Under the pieces are notes generated by a model. The model made no database searches and had not been told where the DNA came from. It worked only from the letters and a program-made list of their open reading frames with translations. 45,874 nt of DNA from Opitutaceae bacterium (GTDB taxonomy: Bacteria > Verrucomicrobiota > Verrucomicrobiia > Opitutales > Opitutaceae), in the NCBI GenBank assembly GCA_003164715.1, contig PLTZ01000062.1:1-45874 (forward strand). Reading direction: 5' to 3'. Shown in pieces: positions 1 through 45,874 of this stretch. A program made the translations under genes and the position numbers. The first letter of the stretch is position 1. The number at the start of each line of letters is the position of its first letter.

Positions 1-2
1 AG

Positions 3-179
3 GATGGCTGCCGGGCCCGAAAAGGAAATACCACGGCAAACCTCGCCCTCCTGCGCGGCGCCTTGCTCGGCGCACTCCTGCGCGACGGATCCATCAACCT
101 GCGCGCCACCCTCCAAGCCCACGCAGCACGCCCCAACGTCGCTCTCCGCCTCCTCTTCTCCCGTGACTTTACTGCCTAA
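3..179 (+). pseudogene. C-terminal fragment of an ISAs1-like transposase (cut by window edge)
   Basis: The frame starting at base 3 is open from the window edge to a TAA at 177-179. It encodes about 58 residues containing RKGN, NLALLR and ALL in the order typical of the C-terminus of ISAs1/DDE transposases (family pattern R-RKGN-x-NLALLRRLALNLL). The tail after that (HAARPNVALRLL) is unlike the usual GWDDDYLL ending, so it may belong to a divergent subgroup or be degenerate. Whether the gene is intact upstream cannot be seen, and no terminal inverted repeat was recognised between 180 and 223. It suggests a mobile element just left of the window. Confidence 0.5.
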
Positions 180-223
180 TAGCGGCCCAAACCAGAAAGC
201 CCTAGTCTCCGGCGGCCGCCGGA

Positions 224-1435
224 TCACGCGACCTCGACCACGGGCGCCGGCCGCAGCAGGCCGCCCACCGTCTCCAGCAGCGCCTGGACCTTGAAGGGCT
301 TGAAGAGGATCGCGCCCCCGTACTGCTCCAGCTTCCCGTTTCGCGCCGATCCCGAGAGACCGCTGATGGCGAGGACCTTCACCCCGGGGTTCATGTGTTG
401 GACGATGCCCGCGAGGGCGACGCCGTCGAGGTTGGGCATGATCAGGTCCGTGATCACCAGTTTGACCTCGGTGCTGCGCGTTGAGAAGAGCGCCACCGCC
501 TCCGAGCCGTCGCTCGCCGTGAGCACCCGGTACCCGTGGCGCGTGAGCATCGCGGCCGTGATGTCGCGTATCTGCGGCTCGTCGTCCACGACAAGAATGA
601 GCTCCCCCTGACCGCGCGCTCCCTTGGGCTCGGCTGGGGTGACGCCCTGCGTGCCGGCGGGGACATCCGCCGCGGGCAGATAGACGCGGAACGTGGTGCC
701 GCGGCCGGCGTAGGTCATGAGGCTAATAAACCCGTTGTGGTTCTCCACGATGCTCCGCACCGTCGACAGGCCGATTCCCGTCCCCTTGCCCGCCTCCTTG
801 GTGGTGAAGAAGGGCTCAAAGATGTGCGCCAGCGCGTCGTGGGGGATCCCGGTCCCGGAGTCCTCGACGTGCAGGACGATCCACGCGCCCGGGCGCCCTC
901 CGGGGATCTTTCGGGCCATGGTTTCGTCAAGGAGCGTATTCTCGGCGGTGAGGTAGAGCGTCCCCCCGTCCGGCATCGCGTCGCGGGCGTTGATGCAGAG
1001 GTTGAGGAGCACCTGGTGGATCTGGGTGGGATCGGCCATGATGGGCCAAAGGTTGCCGGGGAAGTTGTCCACCACCCGGATGTTCTTCGGGAACGTCTCG
1101 GCCGCCACGCTGACCGTCTCCTGAAGCAGGTGCTTCAGGTCGACCGGCTGCGGGACGCTCGCCGCGCCGTGCGCAAAGCTGAGGATCTGGCGCACGAGGT
1201 CGACGCCACGCTCGGCGCTCTTCTCGAGCGAGGCGATGATGCGCAGGTCGTCGGGATTGGTCGCGTGCTCCCTGAGGATGGGTGCCGCAAGCACTATGGG
1301 CGAAAGAACGTTGTTGAGGTCGTGGGCGATCCCTGAGGCGAGCATGCCCAGGCTCTCAAGCCGGCTGGCGCGCAGGGCATTTTCGTCCGCGCGCTTCATT
1401 TGGCCGGCCCCGTCGCATGTCAGGGTAGCGCTCAT
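224..1435 (-). CDS. Soluble hybrid histidine kinase with C-terminal receiver domain
   Basis: The protein has 403 residues and no transmembrane segment. A very short N-terminus leads directly into the H-box (GIAHDLNN, His38). It then shows the N-box (LCINARDAMPDGG), G1 (DSGTGIP), F-box (FEPFFTTK) and G2 (GKGTGIGLS) of a HATPase domain. A receiver domain fills roughly residues 280-395: acidic pair in VVDDEP, phospho-acceptor Asp330 in ITDLIMP, Ser in AISG and Lys in FKPF. There is no PAS, GAF or HAMP sensor, so input must come through a partner or the short N-terminus. It is divergent from the response regulator at 1726, and the two may form one pathway (inference). ATG at 1435 is used; an internal ATG at codon 13 would leave the H-box intact. 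Confidence 0.9.
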   Translation of the reverse strand: MSATLTCDGAGQMKRADENALRASRLESLGMLASGIAHDLNNVLSPIVLAAPILREHATNPDDLRIIASLEKSAERGVDLVRQILSFAHGAASVPQPVDLKHLLQETVSVAAETFPKNIRVVDNFPGNLWPIMADPTQIHQVLLNLCINARDAMPDGGTLYLTAENTLLDETMARKIPGGRPGAWIVLHVEDSGTGIPHDALAHIFEPFFTTKEAGKGTGIGLSTVRSIVENHNGFISLMTYAGRGTTFRVYLPAADVPAGTQGVTPAEPKGARGQGELILVVDDEPQIRDITAAMLTRHGYRVLTASDGSEAVALFSTRSTEVKLVITDLIMPNLDGVALAGIVQHMNPGVKVLAISGLSGSARNGKLEQYGGAILFKPFKVQALLETVGGLLRPAPVVEVA

Positions 1436-1725
1436 GTTCGCCGCGGGCCGACGGCCTGGAGGGCGGTCCCCCTTTCCCCATGTCCGCGCCTGCCAGCGCG
1501 CCGTCTGCTGCGCCCGGTTTGCGCACCGAGGAGGCCTTCCAGCGGTTCGAATCGGAGCCCAGTCTGGAGGCCGAGATCTTCCATAAGAGGCAAACTGTAT
1601 GCAGAGACTGTATTCTCGACTCTGATTTCTACGTCTTTTTACGTAATTCTAACGATCTGCCTCGTGGCCGTGCCATCGTTAGAAGAAAGGTTGAGGTTAA
1701 GGTTGTTTCACCCCAGAAGTTCCGC
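1436..1725. promoter_or_regulatory. Divergent intergenic region between kinase and response regulator
   Basis: About 290 bp separate the two divergent starts. The right half (around 1580-1710) is much richer in A/T than the flanking genes and contains runs such as TTTTTACGTAATTC, so promoters for the regulator gene probably lie here. An open frame runs from 1480 into the regulator, but its first 80 or so codons give a low-complexity sequence unlike any receiver N-terminus, and I treat it as non-coding. No -35/-10 pair is clear enough to place. Confidence 0.35.
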
Positions 1726-2388
1726 GTGAATATCGTAATCGTCGAAGACCATTTGATGATCCGTGACGTGATCAAGAAGGTCTGCAGCACGGAATTCGGC
1801 TATTCCGTTGTCGGCGAGACAGATTCGGGCGTCCAGGCGGTCGAGCTGATCCTCAAACACCGGCCGGATGTGGTGATCCTAGACCTGTCGCTTCCCGACA
1901 TGGACGGATTCAACGTGGCGGACCGCGTGCTGAAGGTGATCCCGAGCCTGCGCATCCTCATGCTCTCGTCGCACTGCGACGACTACACGCTCTTCAGGGT
2001 GGAGAAATCGGGCGTGCACGGCTTCATCGACAAGAACTCGAACACTTTGGATATCCTCCGCGACGCCCTGAAGGCCATTGCGGAGGGCCGGATCTATTTC
2101 TCCCAGGCGTTCCAGACGGCGCGGATGGCCCGTCGGTCGGACCCGCGCTCGTTCATCAAGGTGCTCTCGGACTGGGAGCGGGCGATTCTCTCCCTGATCG
2201 GGCAGGGGCTGAGCGACGAGGAGATCGGCGAGCGGCTCAACCTGTCTCCCCGAACGGTCCAGACCCACCGCAGCAACATCCTGCGCAAGCTCGACCTGAA
2301 GGGGACTCCCAAATTGATCGCCTTCGCGGTCGAGCACGGGTTCACGCAGGTCCAGTCGAAGCACGGATCGATTCCAGTTTATACCTGA
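1726..2388 (+). CDS. NarL/FixJ-type response regulator (receiver + LuxR HTH)
   Basis: From the GTG at 1726 the 220-residue product begins MNIVIVEDH, exactly where a receiver domain should begin. The receiver has acidic residues in VEDH, phospho-acceptor Asp53 in ILDLSLPD, Ser in MLSSH and Lys in FIDKNS. The C-terminal part (about residues 140-205) is a GerE/LuxR helix-turn-helix: [20 protein letters not shown] followed by [16 protein letters not shown], with the usual T-V-x-T-H-R recognition helix. It should bind DNA as a dimer when phosphorylated. No strong Shine-Dalgarno sequence is visible before the GTG; the start rests on domain boundaries. The last 47 bp overlap the 3' end of the convergent hybrid kinase gene. 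Either neighbouring kinase could be its partner (inference). Confidence 0.88.
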
Positions 2389-5300
2389 AGGCTGCGAATT
2401 CGCGCTCGAACTCGGCGAAGATGCCCTGAAGCTTGTCGGGGGTAGCGTTTGCGGCGTTCCTCTGGAGCTCCGCGGCCAGCCTGCTCAGGCGCTCGTACTT
2501 GACGACGCTGCAGTGCGAGAGAAGCCGGTGCGCGATCCGGTGGATCTCCTCCCGCTCGCCCGTCTCCAGGATCCGCCGGGCGCTCAGGCGGTCGCTGTCG
2601 AACGAGGCCAGGAAGCGGTCGATCTGGCTGGCCAGCCCCTCGAGGGTCTCGTTGCCGAGGAACCTGAGCATCTCGAGGTCGATCTCGCCCTGAGGCTCGA
2701 GGGTGATGTGCTGGGAGCGCACCTCGATCGATGCCGCTGTCCGCAGCGGCCCCGCCAGGTCCCGGAGCGCCTCCGCGATCTTCGCCGGGGTGATCGGCTT
2801 GGAGATGAAGGCGTCCATCCCGGCCTGCAGGCAGGCCTCCTTGTTGAAGTCCGAGGAGTGGGCCGTCGTGGCGATGATGATCGTCCGGCGGGTCGACGGC
2901 TCCACGGCGCGGTAGCGCGAGGCGACCTCGGTGCCGATCATGCCGGGCAGGTTCCAGTCGAGGAAGGCGACGTCGTAGTACGAGTTCTGCAGGCGCGCCA
3001 GCGCCGCAATCCCGTCGTTCACGACGTCAGACTGGATGTCGAGCTTGCGCAGCACGGCCTGCATCGCGACGACGTTGTAGTCGATGTCCTCGACGATGAG
3101 GGCGCGCAGCGGCGTCGCGCGCGCGGGCTTGGCAGCCGTCCCTCCGGCGGAGTCGCCGATCGTCAGGAATGGGATCTCGGCCCAGAAGCACGACCCCTCC
3201 CCGGGCTCGGAATCCACGCCGACCCGTCCCCCCATCTTGCCCGCCAGGAGCCTGCAGACGGCGAGGCCGAGGCCCGTGCCCCGTATGTTGCCCGCGCGCG
3301 CCGACTCGAGCCGCGTGAACTTCGTGAAGAGGGTGGCGATCTCCGCCTCCGTCATCCCCACGCCCTGGTCGCGCACGAAGAACCGCACCCTCTCGTGGAA
3401 CCCGGGCGAGGCCCCGACGACGATCGGCTTTCCGGCGCCGAACTTGAGCGCGTTGGTGAGATAGTTGAGGACGATCTGCTGGACGCGGGCGGAATCGCCC
3501 ACGAGCTGCTCGGGAACCTTGGCGTCGATCGAGAGGCTGATGGTGGCCCCGGTGGATCGCGCGCTCTCCGCCATCATCGCCGCGCACTGCTCCAGGAGCA
3601 CCTGCAGCGAGAACGGCGCCGACCTTAGCTCGATCTTTCCCGCCTCGATCTTCGAGAAGTCGAGCACGTCGTCTACGAGGGTCGCCAGGAGCGTGGCGCA
3701 GCTGTTGATGGAGTCCGCAAGGTAGCGCTGCCGCTTGTCGAGGGCCGTCTCCTCGAACGCGAGCGAGAGCCCGAGGATGCCGGAAATGGGGTTCCTGATC
3801 TCGTGGCTCATGTTGGCGAGGAACTCGGATTTCGCCTCGTTGGCCTTCTCCAGCTGCTCGGTCTTCTTCTTGACGAGCGCCTCGAGCCTGACGTTCTGGC
3901 GCCGCAGGAAGGCGACCCTCCATTGGAAGGCTCCGAAGACGGCCGCCGCAAGCAGGAGGCTGAATACTGCCAGGGCGGGCATCGTCTTGTACCAGGGGGG
4001 AAGGACTGTGAACCGCCACGTGGCGGCGGGACCGACCGTCCCGGCGTCGTTCACGACGCGCACCGAGAATTCGTAGCTTGAGTCACGGAGCCCAGCGAGG
4101 ACGAGGTGGTTGTCGTTGCTCGGGGGTGACCAGTCGCCTCCGGAGAGTTTGGTCTGGAACCGGACCGATTCGCGGCGCCCGTATTCCACCGCGGAGAAAT
4201 CGAAGCTGGCGGAGTTCTGGTCTGCCGGGAGCTTCTCGCCCTGGCTCACGCTGGCGCGCAGGACGGGTGCGCGCGGGGCCTCGACCGGCTTAACGTGTTG
4301 CGTATCAATCCGAAGCATGCCATCCGTTCCCCCGAGCCACACGATGCCGCGCGTGTCGACGAAAATGGACACGATTTCACCGACCTGCGACAGGCCCGGA
4401 ATCGCGTAGGGCTCCCACGATGCGATGCCGGCGGACCCGATGGAGAGCCGCCCGATCACGGGCAGCCTCGGTCCGTCTGAGAACGGGCTCTCAAACGCGA
4501 CCCAGACCGCGCCCGACGGGTCTCGATTCGATAGGGCGGTTGCCAGTGACTTGGGGGCGTTGGCGATCAGGGTCGGCAGCGTGGAAGGCGATGCATAGGC
4601 CAGCACCCCCTTGGTCGTGAATACCGCGATCACAGGGTTGACCGCGGCGACGCCGACTCTTCCGGAGTCCGGAAGCCCATCTTTGGAAGCAAGGCGGATC
4701 GGCGTCGAAGGCGCGGCCGTGCTCGCCGGAATAAGGAACGCGCCTCGGGACGCAGTTCCGACCCAGACGTTTCCGATCCCGTCCTCTGCCATCGTCCACG
4801 CCAGGTCGGGCAGATGCGCCAGCGTCCTTGGGAGGTATCCATTCCCTGCGGTGTTCTCCAGGCGCACGACGTCGTAGCCGTCTTCGAGAAGGAAGCTTCC
4901 GGGTTCCTTCGTCGAAAGCCGCAGCATCACCACGTCCATCTTTGAAAGGAACATCTCCGTCGGAACCTCGCCGTCGATCCGGACGACCCGCTTGTACCCC
5001 GAGGCATAGACGGTCTCCCCGGGCCCGTTCTCGAGGTCTCTGTAGATTCCGGAGAGACTCGCGATCGCGCGAAAATGCGCGGTGTCAAAGTGCCCGGTGG
5101 GCAGCCCGTAGATCCCCTCCTGCGTGGCCACAAGGATTTCGGATCCCCGTTGAGCCACGCTGTAGCAAATTTTTCCGGCCAGCCCCTGCTTCGCGTCAAA
5201 CAGGCTGGCTCCTGACCCAAAGGAAACGCGGCTTATTCCCACCGCCGACGTCGCCCATAGCGCCCCGTCGTCGGAAAAGAAGATAGAGAATATGCCGCGA

Positions 5301-6196
5301 GACGGCAGCCCCTCCTCAATCGAAATGACCCGTTCAATGGCCCCGGAGGATCCTATCACGGCTATACCCCCGTACAATGTCCCGACACAAAGGTCCCCGC
5401 GCGGGCTGCGACAGACGGACGTGAGCACGTTTTTCCGGATGAATTCGCCCGCTTCGGGAGCAATCTCGAAAACGTGGCCGTCGTCGAAACGACGAAGGCC
5501 GTCATTAGTGCACATCAACCAACCCTTCGCGTCTTTTTCGATCCAGAACGTCGTAGCGTTCTTTATGTCCTGTGACGAAACGAACAGGTGTGGGCCATCG
5601 GCATCGAGCGACCAGAGACCGGATTGCGAATTGCCGATAAATACCCGCCCGTTCGCCTGCATTTCGACAAGCCGGCGGGCGCCGGGCATCGGATAGACAT
5701 GGAAGGCGGTGCCGTCCCACACGAGCACGGAGACCGCAGTCGTGAAAACGGCTCTGTTCCCATTGACGATGACTTGCCAGACGTCCCCGATACTCCGTGC
5801 CTCCGGGGGAAGCTGCGAGACGAGGGAGTGGTAGGGTGAAAGCCCTTTCTCAGTCCTGTCGAAATAGCCCACCTCATTCACAGCGCCCACCCAGAGCCGC
5901 CCATCTGCGCCCAGCGCCAGGGCCCGGACCGCGTAACTCCCGGGCACCGCGTTCCTGATCCATCGTTCCCCGTCGAAGCTGATCACGTCATCCGAGCCGA
6001 AGTAGAGCACTCCGCTCTTGTCCTGGGCCGTCACCCAGTATTCCACGCCGCCGCCGGTATCCCGTGCCGTGAAATTTGAAACGAGCAGCCGGCCCTCCTC
6101 GCAAAAGCAAACGGACGGCAACGCCAATGCGACGAAGAATAGGAACCGAATGATCCTACGGATCCGCGCGTGTTTCAATTTTTTCGCCGGTTGCAA
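2342..6196 (-). CDS. Propeller-type hybrid histidine kinase (Reg_prop, Y_Y_Y, HisKA, HATPase, REC, Hpt)
   Basis: This 1284-residue protein starts with basic residues and a hydrophobic signal segment ([17 protein letters not shown]). About 600 residues of Reg_prop-type repeats follow (motifs such as GxLWVG, GIVWLGG, ALWATS), then a Y_Y_Y domain near residues 665-730 and one transmembrane helix ([13 protein letters not shown]). A coiled coil leads into HisKA (NMSHEIRNP, His798), a HATPase (DQGVGM, GTGLGL), a receiver (Asp1080 in FLDWNLPG) and a C-terminal Hpt domain (IAHRL, His1223). This is the architecture of one-protein sensor/phosphorelay kinases such as the BT-type polysaccharide sensors, but with an Hpt rather than an AraC output. 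The Hpt implies transfer to a separate receiver; the convergent NarL-type regulator is the nearest candidate. The periplasmic ligand is unknown. Confidence 0.93.
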
Positions 6197-6317
6197 GTAG
6201 GGGCTAGTCTATCCATGCGGCGCTCGGTTTGACTACGGGAAAAGGCGTAATAATGGGCGTTAAATTAGGCGAATTAAGAAATCGGCGGGGGGTCCAGATG
6301 CGAGTAATTGTCGGTTG
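6197..6317. other. Intergenic region upstream of the YcaO locus
   Basis: AT-rich DNA between the hybrid kinase start and the small ORF at 6318. A six-codon ORF (6298-6318, MRVIVG) is preceded by a G-run (GGCGGGGGG, ending about 7 bases before its ATG), and its TGA overlaps the ATG at 6318. This could be a mini-leader or coincidence. The region must carry promoters for both flanking genes, but none is clear. Confidence 0.3.
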
Positions 6318-6503
6318 ATGAAAACCATTAACCGTATGGCATTGGGAACAGTCTCCAGCCTCCTGCTTTCAGCGGGACTGGCTCGGGTGGCCGCGAGGCT
6401 CGATCCGTTGACAAGGTCGTTGGGCAAGTCGGATTCTCGATCCAGCGCCAGCGAGGCGCCGACGAGTTTCTGCATGATGCCGTGCGCCTATATCCCCGAG
6501 TAA
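6318..6503 (+). CDS. Small ORF with Cys-containing tail, candidate peptide substrate of the YcaO enzyme
   Basis: It encodes 61 residues beginning MKTINRM. A helical, partly hydrophobic first half (to about residue 32) is followed by a Ser-rich stretch and a compact tail ending TSFCMMPCAYIPE. It ends 41 bp before the ATG of the YcaO gene on the same strand. About 70% of its third codon positions are G or C by hand count, high for an otherwise AT-rich gap and in line with coding use. The leader-plus-short-core shape with Ser, Thr and Cys in the tail resembles RiPP precursors, and YcaO enzymes commonly act on Cys/Ser/Thr or amide bonds in such peptides. I do not recognise the sequence itself, no strong ribosome-binding site is seen, and it could be a chance ORF or a small secreted protein. 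A 71-codon ORF on the opposite strand overlaps it and looks less convincing. Confidence 0.4.
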   Translation: MKTINRMALGTVSSLLLSAGLARVAARLDPLTRSLGKSDSRSSASEAPTSFCMMPCAYIPE

Positions 6504-6544
6504 CCTATAGGGTTTAAGCAAGCTGCGGCTCAATTCCTGTCACG

Positions 6545-7438
6545 ATGCTCAGCGTAGCCGGATACCGCTATCGAAACGTCCTTGAATCCGAAGGGGGACC
6601 CGTAAGCCGGGTCTCCCTCAGGGAATTCCCGGTCTACGGGCGCCCGATGTTCCAGGCGAACGCCTGGCTGTCGGACAAGATCGTGTCCCGCCGGCAGAAG
6701 TTCGCCCTCTACAGCGACGCCGACGGCACCGGGACGTCCGAGACTCCGATGGTCGCGCGCTACATGGCGATCTCGGAGACGATGGAGCGGTGGGCCTACC
6801 GCGTGAAGGTGCGCGCGGCCGACCGCGAGCTTTACGGCTTCGACATCGACGAGTCGTCGAACGGAATGGCGGCGTTCCCGGGGCTCTTCCACACGGAGGC
6901 CCGCAGGCGCGCGATGCTGGAGGCGGTGGAGCGCACCAGCATCATCGCCTGGTGGGAGGGCGGGATCGACGGGGAGGTCCGCTCGACCGAGTGGCCTGGA
7001 ATCAGCGCCCTCGTCCTGCCGAGCCCTATAGGGTTCGGCGTCACGGTGGTGGCGTTCCGGGAGGTGCGGCCGGACTGCTTCGCGTACGGCCAGGGCGCCG
7101 CGGTCGACTACTTCGGGGCCTGCGAGCGCGCGGTCATGGAGCTGGCGCGCACCGAGTACGTCCTCGGGCTGAGGAGGGTCTCGGTGGGCCTCGCGGCGCA
7201 GGACACGCCGTCCGACCTGTTCGAGCGGCGGTGCCTCTACTTCTCGACGGCGGAGGGCCACAACCTCTTCCAGGAGAGGATCCGCCGCAGGATCTCGGGG
7301 CCGCGCTTCAGGTCCGAGGTCATCTGCGACACGGAGATCGAGGGGCCCTGGTCCGAGTACGCCTCGGTGTGGAGGGTGCTGATTCGGCCCGCGACGCCGG
7401 ACTTCCTCGTCAACTCCGAGAGGTACTTCTTCTGGTGA
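6545..7438 (+). CDS. YcaO-family ATP-dependent cyclodehydratase-like enzyme, short form
   Basis: The 297-residue protein shows the three acidic ATP/Mg-binding blocks of the YcaO fold: S57-D-A-D-G-T-G-T-S-E leading to AISETMER (Glu78, Glu81), then AMLEAVER (Glu126, Glu129), then AYGQGAA leading to ACERAVMELAR (Glu194, Glu199). Known YcaO proteins use ATP to activate a backbone amide, giving azolines, thioamides or amidines in peptides or proteins; E. coli YcaO affects RimO-dependent ribosome modification. This one is far shorter than E. coli YcaO or typical azoline-forming D proteins and ends in SERYFFW, not the proline-rich tail important in many azoline-forming members. No E1-like/ocin-ThiF, TfuA, dehydrogenase or protease gene is adjacent. 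The small ORF just upstream may be the substrate. Family assignment is fairly firm; reaction and substrate are open. Confidence 0.78.
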   Translation: MLSVAGYRYRNVLESEGGPVSRVSLREFPVYGRPMFQANAWLSDKIVSRRQKFALYSDADGTGTSETPMVARYMAISETMERWAYRVKVRAADRELYGFDIDESSNGMAAFPGLFHTEARRRAMLEAVERTSIIAWWEGGIDGEVRSTEWPGISALVLPSPIGFGVTVVAFREVRPDCFAYGQGAAVDYFGACERAVMELARTEYVLGLRRVSVGLAAQDTPSDLFERRCLYFSTAEGHNLFQERIRRRISGPRFRSEVICDTEIEGPWSEYASVWRVLIRPATPDFLVNSERYFFW

Positions 7439-7475
7439 GCCGGCTGCCGGCGCCGCCCTGAGGCGGGCCGATGCA

Positions 7476-7496
7476 CCGTTCGTCCACGACGAACGG
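7476..7496. repeat. Perfect hairpin downstream of the YcaO gene
   Basis: A 9-bp inverted repeat (CCGTTCGTC / GACGAACGG) with a 3-base loop lies 38 bp after the YcaO stop codon. There is no U-run after it, so it is not a classical intrinsic terminator, but it could end or stabilise the YcaO transcript. Confidence 0.4.
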
Positions 7497-7545
7497 CGGC
7501 CGTGCTGTCGCGTCCCCGAAAGGGGGCTCGCGGTCAATTTCAGGG

Positions 7546-7572
7546 CTGCAACCTTCCGAGGGTTTGTTGCAG
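7546..7572. repeat. Hairpin just upstream of the first TMTC-like gene
   Basis: CTGCAAC and GTTGCAG pair over 7 bp with an inner CCT/AGG stem. The structure ends 23 bases before the ATG at 7596, so if transcribed it would sit in the 5' leader of the membrane-TPR gene. Function unknown. Confidence 0.35.
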
Positions 7573-7595
7573 CATCGGCGGCCGCACAGCCTCCC

Positions 7596-9713
7596 ATGCA
7601 ACCGACCGAACCGACACGCCAAGACGCCAGGAAACAGCGGGGGCCGCTGTGGGCGGCCGTCTCCGTGCTGGCGGTGTTCGGAGGGACGCTGGCTGCGTAC
7701 CTGCCCGCGCTCCACGGGGGGTTCCTCTGGGACGACGCCGCGCACATCACGGCCCGGAGCCTCCAGGGTTGGGACGGCCTCTGGAAAATCTGGTTCAGGC
7801 TCGGGAGCACCCAGCAGTACTACCCGGTGCTCCACAGCGCCTTCTGGGTGGAGCACCGGCTCTGGGGCGACTCGGTCCTCGGCTACCACCTGGTCAATGT
7901 CGGCCTGCACGCGGCGGCGGCGTGCCTGTTCGCGTTGGCGCTCGCCCGTTTCCTCGGCAGGGAGGGTGTCCCTGAGTGGCCCGAATGGCTCGCGGCTGCG
8001 ATCTTTGCGCTGCATCCGGTCTGCGTCGAGTCCGTCGCCTGGATCTCCGAGCAGAAGAACACGCTCTCGCTCGTCTTCTACCTTCTCTCCGCGGTCGCCT
8101 ACCTGCGGTTCGACCGCGCAAGGGGGCGGGGCTGGTACGCCCTGGCCTTCGGCCTGTTCCTGCTGGCCCTCCTCAGCAAGTCCGTGACGGCGACACTGCC
8201 CGGGGCGCTCCTCCTTGCTCTGGCGTGGCGCCGGCCGGGCCTGTCCTGGCGGCGCGACGTCCTGCCGCTTGTTCCCCTGTTCGTCGTCGGCGCGTCGGTT
8301 GGGCTCTTCACGGCCTGGGTCGAGCGGAACTATATCGGTGCGCGCGGCGGGGCCTTCGACCTCGGGCTTGTCAAGCGGTGCTTCCTGGCCGGCCGGATCG
8401 CCTGGTTCTACCTGGGGAAGCTTGTCTGGCCGGCGGACCTCGCCTTCATTTATCCGCGCTGGAGTGTCACGGCCGACTGGGCATGGAGCCTCGGCTCCCT
8501 AGGACTCGCCGCCGCCCTGGCGGTCCTGGTCGCGGTCCGGCGCACGTGCCGGGCCCCCCTTTTCGCGATGCTGTTCTTCCTCGGCTCGGCGTTTCCAGCG
8601 CTCGGCTTCTTCAACGTCTATCCCTTCATCTTCTCGTACGTGGCCGACCACTGGCAGTACCTGCCGTGCCTGGGCGTGATTGCGCTGTTCGCGGAGGGAG
8701 CCGGCGCCGCGGCCGAGGCAGCCGGGGCGGCGGGCGGCCTTCAGGGGAGGGTGGCGAGGGTCGCGCTTGCGGGCGCCGCCGCGGCGCTCCTCGTGGTCCT
8801 CCTTGTCCTTACCCGGCGCCAGAGCTCCCTGTACCGGGACGTCGGCGTCCTGTACTCGGACACCCTGACCAAGGATCCAGCTTGCTGGATGGCGCGCAAC
8901 AACCTGGGGGTCCACCTGATGGAAGGGGGCTCGCTCGACGCGTCGATCGCGCAGCTTGAGGAAGCCGTCCGTCTCAAACCCGATTATCCGGAGGCGCACA
9001 ACAACCTGGGCAACGCGCTGTCACGGGTGCCCGGCAGGCTTCCCGAGGCCATCACCGAATTCGAGGCGACCCTGAAGATCGATCCGGGAATGGCCGAGGC
9101 CCATGCCAACCTGGGAATCGCGCTCGTGAAGACGCCGGGCGGGCTCTCGGCCGGCGTCGCGCAGCTGCAGGCGGCCCTGCGGGGCGATGCCGACAATCCC
9201 GAGGCATTTGAGGCGCGCTTCAACCTGGGAAACGCCCTGGCGCGGCTCGGCCGATGGACGGAGGCCGCCGAGCAGTACCAGGCGGCGCTTAATCTCAATC
9301 CGGAGAGTTCCGAAACCCGCGTCAACCTGGGGGGAGCCCTGGCCGAGCTCGGCCGCGGACCCGAGGCCGTCGAGCAGTACCGGGCCGCGCTCCGCATCGA
9401 CCCGGGCTCGCAGGCGGCCCATTTCGACCTCGGGAGGGCGCTGCGAAACGTCGGCGACGGCAACGAGGCGATCGCCGAGTACCTCCAGGCCCTGCGGATC
9501 GGCCCCGACTCGGCGCAGCTAAGGAGCAGCCTGGGTTCCGCCTACTACCGCCAAGGCAGGATGGACGAGGCGATTTCCCAGTTCCGAAGCGCTGTGGAAC
9601 TGGAGCCCGGCTACGCCGACGCCCATTACAACCTCGCACTCGCGCTGCTCAAGGAGGGCCGCGGGGACGAGGCCGCGGTGGAATTCGCGGCGGCCGGGCG
9701 CCCACGGCCCTGA
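7596..9713 (+). CDS. TMTC-like membrane protein, putative GT-C glycosyltransferase with C-terminal TPRs
   Basis: This 705-residue protein has about ten hydrophobic segments over residues 17-420 and then about eight TPR units to the C-terminus (e.g. AHNNLGNAL, ARFNLGNALARLGRW, AHYNLALALLKEGRG). The first extracytoplasmic loop has an acidic pair in FLWDDA (residues 45-50), the position of the catalytic Asp in GT-C enzymes, and a later HPVCVESVAWISEQKN block matches the HPxxTExVA signature of TMTC/O-mannosyltransferase-like proteins. In animals TMTC proteins transfer mannose to cadherins; bacterial members are mostly uncharacterised. A lipid-linked sugar donor and surface target are likely but unproven. 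It converges with a paralogue at 9721, seven bases from its stop. Confidence 0.82.
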   Translation: MQPTEPTRQDARKQRGPLWAAVSVLAVFGGTLAAYLPALHGGFLWDDAAHITARSLQGWDGLWKIWFRLGSTQQYYPVLHSAFWVEHRLWGDSVLGYHLVNVGLHAAAACLFALALARFLGREGVPEWPEWLAAAIFALHPVCVESVAWISEQKNTLSLVFYLLSAVAYLRFDRARGRGWYALAFGLFLLALLSKSVTATLPGALLLALAWRRPGLSWRRDVLPLVPLFVVGASVGLFTAWVERNYIGARGGAFDLGLVKRCFLAGRIAWFYLGKLVWPADLAFIYPRWSVTADWAWSLGSLGLAAALAVLVAVRRTCRAPLFAMLFFLGSAFPALGFFNVYPFIFSYVADHWQYLPCLGVIALFAEGAGAAAEAAGAAGGLQGRVARVALAGAAAALLVVLLVLTRRQSSLYRDVGVLYSDTLTKDPACWMARNNLGVHLMEGGSLDASIAQLEEAVRLKPDYPEAHNNLGNALSRVPGRLPEAITEFEATLKIDPGMAEAHANLGIALVKTPGGLSAGVAQLQAALRGDADNPEAFEARFNLGNALARLGRWTEAAEQYQAALNLNPESSETRVNLGGALAELGRGPEAVEQYRAALRIDPGSQAAHFDLGRALRNVGDGNEAIAEYLQALRIGPDSAQLRSSLGSAYYRQGRMDEAISQFRSAVELEPGYADAHYNLALALLKEGRGDEAAVEFAAAGRPRP

Positions 9714-9728
9714 GAGGTTCCTACCTCT
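9713..9728. terminator. Small inverted repeat between convergent stops
   Basis: AGAGGT-TCCT-ACCTCT spans the seven-base gap between the stops of the two convergent TMTC-like genes. It is symmetric, so it could work in both directions, but it is short and has no T-tract. It is the only structure available for termination here. Confidence 0.3.
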
Positions 9729-11856
9729 GGGCCCGGAGCCTCTCCAGCATTCGGGTGGCGGAGGGGTCGTTCGGCCGGAGCTCGAGCACCCGCTCGTACT
9801 CGGCGGCCGCCTCGTCGCGGCGGCCGGTCTGCAGGAGGGCCGTGGCGCGCGCGAAATGCGCCTGGGCGAAGTCCGGCATCGCGCGGATCGCCGCCTCGAT
9901 CCGGGCCAGCCCCTCGGCCGGGCGCCCGGTGCGGCAGAGCATGATGCCCAGGTTGTTGCTCGCCTCGGCGAGGCCGGGGTCGATCCTCAAGGCTTCCTCG
10001 TAGCTGGAAACGGCCTCCGGGACCCGGCCGGCCTGGACCAGCGCGTTTCCAAGGTCGAAATGCGCGCGGGCGAAGTCGGGCTTCATCCTGAGCGCAGTCC
10101 GGTACTCCTCGATCGCCTGGGCGACCTTGCCCGACTGCGCAAGGGCCATGCCCAGGCCGTTGTGCGCCTCCGCGAAGCCCGGCCTCGCGCGGAGGGCGGC
10201 CTCGAACTGCTCGACCGCCTCCGCGGGTCGGCCGCTCCTGGCGAGGGCGTCGCCGTAGTCGACGCGACCCTGCGCAAAGCCGGGCTCCATCCGCAGCGAC
10301 TCCTCGAAGTGGGGGAGCGCCTGCGCGGTGCGCCCCGCCTTGTCGAGGGCCATGGCGAGGTTGAAGTGCGCCGCGGCGTACCTGGGCTCGAGGCTCAGGG
10401 CGGCCTCGTACATCGCGATCGCGTCGGCTGGGCGGCCGGCCCGGTCCAGGGCGTTTCCGAGGTTGTTGAGCGCTCCGGGGTAGGACGGCTGGAGCTTGAG
10501 CGCCTCCTGGTACTGGCCGATGGCCTCTCCGACCCGGCCGGCGTGAAAGAGGGCGAGGCCCAGGTTGTTGCGGGCGTTGGGGTTTTCCGGGCGCTTCGCC
10601 ACCGTGTCGGTCCACAGGGCCAGTTCGCTCCGGTAGTCGTCGTTTCGCGCCTGGGTGAGGAACCCGAGGGCAAGGACCACGAGCCCGAGGAGCGGCCACG
10701 AGCGCCTGCCAAGGAGCGCGTAGGTCAGGGCGACGGCGGCGACGGCCGCGGCGGCAAGCGGCAGGTACATGCGGTGCTCGGCCATGGTCTGCGTCGCCAC
10801 GGGCACGATGCTGCTCGGGGCGAGAATCACCAGGAACCAGGCGCCGAGGAACCCGACCGCGGGCCGCAGCCGCAGCGCCGCGAGCGTGGCCGCAGCGAGG
10901 GGTACCGTGACGAGGGCGAAGGGCGCCACCGCGGCGAGGCCCTGGAAGCGGAAGGGTCCGTACTCAAAGACGAGGGGCCTCGGCCACACGGCGAGGCCGG
11001 CGTAGCGGGCGACGGCCTCGATTTGGGCAAGCCAGTAGTCCCCGGGCGCCACGCCGGCGTTGAAGCCGACCGAGCCGCCGCGGTTCCAGCCTGTCGCCGC
11101 GATTAGGAGGGGAAGGGGCAGCCATGTCGCCGCGAGCGAAAGGTACATCCCCCTGCGCAGCTGCCAGGCCTTCCGGAACGAGCCTGCGGCGAATGTGCGG
11201 TCGTAGAGGAGCACCATGACGGGCGCCGTAGCCATGACTTCCTTGGTTCCCATGCCGAGGAGGCAGGCCACAACGGCTGCGGCCTGCCACCGCGCCGGCC
11301 GCGGGGACCCGACGGACCGGATGAAGAGGTAGAGCGTGAGCAGGTAGAAGAACCCCATCAGCGACTCGACGCGCTGGACGACGTAGGTTACCGACTCGGT
11401 CTGCAGCGGGTGGACGGTCCAGAGGAGCGCCGCGGCCAGCGCCAGCGGCAGCGCGTCCCTCCCGAAGCGCGCGCCAAGCGCCGGTCCGGCCAGGGTCCGG
11501 CGGACGATGCCGAAGAGCGTGAGGCCCGACAGGGCGTGGACGAGGAGGTTGAGCAGGTGGTAGCTCCAGACGTCCGTGCCGCTGAGCGCATAGTTCACGG
11601 CGAGCGTAAGGTTGGCGACCGGGCGGCCGCCCACCGTCGTGTCCCCCGGGGCGGACAGGAGCGCGTCCCAGGGCGGCCACAGGTGCCGGATCGAGGGATT
11701 CTCGGGGATCGCCTTCAGGTCGTCGTAGACAAAGGGCACCCGGAGGCTGTTGTGGTACGCGGTGGCCGCCGCGGCCGCGATCAGGACGGCCGCAAGGACC
11801 GCCTGCAACCGGCCCAGCTCCGGAGCCCGCACCGCCGTTGCTTGCACAGCCTTCAT
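9721..11856 (-). CDS. Second TMTC-like membrane-TPR protein, putative GT-C glycosyltransferase
   Basis: A 711-residue paralogue of the gene at 7596. An N-terminal membrane segment (VLAAVLIAAAAATAYHNSL) is followed by VPFVYDDLKAI with the acidic pair of the first GT-C loop, GGRPVANLTLAVNY, and HPLQTESVTYVVQRVESL, the clearest TMTC/DUF1736-like signature in the window. About ten transmembrane segments reach residue 410, then about eight consecutive TPRs (NARNNLGLALFHAGR, ALNNLGNALDRAGR, AHFDLGNALVQAGR). The TPRs would lie on the opposite side of the membrane or in a soluble domain and may hold the acceptor protein. It is transcribed towards the other copy. The sequences differ enough that the duplication is not recent (inference). 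Confidence 0.84.
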   Translation of the reverse strand: MKAVQATAVRAPELGRLQAVLAAVLIAAAAATAYHNSLRVPFVYDDLKAIPENPSIRHLWPPWDALLSAPGDTTVGGRPVANLTLAVNYALSGTDVWSYHLLNLLVHALSGLTLFGIVRRTLAGPALGARFGRDALPLALAAALLWTVHPLQTESVTYVVQRVESLMGFFYLLTLYLFIRSVGSPRPARWQAAAVVACLLGMGTKEVMATAPVMVLLYDRTFAAGSFRKAWQLRRGMYLSLAATWLPLPLLIAATGWNRGGSVGFNAGVAPGDYWLAQIEAVARYAGLAVWPRPLVFEYGPFRFQGLAAVAPFALVTVPLAAATLAALRLRPAVGFLGAWFLVILAPSSIVPVATQTMAEHRMYLPLAAAAVAAVALTYALLGRRSWPLLGLVVLALGFLTQARNDDYRSELALWTDTVAKRPENPNARNNLGLALFHAGRVGEAIGQYQEALKLQPSYPGALNNLGNALDRAGRPADAIAMYEAALSLEPRYAAAHFNLAMALDKAGRTAQALPHFEESLRMEPGFAQGRVDYGDALARSGRPAEAVEQFEAALRARPGFAEAHNGLGMALAQSGKVAQAIEEYRTALRMKPDFARAHFDLGNALVQAGRVPEAVSSYEEALRIDPGLAEASNNLGIMLCRTGRPAEGLARIEAAIRAMPDFAQAHFARATALLQTGRRDEAAAEYERVLELRPNDPSATRMLERLRAQR

Positions 11857-12160
11857 CCGCTGGCGGGGCGCGCCGTGCTCGTCATGCGACGGCTGCAGTG
11901 TGTTCGCGTCATTTCAAGCTGGGGTCGGTGCGCCCCCTGTCTGAACGCACGGCCGCGCCCAATCAACACCATTGAACCGCGGGCGCCCCGGGGGCCGACC
12001 GGATCCCCGGGGATCTTACCCTTCCCGGCGGAATATTTTCCAGATTGTCACGCGGGGCCGTTTGAAATCTGCGGCACCTTCTCCATCTTGGTTTCGAGGC
12101 ATTAATCTTCGGAACCGTTTCCATTAAATCGCGTCATACCCTTGGTCTCCCCTTCGATCC
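11857..12160. other. Intergenic region with a 14-bp palindrome
   Basis: About 300 bp lie between the divergent starts at 11856 and 12161. It contains GATCCCCGGGGATC at 12002-12015, a perfect 14-bp palindrome, and an AT-richer stretch near 12025-12130 where promoters could lie. I see no gene and no clear promoter pair. Confidence 0.35.
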
Positions 12161-12373
12161 GTGAACCCCCCAGAATACATGGCCCCGACCCAGCACCCCT
12201 TCCACGACGGGGAACTGCTGCGCCTTGAGCTCCAGATCGCGAAAAGGGCGGACACGCTCTGGCTGGCGGCGGGCCAGGGCGGGGGCAGCGACCTGATGCA
12301 CTGGCTTAAGGCGGAGAACGAGGTCCTGGGGCAATATCTCGGCTCTGAGGCCGTGGGCGCCGGGGAGCTGTGA
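12161..12373 (+). CDS. Small DUF2934-type protein
   Basis: From GTG at 12161 it is 70 residues; an in-frame ATG at 12179 is an alternative. The core (IAKRADTLWLAAGQGGGSDL followed by MHWLKAENEVL) fits the DUF2934 pattern of an I-x-x-x-A-x-x-L-W helix, a glycine-rich turn and a D-x-x-x-W-L-x-A-E helix. Proteins with this short motif are common in Alpha- and Gammaproteobacteria and Verrucomicrobiota; their function is unknown. It ends 51 bp before the isochorismatase-fold gene and may share its transcript. No clear ribosome-binding site for either start. Confidence 0.6.
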   Translation: MNPPEYMAPTQHPFHDGELLRLELQIAKRADTLWLAAGQGGGSDLMHWLKAENEVLGQYLGSEAVGAGEL

Positions 12374-12424
12374 CGCCGCGTCTTTCGGTTGCCGTGCGGG
12401 CGGGCGCGGGGCAATCTTTCGTCC

Positions 12425-13018
12425 GTGAGCCCCAATGAGCCCTTCGACCGGGCGCGCACCGCGCTGCTCGTGATGGATTTCCAGGTTGGCATCGTGGCCA
12501 ACTTCGCGGGCGGCGACCAGGCCGGGCTGCTTGCGCGGACGCAGGCCGCGCTGGCCGCTGCGCGGGACGCCGCAGTGCCGGTCATCTATGTCGTCATCGG
12601 CTTCCGCGCCGGTCATCCGGAGATATGCCCGCGCAACGCGGCCTTCAGCGGGGTCAAGGCGTCGGGCATTTATGCCGCCGGGGACCCTAAGGCCGAGATC
12701 CACCCGGCGCTGGCCCCCGTCGACGGGGACATCATCGTCACGAAGCGGCGCGTGAGCGCGTTCTCGGGGAGCGACCTCGCGTTGGTTCTCCGCTCGAGGG
12801 GGATCGAGACCCTCGTCCTCGCCGGGATCGCCACGAGCGGCGTCGTGCTGTCGACGCTTCGGCAGGCCGCGGATGACGACTACGGCCTCGTCGTCCTCTC
12901 GGACTGCTGCGCGGACCGCGATCCGGAGGTCCACCGCTGCCTCTTGGAGAAGGTGTTCCCTCGCCAGGCCCGGGTGATGACCGGCGAGGAGTTCCGGTTC
13001 GCCCTGGGGAAGGCCTGA
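12425..13018 (+). CDS. Isochorismatase-fold hydrolase with Gly in place of the catalytic Cys
   Basis: Starting at GTG 12425 the protein is 197 residues (MSPNEPFDRARTALLVMDFQ); the frame is open 36 bp further upstream but that part lacks family character. Asp18 (MDFQ) and Lys107 (VTKRR) are the conserved acid and base of the isochorismatase-like superfamily. At the nucleophile position, within GIATSGVVLSTLRQA, Gly139 replaces the Cys found in nicotinamidases and carbamoylases, as in true isochorismatases such as EntB and PhzD. It therefore probably hydrolyses a vinyl ether or is not a cysteine hydrolase. No siderophore or phenazine genes are near, so the substrate is unknown. Confidence 0.85.
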   Translation: MSPNEPFDRARTALLVMDFQVGIVANFAGGDQAGLLARTQAALAAARDAAVPVIYVVIGFRAGHPEICPRNAAFSGVKASGIYAAGDPKAEIHPALAPVDGDIIVTKRRVSAFSGSDLALVLRSRGIETLVLAGIATSGVVLSTLRQAADDDYGLVVLSDCCADRDPEVHRCLLEKVFPRQARVMTGEEFRFALGKA

Positions 13019-13028
13019 AGGCCCGCGC

Positions 13029-13421
13029 TCAGATCGGGGTGCGGGGCTGGCCGGACCTCGAGATCACCGCGTACCCGACAAGGTCCTCGAAGGGGATCTC
13101 CCTGCCGGGCTGGAAGGGACCCGGATAGGTGAGGAGCACGACGTCGCCCGGCCGGCCCAGGATCGCGGGCTCGTAGGGCCCCAGGACGGCCACGACGATC
13201 ATGGCGTCCCCGGGGCGTCCGCCGGAGTTCGGGCGCAGGTAGACCTTGGTGAGCGGCCTGCCCGGGCCCGGCATCCTTGGCGAGAAGAACTCCCCCTGAG
13301 GCCGCTCGATGCGGATGAGGGTGGCGATGCGCATCTCGGGCTCTTTCGAGGGCAACGTGCACGCGGCGAGCATGAGGCAGGCGCCGCAGAGCAGGATGGC
13401 GGCGGCGCGGGCCGGGTCCAT
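13029..13421 (-). CDS. Small lipoprotein of unknown function
   Basis: With ATG at 13421 the product is 130 residues and begins with a lipoprotein signal: MDPARAAAILLCGACLMLA then AC, with lipobox LAAC. The frame is open to 13523, but the extra 34 residues would precede the signal peptide and are probably not translated. The mature part is beta-rich with many Gly and Pro residues (RPGDAMIVVAVLGPYEPAI, RPGDVVLLTYPGPFQPG), suggesting a small barrel or OB-like fold. I do not recognise a family. It lies downstream of the EamA transporter gene with a gap of about 180 bp and may be separately expressed. Confidence 0.65.
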   Translation of the reverse strand: MDPARAAAILLCGACLMLAACTLPSKEPEMRIATLIRIERPQGEFFSPRMPGPGRPLTKVYLRPNSGGRPGDAMIVVAVLGPYEPAILGRPGDVVLLTYPGPFQPGREIPFEDLVGYAVISRSGQPRTPI

Positions 13422-13600
13422 CGCCAGACACGGGATTCCCCGCGGCCTCGCTCCAATCTGGCGCCAGGCGCGCTCGGGCGCTTCGTCACGGAAGGCGGCC
13501 CCTGTCAGGAGAGGGGGCTCCATGCATACCTACGACCGCCGAGCGCCCCAAAGCCGCCATTGCGCGGGTCGAGCTAGCCCCGGCAATCTGACGGGCGCCC

Positions 13601-14488
13601 TCAGTGCGCCCCGGACTCGCCCCTGCGTCGCAGGACCAGGATGTTGCCGCCGACGCAGAGCGCGATTCCCGCCACCATGCAGACCTGCCAGCGCAGGCCC
13701 TCGAACAGCGTCGACAACAGAAGCGCCACGATCGGGATGGCCACGTTGATGTATCCGGCCCTGCCAGCTCCTATGCGCCCCACAAGAGTGAGATACGCGC
13801 CAAAAGCGAGCACCGAGCCGAACAGCGCGAGATAGCCCAGGGAAAGCAGGTAGCTGATCGACCCGTCGAATGAGAAGCTCCGGCCGGCTGCCAGCGCGTA
13901 CAGCGCCACGAAGAGGGCGCCGTACATCATGCCGAAGGTGTTGAGCTGGACGACCGGCAGGCCCTGGCGCTGGTTCCGGGAGGCGACGAGGTTCCCAAGC
14001 GAGGCGGAGACTGTCCCGGTGACCGCCAACGCGAGCCCGCGCTCCGACCGGCCGAACCCGGCGGCGGCCCCGAGTTCGGGCAGGAAGATGAGCGCCACGC
14101 CGCCGACGCCGAGCGCGGCGCCTAGGAGCATGGGGAGCCTGACCGGTGTGCCGAAGAACGCGCGCGCGCCCAGAATGTTGAGAAAGACGATCCCGGAGAA
14201 GGCGACGGCGACGAGGCCCGAGCTGATCTCACCCTCGGCGAGGTACACGCACACGTAGTTGATCCCAAAGAGAAGCGCGCCCTGCGCCGCCATCCACAGG
14301 TGCTCGCGCCAGGTGAAGACCAGGCGCAGTCGGCGTACGCCGCACCAGGCAAACAGGATCAGGCTCGCAAGCGCAAAGCGGTACGCCACCGAAACCTCGG
14401 GCGGGACCTTGCCCAGCTGGTAGGTGATGGCGAGCCAGGTCGAGCCCCAGATCAGGATCGGCGTGAGGTAGAGGCCAAGGTTGTCCAT
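13601..14488 (-). CDS. EamA/DMT-family transporter
   Basis: This 295-residue membrane protein has about ten hydrophobic helices arranged as two EamA repeats (first IWGSTWLAITYQL, second starting near ALAVTGTVSASLGNLVASRN). The length and pattern are those of RhaT/YdcZ-like drug and metabolite exporters, which export amino acids or small metabolites in exchange for protons. ATG at 14488 is used. It lies 40 bp after the radical SAM gene on the same strand and could be part of one operon with the asparagine-synthetase-like and radical SAM genes, possibly exporting their product (inference). Confidence 0.88.
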   Translation of the reverse strand: MDNLGLYLTPILIWGSTWLAITYQLGKVPPEVSVAYRFALASLILFAWCGVRRLRLVFTWREHLWMAAQGALLFGINYVCVYLAEGEISSGLVAVAFSGIVFLNILGARAFFGTPVRLPMLLGAALGVGGVALIFLPELGAAAGFGRSERGLALAVTGTVSASLGNLVASRNQRQGLPVVQLNTFGMMYGALFVALYALAAGRSFSFDGSISYLLSLGYLALFGSVLAFGAYLTLVGRIGAGRAGYINVAIPIVALLLSTLFEGLRWQVCMVAGIALCVGGNILVLRRRGESGAH

Positions 14489-14528
14489 AGTGTGGGACGC
14501 AGGCGCGCCGTGTCGATGGAGCCAGACG

Positions 14529-15503
14529 TCATGAGCCGCAGGCCTCGCAATGAGGTGGGGGCACGTCGCGCTGCGTCTGGTTCACCGCCTCCAACCGCTC
14601 GCGCCGCGCGGCAAGGCAACGGGGGCAGGCGGAGAACTGCTCCAGGGCCCACGTGTCGGCGAAGACCCGGCCGCGCCCCAGCGCGAGGGCCGCCCGCTGA
14701 GCCGCCTCGAGCGTTGCAAGGGTCGGCGCGACAAACTCACCCGATTCACGGAGCCGCTCCATCGCGCCGTTTCCGGCGCGGGTCGGTATGAGCGTCACCG
14801 CCCCCGCGCCGCACGCAAACGCGAACTCGGCCGATTTCACGGCCCAGGCCAGAGCCGACTCTTCGTCAAGGAAAGGCGGGTTTACCAGGATGAACGCGCG
14901 CAGCGCGATCCGCTCGGCCGCGAGGAATTCGGCGGCCCGCGCGAACTGCGCAAGGTCGAACTTCTTGTTCAGCTTCTCCAGCACCTCTGGGTGCGCGGTT
15001 TCGAGTCCCAGGGCGACCTCGAGCGTTCCGGACAGCAGGTCGCGCAGCACTCGGGCGCGATCGCCGACGAGAAGGGGGTGCGACTCCACGACCAGGTGGC
15101 GTGCGAAGGCGACCTTCCGGGCGATCGGCGCATAATCGGCAGGCGGGATCGCTGCCGGATCGAAGAAGCTGCCGCTGTTGTAGAGCTTCACCTGGGCCGG
15201 GAGCGGCCCCGAGTCCGACCACGCCCGGACCGCAACCTCCACCTGCCGCGGAATCGCTCCCTGCGGGACGGATCCGAGGGTGGTGTCCTTCCACAGGTCG
15301 CACATCAGGCAGCGCCACGGGCATTCGCGGTTGGTGAGTAGCACGACGCCGGAATCCACGACCTCGCCGGATGCAAGGCGCTCGCGTTCGCGGAAGACGC
15401 CGTGCGGCACATTAGCGTCGGGCGGGGGGGGCCGCGGCGGCCGCTGCGCGAGGATCCAGGCCGTGCGGCCACGCGTCGGGTACGCCGAGACCGTGCCCCT
15501 CAC
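14529..15503 (-). CDS. Radical SAM enzyme with C-terminal Cys pairs
   Basis: The 324-residue protein starts at GTG 15503, overlapping the TGA of the upstream gene (GTGA, 15500-15503). The radical SAM cluster motif CxxxCxxC is Cys61, Cys65 and Cys68 (ECPWRCLMCDLW). Further core elements are KLYNSGSFFD (strand 2) and ALGLETAHPEVLEKLNKKFD, reminiscent of the Elp3/MiaB/TIGR01210-type group, which act on tRNA. Near the C-terminus a CPRC and a CEAC pair could bind zinc or a second FeS cluster. Strict coupling to the asparagine-synthetase-like gene implies a two-step modification or biosynthesis. The substrate cannot be told from sequence. Confidence 0.82.
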   Translation of the reverse strand: MRGTVSAYPTRGRTAWILAQRPPRPPPPDANVPHGVFRERERLASGEVVDSGVVLLTNRECPWRCLMCDLWKDTTLGSVPQGAIPRQVEVAVRAWSDSGPLPAQVKLYNSGSFFDPAAIPPADYAPIARKVAFARHLVVESHPLLVGDRARVLRDLLSGTLEVALGLETAHPEVLEKLNKKFDLAQFARAAEFLAAERIALRAFILVNPPFLDEESALAWAVKSAEFAFACGAGAVTLIPTRAGNGAMERLRESGEFVAPTLATLEAAQRAALALGRGRVFADTWALEQFSACPRCLAARRERLEAVNQTQRDVPPPHCEACGS

Positions 15504-16819
15504 TGATAGATGGCGAGATACTGCCGGCGGTAGTCGGACTCCACGGGTCCCAGCCGACGGCGCAGGCCCTCGACGGGAATGGCCCCGTGCTGGAAACGGC
15601 GCTTTGTAAACACGGGCATATCGACGCCGAAGTGGGCCTTGATGCCGCGCCGGACAACCTCGCCCTTTAGGGAGTAGAGCCGGTCGACCGACATTTCGCT
15701 GAGCGCCGCGAAGGGAATGCCCTCGGCGACGGCAACGACCGCCGGCCGCATGAAGGGGCTAAAGCCCTCGAACCCGAAGCTCCGGGCGGGGGCATAGGTG
15801 CGCGTGTAGCTTCGGCTGAGTCCGCCGCTGTAGGTGAGCGAATGCTTGATCCGGCCGACCCCCCAGCCCTCCTGGTAAAGCATCAGGTTGTTCACGACGC
15901 TGCGGATCGTCAGCTCGGGATTCTCCTCAATCGGGTAGTCCTTCAGGTTCTCGTCACCGCCGTCGCCGTCCACCAGGAACCTCCACTGCGGATAACGAGC
16001 GCGGATGCCGCGGCAAAGGGCGAGCCCCATCGAAGCGCACTCGACGTCGAGAGGCTTGTAATCCTCGATGACGCGCAGGGTCTCCTCAACGCCGAGCGAA
16101 GCCGGATCCCCTTCGATGGTCTCGAGGAAGAGGCCGAGCCCGAGCCGGTCGAGAAACTCCCGCGCCTGCCGAAGATCGGGGCCGTCGCCCAGATTCAGGG
16201 TGAACGCCTTCAGCCGCGACGGATTCAGGCCGAGCTTGAGCATCACATGGTAGACCGTGAGGAAGACCGCGCCGCTATCGATGCCGCCGGAGAAGCACAC
16301 GCCGATCGGCTCGTGCGGGGGCAGCTCGCCGAGCCATTTCGCCGTTTCGTCGGCCAACGCGCCAATGTAGCTCCGCCCGATCACGTCGAGATCGGTTGGG
16401 AGAGCGTTGCGCCGCGGCGTGAAGAAACGGGTGTAGCTGGGATCGGGGTCCGGGCAGCCGACGAGTTGGAGCTCGACCACGTGGTGTGCCGGCACCATCC
16501 GCGTGTAGCTGGGGTGAAACTGCCGGTCCAGCCCCTCGCTCTGCAGATGCCGGTGGATCGCGTCGATGCGGTCGGAGACAATCAGCGCGGGGCCCTCGCG
16601 GCGCTTGGCGAGGAAGTAGCGCATCGGCCGGTCGAGCGAGCGCGCCATCCGCACGCGCTTGCCCTCCCGCGCGACAAGCGCGAAAGAGCCGTCGATACCG
16701 AGGACCGAGTCGGCGGAGCCGTGCAGAACGCGCTCACGGGCCTCCTCGACGGTCATATTGCGAATGCGCTGGGCTGCCGGGTCGATGAGATCGACAAGTC
16801 GTTCGATGTAGTCGTCCAT
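15500..16819 (-). CDS. Asparagine-synthetase-like ATP-dependent amidotransferase lacking the N-terminal glutaminase Cys
   Basis: From ATG 16819 (MDDYIERLVD) the product is 439 residues. The frame is open further upstream, but that extension is arginine-rich and looks non-coding. The first 130 residues retain the end of a class II glutaminase-like fold (VLGIDGSFALVARE, RSLDRPMRYF) but there is no N-terminal catalytic Cys2, so glutamine hydrolysis is unlikely. The synthetase half has the PP-loop SGGIDSG from Ser177 and a VDGDGGDENL block where asparagine synthetases have SGxGxDE. It should adenylate a carboxylate and join it to ammonia or an amine, like beta-lactam synthetase and lasso cyclase. 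It is translationally coupled to the radical SAM gene. Confidence 0.82.
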   Translation of the reverse strand: MDDYIERLVDLIDPAAQRIRNMTVEEARERVLHGSADSVLGIDGSFALVAREGKRVRMARSLDRPMRYFLAKRREGPALIVSDRIDAIHRHLQSEGLDRQFHPSYTRMVPAHHVVELQLVGCPDPDPSYTRFFTPRRNALPTDLDVIGRSYIGALADETAKWLGELPPHEPIGVCFSGGIDSGAVFLTVYHVMLKLGLNPSRLKAFTLNLGDGPDLRQAREFLDRLGLGLFLETIEGDPASLGVEETLRVIEDYKPLDVECASMGLALCRGIRARYPQWRFLVDGDGGDENLKDYPIEENPELTIRSVVNNLMLYQEGWGVGRIKHSLTYSGGLSRSYTRTYAPARSFGFEGFSPFMRPAVVAVAEGIPFAALSEMSVDRLYSLKGEVVRRGIKAHFGVDMPVFTKRRFQHGAIPVEGLRRRLGPVESDYRRQYLAIYQ

Positions 16820-17243
16820 GGAAAGAGGGGATGTCGGGGACGATAACCGGTGCTGCCGAAGCGGATCACGATCCGAAAAGCGCCGGATGCCGGACCGAAC
16901 CAGCAAGGCAGCTACTCGCCGCGCCGAAGGCAAGGCGAAACGACCCTCGGTCGAAGACGTGGCGGCCGTTCCTGCAACTGGCCCCGCGTCTCCCGCGATT
17001 CACCCCTGTTATATTTTGGGCCCGGTGATCGCATGTGTAGCTTACGCGGAGCCAACCCCGCCGGACGTCCCAGGCTGTTCCCTCGGAATACGGCTCGCTT
17101 CGGCGGACACAATGTATCCGAATCTTACATACCCAAATAGGTCTGCGTCCAAAACGCGAGCACAGGGTTGCTTCCGTGAGATGCGGCCACACCGTCGAAA
17201 AATGACAATTGTGGAGTCGTGTTCGATCCACTAGCGAGTGGGT
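16820..17243. promoter_or_regulatory. Divergent intergenic region upstream of the secreted-protein cluster
   Basis: About 420 bp separate the divergent starts at 16819 and 17244. It includes an AT-rich TTATATTTT near 17010 and another AT-rich stretch at 17100-17145. ORFs on both strands here show no family features and I treat them as chance. Promoters for both flanking operons should lie here; none is placed with confidence. Confidence 0.35.
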
Positions 17244-20200
17244 ATGTCCAAGCGCCTGATTTGGCTAAGCGGCATTTGTCTGGCGGCCATCGTCGCCGTG
17301 GGCGCCTTCAGGGTCCTCCTGGCTTCGAGAGCGTCGGCGTCGTTCACGCGCCTGATGAATCGCGGCAACGGCATGCTGGAGAAGGGCGATGCGTCCGGAG
17401 CGATTGATGTGTATGCGCGGGCGCTGCGGCTTTCGCCGGAGAGCACCGACGTCCGGCTGAACCTGGCGAATGCCTATCTCTTGGCCGACCGGCCGGAGGA
17501 GGCGGTGCCGATGTGCCGGCAGTCACTCGAGTTCGATCCCAACAGCGCCGCGGCGTATTTCCTGCTGGGCTGCGCGCTCCTGCGGCAAAACCAACCCGAG
17601 TCGGCCGCACAGGCGTTCCAGCAATCCTGGAAGATCGAGCCTGGAGTGCCGGCGCTCGACTTCCAGATGGGGATGGCGCAGGGGGCGCTCGGGCAGATCC
17701 CCGACGCGGTCCGTGACTTTGAGAACGTGATCCGAGCCGTGCCCGACCATCCCTCGGCCCATTACCAGCTGAGCCTGCTCTACAAGCGAGCCGGCCGGAC
17801 TGACGATTCGGCGCACGAGTTGGAGGTTCATCAGCAAATCCTGGGCCGTTCGCCCCGCCCGCCCACCACCGTGGCCGCGCTGGAGCGCTGCAAGTACACC
17901 CAACCGCTGGCGCCGTTTGTCCTGGGCCAGCCCGACTCTGTCGGCATTGCGGTTCGTTTTACGGAGGATACCGCCGCGGCGTTGGGTGCGCTCGCTACAA
18001 GCTGCCGCGGTCCGCTGGCCGTCATCGATTATGACCATGACGGTCGCCCGAGCATCTTCGCGCAGGAGAAGGACAAGGGATTCCTCCTGCTGGATGACCG
18101 CAGCGGCCATTTCACCGCGCTCGGCCGGCCGCTGCGCACGCCCGCAGGAGCCCGGTACCGCGTCGCCCTGGTCGGAGACCTGGACAATGGCGGCTTCGAC
18201 GACGTGGTGGTTCTCGGCGAACAGGACTCGCGCGTGTTGAAGCTCTACGAGCATGGCAGGATGCGCGATGCGACCCGCGCGGCGGGCCTCGAGGGAGTCA
18301 AGGCGAGTAGCGGACTACTGGCCGACCTCGATTTTACCGGGAACCTGGATCTTGTGGTTGTGCAGCCGGGCGGCGCGGGCCTGGGTCTTTACCGAAACCT
18401 GGGCAATTTCTTCTTTGACGGCAGCTGGAGCGACTCCGGCCTCCCGAGGGCGTTTCCCGGCGCCGCGCAGGTGATGACGCTCGACTGGAACAACGAGGGC
18501 CTTCCGGGAATGTTCATTGCCCGCGCGGGAGCCGCGCCCGCCTACTTCGCGAAGAAGCATGCTGCCGCGTTCACGACAAGCGACCTGACGCAAGGGTGGG
18601 CCGCCGGGTCGGTGATGGTTGTGGGCGATCTTGACAACGACCTGCGCGCGGAGGCGGTGATCGCGACGGCCACGACGCTCGAAATCGTTCGTCACGACCC
18701 AAGTCGCAACGCAAGCCTCCCGCTGAACGGCTTTCAGGTTTCCGGCCTATTGCTCGCCGATTACGACAATGACGGATGGCTCGACATCTTCGCCTACGGC
18801 AGCACTGGCGTGCGGGTCTGGCGCAATGCAGGCCATGCGGGCTTCACCGATGTGACGGAGAAGCTGGGACTGGACGGGGTCGGACCGGTTGACGGAATGG
18901 TCGCCGCCGATTTTGACGGTGACGGCGATACCGACCTGGTGACGTGCTCGGACGCCGGGCTGCGCTATTGGCGCAATGATGGCGGCAATCGGAACCTCGA
19001 GCTGAAGCTGCGCCTTGCGGGCAACCGCTCGAACACCTCGTCACTGGGGGTCCGCGTCGAGGTGATGGCGGGCGACTGGCGCACCAGCCGCACGGTAAGG
19101 CAGATTCCCCTGGAGATCGGCGTCGGGCAGCACCGGCAGCTCGACGCGCTCAAGGTGCACTGGTTCGACCTCTCCACGACCCAGGTCGACGTCCCCGTAA
19201 GCCGGGACGTGTATAAGGTGACCGAGCCGACGCTACCGAGCGGCTCCTGCCCCTACCTGTACGCGTGGGATGGGCGTGGGTTCGCGTTCGTGACGGACAT
19301 TCTCGGCGCCTCCCCGCTCGGCCTTCCGCAGAGCGAGAAGCGCTATGTGTCGGCCGATGCCGAGGAGCTGCTGGCGCTCGGCGACGAAACGAAGTTCCCG
19401 CCGCGGAACGGCGTCTATGAGATCCGGATCACGGACGAGCTGCGCGAGGCGCTCTACCTGGACGAAGCCCATCTCATTGCCGTCGACCATCCGCGCGGCA
19501 CCATCGTTTGCCCGACTAGCAAGATGCGCGCCGCACCGCCGTTCCCGCCCCACGAGCTCCAGACCCTCCGCCCACTCGCGACGCCTCGGCGTGCCGTGCG
19601 CAGCGACGGTCTCGACGTGACGGCGGCGCTGGCCCGCGTCGACGGCCAGATGGTCTCCCCGGTGCGGCTGCGTCGGCCGCAGCTGCGCGGGTTGGCCGAG
19701 CCGTTCTGGGTCACGCTCGACTTCGGCCCGCTGGCGGTGGAGCGCCCGCTCGTGCTCGCGCTGACCGGCTGGATCCATTTCGGCGGCGGAATGGCGAACA
19801 TTGCCGGGTCGCTCGACCCGACGCTTCCGTTCCCATTCCCCGTGCTCGACGCGGAGCTTGCGGACGGGACGTGGCGCAGGGTGGACGTGGATGTCGGAAC
19901 GCCCGCTGGCAAGACCAAGACCATCCTCGTTGACCTGGAGAACAAGCTGCCCGCCGGGGCGCTGCGGCTGCGCCTGTCCACGGCATACGAAATCTACTGG
20001 GATTGCGCGCTGCTGTGCGAGAAATCCGGGGAGGGGGACACGCGCGCCTACGACCTCATGCCCGAGCGCGCCGATCTGCACTGGCACGGATACAGCCGTT
20101 ACGCCGACCTGCCGCCATCGCTTCCCCTGACGCCGGTTCACGAGGAGGTTTCGCCGACCCCGCCGTGGGACCGAACGCCGGCCGGCTGGTTCACCCGGTA

Positions 20201-20546
20201 CGGCGCGGTGGTGGATCTCGTGTCGAAGTGCGACGATCGGCTGGTGCTGCTCGCCGGCGGCGATGAACTGGCGCTGGCATTTGACGCTGCGCGGCTGCCG
20301 CCGCCGGCGCCGGGCATGGCGCGCGACTTCTTCCTTCACGTGGTCGGATGGGACAAGGATGCTGATTTTCACGTGGGGCGGGGCTGGGAGCTCGGGCCGC
20401 TGCCCTTCCGGGGGATGGACGACCAATCCTACGGCCACGAGCCAAGGCCCGGCCGGATCGACGACTCCTGGATCAAGGATTACAACACCCGCTGGGTCGG
20501 CCCGGTCGTGGTAAGCCCGGGAGACCGGGCCCGCCAAACTCCCTGA
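17244..20546 (+). CDS. Secreted TPR + FG-GAP/VCBS-repeat protein with a large unassigned C-terminal module
   Basis: ATG 17244 is chosen over GTG 17238. The 1100-residue product has an N-terminal hydrophobic anchor (LIWLSGICLAAIVAVGAF), four or five TPRs (residues 35-195; GNGMLEKGDASGAIDVYARA, NLANAYLLADRPEEA), then FG-GAP/VCBS repeats (about 240-600) with calcium-type loops such as DYDNDGWLDIF and DFDGDGDTDLV. A part resembling the start of an ASPIC/UnbV domain (RSNTSSLGVRVEV) follows. The last 400 residues form a module beginning YLYAWDGRGFAFVTDILGA, which I recall recurring in TPR/VCBS proteins of Acidobacteriota and Planctomycetota but cannot name. Probably a periplasmic or surface binding protein. 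First gene of the cluster, seven codons or fewer from the next. Confidence 0.85.
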   Translation: MSKRLIWLSGICLAAIVAVGAFRVLLASRASASFTRLMNRGNGMLEKGDASGAIDVYARALRLSPESTDVRLNLANAYLLADRPEEAVPMCRQSLEFDPNSAAAYFLLGCALLRQNQPESAAQAFQQSWKIEPGVPALDFQMGMAQGALGQIPDAVRDFENVIRAVPDHPSAHYQLSLLYKRAGRTDDSAHELEVHQQILGRSPRPPTTVAALERCKYTQPLAPFVLGQPDSVGIAVRFTEDTAAALGALATSCRGPLAVIDYDHDGRPSIFAQEKDKGFLLLDDRSGHFTALGRPLRTPAGARYRVALVGDLDNGGFDDVVVLGEQDSRVLKLYEHGRMRDATRAAGLEGVKASSGLLADLDFTGNLDLVVVQPGGAGLGLYRNLGNFFFDGSWSDSGLPRAFPGAAQVMTLDWNNEGLPGMFIARAGAAPAYFAKKHAAAFTTSDLTQGWAAGSVMVVGDLDNDLRAEAVIATATTLEIVRHDPSRNASLPLNGFQVSGLLLADYDNDGWLDIFAYGSTGVRVWRNAGHAGFTDVTEKLGLDGVGPVDGMVAADFDGDGDTDLVTCSDAGLRYWRNDGGNRNLELKLRLAGNRSNTSSLGVRVEVMAGDWRTSRTVRQIPLEIGVGQHRQLDALKVHWFDLSTTQVDVPVSRDVYKVTEPTLPSGSCPYLYAWDGRGFAFVTDILGASPLGLPQSEKRYVSADAEELLALGDETKFPPRNGVYEIRITDELREALYLDEAHLIAVDHPRGTIVCPTSKMRAAPPFPPHELQTLRPLATPRRAVRSDGLDVTAALARVDGQMVSPVRLRRPQLRGLAEPFWVTLDFGPLAVERPLVLALTGWIHFGGGMANIAGSLDPTLPFPFPVLDAELADGTWRRVDVDVGTPAGKTKTILVDLENKLPAGALRLRLSTAYEIYWDCALLCEKSGEGDTRAYDLMPERADLHWHGYSRYADLPPSLPLTPVHEEVSPTPPWDRTPAGWFTRYGAVVDLVSKCDDRLVLLAGGDELALAFDAARLPPPAPGMARDFFLHVVGWDKDADFHVGRGWELGPLPFRGMDDQSYGHEPRPGRIDDSWIKDYNTRWVGPVVVSPGDRARQTP

Positions 20547-20552
20547 AACGCC

Positions 20553-23500
20553 ATGTGGGTCGCGGCACCTCTCCCTGGGTTCGGACGAGTGCGGCATGCG
20601 TTTCGCCCCGGCGCGGTGCTGGCTGCCGCGCTGGCGATGCTGGCCGTGGGCGGCTTTGGGGCAAGCGCCGCAGCCGATCCGGCCCCGGCCGCCGGCGGCA
20701 TCGAGGAGCAGCCGCTCGCCCTACGACCCGGCCCGCGCGGCAAGACCCTTTTCACGGTGATCCCGCCCGAGGAAAGCGGCCTGCAGGTGGAGAACAAGTA
20801 CGACGACCCGGAAATTTGGGGTCGGTTGTCGCGTGAATTTGAAATCGGGGCGGTCGGCACCGGCATTGCGATCGGCGACTACGATGGCGACGGCCGGCCC
20901 GACGTGTTTGTCGTGAGCAAGACAGGGAGCTGCCGCCTCTTTCGCAACCTCGGCAATTGGAAGTTTGAGGACGTCACGGAGAAGGCCGGAGTCGGCGACC
21001 ACGGCGCCGCGGCCCGGATCTGGAAGCAGGGCGCGACCTTCGTCGACGTGAACAACGACGGGCTGCTGGACATCTACGTTTGCCGGTTCAACGCGCCAAA
21101 CCTGCTCTACATCAACCAGGGCGATGGCACGTTCAAGGAGGAGGCGCACGCGTACGGGCTCGACGTGACCGACGCCAGCGTCATGGCCTACTTCGGCGAC
21201 TATGATCGCGATGGCTGGCTCGATGTCTTCATCCAGACGAATGTCCTCGATGCGGCGGCCCATCCGGAGGGTCAGCGCGACTACCTCTTCCACAACAACC
21301 GAAACGGAACATTCACCAACGTGACGGACCGCGCCGGCGTCGCCCCGGGGCCGACGCACGGGAACTCAGCCGTCTGGTGGGACTTCGATGATGACGGATG
21401 GCCGGACCTGTATGTCGCGAACGACTTCGAGGTTCCCGATGCGCTCTACCACAACAATCGCGACGGCACGTTCACGGACGTTGTCGCCCGCGTGGTGCCT
21501 CACACCCCCTACTCGTCGATGGGCTCGGACCTCGGCGACGTGACCAACGAAGGCCGGCTAGGTCTTTTGGTCACGGACATGGCGGGGACCGACCATGTGG
21601 AGGACCAACGCGCGATGGCGGAGACCCGGGCGCGGATGCGCGTCCCCGAGGAGGGCTCGAGCGAGGTCCGGCAGTTCCCGTTCAACGCCCTGTATCTGAA
21701 CACGGGGACCGGCCGATGCCTCGAGGCCGCGCAGCTCGCCGGACTCGCCGCGACCGACTGGACCTGGGCGCCGATCTGGGAGGATTTCGACAACGACGGA
21801 CGAGTCGACCTGTTCGCCACGAATGGGATGTTTCGCGAAATCCACAACCAGGACCTGATCGCGCGCCGGGGCATGGCAGCCAGCAAGCTTGAAGGCGAAC
21901 AGGTCGTGCGGAACAGCCCGGTATTCGCCGAGACGCACTTCGCCTTCCGCAACCTGGGCGATCTGCGCTTCGAGAACGTCTCGAGCGCCTGGGGACTGGA
22001 CCAGAAGGGCGTGAGCTTCGGGGCGGCGATCGGCGACCTCAACAATGACGGCAACTTGGACCTGGTGTACACCAATTATCAGGGTGGGGTGACGTTGCTG
22101 CGCAACGACAGCGACACCGGGCACCGCATCACCTGCGCGCTGCGCGGCACGCGCTCCAACCGCTTTGGCGTCGGGGCGAAGGTGACCCTTGAAAGCGCCG
22201 CGGGCGTCCAGGTTCGGGTGCTGACGCTCGGGCGCGGGTTCATGTCGAGCAGCGATCCCATCGTCCATTTCGGCCTGGGCGAGGATGCGGTTGTCCGGAA
22301 GCTCACGGTGTCGTGGCCAAGCGGCGCGTTGCAGACGTTTGAGAACCTTCCCGCGGACCGGCGATTCACGATCACGGAACCCTCGGCGCAGGCCGAGGCA
22401 CCGGCGCCGCCGCCGACCCGGCCGGAGCCCCAGTTCATTGAAACCAGCCAGGCCGTCCACCTCTCATGGACAGCGCCCGAGGAAGCCTACGACGAATTCC
22501 TCGACCAGCGACTGCTCCCGATGGGGTTCAATCGCCGCGGACCGGCGATCGCGGTGGGCGACCTCGACGGCAGCGGCCGGGACGGCGTGTGCATCGGGGG
22601 AACGACGCGTGAGGCCCGGCGGGTTCTCCTGCCGCAGGGCGCGCAGGCATGGGTACCCGCGGCTTCGCCGGCGCTGGCCGCGCCGCCCGACGTGGATGAC
22701 GGGCCGCTATTGCTCTTCGACGCCGCGGGAGAAGGCCGAGCGGACCTGCTCGTGGCGGCTGGCGGAGCGAGCCAGCCCGCGGGCGCGCCCGAGTACCAGC
22801 CGCGCCTTTTCCTGAACGACGGGCACGGGCAATTTCGCCCGGCCCCGGAGGGCACGCTCCCGCCGCTGTCCATCAGCGCCGGCGCCGTTTGCGCGGCCGA
22901 CTTCGACCACCGCGGGCGGCTCGGCCTGTTCATCGGGGGGCGGGTCTCGCCCGGGCTCTATCCGACGGCGCCGCAGAGCGTGCTGCTGGCAAATCGCGGG
23001 GGAAAATTCGTGGACGTCACCGATGCCGTGGCGCCGATGCTGCGCCACATCGGCATGGTCACGGCGGCGCTCTGGAGCGACGTCGACGGCGACGGGTGGC
23101 CGGACCTCCTGCTGACGCTCGAGTGGGGCGGTGTGAAGTATCTCCACAATGACGGCGGGACGAAGTTCGAGGATTGGTCAGAAAAGGTGGGCTTTGCGTC
23201 GGCGGGAACGGGATGGTGGCGGTCAATCGCGACGGCGGACTTCAACGGCGATGGACGCCCCGACTACGTGGTGGGAAACGTGGGCCTGAACACTCCCTAC
23301 CGCGCCGATCCCGAGCATCCCGCGTTGCTTTTCTCCGGTGATTTTGCGGGTCGCGGCTCCAACGAGCTGGTCGAGGCGTACTACGAGGACGGCCGGCTCT
23401 ATCCGCGGCGCAGCCGCTCGGACCTGGGCGCCGCGATCCCCTCCGTCCTCAAGCGCTACCGATGGAACAACGACTACGCCCGCGCGACGCTCCCGGAGAT

Positions 23501-24209
23501 CCTGGGGGACGAGAAGCTGACCGCGGCCACGCGCCTGGCGGCCACAGAGCTGCGCAGCGGGGTGTTCCTAAGCCAGCCGGACGGCCGGTATCGTTTCGAG
23601 CCCCTGCCGCGCATCGCACAGGTCTCCCCGGCCAACGGCCTCGTGGCCGGCGATTTTTGCGGCGACGGGCATGCCGATATCTACGTCGTCCAGAACTCCT
23701 ACGCGCCCGCGCCGGCTATCGGCCGATTTGACGGCGGCTTGAGCCAGCTGCTTCGGGGAGATGGCCACGGGCATTTCGTTGCGGTGCCGCCGAGCGAAAG
23801 CGGGCTGGTGGTGCCCGGAGACGCCAAGGCGCTTGCGGTCCTTGACCTCAGCGGCAGCGGCTGGCCGGGCTTCCTTGTCTCGCGCAGCGGAGAAGCGACG
23901 CTCGCGTTTCAGAACCGGGGTGTTTCGGGGCGGCATTCCTCTCGCATGGTCCTGCAGGGTAGGCCTGGCAACCCGCAGGCCCTGGGCGCGCGCGTCACGG
24001 TGAAGTATGCCGACGGCGCGACTGCATTCGGGGAGGTCTGCGCCGGCTCGGGCTACTACAGCCAGTCGACCGCCGCGCTGTTCTTCGGCTACACGGATCA
24101 AAATCCACTGCGACACGTGCGCGTCCGGTGGCCTTCCGGCACGACGACTAATCTCGATCTTGGAGAAGAGATTCCCACGACTCTCCGGCTGATCGCGCCG
24201 GAGCATTGA
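20553..24209 (+). CDS. Large secreted CRTAC1-like protein: two VCBS/FG-GAP propellers and two ASPIC/UnbV domains
   Basis: The 1218-residue product has a hydrophobic secretion signal (AVLAAALAMLAVGGFGASAA). Calcium-type repeats follow: DYDGDGRPDVF, DVNNDGLLDIY, DYDRDGWLDVF, DFDDDGWPDLY, DFDNDGRVDLF and DLNNDGNLDLV. An ASPIC/UnbV domain lies near residues 530-610 (NRFGVGAKV, WPSGALQTF). A second propeller (DVDGDGWPDLL, DFNGDGRPDYV) and a second ASPIC/UnbV domain (GARVTVKYADG, WPSGTTTN) close the protein. It is in effect a duplicated CRTAC1 protein. Family members are extracellular, bind calcium and are of unknown biochemical role. It starts six bases after the previous stop, so co-translation is likely. 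Confidence 0.88.
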   Translation: MWVAAPLPGFGRVRHAFRPGAVLAAALAMLAVGGFGASAAADPAPAAGGIEEQPLALRPGPRGKTLFTVIPPEESGLQVENKYDDPEIWGRLSREFEIGAVGTGIAIGDYDGDGRPDVFVVSKTGSCRLFRNLGNWKFEDVTEKAGVGDHGAAARIWKQGATFVDVNNDGLLDIYVCRFNAPNLLYINQGDGTFKEEAHAYGLDVTDASVMAYFGDYDRDGWLDVFIQTNVLDAAAHPEGQRDYLFHNNRNGTFTNVTDRAGVAPGPTHGNSAVWWDFDDDGWPDLYVANDFEVPDALYHNNRDGTFTDVVARVVPHTPYSSMGSDLGDVTNEGRLGLLVTDMAGTDHVEDQRAMAETRARMRVPEEGSSEVRQFPFNALYLNTGTGRCLEAAQLAGLAATDWTWAPIWEDFDNDGRVDLFATNGMFREIHNQDLIARRGMAASKLEGEQVVRNSPVFAETHFAFRNLGDLRFENVSSAWGLDQKGVSFGAAIGDLNNDGNLDLVYTNYQGGVTLLRNDSDTGHRITCALRGTRSNRFGVGAKVTLESAAGVQVRVLTLGRGFMSSSDPIVHFGLGEDAVVRKLTVSWPSGALQTFENLPADRRFTITEPSAQAEAPAPPPTRPEPQFIETSQAVHLSWTAPEEAYDEFLDQRLLPMGFNRRGPAIAVGDLDGSGRDGVCIGGTTREARRVLLPQGAQAWVPAASPALAAPPDVDDGPLLLFDAAGEGRADLLVAAGGASQPAGAPEYQPRLFLNDGHGQFRPAPEGTLPPLSISAGAVCAADFDHRGRLGLFIGGRVSPGLYPTAPQSVLLANRGGKFVDVTDAVAPMLRHIGMVTAALWSDVDGDGWPDLLLTLEWGGVKYLHNDGGTKFEDWSEKVGFASAGTGWWRSIATADFNGDGRPDYVVGNVGLNTPYRADPEHPALLFSGDFAGRGSNELVEAYYEDGRLYPRRSRSDLGAAIPSVLKRYRWNNDYARATLPEILGDEKLTAATRLAATELRSGVFLSQPDGRYRFEPLPRIAQVSPANGLVAGDFCGDGHADIYVVQNSYAPAPAIGRFDGGLSQLLRGDGHGHFVAVPPSESGLVVPGDAKALAVLDLSGSGWPGFLVSRSGEATLAFQNRGVSGRHSSRMVLQGRPGNPQALGARVTVKYADGATAFGEVCAGSGYYSQSTAALFFGYTDQNPLRHVRVRWPSGTTTNLDLGEEIPTTLRLIAPEH

Positions 24210-24711
24210 GCGGGGCGCTCTTGGCGACCTCGGTCCGAGACCGCGCCGACCCCGTCCGCTCGAGGCCCGGGTCCCCGGAAAGCCGAGGTGCTCGATCGCA
24301 GGCGGTTCACCCGAGGTTCCTCGGCCCGGGCATTGAAGAGCGGATCGAGTGCTTACCGAGAGCTTCGCGCACTACCACGGATGACGGGTGAACGTGCGGT
24401 GAACCCCTGACGCGGAATTGCGGCTGGCGGCTTCGCGTCGCTCGCGTTTGCGGCAAATATCGAGCGACCATTCACCCCCAAATTGCGACAATTCGCCACG
24501 TTTGGCTGGAGGTTTTTGCGCCCGACCGGCAACAGGTGAACAGGATGTCCTGCATTGTAGACCGGAGTTCCGGGTCGAGTGATGCTGAGCAAGCAGCGAC
24601 AGACACTTCAGGGGCGGGGGCATCAGCCTGGCTACTGAACAATATAAGGCGACCGGCCGTGCGCGGACTCGCCTTTGTTGCCCGGTGCAGCGGATCGCAA
24701 TCTTCACATTC
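24210..24711. other. 500-bp gap inside the secreted-protein cluster
   Basis: No convincing ORF is present on either strand. The base composition is less GC-rich than the flanking genes, especially 24440-24560. A promoter for a second transcription unit starting with the gene at 24712 is likely here, but no pair of boxes stands out. Confidence 0.35.
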
Positions 24712-26433
24712 ATGAAACCTACGAAAGAGGATGGCGGATTCAAAGCTTACGGACGCCTCGTGCTGCTGCTGCTGCTCGCGCTGACACTGGCGGCATGCAA
24801 GCCAAAGTCGTACGAGCCGGCGGCCGAAGCACCACGGCCACCCTCCTTCTCCGTTACCCCTCCGATTCCCGCGGGCCCCAACGACCTGTTTGAGGATGCC
24901 ACCGCCAAGGCGCGGATTGATTTCGTCCAGCAGTTTTGTGACGACCATATCGCCAACATCATCGAGTCCAATGGTTCAGGCGTCGCGGTCTTCGATTACG
25001 ACAACGACGGCTACATGGACATCTTCATCGCCAATCCCGGCCCGCTCGCAGGGGTGACCCATGAGAAGCCGGGGACCGAGCGCCAGCCCTGCCGCCTCTA
25101 TCACAACAACCACGACGGGACGTTCACGGACGTGACCGAGAAGGCGGGGCTCGGCGGCGCGGGCTACGCGGTTGCGGCCGCCGCGGCCGACTACGACGGG
25201 GATGGGTTTACGGACCTCTATGTCGTCTGCATCGGCAAGAGCATCCTCTACCACAACAACGGCGACGGCACGTTCACCGACGTGACCGACAAGGCCGGAG
25301 TGGGCAACGTGGGAGGAACGGGGATCGGCGCCACATGGCTGGATGTCAACCACAGCGGCCATTTGGACCTTTACGTGGGCAACTACCTCAAATTCGACCC
25401 GGATTATCATCTGTATTACAACCCGACCAGCTATCCCGGTCCCTTGGCCTATAAACCGCAGCGGGACATGCTCTATATCAACAATGGCGACGGAACCTTC
25501 ACCAACGCCAGTGAGTCGGCGGGCATCTGGGCCCTCCCTCCTCATCGGACCATGTCCGTGCACGCGTTGGATTACAACCGGGACGGCCATGAGGACCTCT
25601 ATATCTGCAACGACGCGACCCCGAACATGCTGCTCATCAACGACGGCCACGGGCATTTTCGCGACGAAGCCGTAAAGCGGGGCGTTGCGTTCAACGCCCT
25701 GGGCGAGGCGGCCGGCTCGATGACCGCAGCGATCGGCGACTGCAACGGCGATGGAATCCCCGACATGCTGGTCTCGCGCCTGGGATATGGCTCACTGTAT
25801 ATGGGCTCGGCCGAGGGCGATTGCGTCGATCGGATGATGGCTTCCGGGCTCGGCACGTTGACGGCGCAATATGTCGGTTGGGGAACCAACTTCATTGATT
25901 TCGACAACGCCGGGAAGCTGGACGCCTTCATCGCCAACGGTGATGCCTTCCGGATGGTGGGCTGGCAAAGCCTGCTGCTGGAGAACGATGGCCAAGGCAA
26001 TTTCCACAATGCCGTGGGTAAGGGCGGCGCCTATTTCCGGACGCCGGTGCGGGCGCGCTCAAGCGTCGCCTTGGATTACGACAACGACGGCAAGATGGAC
26101 TTGCTGGTGGGCCTGATGGGGGATCGGCCCGTCCTTCTTCACAACCGCGACAGCTCCGGCAACCACTGGATCACGCTGTCGCTCCGCGGAACCAAGAGCA
26201 ACCCGGCCGGCTGGGGATCGTGGATCGAGCTGACGGCGGGCGGGAAGACCTACCTTCAGGAATGCCGCTGCCCCTCCGCCTTCCTGAGCCAGGGCGATCC
26301 GCGGGTCCATTTCGGGCTCGGCCAGGCGCCGATCGTGCAGCGGATCCAAATCAAGTGGCCCAGCGGAACGGTCCAGACGATGACCGACGTCCGGGTGGAT
26401 CAGATCCTCAAGGTTACCGAACCGCGATCCTGA
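24712..26433 (+). CDS. CRTAC1-like lipoprotein (VCBS/FG-GAP repeats + ASPIC/UnbV)
   Basis: From ATG 24712 the 573-residue product has a lipoprotein signal (LVLLLLLALTLAAC, lipobox LAAC), so it should be membrane-anchored. It carries six or seven FG-GAP/VCBS repeats with calcium-type loops (DYDNDGYMDIF, DYDGDGFTDLY, DVNHSGHLDLY, DYNRDGHEDLY, DYDNDGKMDLL) separated by NNxDGTFTDVT connectors. An ASPIC/UnbV domain closes the protein (RGTKSNPAGWGSWIEL, QGDPRVHFGLG, IKWPSGTVQTM). The length is close to the classic CRTAC1 form. The start 27 bp upstream would place extra residues before the signal peptide. Its stop is two bases from the next start. Confidence 0.9.
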   Translation: MKPTKEDGGFKAYGRLVLLLLLALTLAACKPKSYEPAAEAPRPPSFSVTPPIPAGPNDLFEDATAKARIDFVQQFCDDHIANIIESNGSGVAVFDYDNDGYMDIFIANPGPLAGVTHEKPGTERQPCRLYHNNHDGTFTDVTEKAGLGGAGYAVAAAAADYDGDGFTDLYVVCIGKSILYHNNGDGTFTDVTDKAGVGNVGGTGIGATWLDVNHSGHLDLYVGNYLKFDPDYHLYYNPTSYPGPLAYKPQRDMLYINNGDGTFTNASESAGIWALPPHRTMSVHALDYNRDGHEDLYICNDATPNMLLINDGHGHFRDEAVKRGVAFNALGEAAGSMTAAIGDCNGDGIPDMLVSRLGYGSLYMGSAEGDCVDRMMASGLGTLTAQYVGWGTNFIDFDNAGKLDAFIANGDAFRMVGWQSLLLENDGQGNFHNAVGKGGAYFRTPVRARSSVALDYDNDGKMDLLVGLMGDRPVLLHNRDSSGNHWITLSLRGTKSNPAGWGSWIELTAGGKTYLQECRCPSAFLSQGDPRVHFGLGQAPIVQRIQIKWPSGTVQTMTDVRVDQILKVTEPRS

Positions 26434-26434
26434 T

Positions 26435-27880
26435 ATGAACCTACGCGCGAGCATGTGTTTAGGAGCGGCGTCAATCCTGCTGGCCGGCTGCCACCCGTCG
26501 GCGCCCGATGGCTCCTTGGTCGTGGCGCAAACCCCCGTCGGCGTCCCGCCCCCCCCGGCCGCCACGGTGCTGGATGTCCGGTATCCTCCGGGAAGCCGGG
26601 TGGTCCTGTTGGTTCCTCCGTTTCGCACGGACAGCGTTCGCGAGCTTTCCCGCGGACTTGTCGCCGCCGGTGATCCCTGCGTCTCATGGGACGGCCGCTG
26701 GGTCTACTTCGACGGCAAGAGCTCCGACGATGCCGACTGGCAGATCTACAAGGTCAATGCGGGTGGCGGCCGGCCCGAGCGCGTGACCCGGATGCCGGGC
26801 GGCGCGATGGACCCCGCTCTCGCGGCCCACGGAGAGCTGGTCTTCAGCTCGCCCGTTCCCAAGGCGGGCCGCCTGTGGACCGCCCCAGAGCCGGCCGCAC
26901 TTTACCGGCAGATGCCGGACCAGGAACCCGCCAGACTGACGTTCTTCGGGGACAGCGCCGTCGGCGCCACCGTCCTGCGGGATGGACGGGTTCTCTTCGT
27001 GAGCGCCGAGCCCCGTGACGACCACAACGCGCATCGGCACCTGTGCCTCTTCACGATCAACAACGACGGAACCGAGATGACCGCATATGCCTGCCAGGAG
27101 GACGGGGTGGACTTTATTCAGCGCCCGCGCGAGCTCGCAGACGGCCGGATAGCCTTCCTGGCTGCACGCACGGAGGAACTGGGGCCCATGGGACGCGTGG
27201 AATGCGTGAGGCCGGCCGCTCCCTTCGCCACGCGAAGCAGCCTGTTCGCCTTCCGCAGCGCGGGTTGCCGCTCGGTGGAGCCGACGGCGGGAGGCGACGT
27301 GCTGGCCTGCGTCGAAACGAGCGGTTGGGTCGGGCGCTCGATGACGCCCATCGCGGCGATCTATCGCGTTGCCGCGGACGCCGCAGCAATCGGCGCTCCG
27401 CTCTTCAACGACCCGCTGTGGAACAGCATCGAGGCCACCCTCGTTGCGGCGCGGGATGAGCCTGCCGGACACACCTCCGCGGTGGTGCCGGGGGCGCCCT
27501 ACGGCACGCTGCTGTGCCTCGATGTCAACTACAGCAGCGAACCCGCCACGGGCCCGAGTCCGGCTCCCGCCACCAAACTCCGGGTATTTGCGAGTGTGGG
27601 TCCCGGACAGCAGCGCACCCTGGGGGAGGTGCCGGTGGCCTCCGACGGTTCCGTGATCGTTCAGCTTCCGGTCGACGTGCCCCTGGGTCTCGACACTCTC
27701 GACGCCCAGGGGCATGTGCTCCGGCATCAGCCGGCGTCGTTCTGGCTGCGCCCCGGGGAGAATCGGGCGTGCATCGGCTGCCACGAGCCGCGCAACCACG
27801 CCCCCCGAAATGCTCGTCCGCTGGCAACGACGCAAAAGCCGGCGCATCTGGGCCTCACCGACCCAACGACTGTCCCATGA
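26435..27880 (+). CDS. PD40-propeller lipoprotein with one c-type haem motif (HZS-alpha-like)
   Basis: The 481-residue product starts one base after the previous stop. It has a lipoprotein signal (MCLGAASILLAGC), then a TolB/PD40-like propeller (DPCVSWDGRWVYFDGK, DADWQIYKVNAGGG, FTINNDGTEMTAY), a beta-rich middle part, and near the C-terminus a CIGCHE c-type haem site (Cys446). This combination matches proteins annotated with a hydrazine-synthase-alpha-like middle domain, which are widespread in Planctomycetota and Verrucomicrobiota and not linked to hydrazine synthesis there. A single haem suggests electron transfer to or from the next gene product, with which it shares an ATGA overlap. Confidence 0.82.
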   Translation: MNLRASMCLGAASILLAGCHPSAPDGSLVVAQTPVGVPPPPAATVLDVRYPPGSRVVLLVPPFRTDSVRELSRGLVAAGDPCVSWDGRWVYFDGKSSDDADWQIYKVNAGGGRPERVTRMPGGAMDPALAAHGELVFSSPVPKAGRLWTAPEPAALYRQMPDQEPARLTFFGDSAVGATVLRDGRVLFVSAEPRDDHNAHRHLCLFTINNDGTEMTAYACQEDGVDFIQRPRELADGRIAFLAARTEELGPMGRVECVRPAAPFATRSSLFAFRSAGCRSVEPTAGGDVLACVETSGWVGRSMTPIAAIYRVAADAAAIGAPLFNDPLWNSIEATLVAARDEPAGHTSAVVPGAPYGTLLCLDVNYSSEPATGPSPAPATKLRVFASVGPGQQRTLGEVPVASDGSVIVQLPVDVPLGLDTLDAQGHVLRHQPASFWLRPGENRACIGCHEPRNHAPRNARPLATTQKPAHLGLTDPTTVP

Positions 27881-29838
27881 AGCTGAAACCATTCATACTG
27901 GTCACGACGCCCCTCATACTGGCGGGGGTGGGGGCCGCAACGGGCGTGAGTGTCCACGAACGCCGGATGTCGGGCTTGCCCCAACTCGGCTATGTCTCCT
28001 GCATCCATTGTCACCAACGTGGCTTGGACACGCTGCCATGGGCGAAGCCCCGTCCGCACCATGATGCTCCGGGGGGGATCGCGGTTTCCCCCGACGGGAA
28101 AACGCTATTCATCGCCTTGGATGACAGGGACGAGGTGGCGGAGGCCGATCTGGCTTCGTTTACGGTGTCCCGCAGGACGAAGGTGCCGGGCGGCCCGTTC
28201 GGGTTGGCGCTGGACGCGGTGGGCAAGCGGTTGTTCGTGGCCTGCCGGAACCACGACCGGGTCGCGGTGCTCGACACGCTCGATCTCAAAGAGCAAGCCA
28301 GCATTGACGTGGGCATTCGCCCGACCGACATTGCGTACTGCAAGACTGCGGAAGGGGAGCGGCTGATTGTCCCCAACTCCGGCAGCGACGACATCTCCGT
28401 GCTCTCGGTCTCGCCGCTGCTTGAGTTAACTCGGTCGGCGGCGGGTCGCGAGCCGTATGCTGTAGCGGTGTCCGGCGACGGTAGGCGCGTGTGCATCGCC
28501 AACCGAATGGCGGTCCACGACCAGATCCTCAGTCAGCCTTACTCCGAGGTGACGGTGATCGACCCGGCCAGTGGACACATCCTCGCCCGGGAGGCACTCC
28601 AATCGGCGCATCTGGCGGAGGGCATCACGGACGTGCCCACGCGGGGGTGGACGCTCAATTCCGTGGTGAGGGTGAGCAACCTGGTGCCGATCACACAGGT
28701 GAAGGACGGGTGGGTCATGTCCAGCGGAGTGGCCATCGCCCGGGGTAATGGCGAGGTGACTCAAGTTCCTTTGGATGAGGCGAATGCCTACTTTCCTGAT
28801 CCCTCGGGCGTCGTGGCCAGCCCCGACGGCAAGCGGGCATACGTGGCGTCAGCGGGCTCCGACGTGGTGACGGTCATCGACCTCGACAAGTTGGCGGCTT
28901 GGCTCGCCCAGGCCGATGAAGCGGAGCGCGGCGGCGCAATGGTCAACATGGCGCTCTCCTACCGGTACGTGGTAGCCCGGATCCCGACCGGCTGCGATCC
29001 CCAGCATCTGGCGCTTTCCCCCGACGGCAGCCGGCTGTTCGTGGCCGAAAGACTCGAGGACCGGGTGCTCGTTGTGGACACGGCGAGCCTCAAGCCGGTG
29101 GGCCGGATCGTGCTGGGCGACGGCGGGCTCGACGACCCCATCCGGCTCGGCGAGCGCGTCTTCACGCGTGCGCGTTACACGTTTCAAGGGCAATTCTCCT
29201 GCCGCTCGTGCCACCCGGATGGACATGTGGACGGGCTCTCCTATGATTTCGACGGTGCCGGGGTTGGCGATAACCTATTGGCCAACCGGAGCCTTTGCGG
29301 CGTGGCGGGCACCGAACCGTTCAAGTGGAACGGGAAGAACCCCACGTTGCAGTACCAGGACGGCCCGCGGTTTGCGCGGGTGCTGATGCGCACCGACGAG
29401 ATCCCTCAGCCGCAACTGGACCAGCTGGCGACGTACATCAAGCACCTCCCGCCGACCCGCACGATCCCGTGGAGCCGGGTAGGGCAGCCGCTCACGCCCG
29501 CCGAGGAACGCGGGCGAAAGCTCTTTTTCGCAACGAAGCGCACCGACGGGACTCCGATTCCCCGTGCGCTTCAGTGCCAGACCTGCCATCGGCCCCCGCT
29601 GTACACGGACCGGCTGCTCACCTCGGTGGGCACGAAAGGATCCCAAGACACATCGGGCGTGTTCGACACGCCGCACCTGATTGGGGTCGGCGCCATGGCC
29701 CCCTATCTGCACGACGGCCGGGCGAAGACCTTGGAAGAGATTTGGACCATCTACCAGACGGACGACAAGCACGGCGTCAGCAGCTACTGGTCCAAGCTGC
29801 AGCTCAATGACCTGGTCGAGTATCTGAAGACCCTTTAG
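27877..29838 (+). CDS. Secreted YVTN-type propeller fused to di-haem cytochrome c peroxidase-like domain (three CxxCH)
   Basis: ATG 27877 overlaps the previous stop (ATGA). The frame is open 363 bp further upstream, but only as a shadow of the preceding gene. The 653-residue product has an N-terminal signal anchor (FILVTTPLILAGVGAATGV). Haem sites are CIHCH (Cys42) before a YVTN/PQQ-like propeller (residues 60-420, GIAVSPDGKTLFIALDDR type blades), then CRSCH (Cys442) and CQTCH (Cys567) in a C-terminal half resembling MauG/cytochrome c peroxidase-like proteins (QFSCRSCHPDGHVDGLSYDF, LIGVGAMAPYLHDGRAKTLE). It probably takes part in periplasmic electron transfer or oxidation of an unknown substrate. 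Confidence 0.87.
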   Translation: MKLKPFILVTTPLILAGVGAATGVSVHERRMSGLPQLGYVSCIHCHQRGLDTLPWAKPRPHHDAPGGIAVSPDGKTLFIALDDRDEVAEADLASFTVSRRTKVPGGPFGLALDAVGKRLFVACRNHDRVAVLDTLDLKEQASIDVGIRPTDIAYCKTAEGERLIVPNSGSDDISVLSVSPLLELTRSAAGREPYAVAVSGDGRRVCIANRMAVHDQILSQPYSEVTVIDPASGHILAREALQSAHLAEGITDVPTRGWTLNSVVRVSNLVPITQVKDGWVMSSGVAIARGNGEVTQVPLDEANAYFPDPSGVVASPDGKRAYVASAGSDVVTVIDLDKLAAWLAQADEAERGGAMVNMALSYRYVVARIPTGCDPQHLALSPDGSRLFVAERLEDRVLVVDTASLKPVGRIVLGDGGLDDPIRLGERVFTRARYTFQGQFSCRSCHPDGHVDGLSYDFDGAGVGDNLLANRSLCGVAGTEPFKWNGKNPTLQYQDGPRFARVLMRTDEIPQPQLDQLATYIKHLPPTRTIPWSRVGQPLTPAEERGRKLFFATKRTDGTPIPRALQCQTCHRPPLYTDRLLTSVGTKGSQDTSGVFDTPHLIGVGAMAPYLHDGRAKTLEEIWTIYQTDDKHGVSSYWSKLQLNDLVEYLKTL

Positions 29839-29846
29839 CAACCTCC

Positions 29847-30995
29847 ATGAAAACCCAACCCAGCTCCCCGTTTGCGGCCCTCTTTGGCCTGGTGTTCGTG
29901 CTGTCGCACGCCCCGGGCATGAATGCCTCCGCGGCGCTTCCCGAGACGGCCCCCCTGCCGATCCCCGTCGTCGCGCGGTTTGAGAACTTCACCGAGAAGG
30001 ACGGCCTTCCGGCCCACAAGATCCACTGCGTCCTGAAGGCGGGCGACGGCCGGTTGTGGCTTGGCACCACGAACGGCCTTTGCGTCCGGCAGGACAACGG
30101 CACATTCCGCCGCTTCGGGATCGAGGACGGGCTGAGCCATTTGACGGTGCTCGGCATCGCGGAGGACCCCGCGACGGGCGACCTGTGGATCGCGACGATG
30201 CAGGGGCTTTCGCGATTGAGCGGCGGGAAGTTCACGGCCTTCACGCAGACCAACAGCGGCCTTCCGAACAACGTCGTCTACGGGGTGGCCGTCGCCGAGG
30301 GAACGGTTTGGGCCGCGACCGCCGCCGGAACCGGTGCCTACGACATCAAGACCAAGGCCTGGAAGCCCTACGACCAGACCAACACGGTCATGAACGAGCC
30401 CTGGTGCTATGGGATCGCACCCGGCCGCGGAGTCATTTATCTCGGCATCTGGGCCGGCGGCATCGTGGAGCACGACCCCCGGCTCGGCACCTTCAAGGCC
30501 TATCGCGACCCCGACGGCGAGTTTCACATTGCGCTGACGGCCGACAGCGGGCCGATCGTGGACGTCACCTCCGGGGTCGCGTACGACGCGGGCGTGCTCT
30601 GGCAGGCCTCCTACTTCGGGCTCGCTCGCTACGACACACAGGAGGCAACGTGGCGCACGTGGGTCCAGGACAAGACGCCCCTGGTCTCCAATTTCATCAA
30701 CAGCGTCTTCGCCCACGGCCGGATCGCCTGGGCCTCAACGGACCAGGGGGTGTCGGTCACCAACGGCGACACTTGGGTCAACTACCAGGTCGGCAAGGAC
30801 GGCAAGGGTGTCGTCCACATATGCCGTCCGGGTCAGCCGCCAGAGACCCGAACGATGGCGACGGCACTTTCCGACGGCTTCGTCATGGCGGTGTGGGCGG
30901 ACGATCACGAGGCGTGGTTCGCCACGTCGAACGGGCTGAGCCACGGCCTCTTCTCTTCGCCTGCCGACCAGGCGGCGCTCACATCGAACCCCTAG
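29847..30995 (+). CDS. Stand-alone Reg_prop sensor propeller, secreted
   Basis: A 382-residue protein with a signal peptide (FAALFGLVFVLSHAPGMNASA) and seven or so Reg_prop-type blades (GDGRLWLGTTNGLCV, TGDLWIATMQGLSRL, EGTVWAATAAGTG, DHEAWFATSNGLSHG). These blades normally form the periplasmic half of hybrid kinases like the one at 2342, but here no transmembrane helix or kinase follows. It may bind a ligand or protein in the periplasm and hand it to another component. It starts eight bases after the cytochrome gene and ends eight bases before the binding-protein gene. Confidence 0.82.
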   Translation: MKTQPSSPFAALFGLVFVLSHAPGMNASAALPETAPLPIPVVARFENFTEKDGLPAHKIHCVLKAGDGRLWLGTTNGLCVRQDNGTFRRFGIEDGLSHLTVLGIAEDPATGDLWIATMQGLSRLSGGKFTAFTQTNSGLPNNVVYGVAVAEGTVWAATAAGTGAYDIKTKAWKPYDQTNTVMNEPWCYGIAPGRGVIYLGIWAGGIVEHDPRLGTFKAYRDPDGEFHIALTADSGPIVDVTSGVAYDAGVLWQASYFGLARYDTQEATWRTWVQDKTPLVSNFINSVFAHGRIAWASTDQGVSVTNGDTWVNYQVGKDGKGVVHICRPGQPPETRTMATALSDGFVMAVWADDHEAWFATSNGLSHGLFSSPADQAALTSNP

Positions 30996-31003
30996 GTGCA
31001 CTC

Positions 31004-32422
31004 ATGAATGCCTCTCCGTTCTACCTGATTGCGGTTTTCGCGGCCGCTTCCGCCGCCGCCGCGCCTGCAACTGACGGCCCCGGCGCCTGCGCGGCCGGTG
31101 GCTCCGACTCGCCGATGGTCGCCGCCGCGCAGCCGGCCCAGGCGCCGGTCGGTGCGGCGTCCGCGCCGTCCCGCTTTATCCATTCCACGCCGGGGGAGGA
31201 GTACCCGCCCTACGGCGAGCTGCCCAAGGAACTGTGGCCCTTCTCCAACGTTGAGCCTTACTTCAGGTACTTCGTCACGCGCATGCCTTTCCGCGGTCCC
31301 GGCCGCGATTACCCTGCGCCGACGGACCTGAAGTCGCTGCCCATCGGCCTCGTGGACGCCCCCAGGGGCGGAGCGAACTGGGAGAGGAGCGTGCGGACGC
31401 GGGAGGGAATTGTCCTGGCGATCGAGGAGGCGAACCGGGAACGCCGCCCCGGCGATCTCCCCTTCGACCTGATCGAGCACGAGGGCATCGCGCAGTGGGG
31501 CGGCGCAGCCAACCTCGCGGCGCAGCTCGCCGACGAGAAGGTCCTCGGCTACCTGGGCACGATCGACGGCACGGACGCGCACGTCGCCCTGCGCGTCACC
31601 CTCAAGACGGAAATCGTCATGGTCAACACATCGGACCCCGACCAGACCCTTACGGAGACGCAGATCCCCTGGCTCATCCGGGTCATGCCCGACCACCGGC
31701 AGGAGGAGGGGAGGCTCGTCGAACTGATGGTGCGAAAGCTCGGGTGCACGCGGATCGCCGTGCTGCGCACCGGGGACAGGTTCGCCCGCGTCGGGGCCCA
31801 CCAGTTCATGGACTTTGCGCGCCGGCTGGGCTGTCCCGCGGTCCAGGAGCTGCTCTTCACCCCGGGTGCGACCAACATCCCTTACCAGATCGGGGCGATC
31901 AAGGAGTCGCAGCCGGACGCCATCTTCCTCATGGGTGAACCGGCCGACATCGGCCGCTTCGCCAAGCAGCTCCGCCAGGCGGGGATCACGGCCCGCTTCT
32001 TTGGCACGGACCTCATGATGGAGGACGCCTTCCTGAAGAATGCCGGCGACGCCGCGGAGGGAACGACGTTCACCTTTTATTTTGACCCCGCGCGCCAGGA
32101 TCCGCTATGGACCGGCTTCGTGGCCCGTTACGAGCAGCGCTGGGGCCACGAGCCCGACGCCTATGCCGGCTTCGCCTACGACGGGGCCCAGATCATGCTC
32201 CACGCCATGCAGCTCGCGGGGCCCAACCGGTGGCGCATCCGGGACGAGGTGTACGACCTGGACTATTACCAGGGCGTCACCGGCTGGATGAGGTTCGACG
32301 GCACGGGATCCAACACGGCGCCCGTGCGCGTCGTACGCTACGAGCACGGCCAACGCGTCTTCGAGCCCCAGGCCGAGTTCGTGCCTCCCGCGTTCGGCGG
32401 AACGGTGGCCCATGCCCCATGA
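31004..32422 (+). CDS. ABC-type substrate-binding protein (Leu/Ile/Val-BP fold)
   Basis: ATG 31004 gives a 472-residue protein with a signal peptide (FYLIAVFAAASAAAA). The frame extends far upstream, but only antiparallel to, or in the shadow of, the previous gene. The body has the periplasmic binding protein type 1 fold: SVRTREGIVLAIEEANRE, VLGYLGTIDGTDAHVALRVT, TSDPDQTLTETQIPWLIRVM, QFMDFARRLGCPAVQE and YAGFAYDGAQIMLHAM. Family members bind amino acids, amides or aromatic acids. No permease or ATPase lies in the window. It may serve as a sensor or a binding module for its neighbours. A Pro-rich stretch follows the signal peptide. Confidence 0.87.
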   Translation: MNASPFYLIAVFAAASAAAAPATDGPGACAAGGSDSPMVAAAQPAQAPVGAASAPSRFIHSTPGEEYPPYGELPKELWPFSNVEPYFRYFVTRMPFRGPGRDYPAPTDLKSLPIGLVDAPRGGANWERSVRTREGIVLAIEEANRERRPGDLPFDLIEHEGIAQWGGAANLAAQLADEKVLGYLGTIDGTDAHVALRVTLKTEIVMVNTSDPDQTLTETQIPWLIRVMPDHRQEEGRLVELMVRKLGCTRIAVLRTGDRFARVGAHQFMDFARRLGCPAVQELLFTPGATNIPYQIGAIKESQPDAIFLMGEPADIGRFAKQLRQAGITARFFGTDLMMEDAFLKNAGDAAEGTTFTFYFDPARQDPLWTGFVARYEQRWGHEPDAYAGFAYDGAQIMLHAMQLAGPNRWRIRDEVYDLDYYQGVTGWMRFDGTGSNTAPVRVVRYEHGQRVFEPQAEFVPPAFGGTVAHAP

Positions 32423-32473
32423 ACACACGCAGCCTCGGCGCTGCGGCGCATGGGCGCCGGGGACCCGGGGATC

Positions 32474-33583
32474 GTGAATCGAAAACGCCCGAGCGCCCGG
32501 CTGCGTGTGGGTGCATGGCTGCTCCTGGCGCCGCTCGCATGCCTCGCCGGGCCACACGAGCTTAAGCTGGGAATCGTCGCGCCGCCCGGGGAGGAGGATT
32601 CGGCCAGCCTCCTGCTCGGGGCGCGCGTGGCCGTCGCCGAATCGAACGAAGCCGCGCCGGGGACGGTCACGCTCGAGGTGCGCGGCGAGGCCGGCCAATG
32701 GGGATCTGCCGGCAACGATGCGGTTATCCTGGTTACCGAGCGCCACGTCGATGCGATCATCGCACCGTCCGACGGGGCCACGAACCACCTCATTCTCCAG
32801 GTTTCCGGCCGCACGCAGGTGCCGGTGGCCAGCCTTTGCTCCGATTCGTCGGTCACGGACGCCGGAGTCCCTTGGGCCATACGCGTGGTTCCGCGAACCG
32901 ATCAGGAAGCCGAGGCCCTGTTCGTCGCGGCACGGCGGCCGGATCGCTCTGCGCCCCATTGGTGGGCGGTGGTCCCGACGGGACGCGCGGGACGTGCGGT
33001 CCGCCGCGACCTCGAGAGGGCCGCCCGCTCAACCTCGACCCGGTTGGACCAGTTTGTGGAGGGCGGAGAACCGAAGACTGACGTGGCCTCGTTGGCTCAC
33101 GGAATCGCCGCAGCCGCTCCGGACGGCGTGCTGCTTTGGCTGGCGCCTTCGCAGGCCGGAACGGTTGCCTCGGCCCTGCGGTCCGCGGGCTACGGAGGCC
33201 GCCTGGCCGGCCCCAGCACGCTAGATTCTCCGGATTTCGTCGCTGCCGCGGGCTCGGCAGCGACCGGAGTACTGGCAACAGGGTTTCGCGCAGACGCCGT
33301 TTCCCGCGACCGGGCGGACGAATTCGAAGCGCAATACAGGCGGAGACATGGCGCCAAGCCGGACTCTAGCGCGGCGATGGCGTATGACGCTGCGCGAGTG
33401 CTGATTGAAACTCTTCGGCGTGCGGACAGCCGCGGCGGCTACAGCCAGTTTCCCCTTGTGCTTCCAATCGCGGGCGCGACCGGCATGCTCCATTTCGACC
33501 GTTCCGGCAACCGAACGGACGCGCTGCAGGCGCTGTCCTTTCAGGAAGGCCGGTTCGCTCCCCTTTCCCCCACCGACCCATGA
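32474..33583 (+). CDS. Second, divergent ABC-type substrate-binding protein
   Basis: GTG 32474 (MNRKRPSARLRVGAWLLLAP) gives a 369-residue product with a normal signal peptide and a GGGGA-type site just upstream; ATG 32450 is possible but adds residues before the signal. The mature protein has the same type 1 binding-protein fold as the gene before it (KLGIVAPPG, HVDAIIAPSDGATNHLILQV, PVASLCSDSSVTDAGVPWAI, AMAYDAARVLIETLRRA). It is shorter and lower in similarity, so an old paralogue. Like its neighbour it has no cognate permease here. Its TGA overlaps the ATG of the next gene. Confidence 0.82.
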   Translation: MNRKRPSARLRVGAWLLLAPLACLAGPHELKLGIVAPPGEEDSASLLLGARVAVAESNEAAPGTVTLEVRGEAGQWGSAGNDAVILVTERHVDAIIAPSDGATNHLILQVSGRTQVPVASLCSDSSVTDAGVPWAIRVVPRTDQEAEALFVAARRPDRSAPHWWAVVPTGRAGRAVRRDLERAARSTSTRLDQFVEGGEPKTDVASLAHGIAAAAPDGVLLWLAPSQAGTVASALRSAGYGGRLAGPSTLDSPDFVAAAGSAATGVLATGFRADAVSRDRADEFEAQYRRRHGAKPDSSAAMAYDAARVLIETLRRADSRGGYSQFPLVLPIAGATGMLHFDRSGNRTDALQALSFQEGRFAPLSPTDP

Positions 33584-34224
33584 CCACGAAGGCCCGAAGG
33601 CGGATCGCTCTGCCGACCGCATTGTCTCTTGTCGCCCTGCTGATTGTCGTCGCCCTGTCAAGCAGGGGAGCCGGATCGAACTCGGCGGCGGGATCCGGCG
33701 AAGCCCCGGCGATGCCCCCGCCGTCCAACGGAGCCATCAGCCCAAAGGACGAGGCCGACTCCCTGCACTTCGTTATCGCGACGGATAGGGAGTTGTACTG
33801 CCGAGAGTACCTCGCGCACCAAACAGGGAGCGAATCGTCACCGAACGCCGCAGCCGGCACGAAGCCGGGTGAATCATGGCCTTTGCCGTCCGAGATGCTT
33901 CGGCGCGCTGCCGAGTCGATTCAGAACAAAGGGGCCGAGTTCAGTTATGCCCTGCGTTCCCTTCATCCGGTCGATCCTCGTGACGGACCCCAGACCGAAC
34001 TGGAGCAACGTGGGCTGGCTTTTGTCACCAGCCATCCCGGCCAGAACTACTATGGCCAGGAGATGCTGGGTGGTCGGCGGTACTTTACCGCCGTCTTTCC
34101 GGACATCCCGGCGGTCACTGTCCGCGTTGACAGCCAAGATCGAGGATTGGCATCGATCGCCCTGAGCCAGCAAACCGGAGAGGTCACAGGTGCCGTAGTG
34201 GTCCGCGTCCCCCTCGAATTCTGA
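33580..34224 (+). CDS. Tll0287/DUF3365-like periplasmic protein lacking the haem-binding motif
   Basis: ATG 33580 overlaps the previous stop (ATGA). The 214-residue product has an N-terminal membrane anchor (LPTALSLVALLIVVAL). Residues from about 100 match the Tll0287-like (DUF3365) pattern: LPSEMLRRAAE, GAEFSYALRSLHP, TELEQRGLAFV, PGQNYYGQEMLGGRRYFTAV and a closing GAVVVRVPL. In family members I recall, a CxxCH haem site sits between the FTAVFPD block and the final strand. Here that stretch reads VTVRVDSQDRG with no Cys or His, so covalent haem binding appears lost. It may act as a purely structural or sensory PAS-like domain. Last gene of the nine. Confidence 0.72.
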   Translation: MTTKARRRIALPTALSLVALLIVVALSSRGAGSNSAAGSGEAPAMPPPSNGAISPKDEADSLHFVIATDRELYCREYLAHQTGSESSPNAAAGTKPGESWPLPSEMLRRAAESIQNKGAEFSYALRSLHPVDPRDGPQTELEQRGLAFVTSHPGQNYYGQEMLGGRRYFTAVFPDIPAVTVRVDSQDRGLASIALSQQTGEVTGAVVVRVPLEF

Positions 34225-34703
34225 CGCCCTAGCAGCCTCGCGGGGACCGCCCAATCGCAAGGTCCATGCCATGGACAATTGGCAGGTACCGGTGAGTCGT
34301 GGGGGCTTCCCGGATGGTGATTCCGGCCAGAGCTCAATTCTAACCTGTGTTAGAAAATGCATCTCATGCCTATAGAAATTGGAACCTCCTCGATTCAGTT
34401 AGCTAGTCACCAAGAAATCCTAGATATTCAACAGTAACGATTTACCATTAAAAGTTCCTAGCCGTGCCGACGGATTTACTGCGACTTGGGTGGCTTTCGT
34501 GATTTGCCTCGTGACTCTCCTCCCGACGGTGAGCGTTCGAGGAGTCGAACCAGAGGGAATTAGTGAGCGCCATGCGAAGCACCAGCTTCGAAGCACTTAA
34601 GCAGTTGCGATCTGCCTAATTGGGCAAATAGTCCGTAGATCGACATCGTAATGATTCTTTTACTGGACTTAATAGGCTATATGTGTCTACTATATTAACC
34701 ATT
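34225..34703. other. AT-rich intergenic region upstream of hipBA
   Basis: About 480 bp with no convincing ORF. Composition from 34340 on is far richer in A/T than anything on the left. The stretch just before the antitoxin start has two CTATAT copies (34677-34682 and 34690-34695) close to the ATG, a plausible promoter or autoregulatory operator region for HipB. The usual HipB operator TATCC-N8-GGATA was not found. Confidence 0.4.
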
Positions 34704-35075
34704 ATGGCGCGTGTAAGTCCGATCATGTTCGGCCCGCAGGTCAAGCAACTCGTTGACCTAGGCACCCGCCTGCGCCTAGCCCGGTTGCGCCGCAAGTACA
34801 CCGCAGCCACGGTCGCTGCCCGCGCCGGCATTACCCGAACCACCCTGGGGAAGATGGAGCGAGGCGTTCCCGGCACGAGCCTCGGAGCCTACGTGAGCGT
34901 GCTCCGCGCCCTAGGCCTCCACGCCGACATCGACGCAATTGCCCGCGACGATGAAATGGGACGGAGGCTCCAAGACCTCGAACTGCCCGAACCACGGTCC
35001 CGCGCGCCTAAGACCACTACGGTCCTGGCTTCGGTGCCGCCCCTAAAGCCAGATCTTCGCGAGAGGGCCCCTTGA
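34704..35075 (+). CDS. hipB: HipB-like antitoxin, XRE-family DNA-binding protein
   Basis: ATG 34704 (MARVSPIMFG) is preferred over the GTG at 34683, which lies within the AT-rich putative promoter. The product is 123 residues. An XRE helix-turn-helix is clear: GTRLRLARLRRKYTAATVAA, then RAGITRTTLGKMERGVPGTS and LGAYVSVLRALGL. HipB antitoxins bind HipA and repress their own operon. The C-terminus is a Pro/Arg-rich tail longer than in E. coli HipB. Its TGA overlaps the TTG start of hipA, the usual tight coupling of this toxin-antitoxin type. Confidence 0.85.
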   Translation: MARVSPIMFGPQVKQLVDLGTRLRLARLRRKYTAATVAARAGITRTTLGKMERGVPGTSLGAYVSVLRALGLHADIDAIARDDEMGRRLQDLELPEPRSRAPKTTTVLASVPPLKPDLRERAP

Positions 35076-36355
35076 GCCCACGCTCTACAACCCAAGCGGC
35101 AGACCGGGAACAAGTCGATGTTGTCCTCGACGCAGACCTCCTGCCGACGGCGACGCGCGTTGGCACGCTCTTCCGCGCCGCAGCCCACGGTCGATCCGTG
35201 GTTTCCTTTGCCTACGACCGGGCCTGGCTCGCGCTTCCCGGGGCGTTCCAGCTCGATCCCAACCTCCACCTGCACGATTCTGAATCCTACCCGGAGGGGG
35301 GCACCGAAGGGTTTGGCGTTTTCATGGACTCCGCTCCCGATAGATGGGGCCGAGTCCTTCTCGATCGACGCGAGGCCATCCTCGCTCGACAGGGCAACCG
35401 GCCGGAGCGGACGTTAACGGAGTGGGACTACGTCCTTGGCGTCCATGACCTTTGCCGGACCGGTGCGCTGCGTTTCCAGCGTGATAGAACCTCGCCGTTT
35501 TTGGACAACAACCAAGCGCTTGCAGCCCCTCCGGTCACATCACTAAAGGAACTTGAAGCCGCTGCCGCCGCGATGGAGGAACCCGGAGCGGCCGACAACC
35601 CTCGGTTCAGCCAATGGCTCACCTCCCTCCTCGCACCCGGGTCCTCCCTGGGGGGGGCGCGACCCAAGGCGAATTTCAGAGCGGAGGACGGCAGTCTTTG
35701 GATTGCGAAGTTCCCCAGCCGCGAGGACCGCCGGGATGTCGGAGCATGGGAGAAGCTGGTTCACGATCTCGCGCAGGAGTGCGGAATCATAGTCCCCCAA
35801 GGGAATCTGCTGGATCTCGGGAGCCGTTATCGGACCTTCAGCTGCCAGCGTTTTGACCGGACCGGCGACCGCAGGCGGTTCTTCATATCCGCCATGGCTC
35901 TCTTAGGGCGGCGGGACATGGCTTCAGCTAGCTACCTAGATCTGGCGGAGTTCATCACTTACAACGGGAGGGGAGCGCACATCGCCTCCGATCTCCGGCA
36001 GCTCTGGACGCGAATTGTCTTCAACATCCTCGTGTCGAACACGGATGATCACCTGCGCAACCATGGGTTCATCATGGAGGAGGGCGGTTGGCGTCTTGCG
36101 CCGGCGTACGATGTTAACCCGAATCCCGACAAAGCTACCCACGCCCTAGCGATCGACGCGCGCAATCCTTCCTCCGACCTCGCCCTCGCGCGAGATACCG
36201 CCCCGCATTACGAGCTCACCCCACAGGAGGCCGAGGGTATCATCGGTGAGGCTACCAAGGTCGTTGGTTCGTGGGCCGCGCGAGCCCGAGCACTAGAGAT
36301 TTCCAGGTCTGAGATTGAAGGGTTGGCTCGAACCTTTAAGGTCCCCACCGCGTGA
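35072..36355 (+). CDS. hipA: HipA-like serine/threonine kinase toxin
   Basis: The TTG at 35072 sits inside the antitoxin stop (TTGA) after a GAGAGG site; 427 residues, normal for HipA. The N-terminal couple domain has VVSFAYDRAWL and GTEGFGVFMDSAPDRWGR. The kinase core shows SSLGGARPKAN (ATP loop), IAKFPS (Lys), NTDDHLRNHGF (catalytic Asp325/326 region) and LAPAYDVNPN (metal-binding Asp). E. coli HipA phosphorylates glutamyl-tRNA synthetase and causes persistence. All core residues are present, so it is probably active. The order antitoxin then toxin is standard. Confidence 0.92.
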   Translation: MSPRSTTQAADREQVDVVLDADLLPTATRVGTLFRAAAHGRSVVSFAYDRAWLALPGAFQLDPNLHLHDSESYPEGGTEGFGVFMDSAPDRWGRVLLDRREAILARQGNRPERTLTEWDYVLGVHDLCRTGALRFQRDRTSPFLDNNQALAAPPVTSLKELEAAAAAMEEPGAADNPRFSQWLTSLLAPGSSLGGARPKANFRAEDGSLWIAKFPSREDRRDVGAWEKLVHDLAQECGIIVPQGNLLDLGSRYRTFSCQRFDRTGDRRRFFISAMALLGRRDMASASYLDLAEFITYNGRGAHIASDLRQLWTRIVFNILVSNTDDHLRNHGFIMEEGGWRLAPAYDVNPNPDKATHALAIDARNPSSDLALARDTAPHYELTPQEAEGIIGEATKVVGSWAARARALEISRSEIEGLARTFKVPTA

Positions 36356-36403
36356 TCCGCGACGGATGTTGAGCCTTGGGATGAGGACGCGAAAAAGTGC
36401 CAT

Positions 36404-36560
36404 TACGTTAATGGGCTATGCGCTTGACGTAACCTGCGCTATGCGCCCGAAAGCTTCGGCTGGTTGCGCCGCAGCACACCAGCCAGTTGTAAAATCAGAT
36501 TCGCTCGTCGCGTTGCCGAGACGGCTCAAGTTACGTCAAGTGCATAGCCCCTTTTACGTT
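36404..36560. repeat. Element bounded by long inverted repeats, MITE or attC-like site
   Basis: The arms 36413-36433 (GGGCTATGCGCTTGACGTAAC) and 36530-36550 (the reverse complement of GGGCTATGCACTTGACGTAAC) pair over 21 bp with one mismatch. Outside them, TTACGTTAA-like sequences (36403-36412 and 36554-36564) extend the symmetry imperfectly. The 96-bp centre has further structure, including a second CTATGCGC (36439-36446) and CCGAAAGCTTCGG. No ORF fits inside. It lies 48 bp after hipA. The right edge GTTAAAT fits the attC core GTTRRRY but the left edge does not give RYYYAAC, so a small non-autonomous element is equally possible. Confidence 0.6.
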
Positions 36561-36830
36561 AAATCCTAATATCCGCGCATGCCGAGGGCGGCAGCGCACC
36601 GTGATCAATGCAAGTGGGCGCGAAGGAGTGACGGGCCGCCCGGCGCCGGCAGAACCTTTGGCTTGCGGATTTACTTATCCAATCGGACAGCTAGCGTTGC
36701 CGGCATGCGAGCGTCGCATCCCGCCGGAAAGCGTATCGTCGAGCCGCCACAGGCTCTGCCCTTTGAATTTCCCCGCAAGGGCGCCCGCGACCGCGGCCAA
36801 GGCGGCCTGGGCCGCGCACGCGATTTTTCC
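36561..36830. other. Intergenic DNA before the lipoprotein gene
   Basis: The frame of the lipoprotein gene is open back to 36579, but those 84 codons give an Arg/Gly/Pro-rich sequence and would bury the signal peptide, so I treat them as untranslated. The promoter of the three-gene unit at 36831-42072 should be here. Nothing clear was found. Confidence 0.35.
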
Positions 36831-37805
36831 ATGAACTCCCTTCCCGCCTTTCTTTTCACCGCCGGCATCATGGTTCTCACGAGCGGCTGCGAGACCTATG
36901 TCACGAGCTCCAAGGCCGCGGCCTTCAACCAGTCGGTGACGCAGGCCGCAGCGGCCCTGCAGGCGTCGCTGGACGAGGTCCAGGCGGTTGAGGTCGGGAA
37001 CAGCGTCGACTCGTTTGCGGCGGGCGAGCGGCGCACCTTCGAGGGTATGGACCTGAGCCCTAAGCTCTCCGACGGGGAATCCAGGGCCATCGCGGACCAG
37101 TTCGGCTTTCTTGTCAGCTATTCGCAGGCCCTCAAGGACGCGACAACCCCGGGAACCTCGTGGAGCTCATGCTCCTCGACCCTCAATTCCGCGGCGTCCA
37201 AGATCCCTACGGACGCCAGCGCGCTCGCCACGACGGTAAGCGGCAGCAGCCCCATGTCGCCTACGACAACGTCTCGCCTTAGCGCGGACGCGGGGAACCT
37301 GGCCAAGGCGGTGGCGACCGCCGGCCAGGGGGTCCTGACACTATATGGGGAGGAGAAGGCCTATACGATCGCTCGCGGCGCCGATTTGGCCGTCCAGAGG
37401 TACTGCTCGGACCTCGAGGAGCTTCTTGCCGGTGACGACGCTCCGGCTCCCTCCTCCGGCCTCGCCGGCATCCTCCGGGCTGACTACGAGAAAAGGATCA
37501 CGGTCCTTCGGAACCTCGTGACCACGGTGCCCCCGCCACATGGCTATGACGATCCCGGATACGTCCAGGCGTACCTCTGGCGGAGCCAGCTGGCCCAGCA
37601 GTACTCCCAGGAGACCAAGGACGCGCAGGCCGGCGTGGCCAAGATGCTCGCTCTTCGGAAGGCGATCGCGAAGATCGCCTCGGCTCACGCCGCGCTTGCG
37701 CAAAGGAACGACGAGGCGTTCCAGCAGAGGCTCTCCGACGAGGCAGACCTCCTTGAAACAGCGTTCAAGTCCGCCCCGGCGCCCTCAAGCGGCGCGCAGA
37801 AGTGA
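36831..37805 (+). CDS. Helical lipoprotein of unknown function
   Basis: ATG 36831 gives 324 residues with a lipoprotein signal (FLFTAGIMVLTSGC). The mature part is nearly all helical and low in aromatic residues (AAAFNQSVTQAAAALQASLD, LSADAGNLAKAVATAGQGVL), then a helical end (AGVAKMLALRKAIAKIASAH, AALAQRNDEAFQQRLSDEAD). This looks like a long helical bundle or coiled coil, perhaps extending into the periplasm. I do not recognise a family. It is 27 bp upstream of a small helical protein and is first in a unit that ends with the propeller-NTPase gene, so it probably works with that receptor. Confidence 0.72.
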   Translation: MNSLPAFLFTAGIMVLTSGCETYVTSSKAAAFNQSVTQAAAALQASLDEVQAVEVGNSVDSFAAGERRTFEGMDLSPKLSDGESRAIADQFGFLVSYSQALKDATTPGTSWSSCSSTLNSAASKIPTDASALATTVSGSSPMSPTTTSRLSADAGNLAKAVATAGQGVLTLYGEEKAYTIARGADLAVQRYCSDLEELLAGDDAPAPSSGLAGILRADYEKRITVLRNLVTTVPPPHGYDDPGYVQAYLWRSQLAQQYSQETKDAQAGVAKMLALRKAIAKIASAHAALAQRNDEAFQQRLSDEADLLETAFKSAPAPSSGAQK

Positions 37806-37832
37806 CATTGGCCGGCGGCGCTCCACGACCTT

Positions 37833-38228
37833 ATGCCAAACCCATCAAACCCGGATGAACCAGGCTCAGGGGCCACGCAGCCTGCGAGCCCGAAAACCCC
37901 CCTTCAGAACGAGACCGTCGACCAGTTGAACGCGGCAGCCGACGCGCTCAGGGGGGTATCGGATACCGACCTCTCGATTTACCGGGCGGCCAATGATCGG
38001 CTCGGCGCGATCGACGACCGCATCAGCACCCTGCTCAATCTGAACCTCGTGGCTGACACCGACGCCATGGTCAAGGCGATGCCCGGCATCCAGCAGGCGA
38101 GGGGCGAACTGGAAAGCGTGCTCAAGAACATCTCCAAGGCAGGCGAGGTGATCAATGGCGTCGCAAAATTCCTAAGCGCCGTCGACGTCCTGATCCAGGC
38201 CGCCAAGGTGGCAGTCACGGTCGCCTAG
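37833..38228 (+). CDS. Small helical protein of the propeller-NTPase operon
   Basis: A 131-residue protein without a signal peptide. A Pro/Ser-rich N-terminus (residues 1-25) leads to helices with heptad-like spacing (QLNAAADALRGVSDTDLSI, AMVKAMPGIQQARGELESVL) and a hydrophobic, amphipathic C-terminal stretch (INGVAKFLSAVDVLIQAAKV). It could be a coiled-coil partner of the lipoprotein before it or a small membrane-associated effector. No family is recognised. It lies 27 and 25 bp from its neighbours, so it is almost certainly co-transcribed with both. Confidence 0.68.
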   Translation: MPNPSNPDEPGSGATQPASPKTPLQNETVDQLNAAADALRGVSDTDLSIYRAANDRLGAIDDRISTLLNLNLVADTDAMVKAMPGIQQARGELESVLKNISKAGEVINGVAKFLSAVDVLIQAAKVAVTVA

Positions 38229-38253
38229 GCGGGCGCCGCTGGCAGGAGCCTCC

Positions 38254-41200
38254 ATGTACGAGCGCGCCTGCCACCTTGTGAGCACGATGCGCCGGACCAG
38301 GGGAAGGCCCGGGGGGAGCCGTCATTGGCGGCTCGTGGCAGGCATCCTCGTCCTCGGATCATGGGGCTGCAGACCGCGCGCCGTGGTTTCCAAGCCTGTG
38401 AGCGACGAAGCCCCCCCGTACCAGCTCGTCGACGTGTCGAGCGACCTGCGATCGGTGGCTTATGCCGCGGACGGCCAGCATGCCTGGGCCGTCGGCCACC
38501 ACGGGACCATTCTGCGCAGCGCCGACGGCGGAAGAACCTGGGAGGGGGTGCCCCGAGTCCCGGTAAAGGTGGAGCTTAGCTCCATCGCCTTCTCCTCCGA
38601 TGGCAAGAACGGCTGGGTCGTCGGCAGGTTCGGCAACATCCTGCGGACCACGGACGGCGGTCAAACCTGGGCAAGGCTCGAGAACGTACCTTCCCAGATA
38701 TTCCTGCAGTCGGTCTCGTTCGCCCAGAACGGTCTCGCGGGATGGGTGGCCGGGAGGTACGGCACCATCCTCAGGACAACCGACGGTGGTCAAACCTGGA
38801 CGAAGGTGCCCACCGCGACGGACGCCTCCTATCTGCATTCGGTCGCCTTTGCCGCCGACGGCCTCCTGGGCGTGGCCGTGGGCGATGATGGCAACGTTTG
38901 GCGGAGCACCGACGGTGGGGCGGGCTGGCATCGTGTGGAGGGCATATCGGTCGAGGCCTACCTCCAGTCGGTCACCCTCTCCGCAGACGGCACCCACGGA
39001 TGGGCGGTCGGCGACTACGGTGTCGTCCTCAGGAGCGACGACGGCGGGAAGAGCTGGGAACGGGAAGGCGGCGTGCCGACGCAGGCCTACCTGAACCGGA
39101 TCACCTTTGCCGCCGACAGCCTCCACGGGTGGATTGCAGGGGACAACGGGACGGTTCTGCTCAGCGGGGACGGGGGAAGAATCTGGAGAAAGAGCACGTT
39201 GGTTCCAACCGAGGAGGACCTCTATGGGCTGGCTCTCTCGCCCGACGGCGTTCACGGGCTCGCGGTGGGCGGCAAGCACACCATACTCGGCACCGCTGAC
39301 GCGGGACTCACCTGGCAGAAGATCGAGGGGTCGCCGTCGGACGCGGTCCTGCGCTCCGTCGCGTTTGCCGCCGACGCCAGGCACGGTCTAGCCGTCGGCG
39401 CGGACGGCTCGATCCTCGGGAGCTCGGACGGGGGTTCCGACTGGAAGCAACTCGCGCTTGCTCCGGGCGGAAAACCCCTCACCTCGGTCGTTATCGCCGC
39501 CGACGGGCTCCGCGCATGGGCGGTGGGGATGGGGGGCACCATACTCCGAAGCGAGGCAGCGGGCCAGACCTGGGATCCCGTCAAGGCGCCTTCCCAAGAG
39601 GACCTGGAGAGCGTGAGCTTCGCGGACGATGGCGAGCGCGGCTGGATAGCCGGCGCGCACGGGACCCTGCTCCGGACAGCGGACGGCGGGTCAACGTGGA
39701 AGGAGGCCGCCGGCGCGCCGACCGACGAATTCCTCGACGGCGTTGCGTTTGCGGCGGACGGCGAGCACGGGTGGGCGGTGGGCGCGCACGGAACCATCCT
39801 CCGCACAGCGGACGGCGGACGCACCTGGCAGAAGGTTCCGGGCATATCCACGGAGATCCAACTGACCGGAGTCGCGTTCGGGGCCGAAGGGAAAGGAGGG
39901 GTGGCTGTCGGAACGTCCGGAAGCATCCTGCGAACGGTGGATGGCGGCCAGAGCTGGACCCGTATCCTCGGCGACCTGAACGGCTTCACCATTGCGTCGG
40001 TCGCCCTCGCGGCGGATGGCCGGAGGGGCTGGGCCGTGGGAACGGGCGGGTTCGCCGCACGCACGATCGACGGCGGCCTTTTCTGGTGGATTGTCTCGGC
40101 GTTTGACAAGTCGGAGGCGGCCCTTGACAGCGTCCGGTTCACCCCGGACGGGGAGCACGGCTGGATCGTCGGAGCCGGGGGCACAATGCTGCGGACCTCG
40201 GATTCCGTGTCGGACCGACGGCTCCTCAACATCGGCGTTTCGCACGAGCTCAGGGCGAACGGCGGGATCCTGCAGCCGGTTCTCCAGGTTGAGCGCAACG
40301 GATCCCCGGCCGCGCCGCTCAAGGTCATGATCCGGCTATCCGGACCCCGCGCGGCGGGGGACCTGGAGGTGGGCTTCAGGAGGTACTTCACCTACGGGCA
40401 GCCCTTCTCCGGCTGGAAGGAGGACGATCTCGGCCCGGGGGTCTACACCTGCCACGCGGAGTTCTTCGACGGATGGAACGTGGTCACGTACCAGTTCAGT
40501 TTTGGAAGCGGGCGTTGGCCCCGCTTTGCCCAGTACATGGGGTGGAATGTGGCCTCGTTTGAGATCGCCAGCTTCGCAAAGAACTATGGCCCTCAGAACC
40601 TCGCGCTTCTGGCCTGCCTTTACGGGCTGACGGTGCTCGTGCTGTTCTTGTTCTTCCCATACTCGTTTGTCCTCTGGCACGAGAAGCTTGCGGGCCACAT
40701 TGCTGCGATCATCCCTGGAAAGGCCACCGACAAGATATCGAAGCTGGCGGGGCTGTTCCTCATTGGGCGCACACGCACCCTGGATGCGGTGGTCAGGCGG
40801 CACGCGCCGGCGGCGCTGGTCCAGATGTCAAGCCTGGCGGACGTACGCACCCGGCCGAAATGGGTCGCCGCTCCGCTCGAGGTCGACGATGAGGAATTCG
40901 GCACCGATGCGCATCCGTTCGGCAACGCCGCCGACGCTGACCCGCGCCCCGTCTACATCCGGGGCTTGTCCGAGCTCTCGCGGCACCTCAGCGGCGGCCG
41001 GTGGTGGATTTCCATCGAGGGACCCGGAGGGGTCGGCAAATCCGCCCTCGCCTTCCAGATCGCCCGCTGGTTCGCGGATCCCCAGCCCGAATCCCGCTGC
41101 CGTCTGCCGCAGGCCATACCCATCAGCATCCGCAACCTAAGGGACGGTCTCGACAAGGAGGTCCTCGCCGAGCTGAGGAGGATCCTTGAGCTCCCGCGTC

Positions 41201-42072
41201 TGTCGACTCAGCTGGCTGAGGCCCTGATCCGCAAGCGCCGGGTGCTCGCGCTTGTCGACGGGGTGTCGGAGAAAGTGTCCGACCTGGACGCGCTGTTCGC
41301 CGAGCAGATGAACCCGTCCAAGGGCGGCGAGATGACCCATCTCCTCGTGGTCACAAGCCGGCGCCGCATCCTCGCGCCCGAAGTGCTCAAGGTGCTCCCG
41401 AAGCCGGTGGACCTCGGGAGCATCGACACGGTCATCAGCAGATACCTCGATGACATCGTCGGCGCCGGACGGTTCGGCCCCGCCCAGCGGGAGGCCATTC
41501 GCGAGGCCCTCAAGGGCGTCATGAAGGAGATCTCGGATGCCGCCGGGAAGGCGCCGGAGGTCCCCATGGTCTTCCTGAAGCTGATCATCGAGCGGGCGGA
41601 CCAGACCTTCGGAAAGGATGGGGACTCCGGGGCCCCCGTTTCGCTCCCGGCCGACATCCCGAGTCTCGTCGACGCCTACCTGGCGAACCTGTTCGAGGCG
41701 CGGACCGATGTGGTCGGCGAGGAAAGGCGGGCGAGGAGGGCCGCGCTCGCATGCGTAGGCCAAAACGGCATCCCGAAGTGGAGGCCGCTGGCCGCCTACG
41801 AGGCCCGCGAGCTCAAGCAGGAGGAGGTGGAGTCTCTGGTCGTCTCGGGGCTCATCAGCAAGGATGCCACCGACGCCGGCGATCCTCTCTACAAGTTCGC
41901 CCTCGACCCCATCGCCGAGTATCTCGCCGCCAAGGAGACCGTCATGGCCGTCCGGGATTCGAGGATGACCGCGGCGGCCGCCAGGGCGGCCTGCGCGCAA
42001 TTCGAGCCGGCCTCCGAGGTCGTCGCGCTGGTGGACCGCATCGCACGCGCCATGGGAGTCAAGCTGGACTGA
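38254..42072 (+). CDS. Transmembrane receptor: 14-repeat Ycf48/BNR propeller(s) - TM - NACHT/STAND-type NTPase
   Basis: 1272 residues, with AGGAG a few bases before the ATG. The N-terminus is signal-like, with a possible lipobox ending at GSWGC. Fourteen repeats follow (residues 50-660), each of about 42 residues with a LRTxDGGxTW end; fourteen equals two seven-bladed propellers. A beta-rich linker leads to one transmembrane helix (residues 783-806, NLALLACLYGLTVLVLFLFF). The cytosolic part is a P-loop NTPase: Walker A GPGGVGKS (923-930), Walker B LALVDG (Asp1002), LLVVTSRR (sensor 1 region), then FALDPIAEYLAA, matching the F-H-x-EYLAA signature of NACHT proteins. Ycf48 itself is a photosystem II assembly factor; here the fold probably senses an envelope signal. 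Convergent with a patatin-like gene. Confidence 0.85.
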   Translation: MYERACHLVSTMRRTRGRPGGSRHWRLVAGILVLGSWGCRPRAVVSKPVSDEAPPYQLVDVSSDLRSVAYAADGQHAWAVGHHGTILRSADGGRTWEGVPRVPVKVELSSIAFSSDGKNGWVVGRFGNILRTTDGGQTWARLENVPSQIFLQSVSFAQNGLAGWVAGRYGTILRTTDGGQTWTKVPTATDASYLHSVAFAADGLLGVAVGDDGNVWRSTDGGAGWHRVEGISVEAYLQSVTLSADGTHGWAVGDYGVVLRSDDGGKSWEREGGVPTQAYLNRITFAADSLHGWIAGDNGTVLLSGDGGRIWRKSTLVPTEEDLYGLALSPDGVHGLAVGGKHTILGTADAGLTWQKIEGSPSDAVLRSVAFAADARHGLAVGADGSILGSSDGGSDWKQLALAPGGKPLTSVVIAADGLRAWAVGMGGTILRSEAAGQTWDPVKAPSQEDLESVSFADDGERGWIAGAHGTLLRTADGGSTWKEAAGAPTDEFLDGVAFAADGEHGWAVGAHGTILRTADGGRTWQKVPGISTEIQLTGVAFGAEGKGGVAVGTSGSILRTVDGGQSWTRILGDLNGFTIASVALAADGRRGWAVGTGGFAARTIDGGLFWWIVSAFDKSEAALDSVRFTPDGEHGWIVGAGGTMLRTSDSVSDRRLLNIGVSHELRANGGILQPVLQVERNGSPAAPLKVMIRLSGPRAAGDLEVGFRRYFTYGQPFSGWKEDDLGPGVYTCHAEFFDGWNVVTYQFSFGSGRWPRFAQYMGWNVASFEIASFAKNYGPQNLALLACLYGLTVLVLFLFFPYSFVLWHEKLAGHIAAIIPGKATDKISKLAGLFLIGRTRTLDAVVRRHAPAALVQMSSLADVRTRPKWVAAPLEVDDEEFGTDAHPFGNAADADPRPVYIRGLSELSRHLSGGRWWISIEGPGGVGKSALAFQIARWFADPQPESRCRLPQAIPISIRNLRDGLDKEVLAELRRILELPRLSTQLAEALIRKRRVLALVDGVSEKVSDLDALFAEQMNPSKGGEMTHLLVVTSRRRILAPEVLKVLPKPVDLGSIDTVISRYLDDIVGAGRFGPAQREAIREALKGVMKEISDAAGKAPEVPMVFLKLIIERADQTFGKDGDSGAPVSLPADIPSLVDAYLANLFEARTDVVGEERRARRAALACVGQNGIPKWRPLAAYEARELKQEEVESLVVSGLISKDATDAGDPLYKFALDPIAEYLAAKETVMAVRDSRMTAAAARAACAQFEPASEVVALVDRIARAMGVKLD

Positions 42073-42086
42073 GCGCGGCGTCCCGG

Positions 42087-45000
42087 TCAGGCCCTTCCCG
42101 CGCCAGTCCCCCCGCCCGGGGCGAACCTCAGCCTCAACCTCGTCTCCCCTGGAGCTTCGGGCTTGCCGCCGGCCGTTTCTAGGGGGTCCTCATAGACAAA
42201 TCCCCTGCTCTTGTAGAAATTGATCGTCTCGACCAGCGCCCAGCGCGCGGCACGGTTGGGCACAAAGCGAGTCTCCCTGTCACTGATTGTCACGCCCAAG
42301 CCCGCGCGCTTCTGGGCCTTGAAATGCTCGATGAGTGCGTCCAGGAACCGCGCCATGATCCCGCCACCCACGAGGGCATAGGGCACGAAAAGGTCGTCGC
42401 AGTGCCACCGGGCGATGCTCTCGTCGGTCGAATAGCGAAGGATGCCGACCTGGATCGGGCGTAGGTCCGCGCTGCCGTCACGAAGCGTGAGCGAATAGGA
42501 GATCGCAGGCTGCTGCGGATCGGGGAAGCCCCCGAAGATCCGGACCCACTGGTCGACGGCAAGTCCCTTGAGGGCGCCGGCGGTTGTCGGGTCGCCCATC
42601 GAAAGCGTGGGTCCCGGCAGGCTCGATTCGCCGTCGCTAATCCTGATCTCGAACTGCTCCTTCACGAACTCCCTCAGGCCATCGCTGTACATCGGCCTCA
42701 GGACAGGCCACCAGGCACGGAAGGAGGGCGTCACGGCCCAGCGATGAAAGTAGGCCATCCATCCCTGGCTCATGGGATGAGACCAGTACTTGTCGAGCTC
42801 GGCGGCAACCCAGACGTCCTCCATGACCTGGATCACCAGCATCAGGAAATAGGCCGCCTGGATCGCGTCGGAAGGGCTCTTTGACGGGACGATCCTATCC
42901 TCGCCGGCGGCGACGGCGACCTCAGGGAAGAACTCCTGCTGGAGCCAGGCGGGCGCGTTCTGGCGGATGTCGGTCTCGACGCCCCGGCAAGCCTCCGTGA
43001 GCGCCGAGTAGATCTCGTCCTGCCTTCTGAGGGCCGGCCGCCAGCATTCGCTCGCCCCGAGGAAAAGGTTCTCGACGAAGCTCGGCTTGCTCATCCTGGA
43101 CTTTTCGAGGAACGAGAACACGGAGCGGCCGACATGCTCGCCGAGCGCGCGATAAGACTCCCATTGGGCCTCGTTGTAGAACTGCTCGGCCGTCGTGTCG
43201 TGGGGGAAATGCGGGTTGCGGCTGTGGTGCTGGAGCACGTCCGGCGGCTCGTCGCCGGTGATGGTGGGCTTCAAGTAGAGGATGGTCCCCTTGTCGGAGC
43301 CATAGAGGCCGTCATAGTGAATGGTCCCCACGACCGCGTGCTGGGCCGAGTTGCCGTCCGGACCGGGCCGCAGGGGTTCCACATCAAGCTCGATCTCCAC
43401 GCCAAAGTCCTCGCGCACCCGCCGGATTGCGTTGGCCAGGTCGTCAAACTTGATGTCCTCGTCCGCGCCGCAGTCGGAGACTATGATGTAGCGGCAATGC
43501 CTGCGCACGAGTTCGTAGACGGCAAGGTTCTCAAAATGGCCCCCGTCGGAAAGGTGAAGATAGGTGAACCGGCGCCTCTGCCTCGTCAGGAATCCCGCGG
43601 AATCCAGCGAGGCGCCGTCTTCCTCGCCCGGCACCGGGTCGCAGTCCGTCATTCCGAAAAGCTCCCTGAAGAACGCGGCGCCTGGAGCGAACGTGAACTG
43701 GCGCCGGGTCGGGTTGTTTGGGTGGGGGACCCATAGCCCCAGGCGGAGGTTGAACGTGCTCATCGCGAACGAGACCGCCGGTCCCCAGGACATCGACAGC
43801 TGGCCCATCTGCGAGTTGAACGCGGCCGCAGAGGCGGTCAGCGCTGCGGAGAGCCGCAGGTCGTCGACGGGTCCGGTCATGCCCCCGAGCGAGACTCCGA
43901 ATGGCGAGACAACGGCGCTTCGAGCGCCGCGGTAGAGCCCCGTGAGCGTGTCGCCCGCAAGGTTGTTCGCAGTGCAGCACACCAGGTGGATCGGCGCCCG
44001 GCTTGTCGTCGCTGCACCGCCGTCGACCCCGGCAATCCTGGACAGCCTCGACTCGAGACTCTTGAGCAGCATCTCCAACGTCGGATCATTCCCTCCCGGG
44101 TCAGCCTTCTCCGATCGGCTGGCCGTGCCGGCACGGGCCGCGATCAGGAAGCAGTCCCTGATGCGCCGGCGATAGAAGTCATGCATGCCAACCCGCGTGG
44201 GGTTGAAGAGGAAAAGCGCGGCGAGAACCTGACCCCCGCAGATCCAGAACACGCCCCAGGGATGCGTCCAGGCCCAAGGGTTCTGCAGGGCGAGCACCGA
44301 GATGAGCACCAGTCCCACGAACACTGCGGACGAGAGGATGCGCGGGGCGAATGGTTTCAGGTTGGCGAGGATCGTCTGCCCGATGGACTGGCTTCCTCCC
44401 TCCGTGATCCGCTTCGCAAGCCAGTTTCTGAGCGCGAAGAGGAGCGAGCCGGCAACCGTCGTCCCGGCGACCGAAGCTCCGAGGGCGTGGTTCTTCGTGG
44501 CAAGGATGCGCCCAAGCTCCCAGACGGCCGCCATAGCCGCCGCGACGATGGCCGGGGCAAGGCAGAGCGATGCGGCACGATCGATGCCGGAAGACCACGA
44601 CCTGCGGCTCGAATCCTCCGTGAAGCGGCTGCCAAGGGCCCGGACGACGATCAGGGCCAGAGCGGCAGCCGCCCACGCGATCGCCGGCGCAAACGCGTAG
44701 ACGTCGGGCACCCAGGCTCCATGCAGATGGAGGCCGCGATCCGGAAGGCCCCTGGGATTAAGGCTCCACAGCGTCGCCCACCACGCAGCCCCGGAGCAGG
44801 CGACGGCCACCGTGAGGATCGCCCCCTGGTCCTGCTTGACCTCGCAATCGACCGGCCGCTTCCACCGTCTCAGCATGAGGAACTGCAGCGCGGCCGTGGC
44901 GACCAGGTACCAGGCGGTCGACACCCCCAGGCTGGGTCCAAAGATCATGAGGTGGGCGCATCGGTTCCCGGCCGCAAAGGCGAGGGCCAGGAGGCAAAGC

Positions 45001-45590
45001 GAGGTCGCGACGGAAGGCAAAAGTCCCCCGAGGATCGTGATCGCCGCGTTCCAGGTCTCGAATTCCTTGAATCCGATGCGGGGGATGATGAAGCGGCTGT
45101 ACTCGCGGAGGTGTCGGATCGGGGCAGGCTCCCTCGGATCCGGCAAGCCGCCGGCGGTTCCCGGCGGGTTGCATCCCGGATTCGGGAAAGTAGGCTGTTG
45201 GCCGCCCGGGGCAGCCGCTTGGCGACACAGCCATGCGGTCCAGAAACCTCCGACGTAGCCGCCGCCAGAGACGGTCGAAAGATAGTCCACGGAGCCTAGG
45301 ATCTGCTTCTCCTCCAGCGCCTGCAGGAGGCCCAGGTTGAACGTGGCGCTCCTGATGCCGCCCCCGGAGAGTGCGAGCCCGAAGAAATCCTGGGCCGTGA
45401 AGCGCACCCATGGCTCGTGCGACCGGGAGGGGGCGGCTATGCGGGTGGAATCGGCGCCGGCTCGGTCCAGCACCCTGTGCTCTTCCTGAATAAGCTCCAG
45501 GAACGGGATCCGCCGGTCTTTTTGCCTTCGTGTGGGAGCGTGCCCGCCGGCCGGATGAGCGTGAGCGTCGCCTATCGCTGGCTTCGTCAT
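42087..45590 (-). CDS. Large membrane patatin-like phospholipase
   Basis: ATG 45590 (MTKPAIGDAHAHPAGG) gives 1167 residues; the frame is open to 45860 but the extra 90 residues are Ser/Arg-rich and look non-coding. Patatin elements are GLALSGGGIRSA (oxyanion hole), TVSGGGYVGG with nucleophile Ser108, and LSDGGHFENLAVYEL with catalytic Asp682. About eight hydrophobic helices lie between Ser and Asp (roughly residues 190-500), so the catalytic fold carries a membrane insertion. After the Asp, a long C-terminal part of about 480 residues follows. It should cleave acyl groups from phospholipids at the membrane. It converges on the propeller-NTPase gene, with only 14 bp between stops. Confidence 0.87.
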   Translation of the reverse strand: MTKPAIGDAHAHPAGGHAPTRRQKDRRIPFLELIQEEHRVLDRAGADSTRIAAPSRSHEPWVRFTAQDFFGLALSGGGIRSATFNLGLLQALEEKQILGSVDYLSTVSGGGYVGGFWTAWLCRQAAAPGGQQPTFPNPGCNPPGTAGGLPDPREPAPIRHLREYSRFIIPRIGFKEFETWNAAITILGGLLPSVATSLCLLALAFAAGNRCAHLMIFGPSLGVSTAWYLVATAALQFLMLRRWKRPVDCEVKQDQGAILTVAVACSGAAWWATLWSLNPRGLPDRGLHLHGAWVPDVYAFAPAIAWAAAALALIVVRALGSRFTEDSSRRSWSSGIDRAASLCLAPAIVAAAMAAVWELGRILATKNHALGASVAGTTVAGSLLFALRNWLAKRITEGGSQSIGQTILANLKPFAPRILSSAVFVGLVLISVLALQNPWAWTHPWGVFWICGGQVLAALFLFNPTRVGMHDFYRRRIRDCFLIAARAGTASRSEKADPGGNDPTLEMLLKSLESRLSRIAGVDGGAATTSRAPIHLVCCTANNLAGDTLTGLYRGARSAVVSPFGVSLGGMTGPVDDLRLSAALTASAAAFNSQMGQLSMSWGPAVSFAMSTFNLRLGLWVPHPNNPTRRQFTFAPGAAFFRELFGMTDCDPVPGEEDGASLDSAGFLTRQRRRFTYLHLSDGGHFENLAVYELVRRHCRYIIVSDCGADEDIKFDDLANAIRRVREDFGVEIELDVEPLRPGPDGNSAQHAVVGTIHYDGLYGSDKGTILYLKPTITGDEPPDVLQHHSRNPHFPHDTTAEQFYNEAQWESYRALGEHVGRSVFSFLEKSRMSKPSFVENLFLGASECWRPALRRQDEIYSALTEACRGVETDIRQNAPAWLQQEFFPEVAVAAGEDRIVPSKSPSDAIQAAYFLMLVIQVMEDVWVAAELDKYWSHPMSQGWMAYFHRWAVTPSFRAWWPVLRPMYSDGLREFVKEQFEIRISDGESSLPGPTLSMGDPTTAGALKGLAVDQWVRIFGGFPDPQQPAISYSLTLRDGSADLRPIQVGILRYSTDESIARWHCDDLFVPYALVGGGIMARFLDALIEHFKAQKRAGLGVTISDRETRFVPNRAARWALVETINFYKSRGFVYEDPLETAGGKPEAPGETRLRLRFAPGGGTGAGRA

Positions 45591-45874
45591 GGAGGTCTTT
45601 CGAATCCTGGGGAACCGGTGCCGAATGGAGAGACAACGTCGTGCCGGTAGCGGCCCGGGCGATATTCGTAGCAACGGCGTCGAAAGATGCAATGCGGTTC
45701 GGCGCCCGCGGGACTTCGAACTTTTGCTTCTCTTGCTGGAGGTTGGTGGATGTGGTCGGATAGTGAGGTATTCGTGCCAATGGCGCAGTGGTTGGTAATC
45801 TATAGACGACATCAGGCAACTAAGGACAAAATCCATTAGATCTGTTTCGTTTGATCGCAAGCGGCGCGCAAACC
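45591..45874. other. Upstream region of the patatin-like gene, to window edge
   Basis: About 280 bp, clearly richer in A/T than the coding sequence towards 45740-45860. Probably the promoter and leader of the patatin-like gene, though its frame stays open to 45860. Small ORFs on the plus strand show no family features. Confidence 0.35.

Follow-up and report, generated by a model that had tools for sequence, protein, structure and literature searches.

Background

In the streptamidine family, a standalone YcaO is encoded beside a short, often unannotated precursor in which a motif is sometimes repeated (PMC8442711). The locus described here resembles that family by its standalone YcaO, its short putative precursor and, in some relatives, repeated motifs. 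The family differs by its hosts (Actinobacteria and a few Firmicutes), by precursors that have no Ser/Thr/Cys-rich regions and share an ALV motif, and by a major cluster type with AmiB (predicted RRE/E1-like), a hydrolase, a dehydrogenase and ABC transporters (PMC8442711). Here, ALV occurs in 2 of 65 putative precursors; no AmiB-like or transporter protein was seen as a conserved neighbour in 41 loci, by protein clustering alone, and across many loci only kinases and regulators recur, unlike in streptamidine clusters. The bottromycin pathway has two partner-less YcaOs, one for the macroamidine and one for the C-terminal thiazole (PMC7136475, PMC8442711), within a different cluster and host, and the parts of these two papers considered here mention no dedicated two-component system. 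The preliminary description of our locus proposed that modification of a Cys-rich peptide by a single YcaO enzyme would be new; partner-less YcaOs as such have a precedent in these two enzymes (PMC7136475).

The ItfB-type YcaO of Bacteroidales is comparable in that a short precursor is modified near its C-terminus, giving a backbone amidine; the target lies between the last two residues of a peptide ending in Phe, and the clusters include radical SAM enzymes and peptidase-containing transporters (PMC10352776). Bufferins recall our peptides by a signal-peptide-bearing, Sec-exported precursor with Cys motifs, the modifying enzyme being an MNIO with a partner protein and not a YcaO; a signal-peptide-like leader is described as rare among bacterial RiPPs (PMC12452194). 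With the linear azol(in)e pathways of the SagD type, the locus shares the YcaO family, and Cys or Thr would be plausible targets. In agr-type circuits, a modified peptide, a cognate kinase, a regulator and an auto-regulated promoter are combined in one locus. The likeness to these is one of circuit logic only, known here from the genes alone, and our host is Gram-negative. In the Verrucomicrobia and Opitutus literature, surveyed largely without subscription papers, we found no YcaO peptide described from this phylum.

We propose, with a probability of about 0.8, that the gene pair reported here is a RiPP pair in which a short precursor is the substrate of the adjacent YcaO, under the control of a neighbouring two-component system.

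Organisation of the locus

The window, i.e. the whole stretch of 45,874 nucleotides analysed here, is one of the 92 contigs of a 3.79 Mb genome. The host is a soil bacterium related to Opitutus. The features of the module and its surroundings are as follows.

224..1435 (-): soluble hybrid histidine kinase, 403 aa (Pfam)
1480..2388 (+): NarL/LuxR-type response regulator (Pfam), convergent with the next kinase; its real start, judged from homologue lengths, is probably about 1726
1630..1647 (-): weaker operator match (1 mismatch) ahead of the likely start of the regulator
2342..6196 (-): hybrid histidine kinase, 1284 aa, with Reg_prop propeller sensor, HisKA, HATPase, receiver and Hpt domains (Pfam), divergent from the precursor gene
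6232..6249 (+): operator-like site ACTACGGGAAAAGGCGTA in the intergenic region separating kinase and precursor genes
6318..6503 (+): putative precursor peptide gene, 61 aa, with leader MKTINRMALGTVSSLLLSAGLARVAARLDP and a variable tail ending TSFCMMPCAYIPE
6318..6413 (+): conserved signal-peptide-like leader, residues 1-32, stopping just past the LDP motif, recognised from its dN/dS and its charge and hydrophobicity
6471..6485 (+): core motif Cys52-Met-Met-Pro55-Cys56, proposed P-C modification site, from its enrichment in 65 precursors
6545..7438 (+): short partner-less YcaO, 297 aa, C-terminus YFFW (Pfam, homologue alignment)

The 61-codon ORF (codons 6318-6500, stop through 6503) and the 297-aa YcaO ORF, separated by 41 nt on the same strand, are both present as initially claimed. 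Two putative glycosyltransferases had also been named next to them. Both proteins are there, as convergent TPR membrane proteins (7596-9713, +, and 9721-11856, -; TMTC-like by eye), but they are not conserved neighbours, their cluster being found in 6 of 41 loci, and PMT_2 was matched in one of the two only, below the Pfam cut-off. The glycosyltransferases lie outside the module. Some loci, most of them of the same genus, have relatives of these TPR proteins close to the module, in varying orientation.

Elsewhere in the window, a radical SAM protein (14529-15503, -; RaSEA similarity below cut-off) overlaps by 4 bases an asparagine-synthase-domain protein (15500-16933, -), and the two genes likely form one operon. 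Three large proteins follow in a row (17238-20546, 20553-24209 and 24685-26433, all +) with FG-GAP-like repeats, assigned by Pfam for the first, which also has TPRs, and by eye for the other two. A HipA-like kinase gene is found at 35072-36355 (+; HipA_C, 160 bits). The protein at 38254-42072 (+) has an unusual sensor-ATPase layout, combining YCF48/BNR propeller repeats with a weak, below cut-off NACHT/NB-ARC-like ATPase, and gave no PADLOC match; it adjoins a 1257-aa protein (42087-45860, -) with no Pfam match at 0.001 and a patatin-like GGGIR seen by eye.

A short YcaO without known partners

The Pfam YcaO model (PF02624) covers residues 103-207 with 34.7 bits, for a cut-off of 25.7, and this protein is the sole YcaO match in its genome at E<=0.001. 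The three acidic blocks pointed out in the preliminary description are kept among 45 homologues: E78 in 45, E81, E126 and E199 in 44 each and E129 in 42. Together with R82, N106, R130, R202, W269 and W276-R277, these residues are invariant or nearly so, and the final residue is W in 42/45. Alignment with E. coli YcaO by hhalign brought the SNGM...E..ER and R...E segments into register (E 2.9e-4, with a probability of only 40%); we take the conserved residues of the Glu blocks to be those of the ATP site, after structure work on the E. coli enzyme. An AlphaFold model made from just 4 sequences had a pLDDT of 35.6, and a PDB sequence search with a 45-row profile returned a single chance-level match (E 2).

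The enzyme reaches no NCBIfam cut-off. It differs from the linear azol(in)e type by its SagD score (TIGR03604, 20.1 bits versus 219.25) and by the lack of E1/ThiF in the Pfam results for seven neighbours in the window, which include no dehydrogenase partner either. TfuA (PF07812) was found in none of the 13 genomes of the window's genus. Within this scope, the claim of a YcaO devoid of known partners holds, and beyond the YcaO and the kinases and regulators no protein cluster occurs in more than 6 of 41 loci, gene calls being rough. By the tests made here, the enzyme belongs to the YcaO superfamily and not to the linear azol(in)e, thioamide or streptamidine kind; it would act without E1/ThiF, TfuA or dehydrogenase partners. 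In function, the module would resemble a RiPP pathway whose cluster contains its own two-component system.

Homologues were retrieved by protein query from 42 of 141 related genomes, its own included (46 matches, nearly all full length), with 33-89% identity outside its own genome; close relatives from named loci, three at 84-89% identity, belong to Opitutaceae MAGs. At phylum level, the 45-row profile detected the YcaO in 14 of 387 genomes, every one in the same order; at order level, in 40 of 372. No match was found among 72,556 plasmid records.

The small ORF as a conserved, putative precursor

A small ORF is located directly upstream of nearly every YcaO homologue and follows the pattern MKxxxRxxLGxxSSLLLxxGxxRAAxxLDP, continued by a variable tail; at L040 no such ORF was seen, and those of the distant homologues are divergent. 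So that the test would not be circular, an HMM was trained on the window's genus alone (nine sequences); the search space was 36 loci from outside it, with 9,635 stop-to-stop ORFs in total. It gave 32 matches at E<=0.1, of which 31, in 30 of the 36 loci, lie directly upstream of the YcaO, which argues that the small ORF, as first supposed, is not a chance one. In G044, the 32nd match is a second copy of the precursor immediately downstream of the YcaO (L220, 1008-1131 relative to the YcaO start, without Cys). Further loci were taken from 21 new YcaO places counted among the genomes of the order, of which 20 were examined and that of G592 was left out; 12 matches at E<=0.1 were obtained there, all directly upstream and in 12 of the 20 loci. 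At this threshold the model misses 6 of the 36 and 8 of the 20 loci, the latter eight having candidate ORFs of divergent subfamilies that were assigned by position only.

At E<=1e-6, a precursor model matched 36 of 42 YcaO-positive and 0 of 99 YcaO-negative genomes (141 searched); as it was built from the same precursors, the positive genomes are in part a product of its design, which the absences are not. Partial matches (E 0.002-0.008) were found in three YcaO-negative genomes, G066, G080 and G120.

Among the nine same-genus sequences, dN/dS was 0.14 for the leader, 0.68 for the tail and 0.11 for the YcaO (26, 23 and 36 usable pairs of 36), versus 1.1 and 2.5 when the leader is translated in either of its alternative frames, both of which contain stop codons; dS of 1.2-1.6 is near saturation, so these values are rough. 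Mean identity is 69% in the leader and 24% in the tail. These figures show that the leader is under selection as protein. Neither of the two results that the preliminary description named as refuting it, homologues with no small ORF upstream and an ORF free of selection as protein, was thus obtained, but for the exceptions given above. The arrangement is that by which RiPP loci are recognised, a co-conserved precursor with a leader and a variable core beside an enzyme; the 61-aa ORF would be the ribosomal precursor and its N-terminal segment the leader recognised by the YcaO.

A short ORF immediately upstream on the same strand could also be a regulatory leader peptide, i.e. an attenuation uORF of the YcaO gene and not a substrate. 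We give this reading hardly any credence: the leader is selected at the amino-acid level, precursor lengths vary and cores are repeated, G071 has two precursors, and the second copy in G044 lies downstream of the YcaO.

In all, 65 putative precursors were collected from 63 loci by position and leader, not by tail. Six loci (L018, L040, L043, L046, L050 and L244) were left out because of a contig edge, a run of N, a merger with a longer ORF or the lack of a clear ORF; L018, L043 (the same as L080), L050 and L244 do give model matches at the right place. Loci L248, L250, L251, L097 and L247, of the same order, have precursors of 39-40 aa without a clear signal-peptidase site, which end in, e.g., YPTEV, WPCEV or VGTEI.

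Core region and likely chemistry

The preliminary description had asked whether a CxxxC-like tail is always present. It is not: Cys occurs past residue 26 in 58 of the 65 putative precursors and is absent from the tail of 7; both precursors of G044 have none. P-C is found in 37/65 tails, compared with a mean of 9.5 and a maximum of 21 in shuffled tails (2000 shuffles), and C-x(1-3)-P-[C/T] in 26/65 (shuffled mean 2.8, maximum 9). One subfamily alternates Cys and Thr in one context (YPCEV and WPCEV versus YPTEV and FPTEV); such an exchange would be tolerated by a cyclodehydratase of Cys, Ser and Thr. The motif C-L/M-P-T-V of another subfamily is similar to C-x-x-P-C. Tandem cores, as in some RiPP precursors, are present at L025 (FCDTVCNF four times) and L252 (DTCTWPCE three times).

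From this enrichment, the Cys/Thr exchange and the conserved Glu-rich blocks, we consider that there is about an even chance that the YcaO cyclodehydrates the Cys (or Thr) of P-[C/T] to an azoline. The main alternative is an amidine.

Both products suppose that the peptide is the substrate. E. coli YcaO is annotated as a ribosomal protein S12 methylthiotransferase accessory factor, and modification of the precursor is a prediction only; the enzyme might accordingly act on another cellular protein, the small ORF being that of an unrelated secreted peptide, adjacent by chance. Co-occurrence and adjacency over large divergence and the tandem core repeats speak against this, and a patchy presence (40/372 genomes) ill fits a housekeeping target, which makes such a reading highly improbable to us.

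Probable export of the peptide

In the proposed RiPP pair, the leader probably doubles as a Sec-type signal peptide in most members. In a set of 33 precursors, a basic n-region was found in 32, a hydrophobic segment in 33 and an AxA-like site in 25; in the wider set this site is absent from 19 of 65, so Sec export is not universal. A Sec signal is thus likely for most of the precursors, not for all, and the shared hydrophobic segment of the leader may also serve enzyme recognition. No conserved transporter or protease was seen beside the module by clustering of rough gene calls in 41 loci, and for this reason we suggest that the peptide would leave the cytoplasm and be trimmed by general proteases.

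Kinase and regulator

The kinase, the regulator and the operator-like site, about which the preliminary description was silent, are the most informative part of the module. The propeller kinase is divergent from the precursor gene in 40 of 41 loci, with none found at L070, and likewise in all 20 further loci; one large cluster of kinase and regulator proteins spans 40 of the 41. A NarL-type regulator was found in 30/41 loci, five of the eleven misses being on short contigs, and a relative of the soluble hybrid kinase accompanies 11/41. In G015, YcaO, precursor, kinase and regulator are all present.

On a tree of 53 kinases (36 linked and 17 unlinked rows, with four short linked rows and L070 omitted), the linked kinases cluster, with 6 label changes versus a shuffled mean of 14.7, and are not monophyletic; the 'unlinked' kinase L180 begins at a contig edge and may be linked. 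Over 15 pairs from six genomes, the linked kinase has 46% identity in the sensor and 79% in the kinase domain, and an unlinked paralogue 56% and 65%, respectively. The ratio of sensor to kinase-domain divergence is 2.66 for the linked kinase versus 1.25 for the paralogue, and higher in 15/15 pairs; this paralogue is the one control, two other kinases being too poorly conserved in the genus. No precursor-like ORF was seen by eye upstream of the paralogue in the five genomic pieces checked. A specific co-divergence of sensor and core was considered and rejected: the partial r was 0.56, yet an equal value is obtained with the sensor of the paralogue, and r falls to 0.23 (p=0.13) once the paralogue is included as a covariate as well.

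As judged from the genes, kinase and regulator beside a peptide gene, with a site at its promoter, make up an anatomy of the autoinducing type. The propeller hybrid kinase and the NarL-type regulator would control the precursor-YcaO promoter through the intergenic site. That the kinase senses the mature peptide itself, in an autoinducing loop, is possible, with somewhat less than an even chance in our estimation; otherwise it would respond to another cue. The peptide could instead be a RiPP effector, antimicrobial or metal-binding in the manner of bufferins, and not a signal, with a kinase that senses an environmental or phage-related cue. We hold this tentatively, as a serious competitor on which we lean to the negative side. 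The fast divergence of the sensor relative to the kinase domain, measured with one control, is at odds with it, and so is the lack of any conserved immunity or transport gene (no other cluster in more than 6 of 41 loci, from rough gene calls); the non-specific sensor-core co-divergence is in its favour, and the Cys-bearing tails and signal-like leaders do recall bufferins (PMC12452194).

An operator-like site at the precursor promoter

The pattern ACTACNNNRAAANNCGTA is found upstream of the precursor in the window's genus, the copy of the window being at 6232-6249. These promoters are the ones from which the pattern was derived, so it must occur in them; the finding is how scarce it is elsewhere. 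In its strict form it occurs in 9 of 13 genomes of the genus, exactly the nine that have the YcaO, and not in the 4 YcaO-negative ones; 9 of its 11 matches are at the precursor promoter and only 2 elsewhere, and a reversed-pattern control gave 4 matches. Such near confinement to one promoter is what a dedicated producer circuit would show and suits the effector reading; in other genera, a palindrome found at this promoter also fronts kinases and regulators, which does not. In the search that gave the weaker match at 1630-1647, 0.31 matches were expected in the window and two or more were obtained in 4 of 100 shuffles; as a palindrome, the window's own site is not significant. Six loci of other genera have CTACCGGAATTCCGGTAG or a close variant at the same place. 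The highest palindrome score of an upstream region was 6.6 on average (32 regions), versus 5.4 after shuffling, with p<=0.05 in 7/32, so a strong palindrome is not general.

Recurrence of the palindrome in related genomes

With up to 2 mismatches, the palindrome is present at 1 to 13 places in eight genomes and is clearly above the control pattern in five of them (G035, G076, G018, G736 and G726; 7 to 13 places). A REP-like repeat was discarded as the source since the flanks are unrelated, and 38 of the 41 sites examined are outside any called ORF. Pfam was run on 30 of the 46 adjoining ORFs. The neighbours include soluble receiver-kinases, a NarL regulator, receiver-only proteins and two other kinases, together with unrelated ones: pectate lyase, FabA/ACP, PilM, xanthine dehydrogenase-like, DUF4159, M48 peptidase and proteins with no match. 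In G076, a palindrome is found beside the start of each of two similar proteins (L269, L271), which are about 210 aa long, signal-bearing and without Pfam match.

The sites of G726 mostly have the sequence CTTCCGGAATTCCGGAAG or one very close to it, with which the precursor promoter agrees at 15 of 18 positions. Five of its 12 sites, on five contigs (L306-L310), lie 52-630 bp before defence genes: type I-C CRISPR Cas3c with Cas5c and Cas7c (E down to 4.5e-197), a Cas3g helicase at 630 bp from its site with a small ORF between, a type I methyltransferase, an HKD+Snf2 protein with a PDC-S02 nuclease, and a DpdF/GajB-like helicase. In G035, one site with 2 mismatches precedes dndC-dndD (L312). 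The ten proteins scanned with PADLOC had been selected for looking like defence genes. As controls, 108 of the 124 proteins encoded in ten 20-kb stretches of G726, G035 and G736 were scanned (16 were left out); six PADLOC models had 1 or 2 matches each at E<=1e-20, mostly to generic regulators or transporters by name and one to a nicking endonuclease. No defence gene was found among the scanned palindrome neighbours of G018, of the same genus as G726. The link with defence is post hoc, comes mostly from the single genome G726 and relies on rough gene calls.

We presume that the YcaO-linked regulator would bind the palindromes of these relatives. A bolder reading, which we consider unlikely, is that of a Gram-negative RiPP pheromone read by the periplasmic propeller kinase, with a regulon that in some Opitutaceae reaches kinases and defence operons.

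Conclusions

The proposed RiPP pair would make up a minimal YcaO pathway with a single enzyme, guided by a leader that is signal-peptide-like. Its near-constant kinase partner makes the use of modified ribosomal peptides as autoinducers by Gram-negative bacteria directly testable. If the palindromes before defence operons were confirmed, they would tie a peptide signal to phage immunity, and if the pheromone and its wider regulon proved true, a modified peptide signal would modulate immunity in these bacteria.
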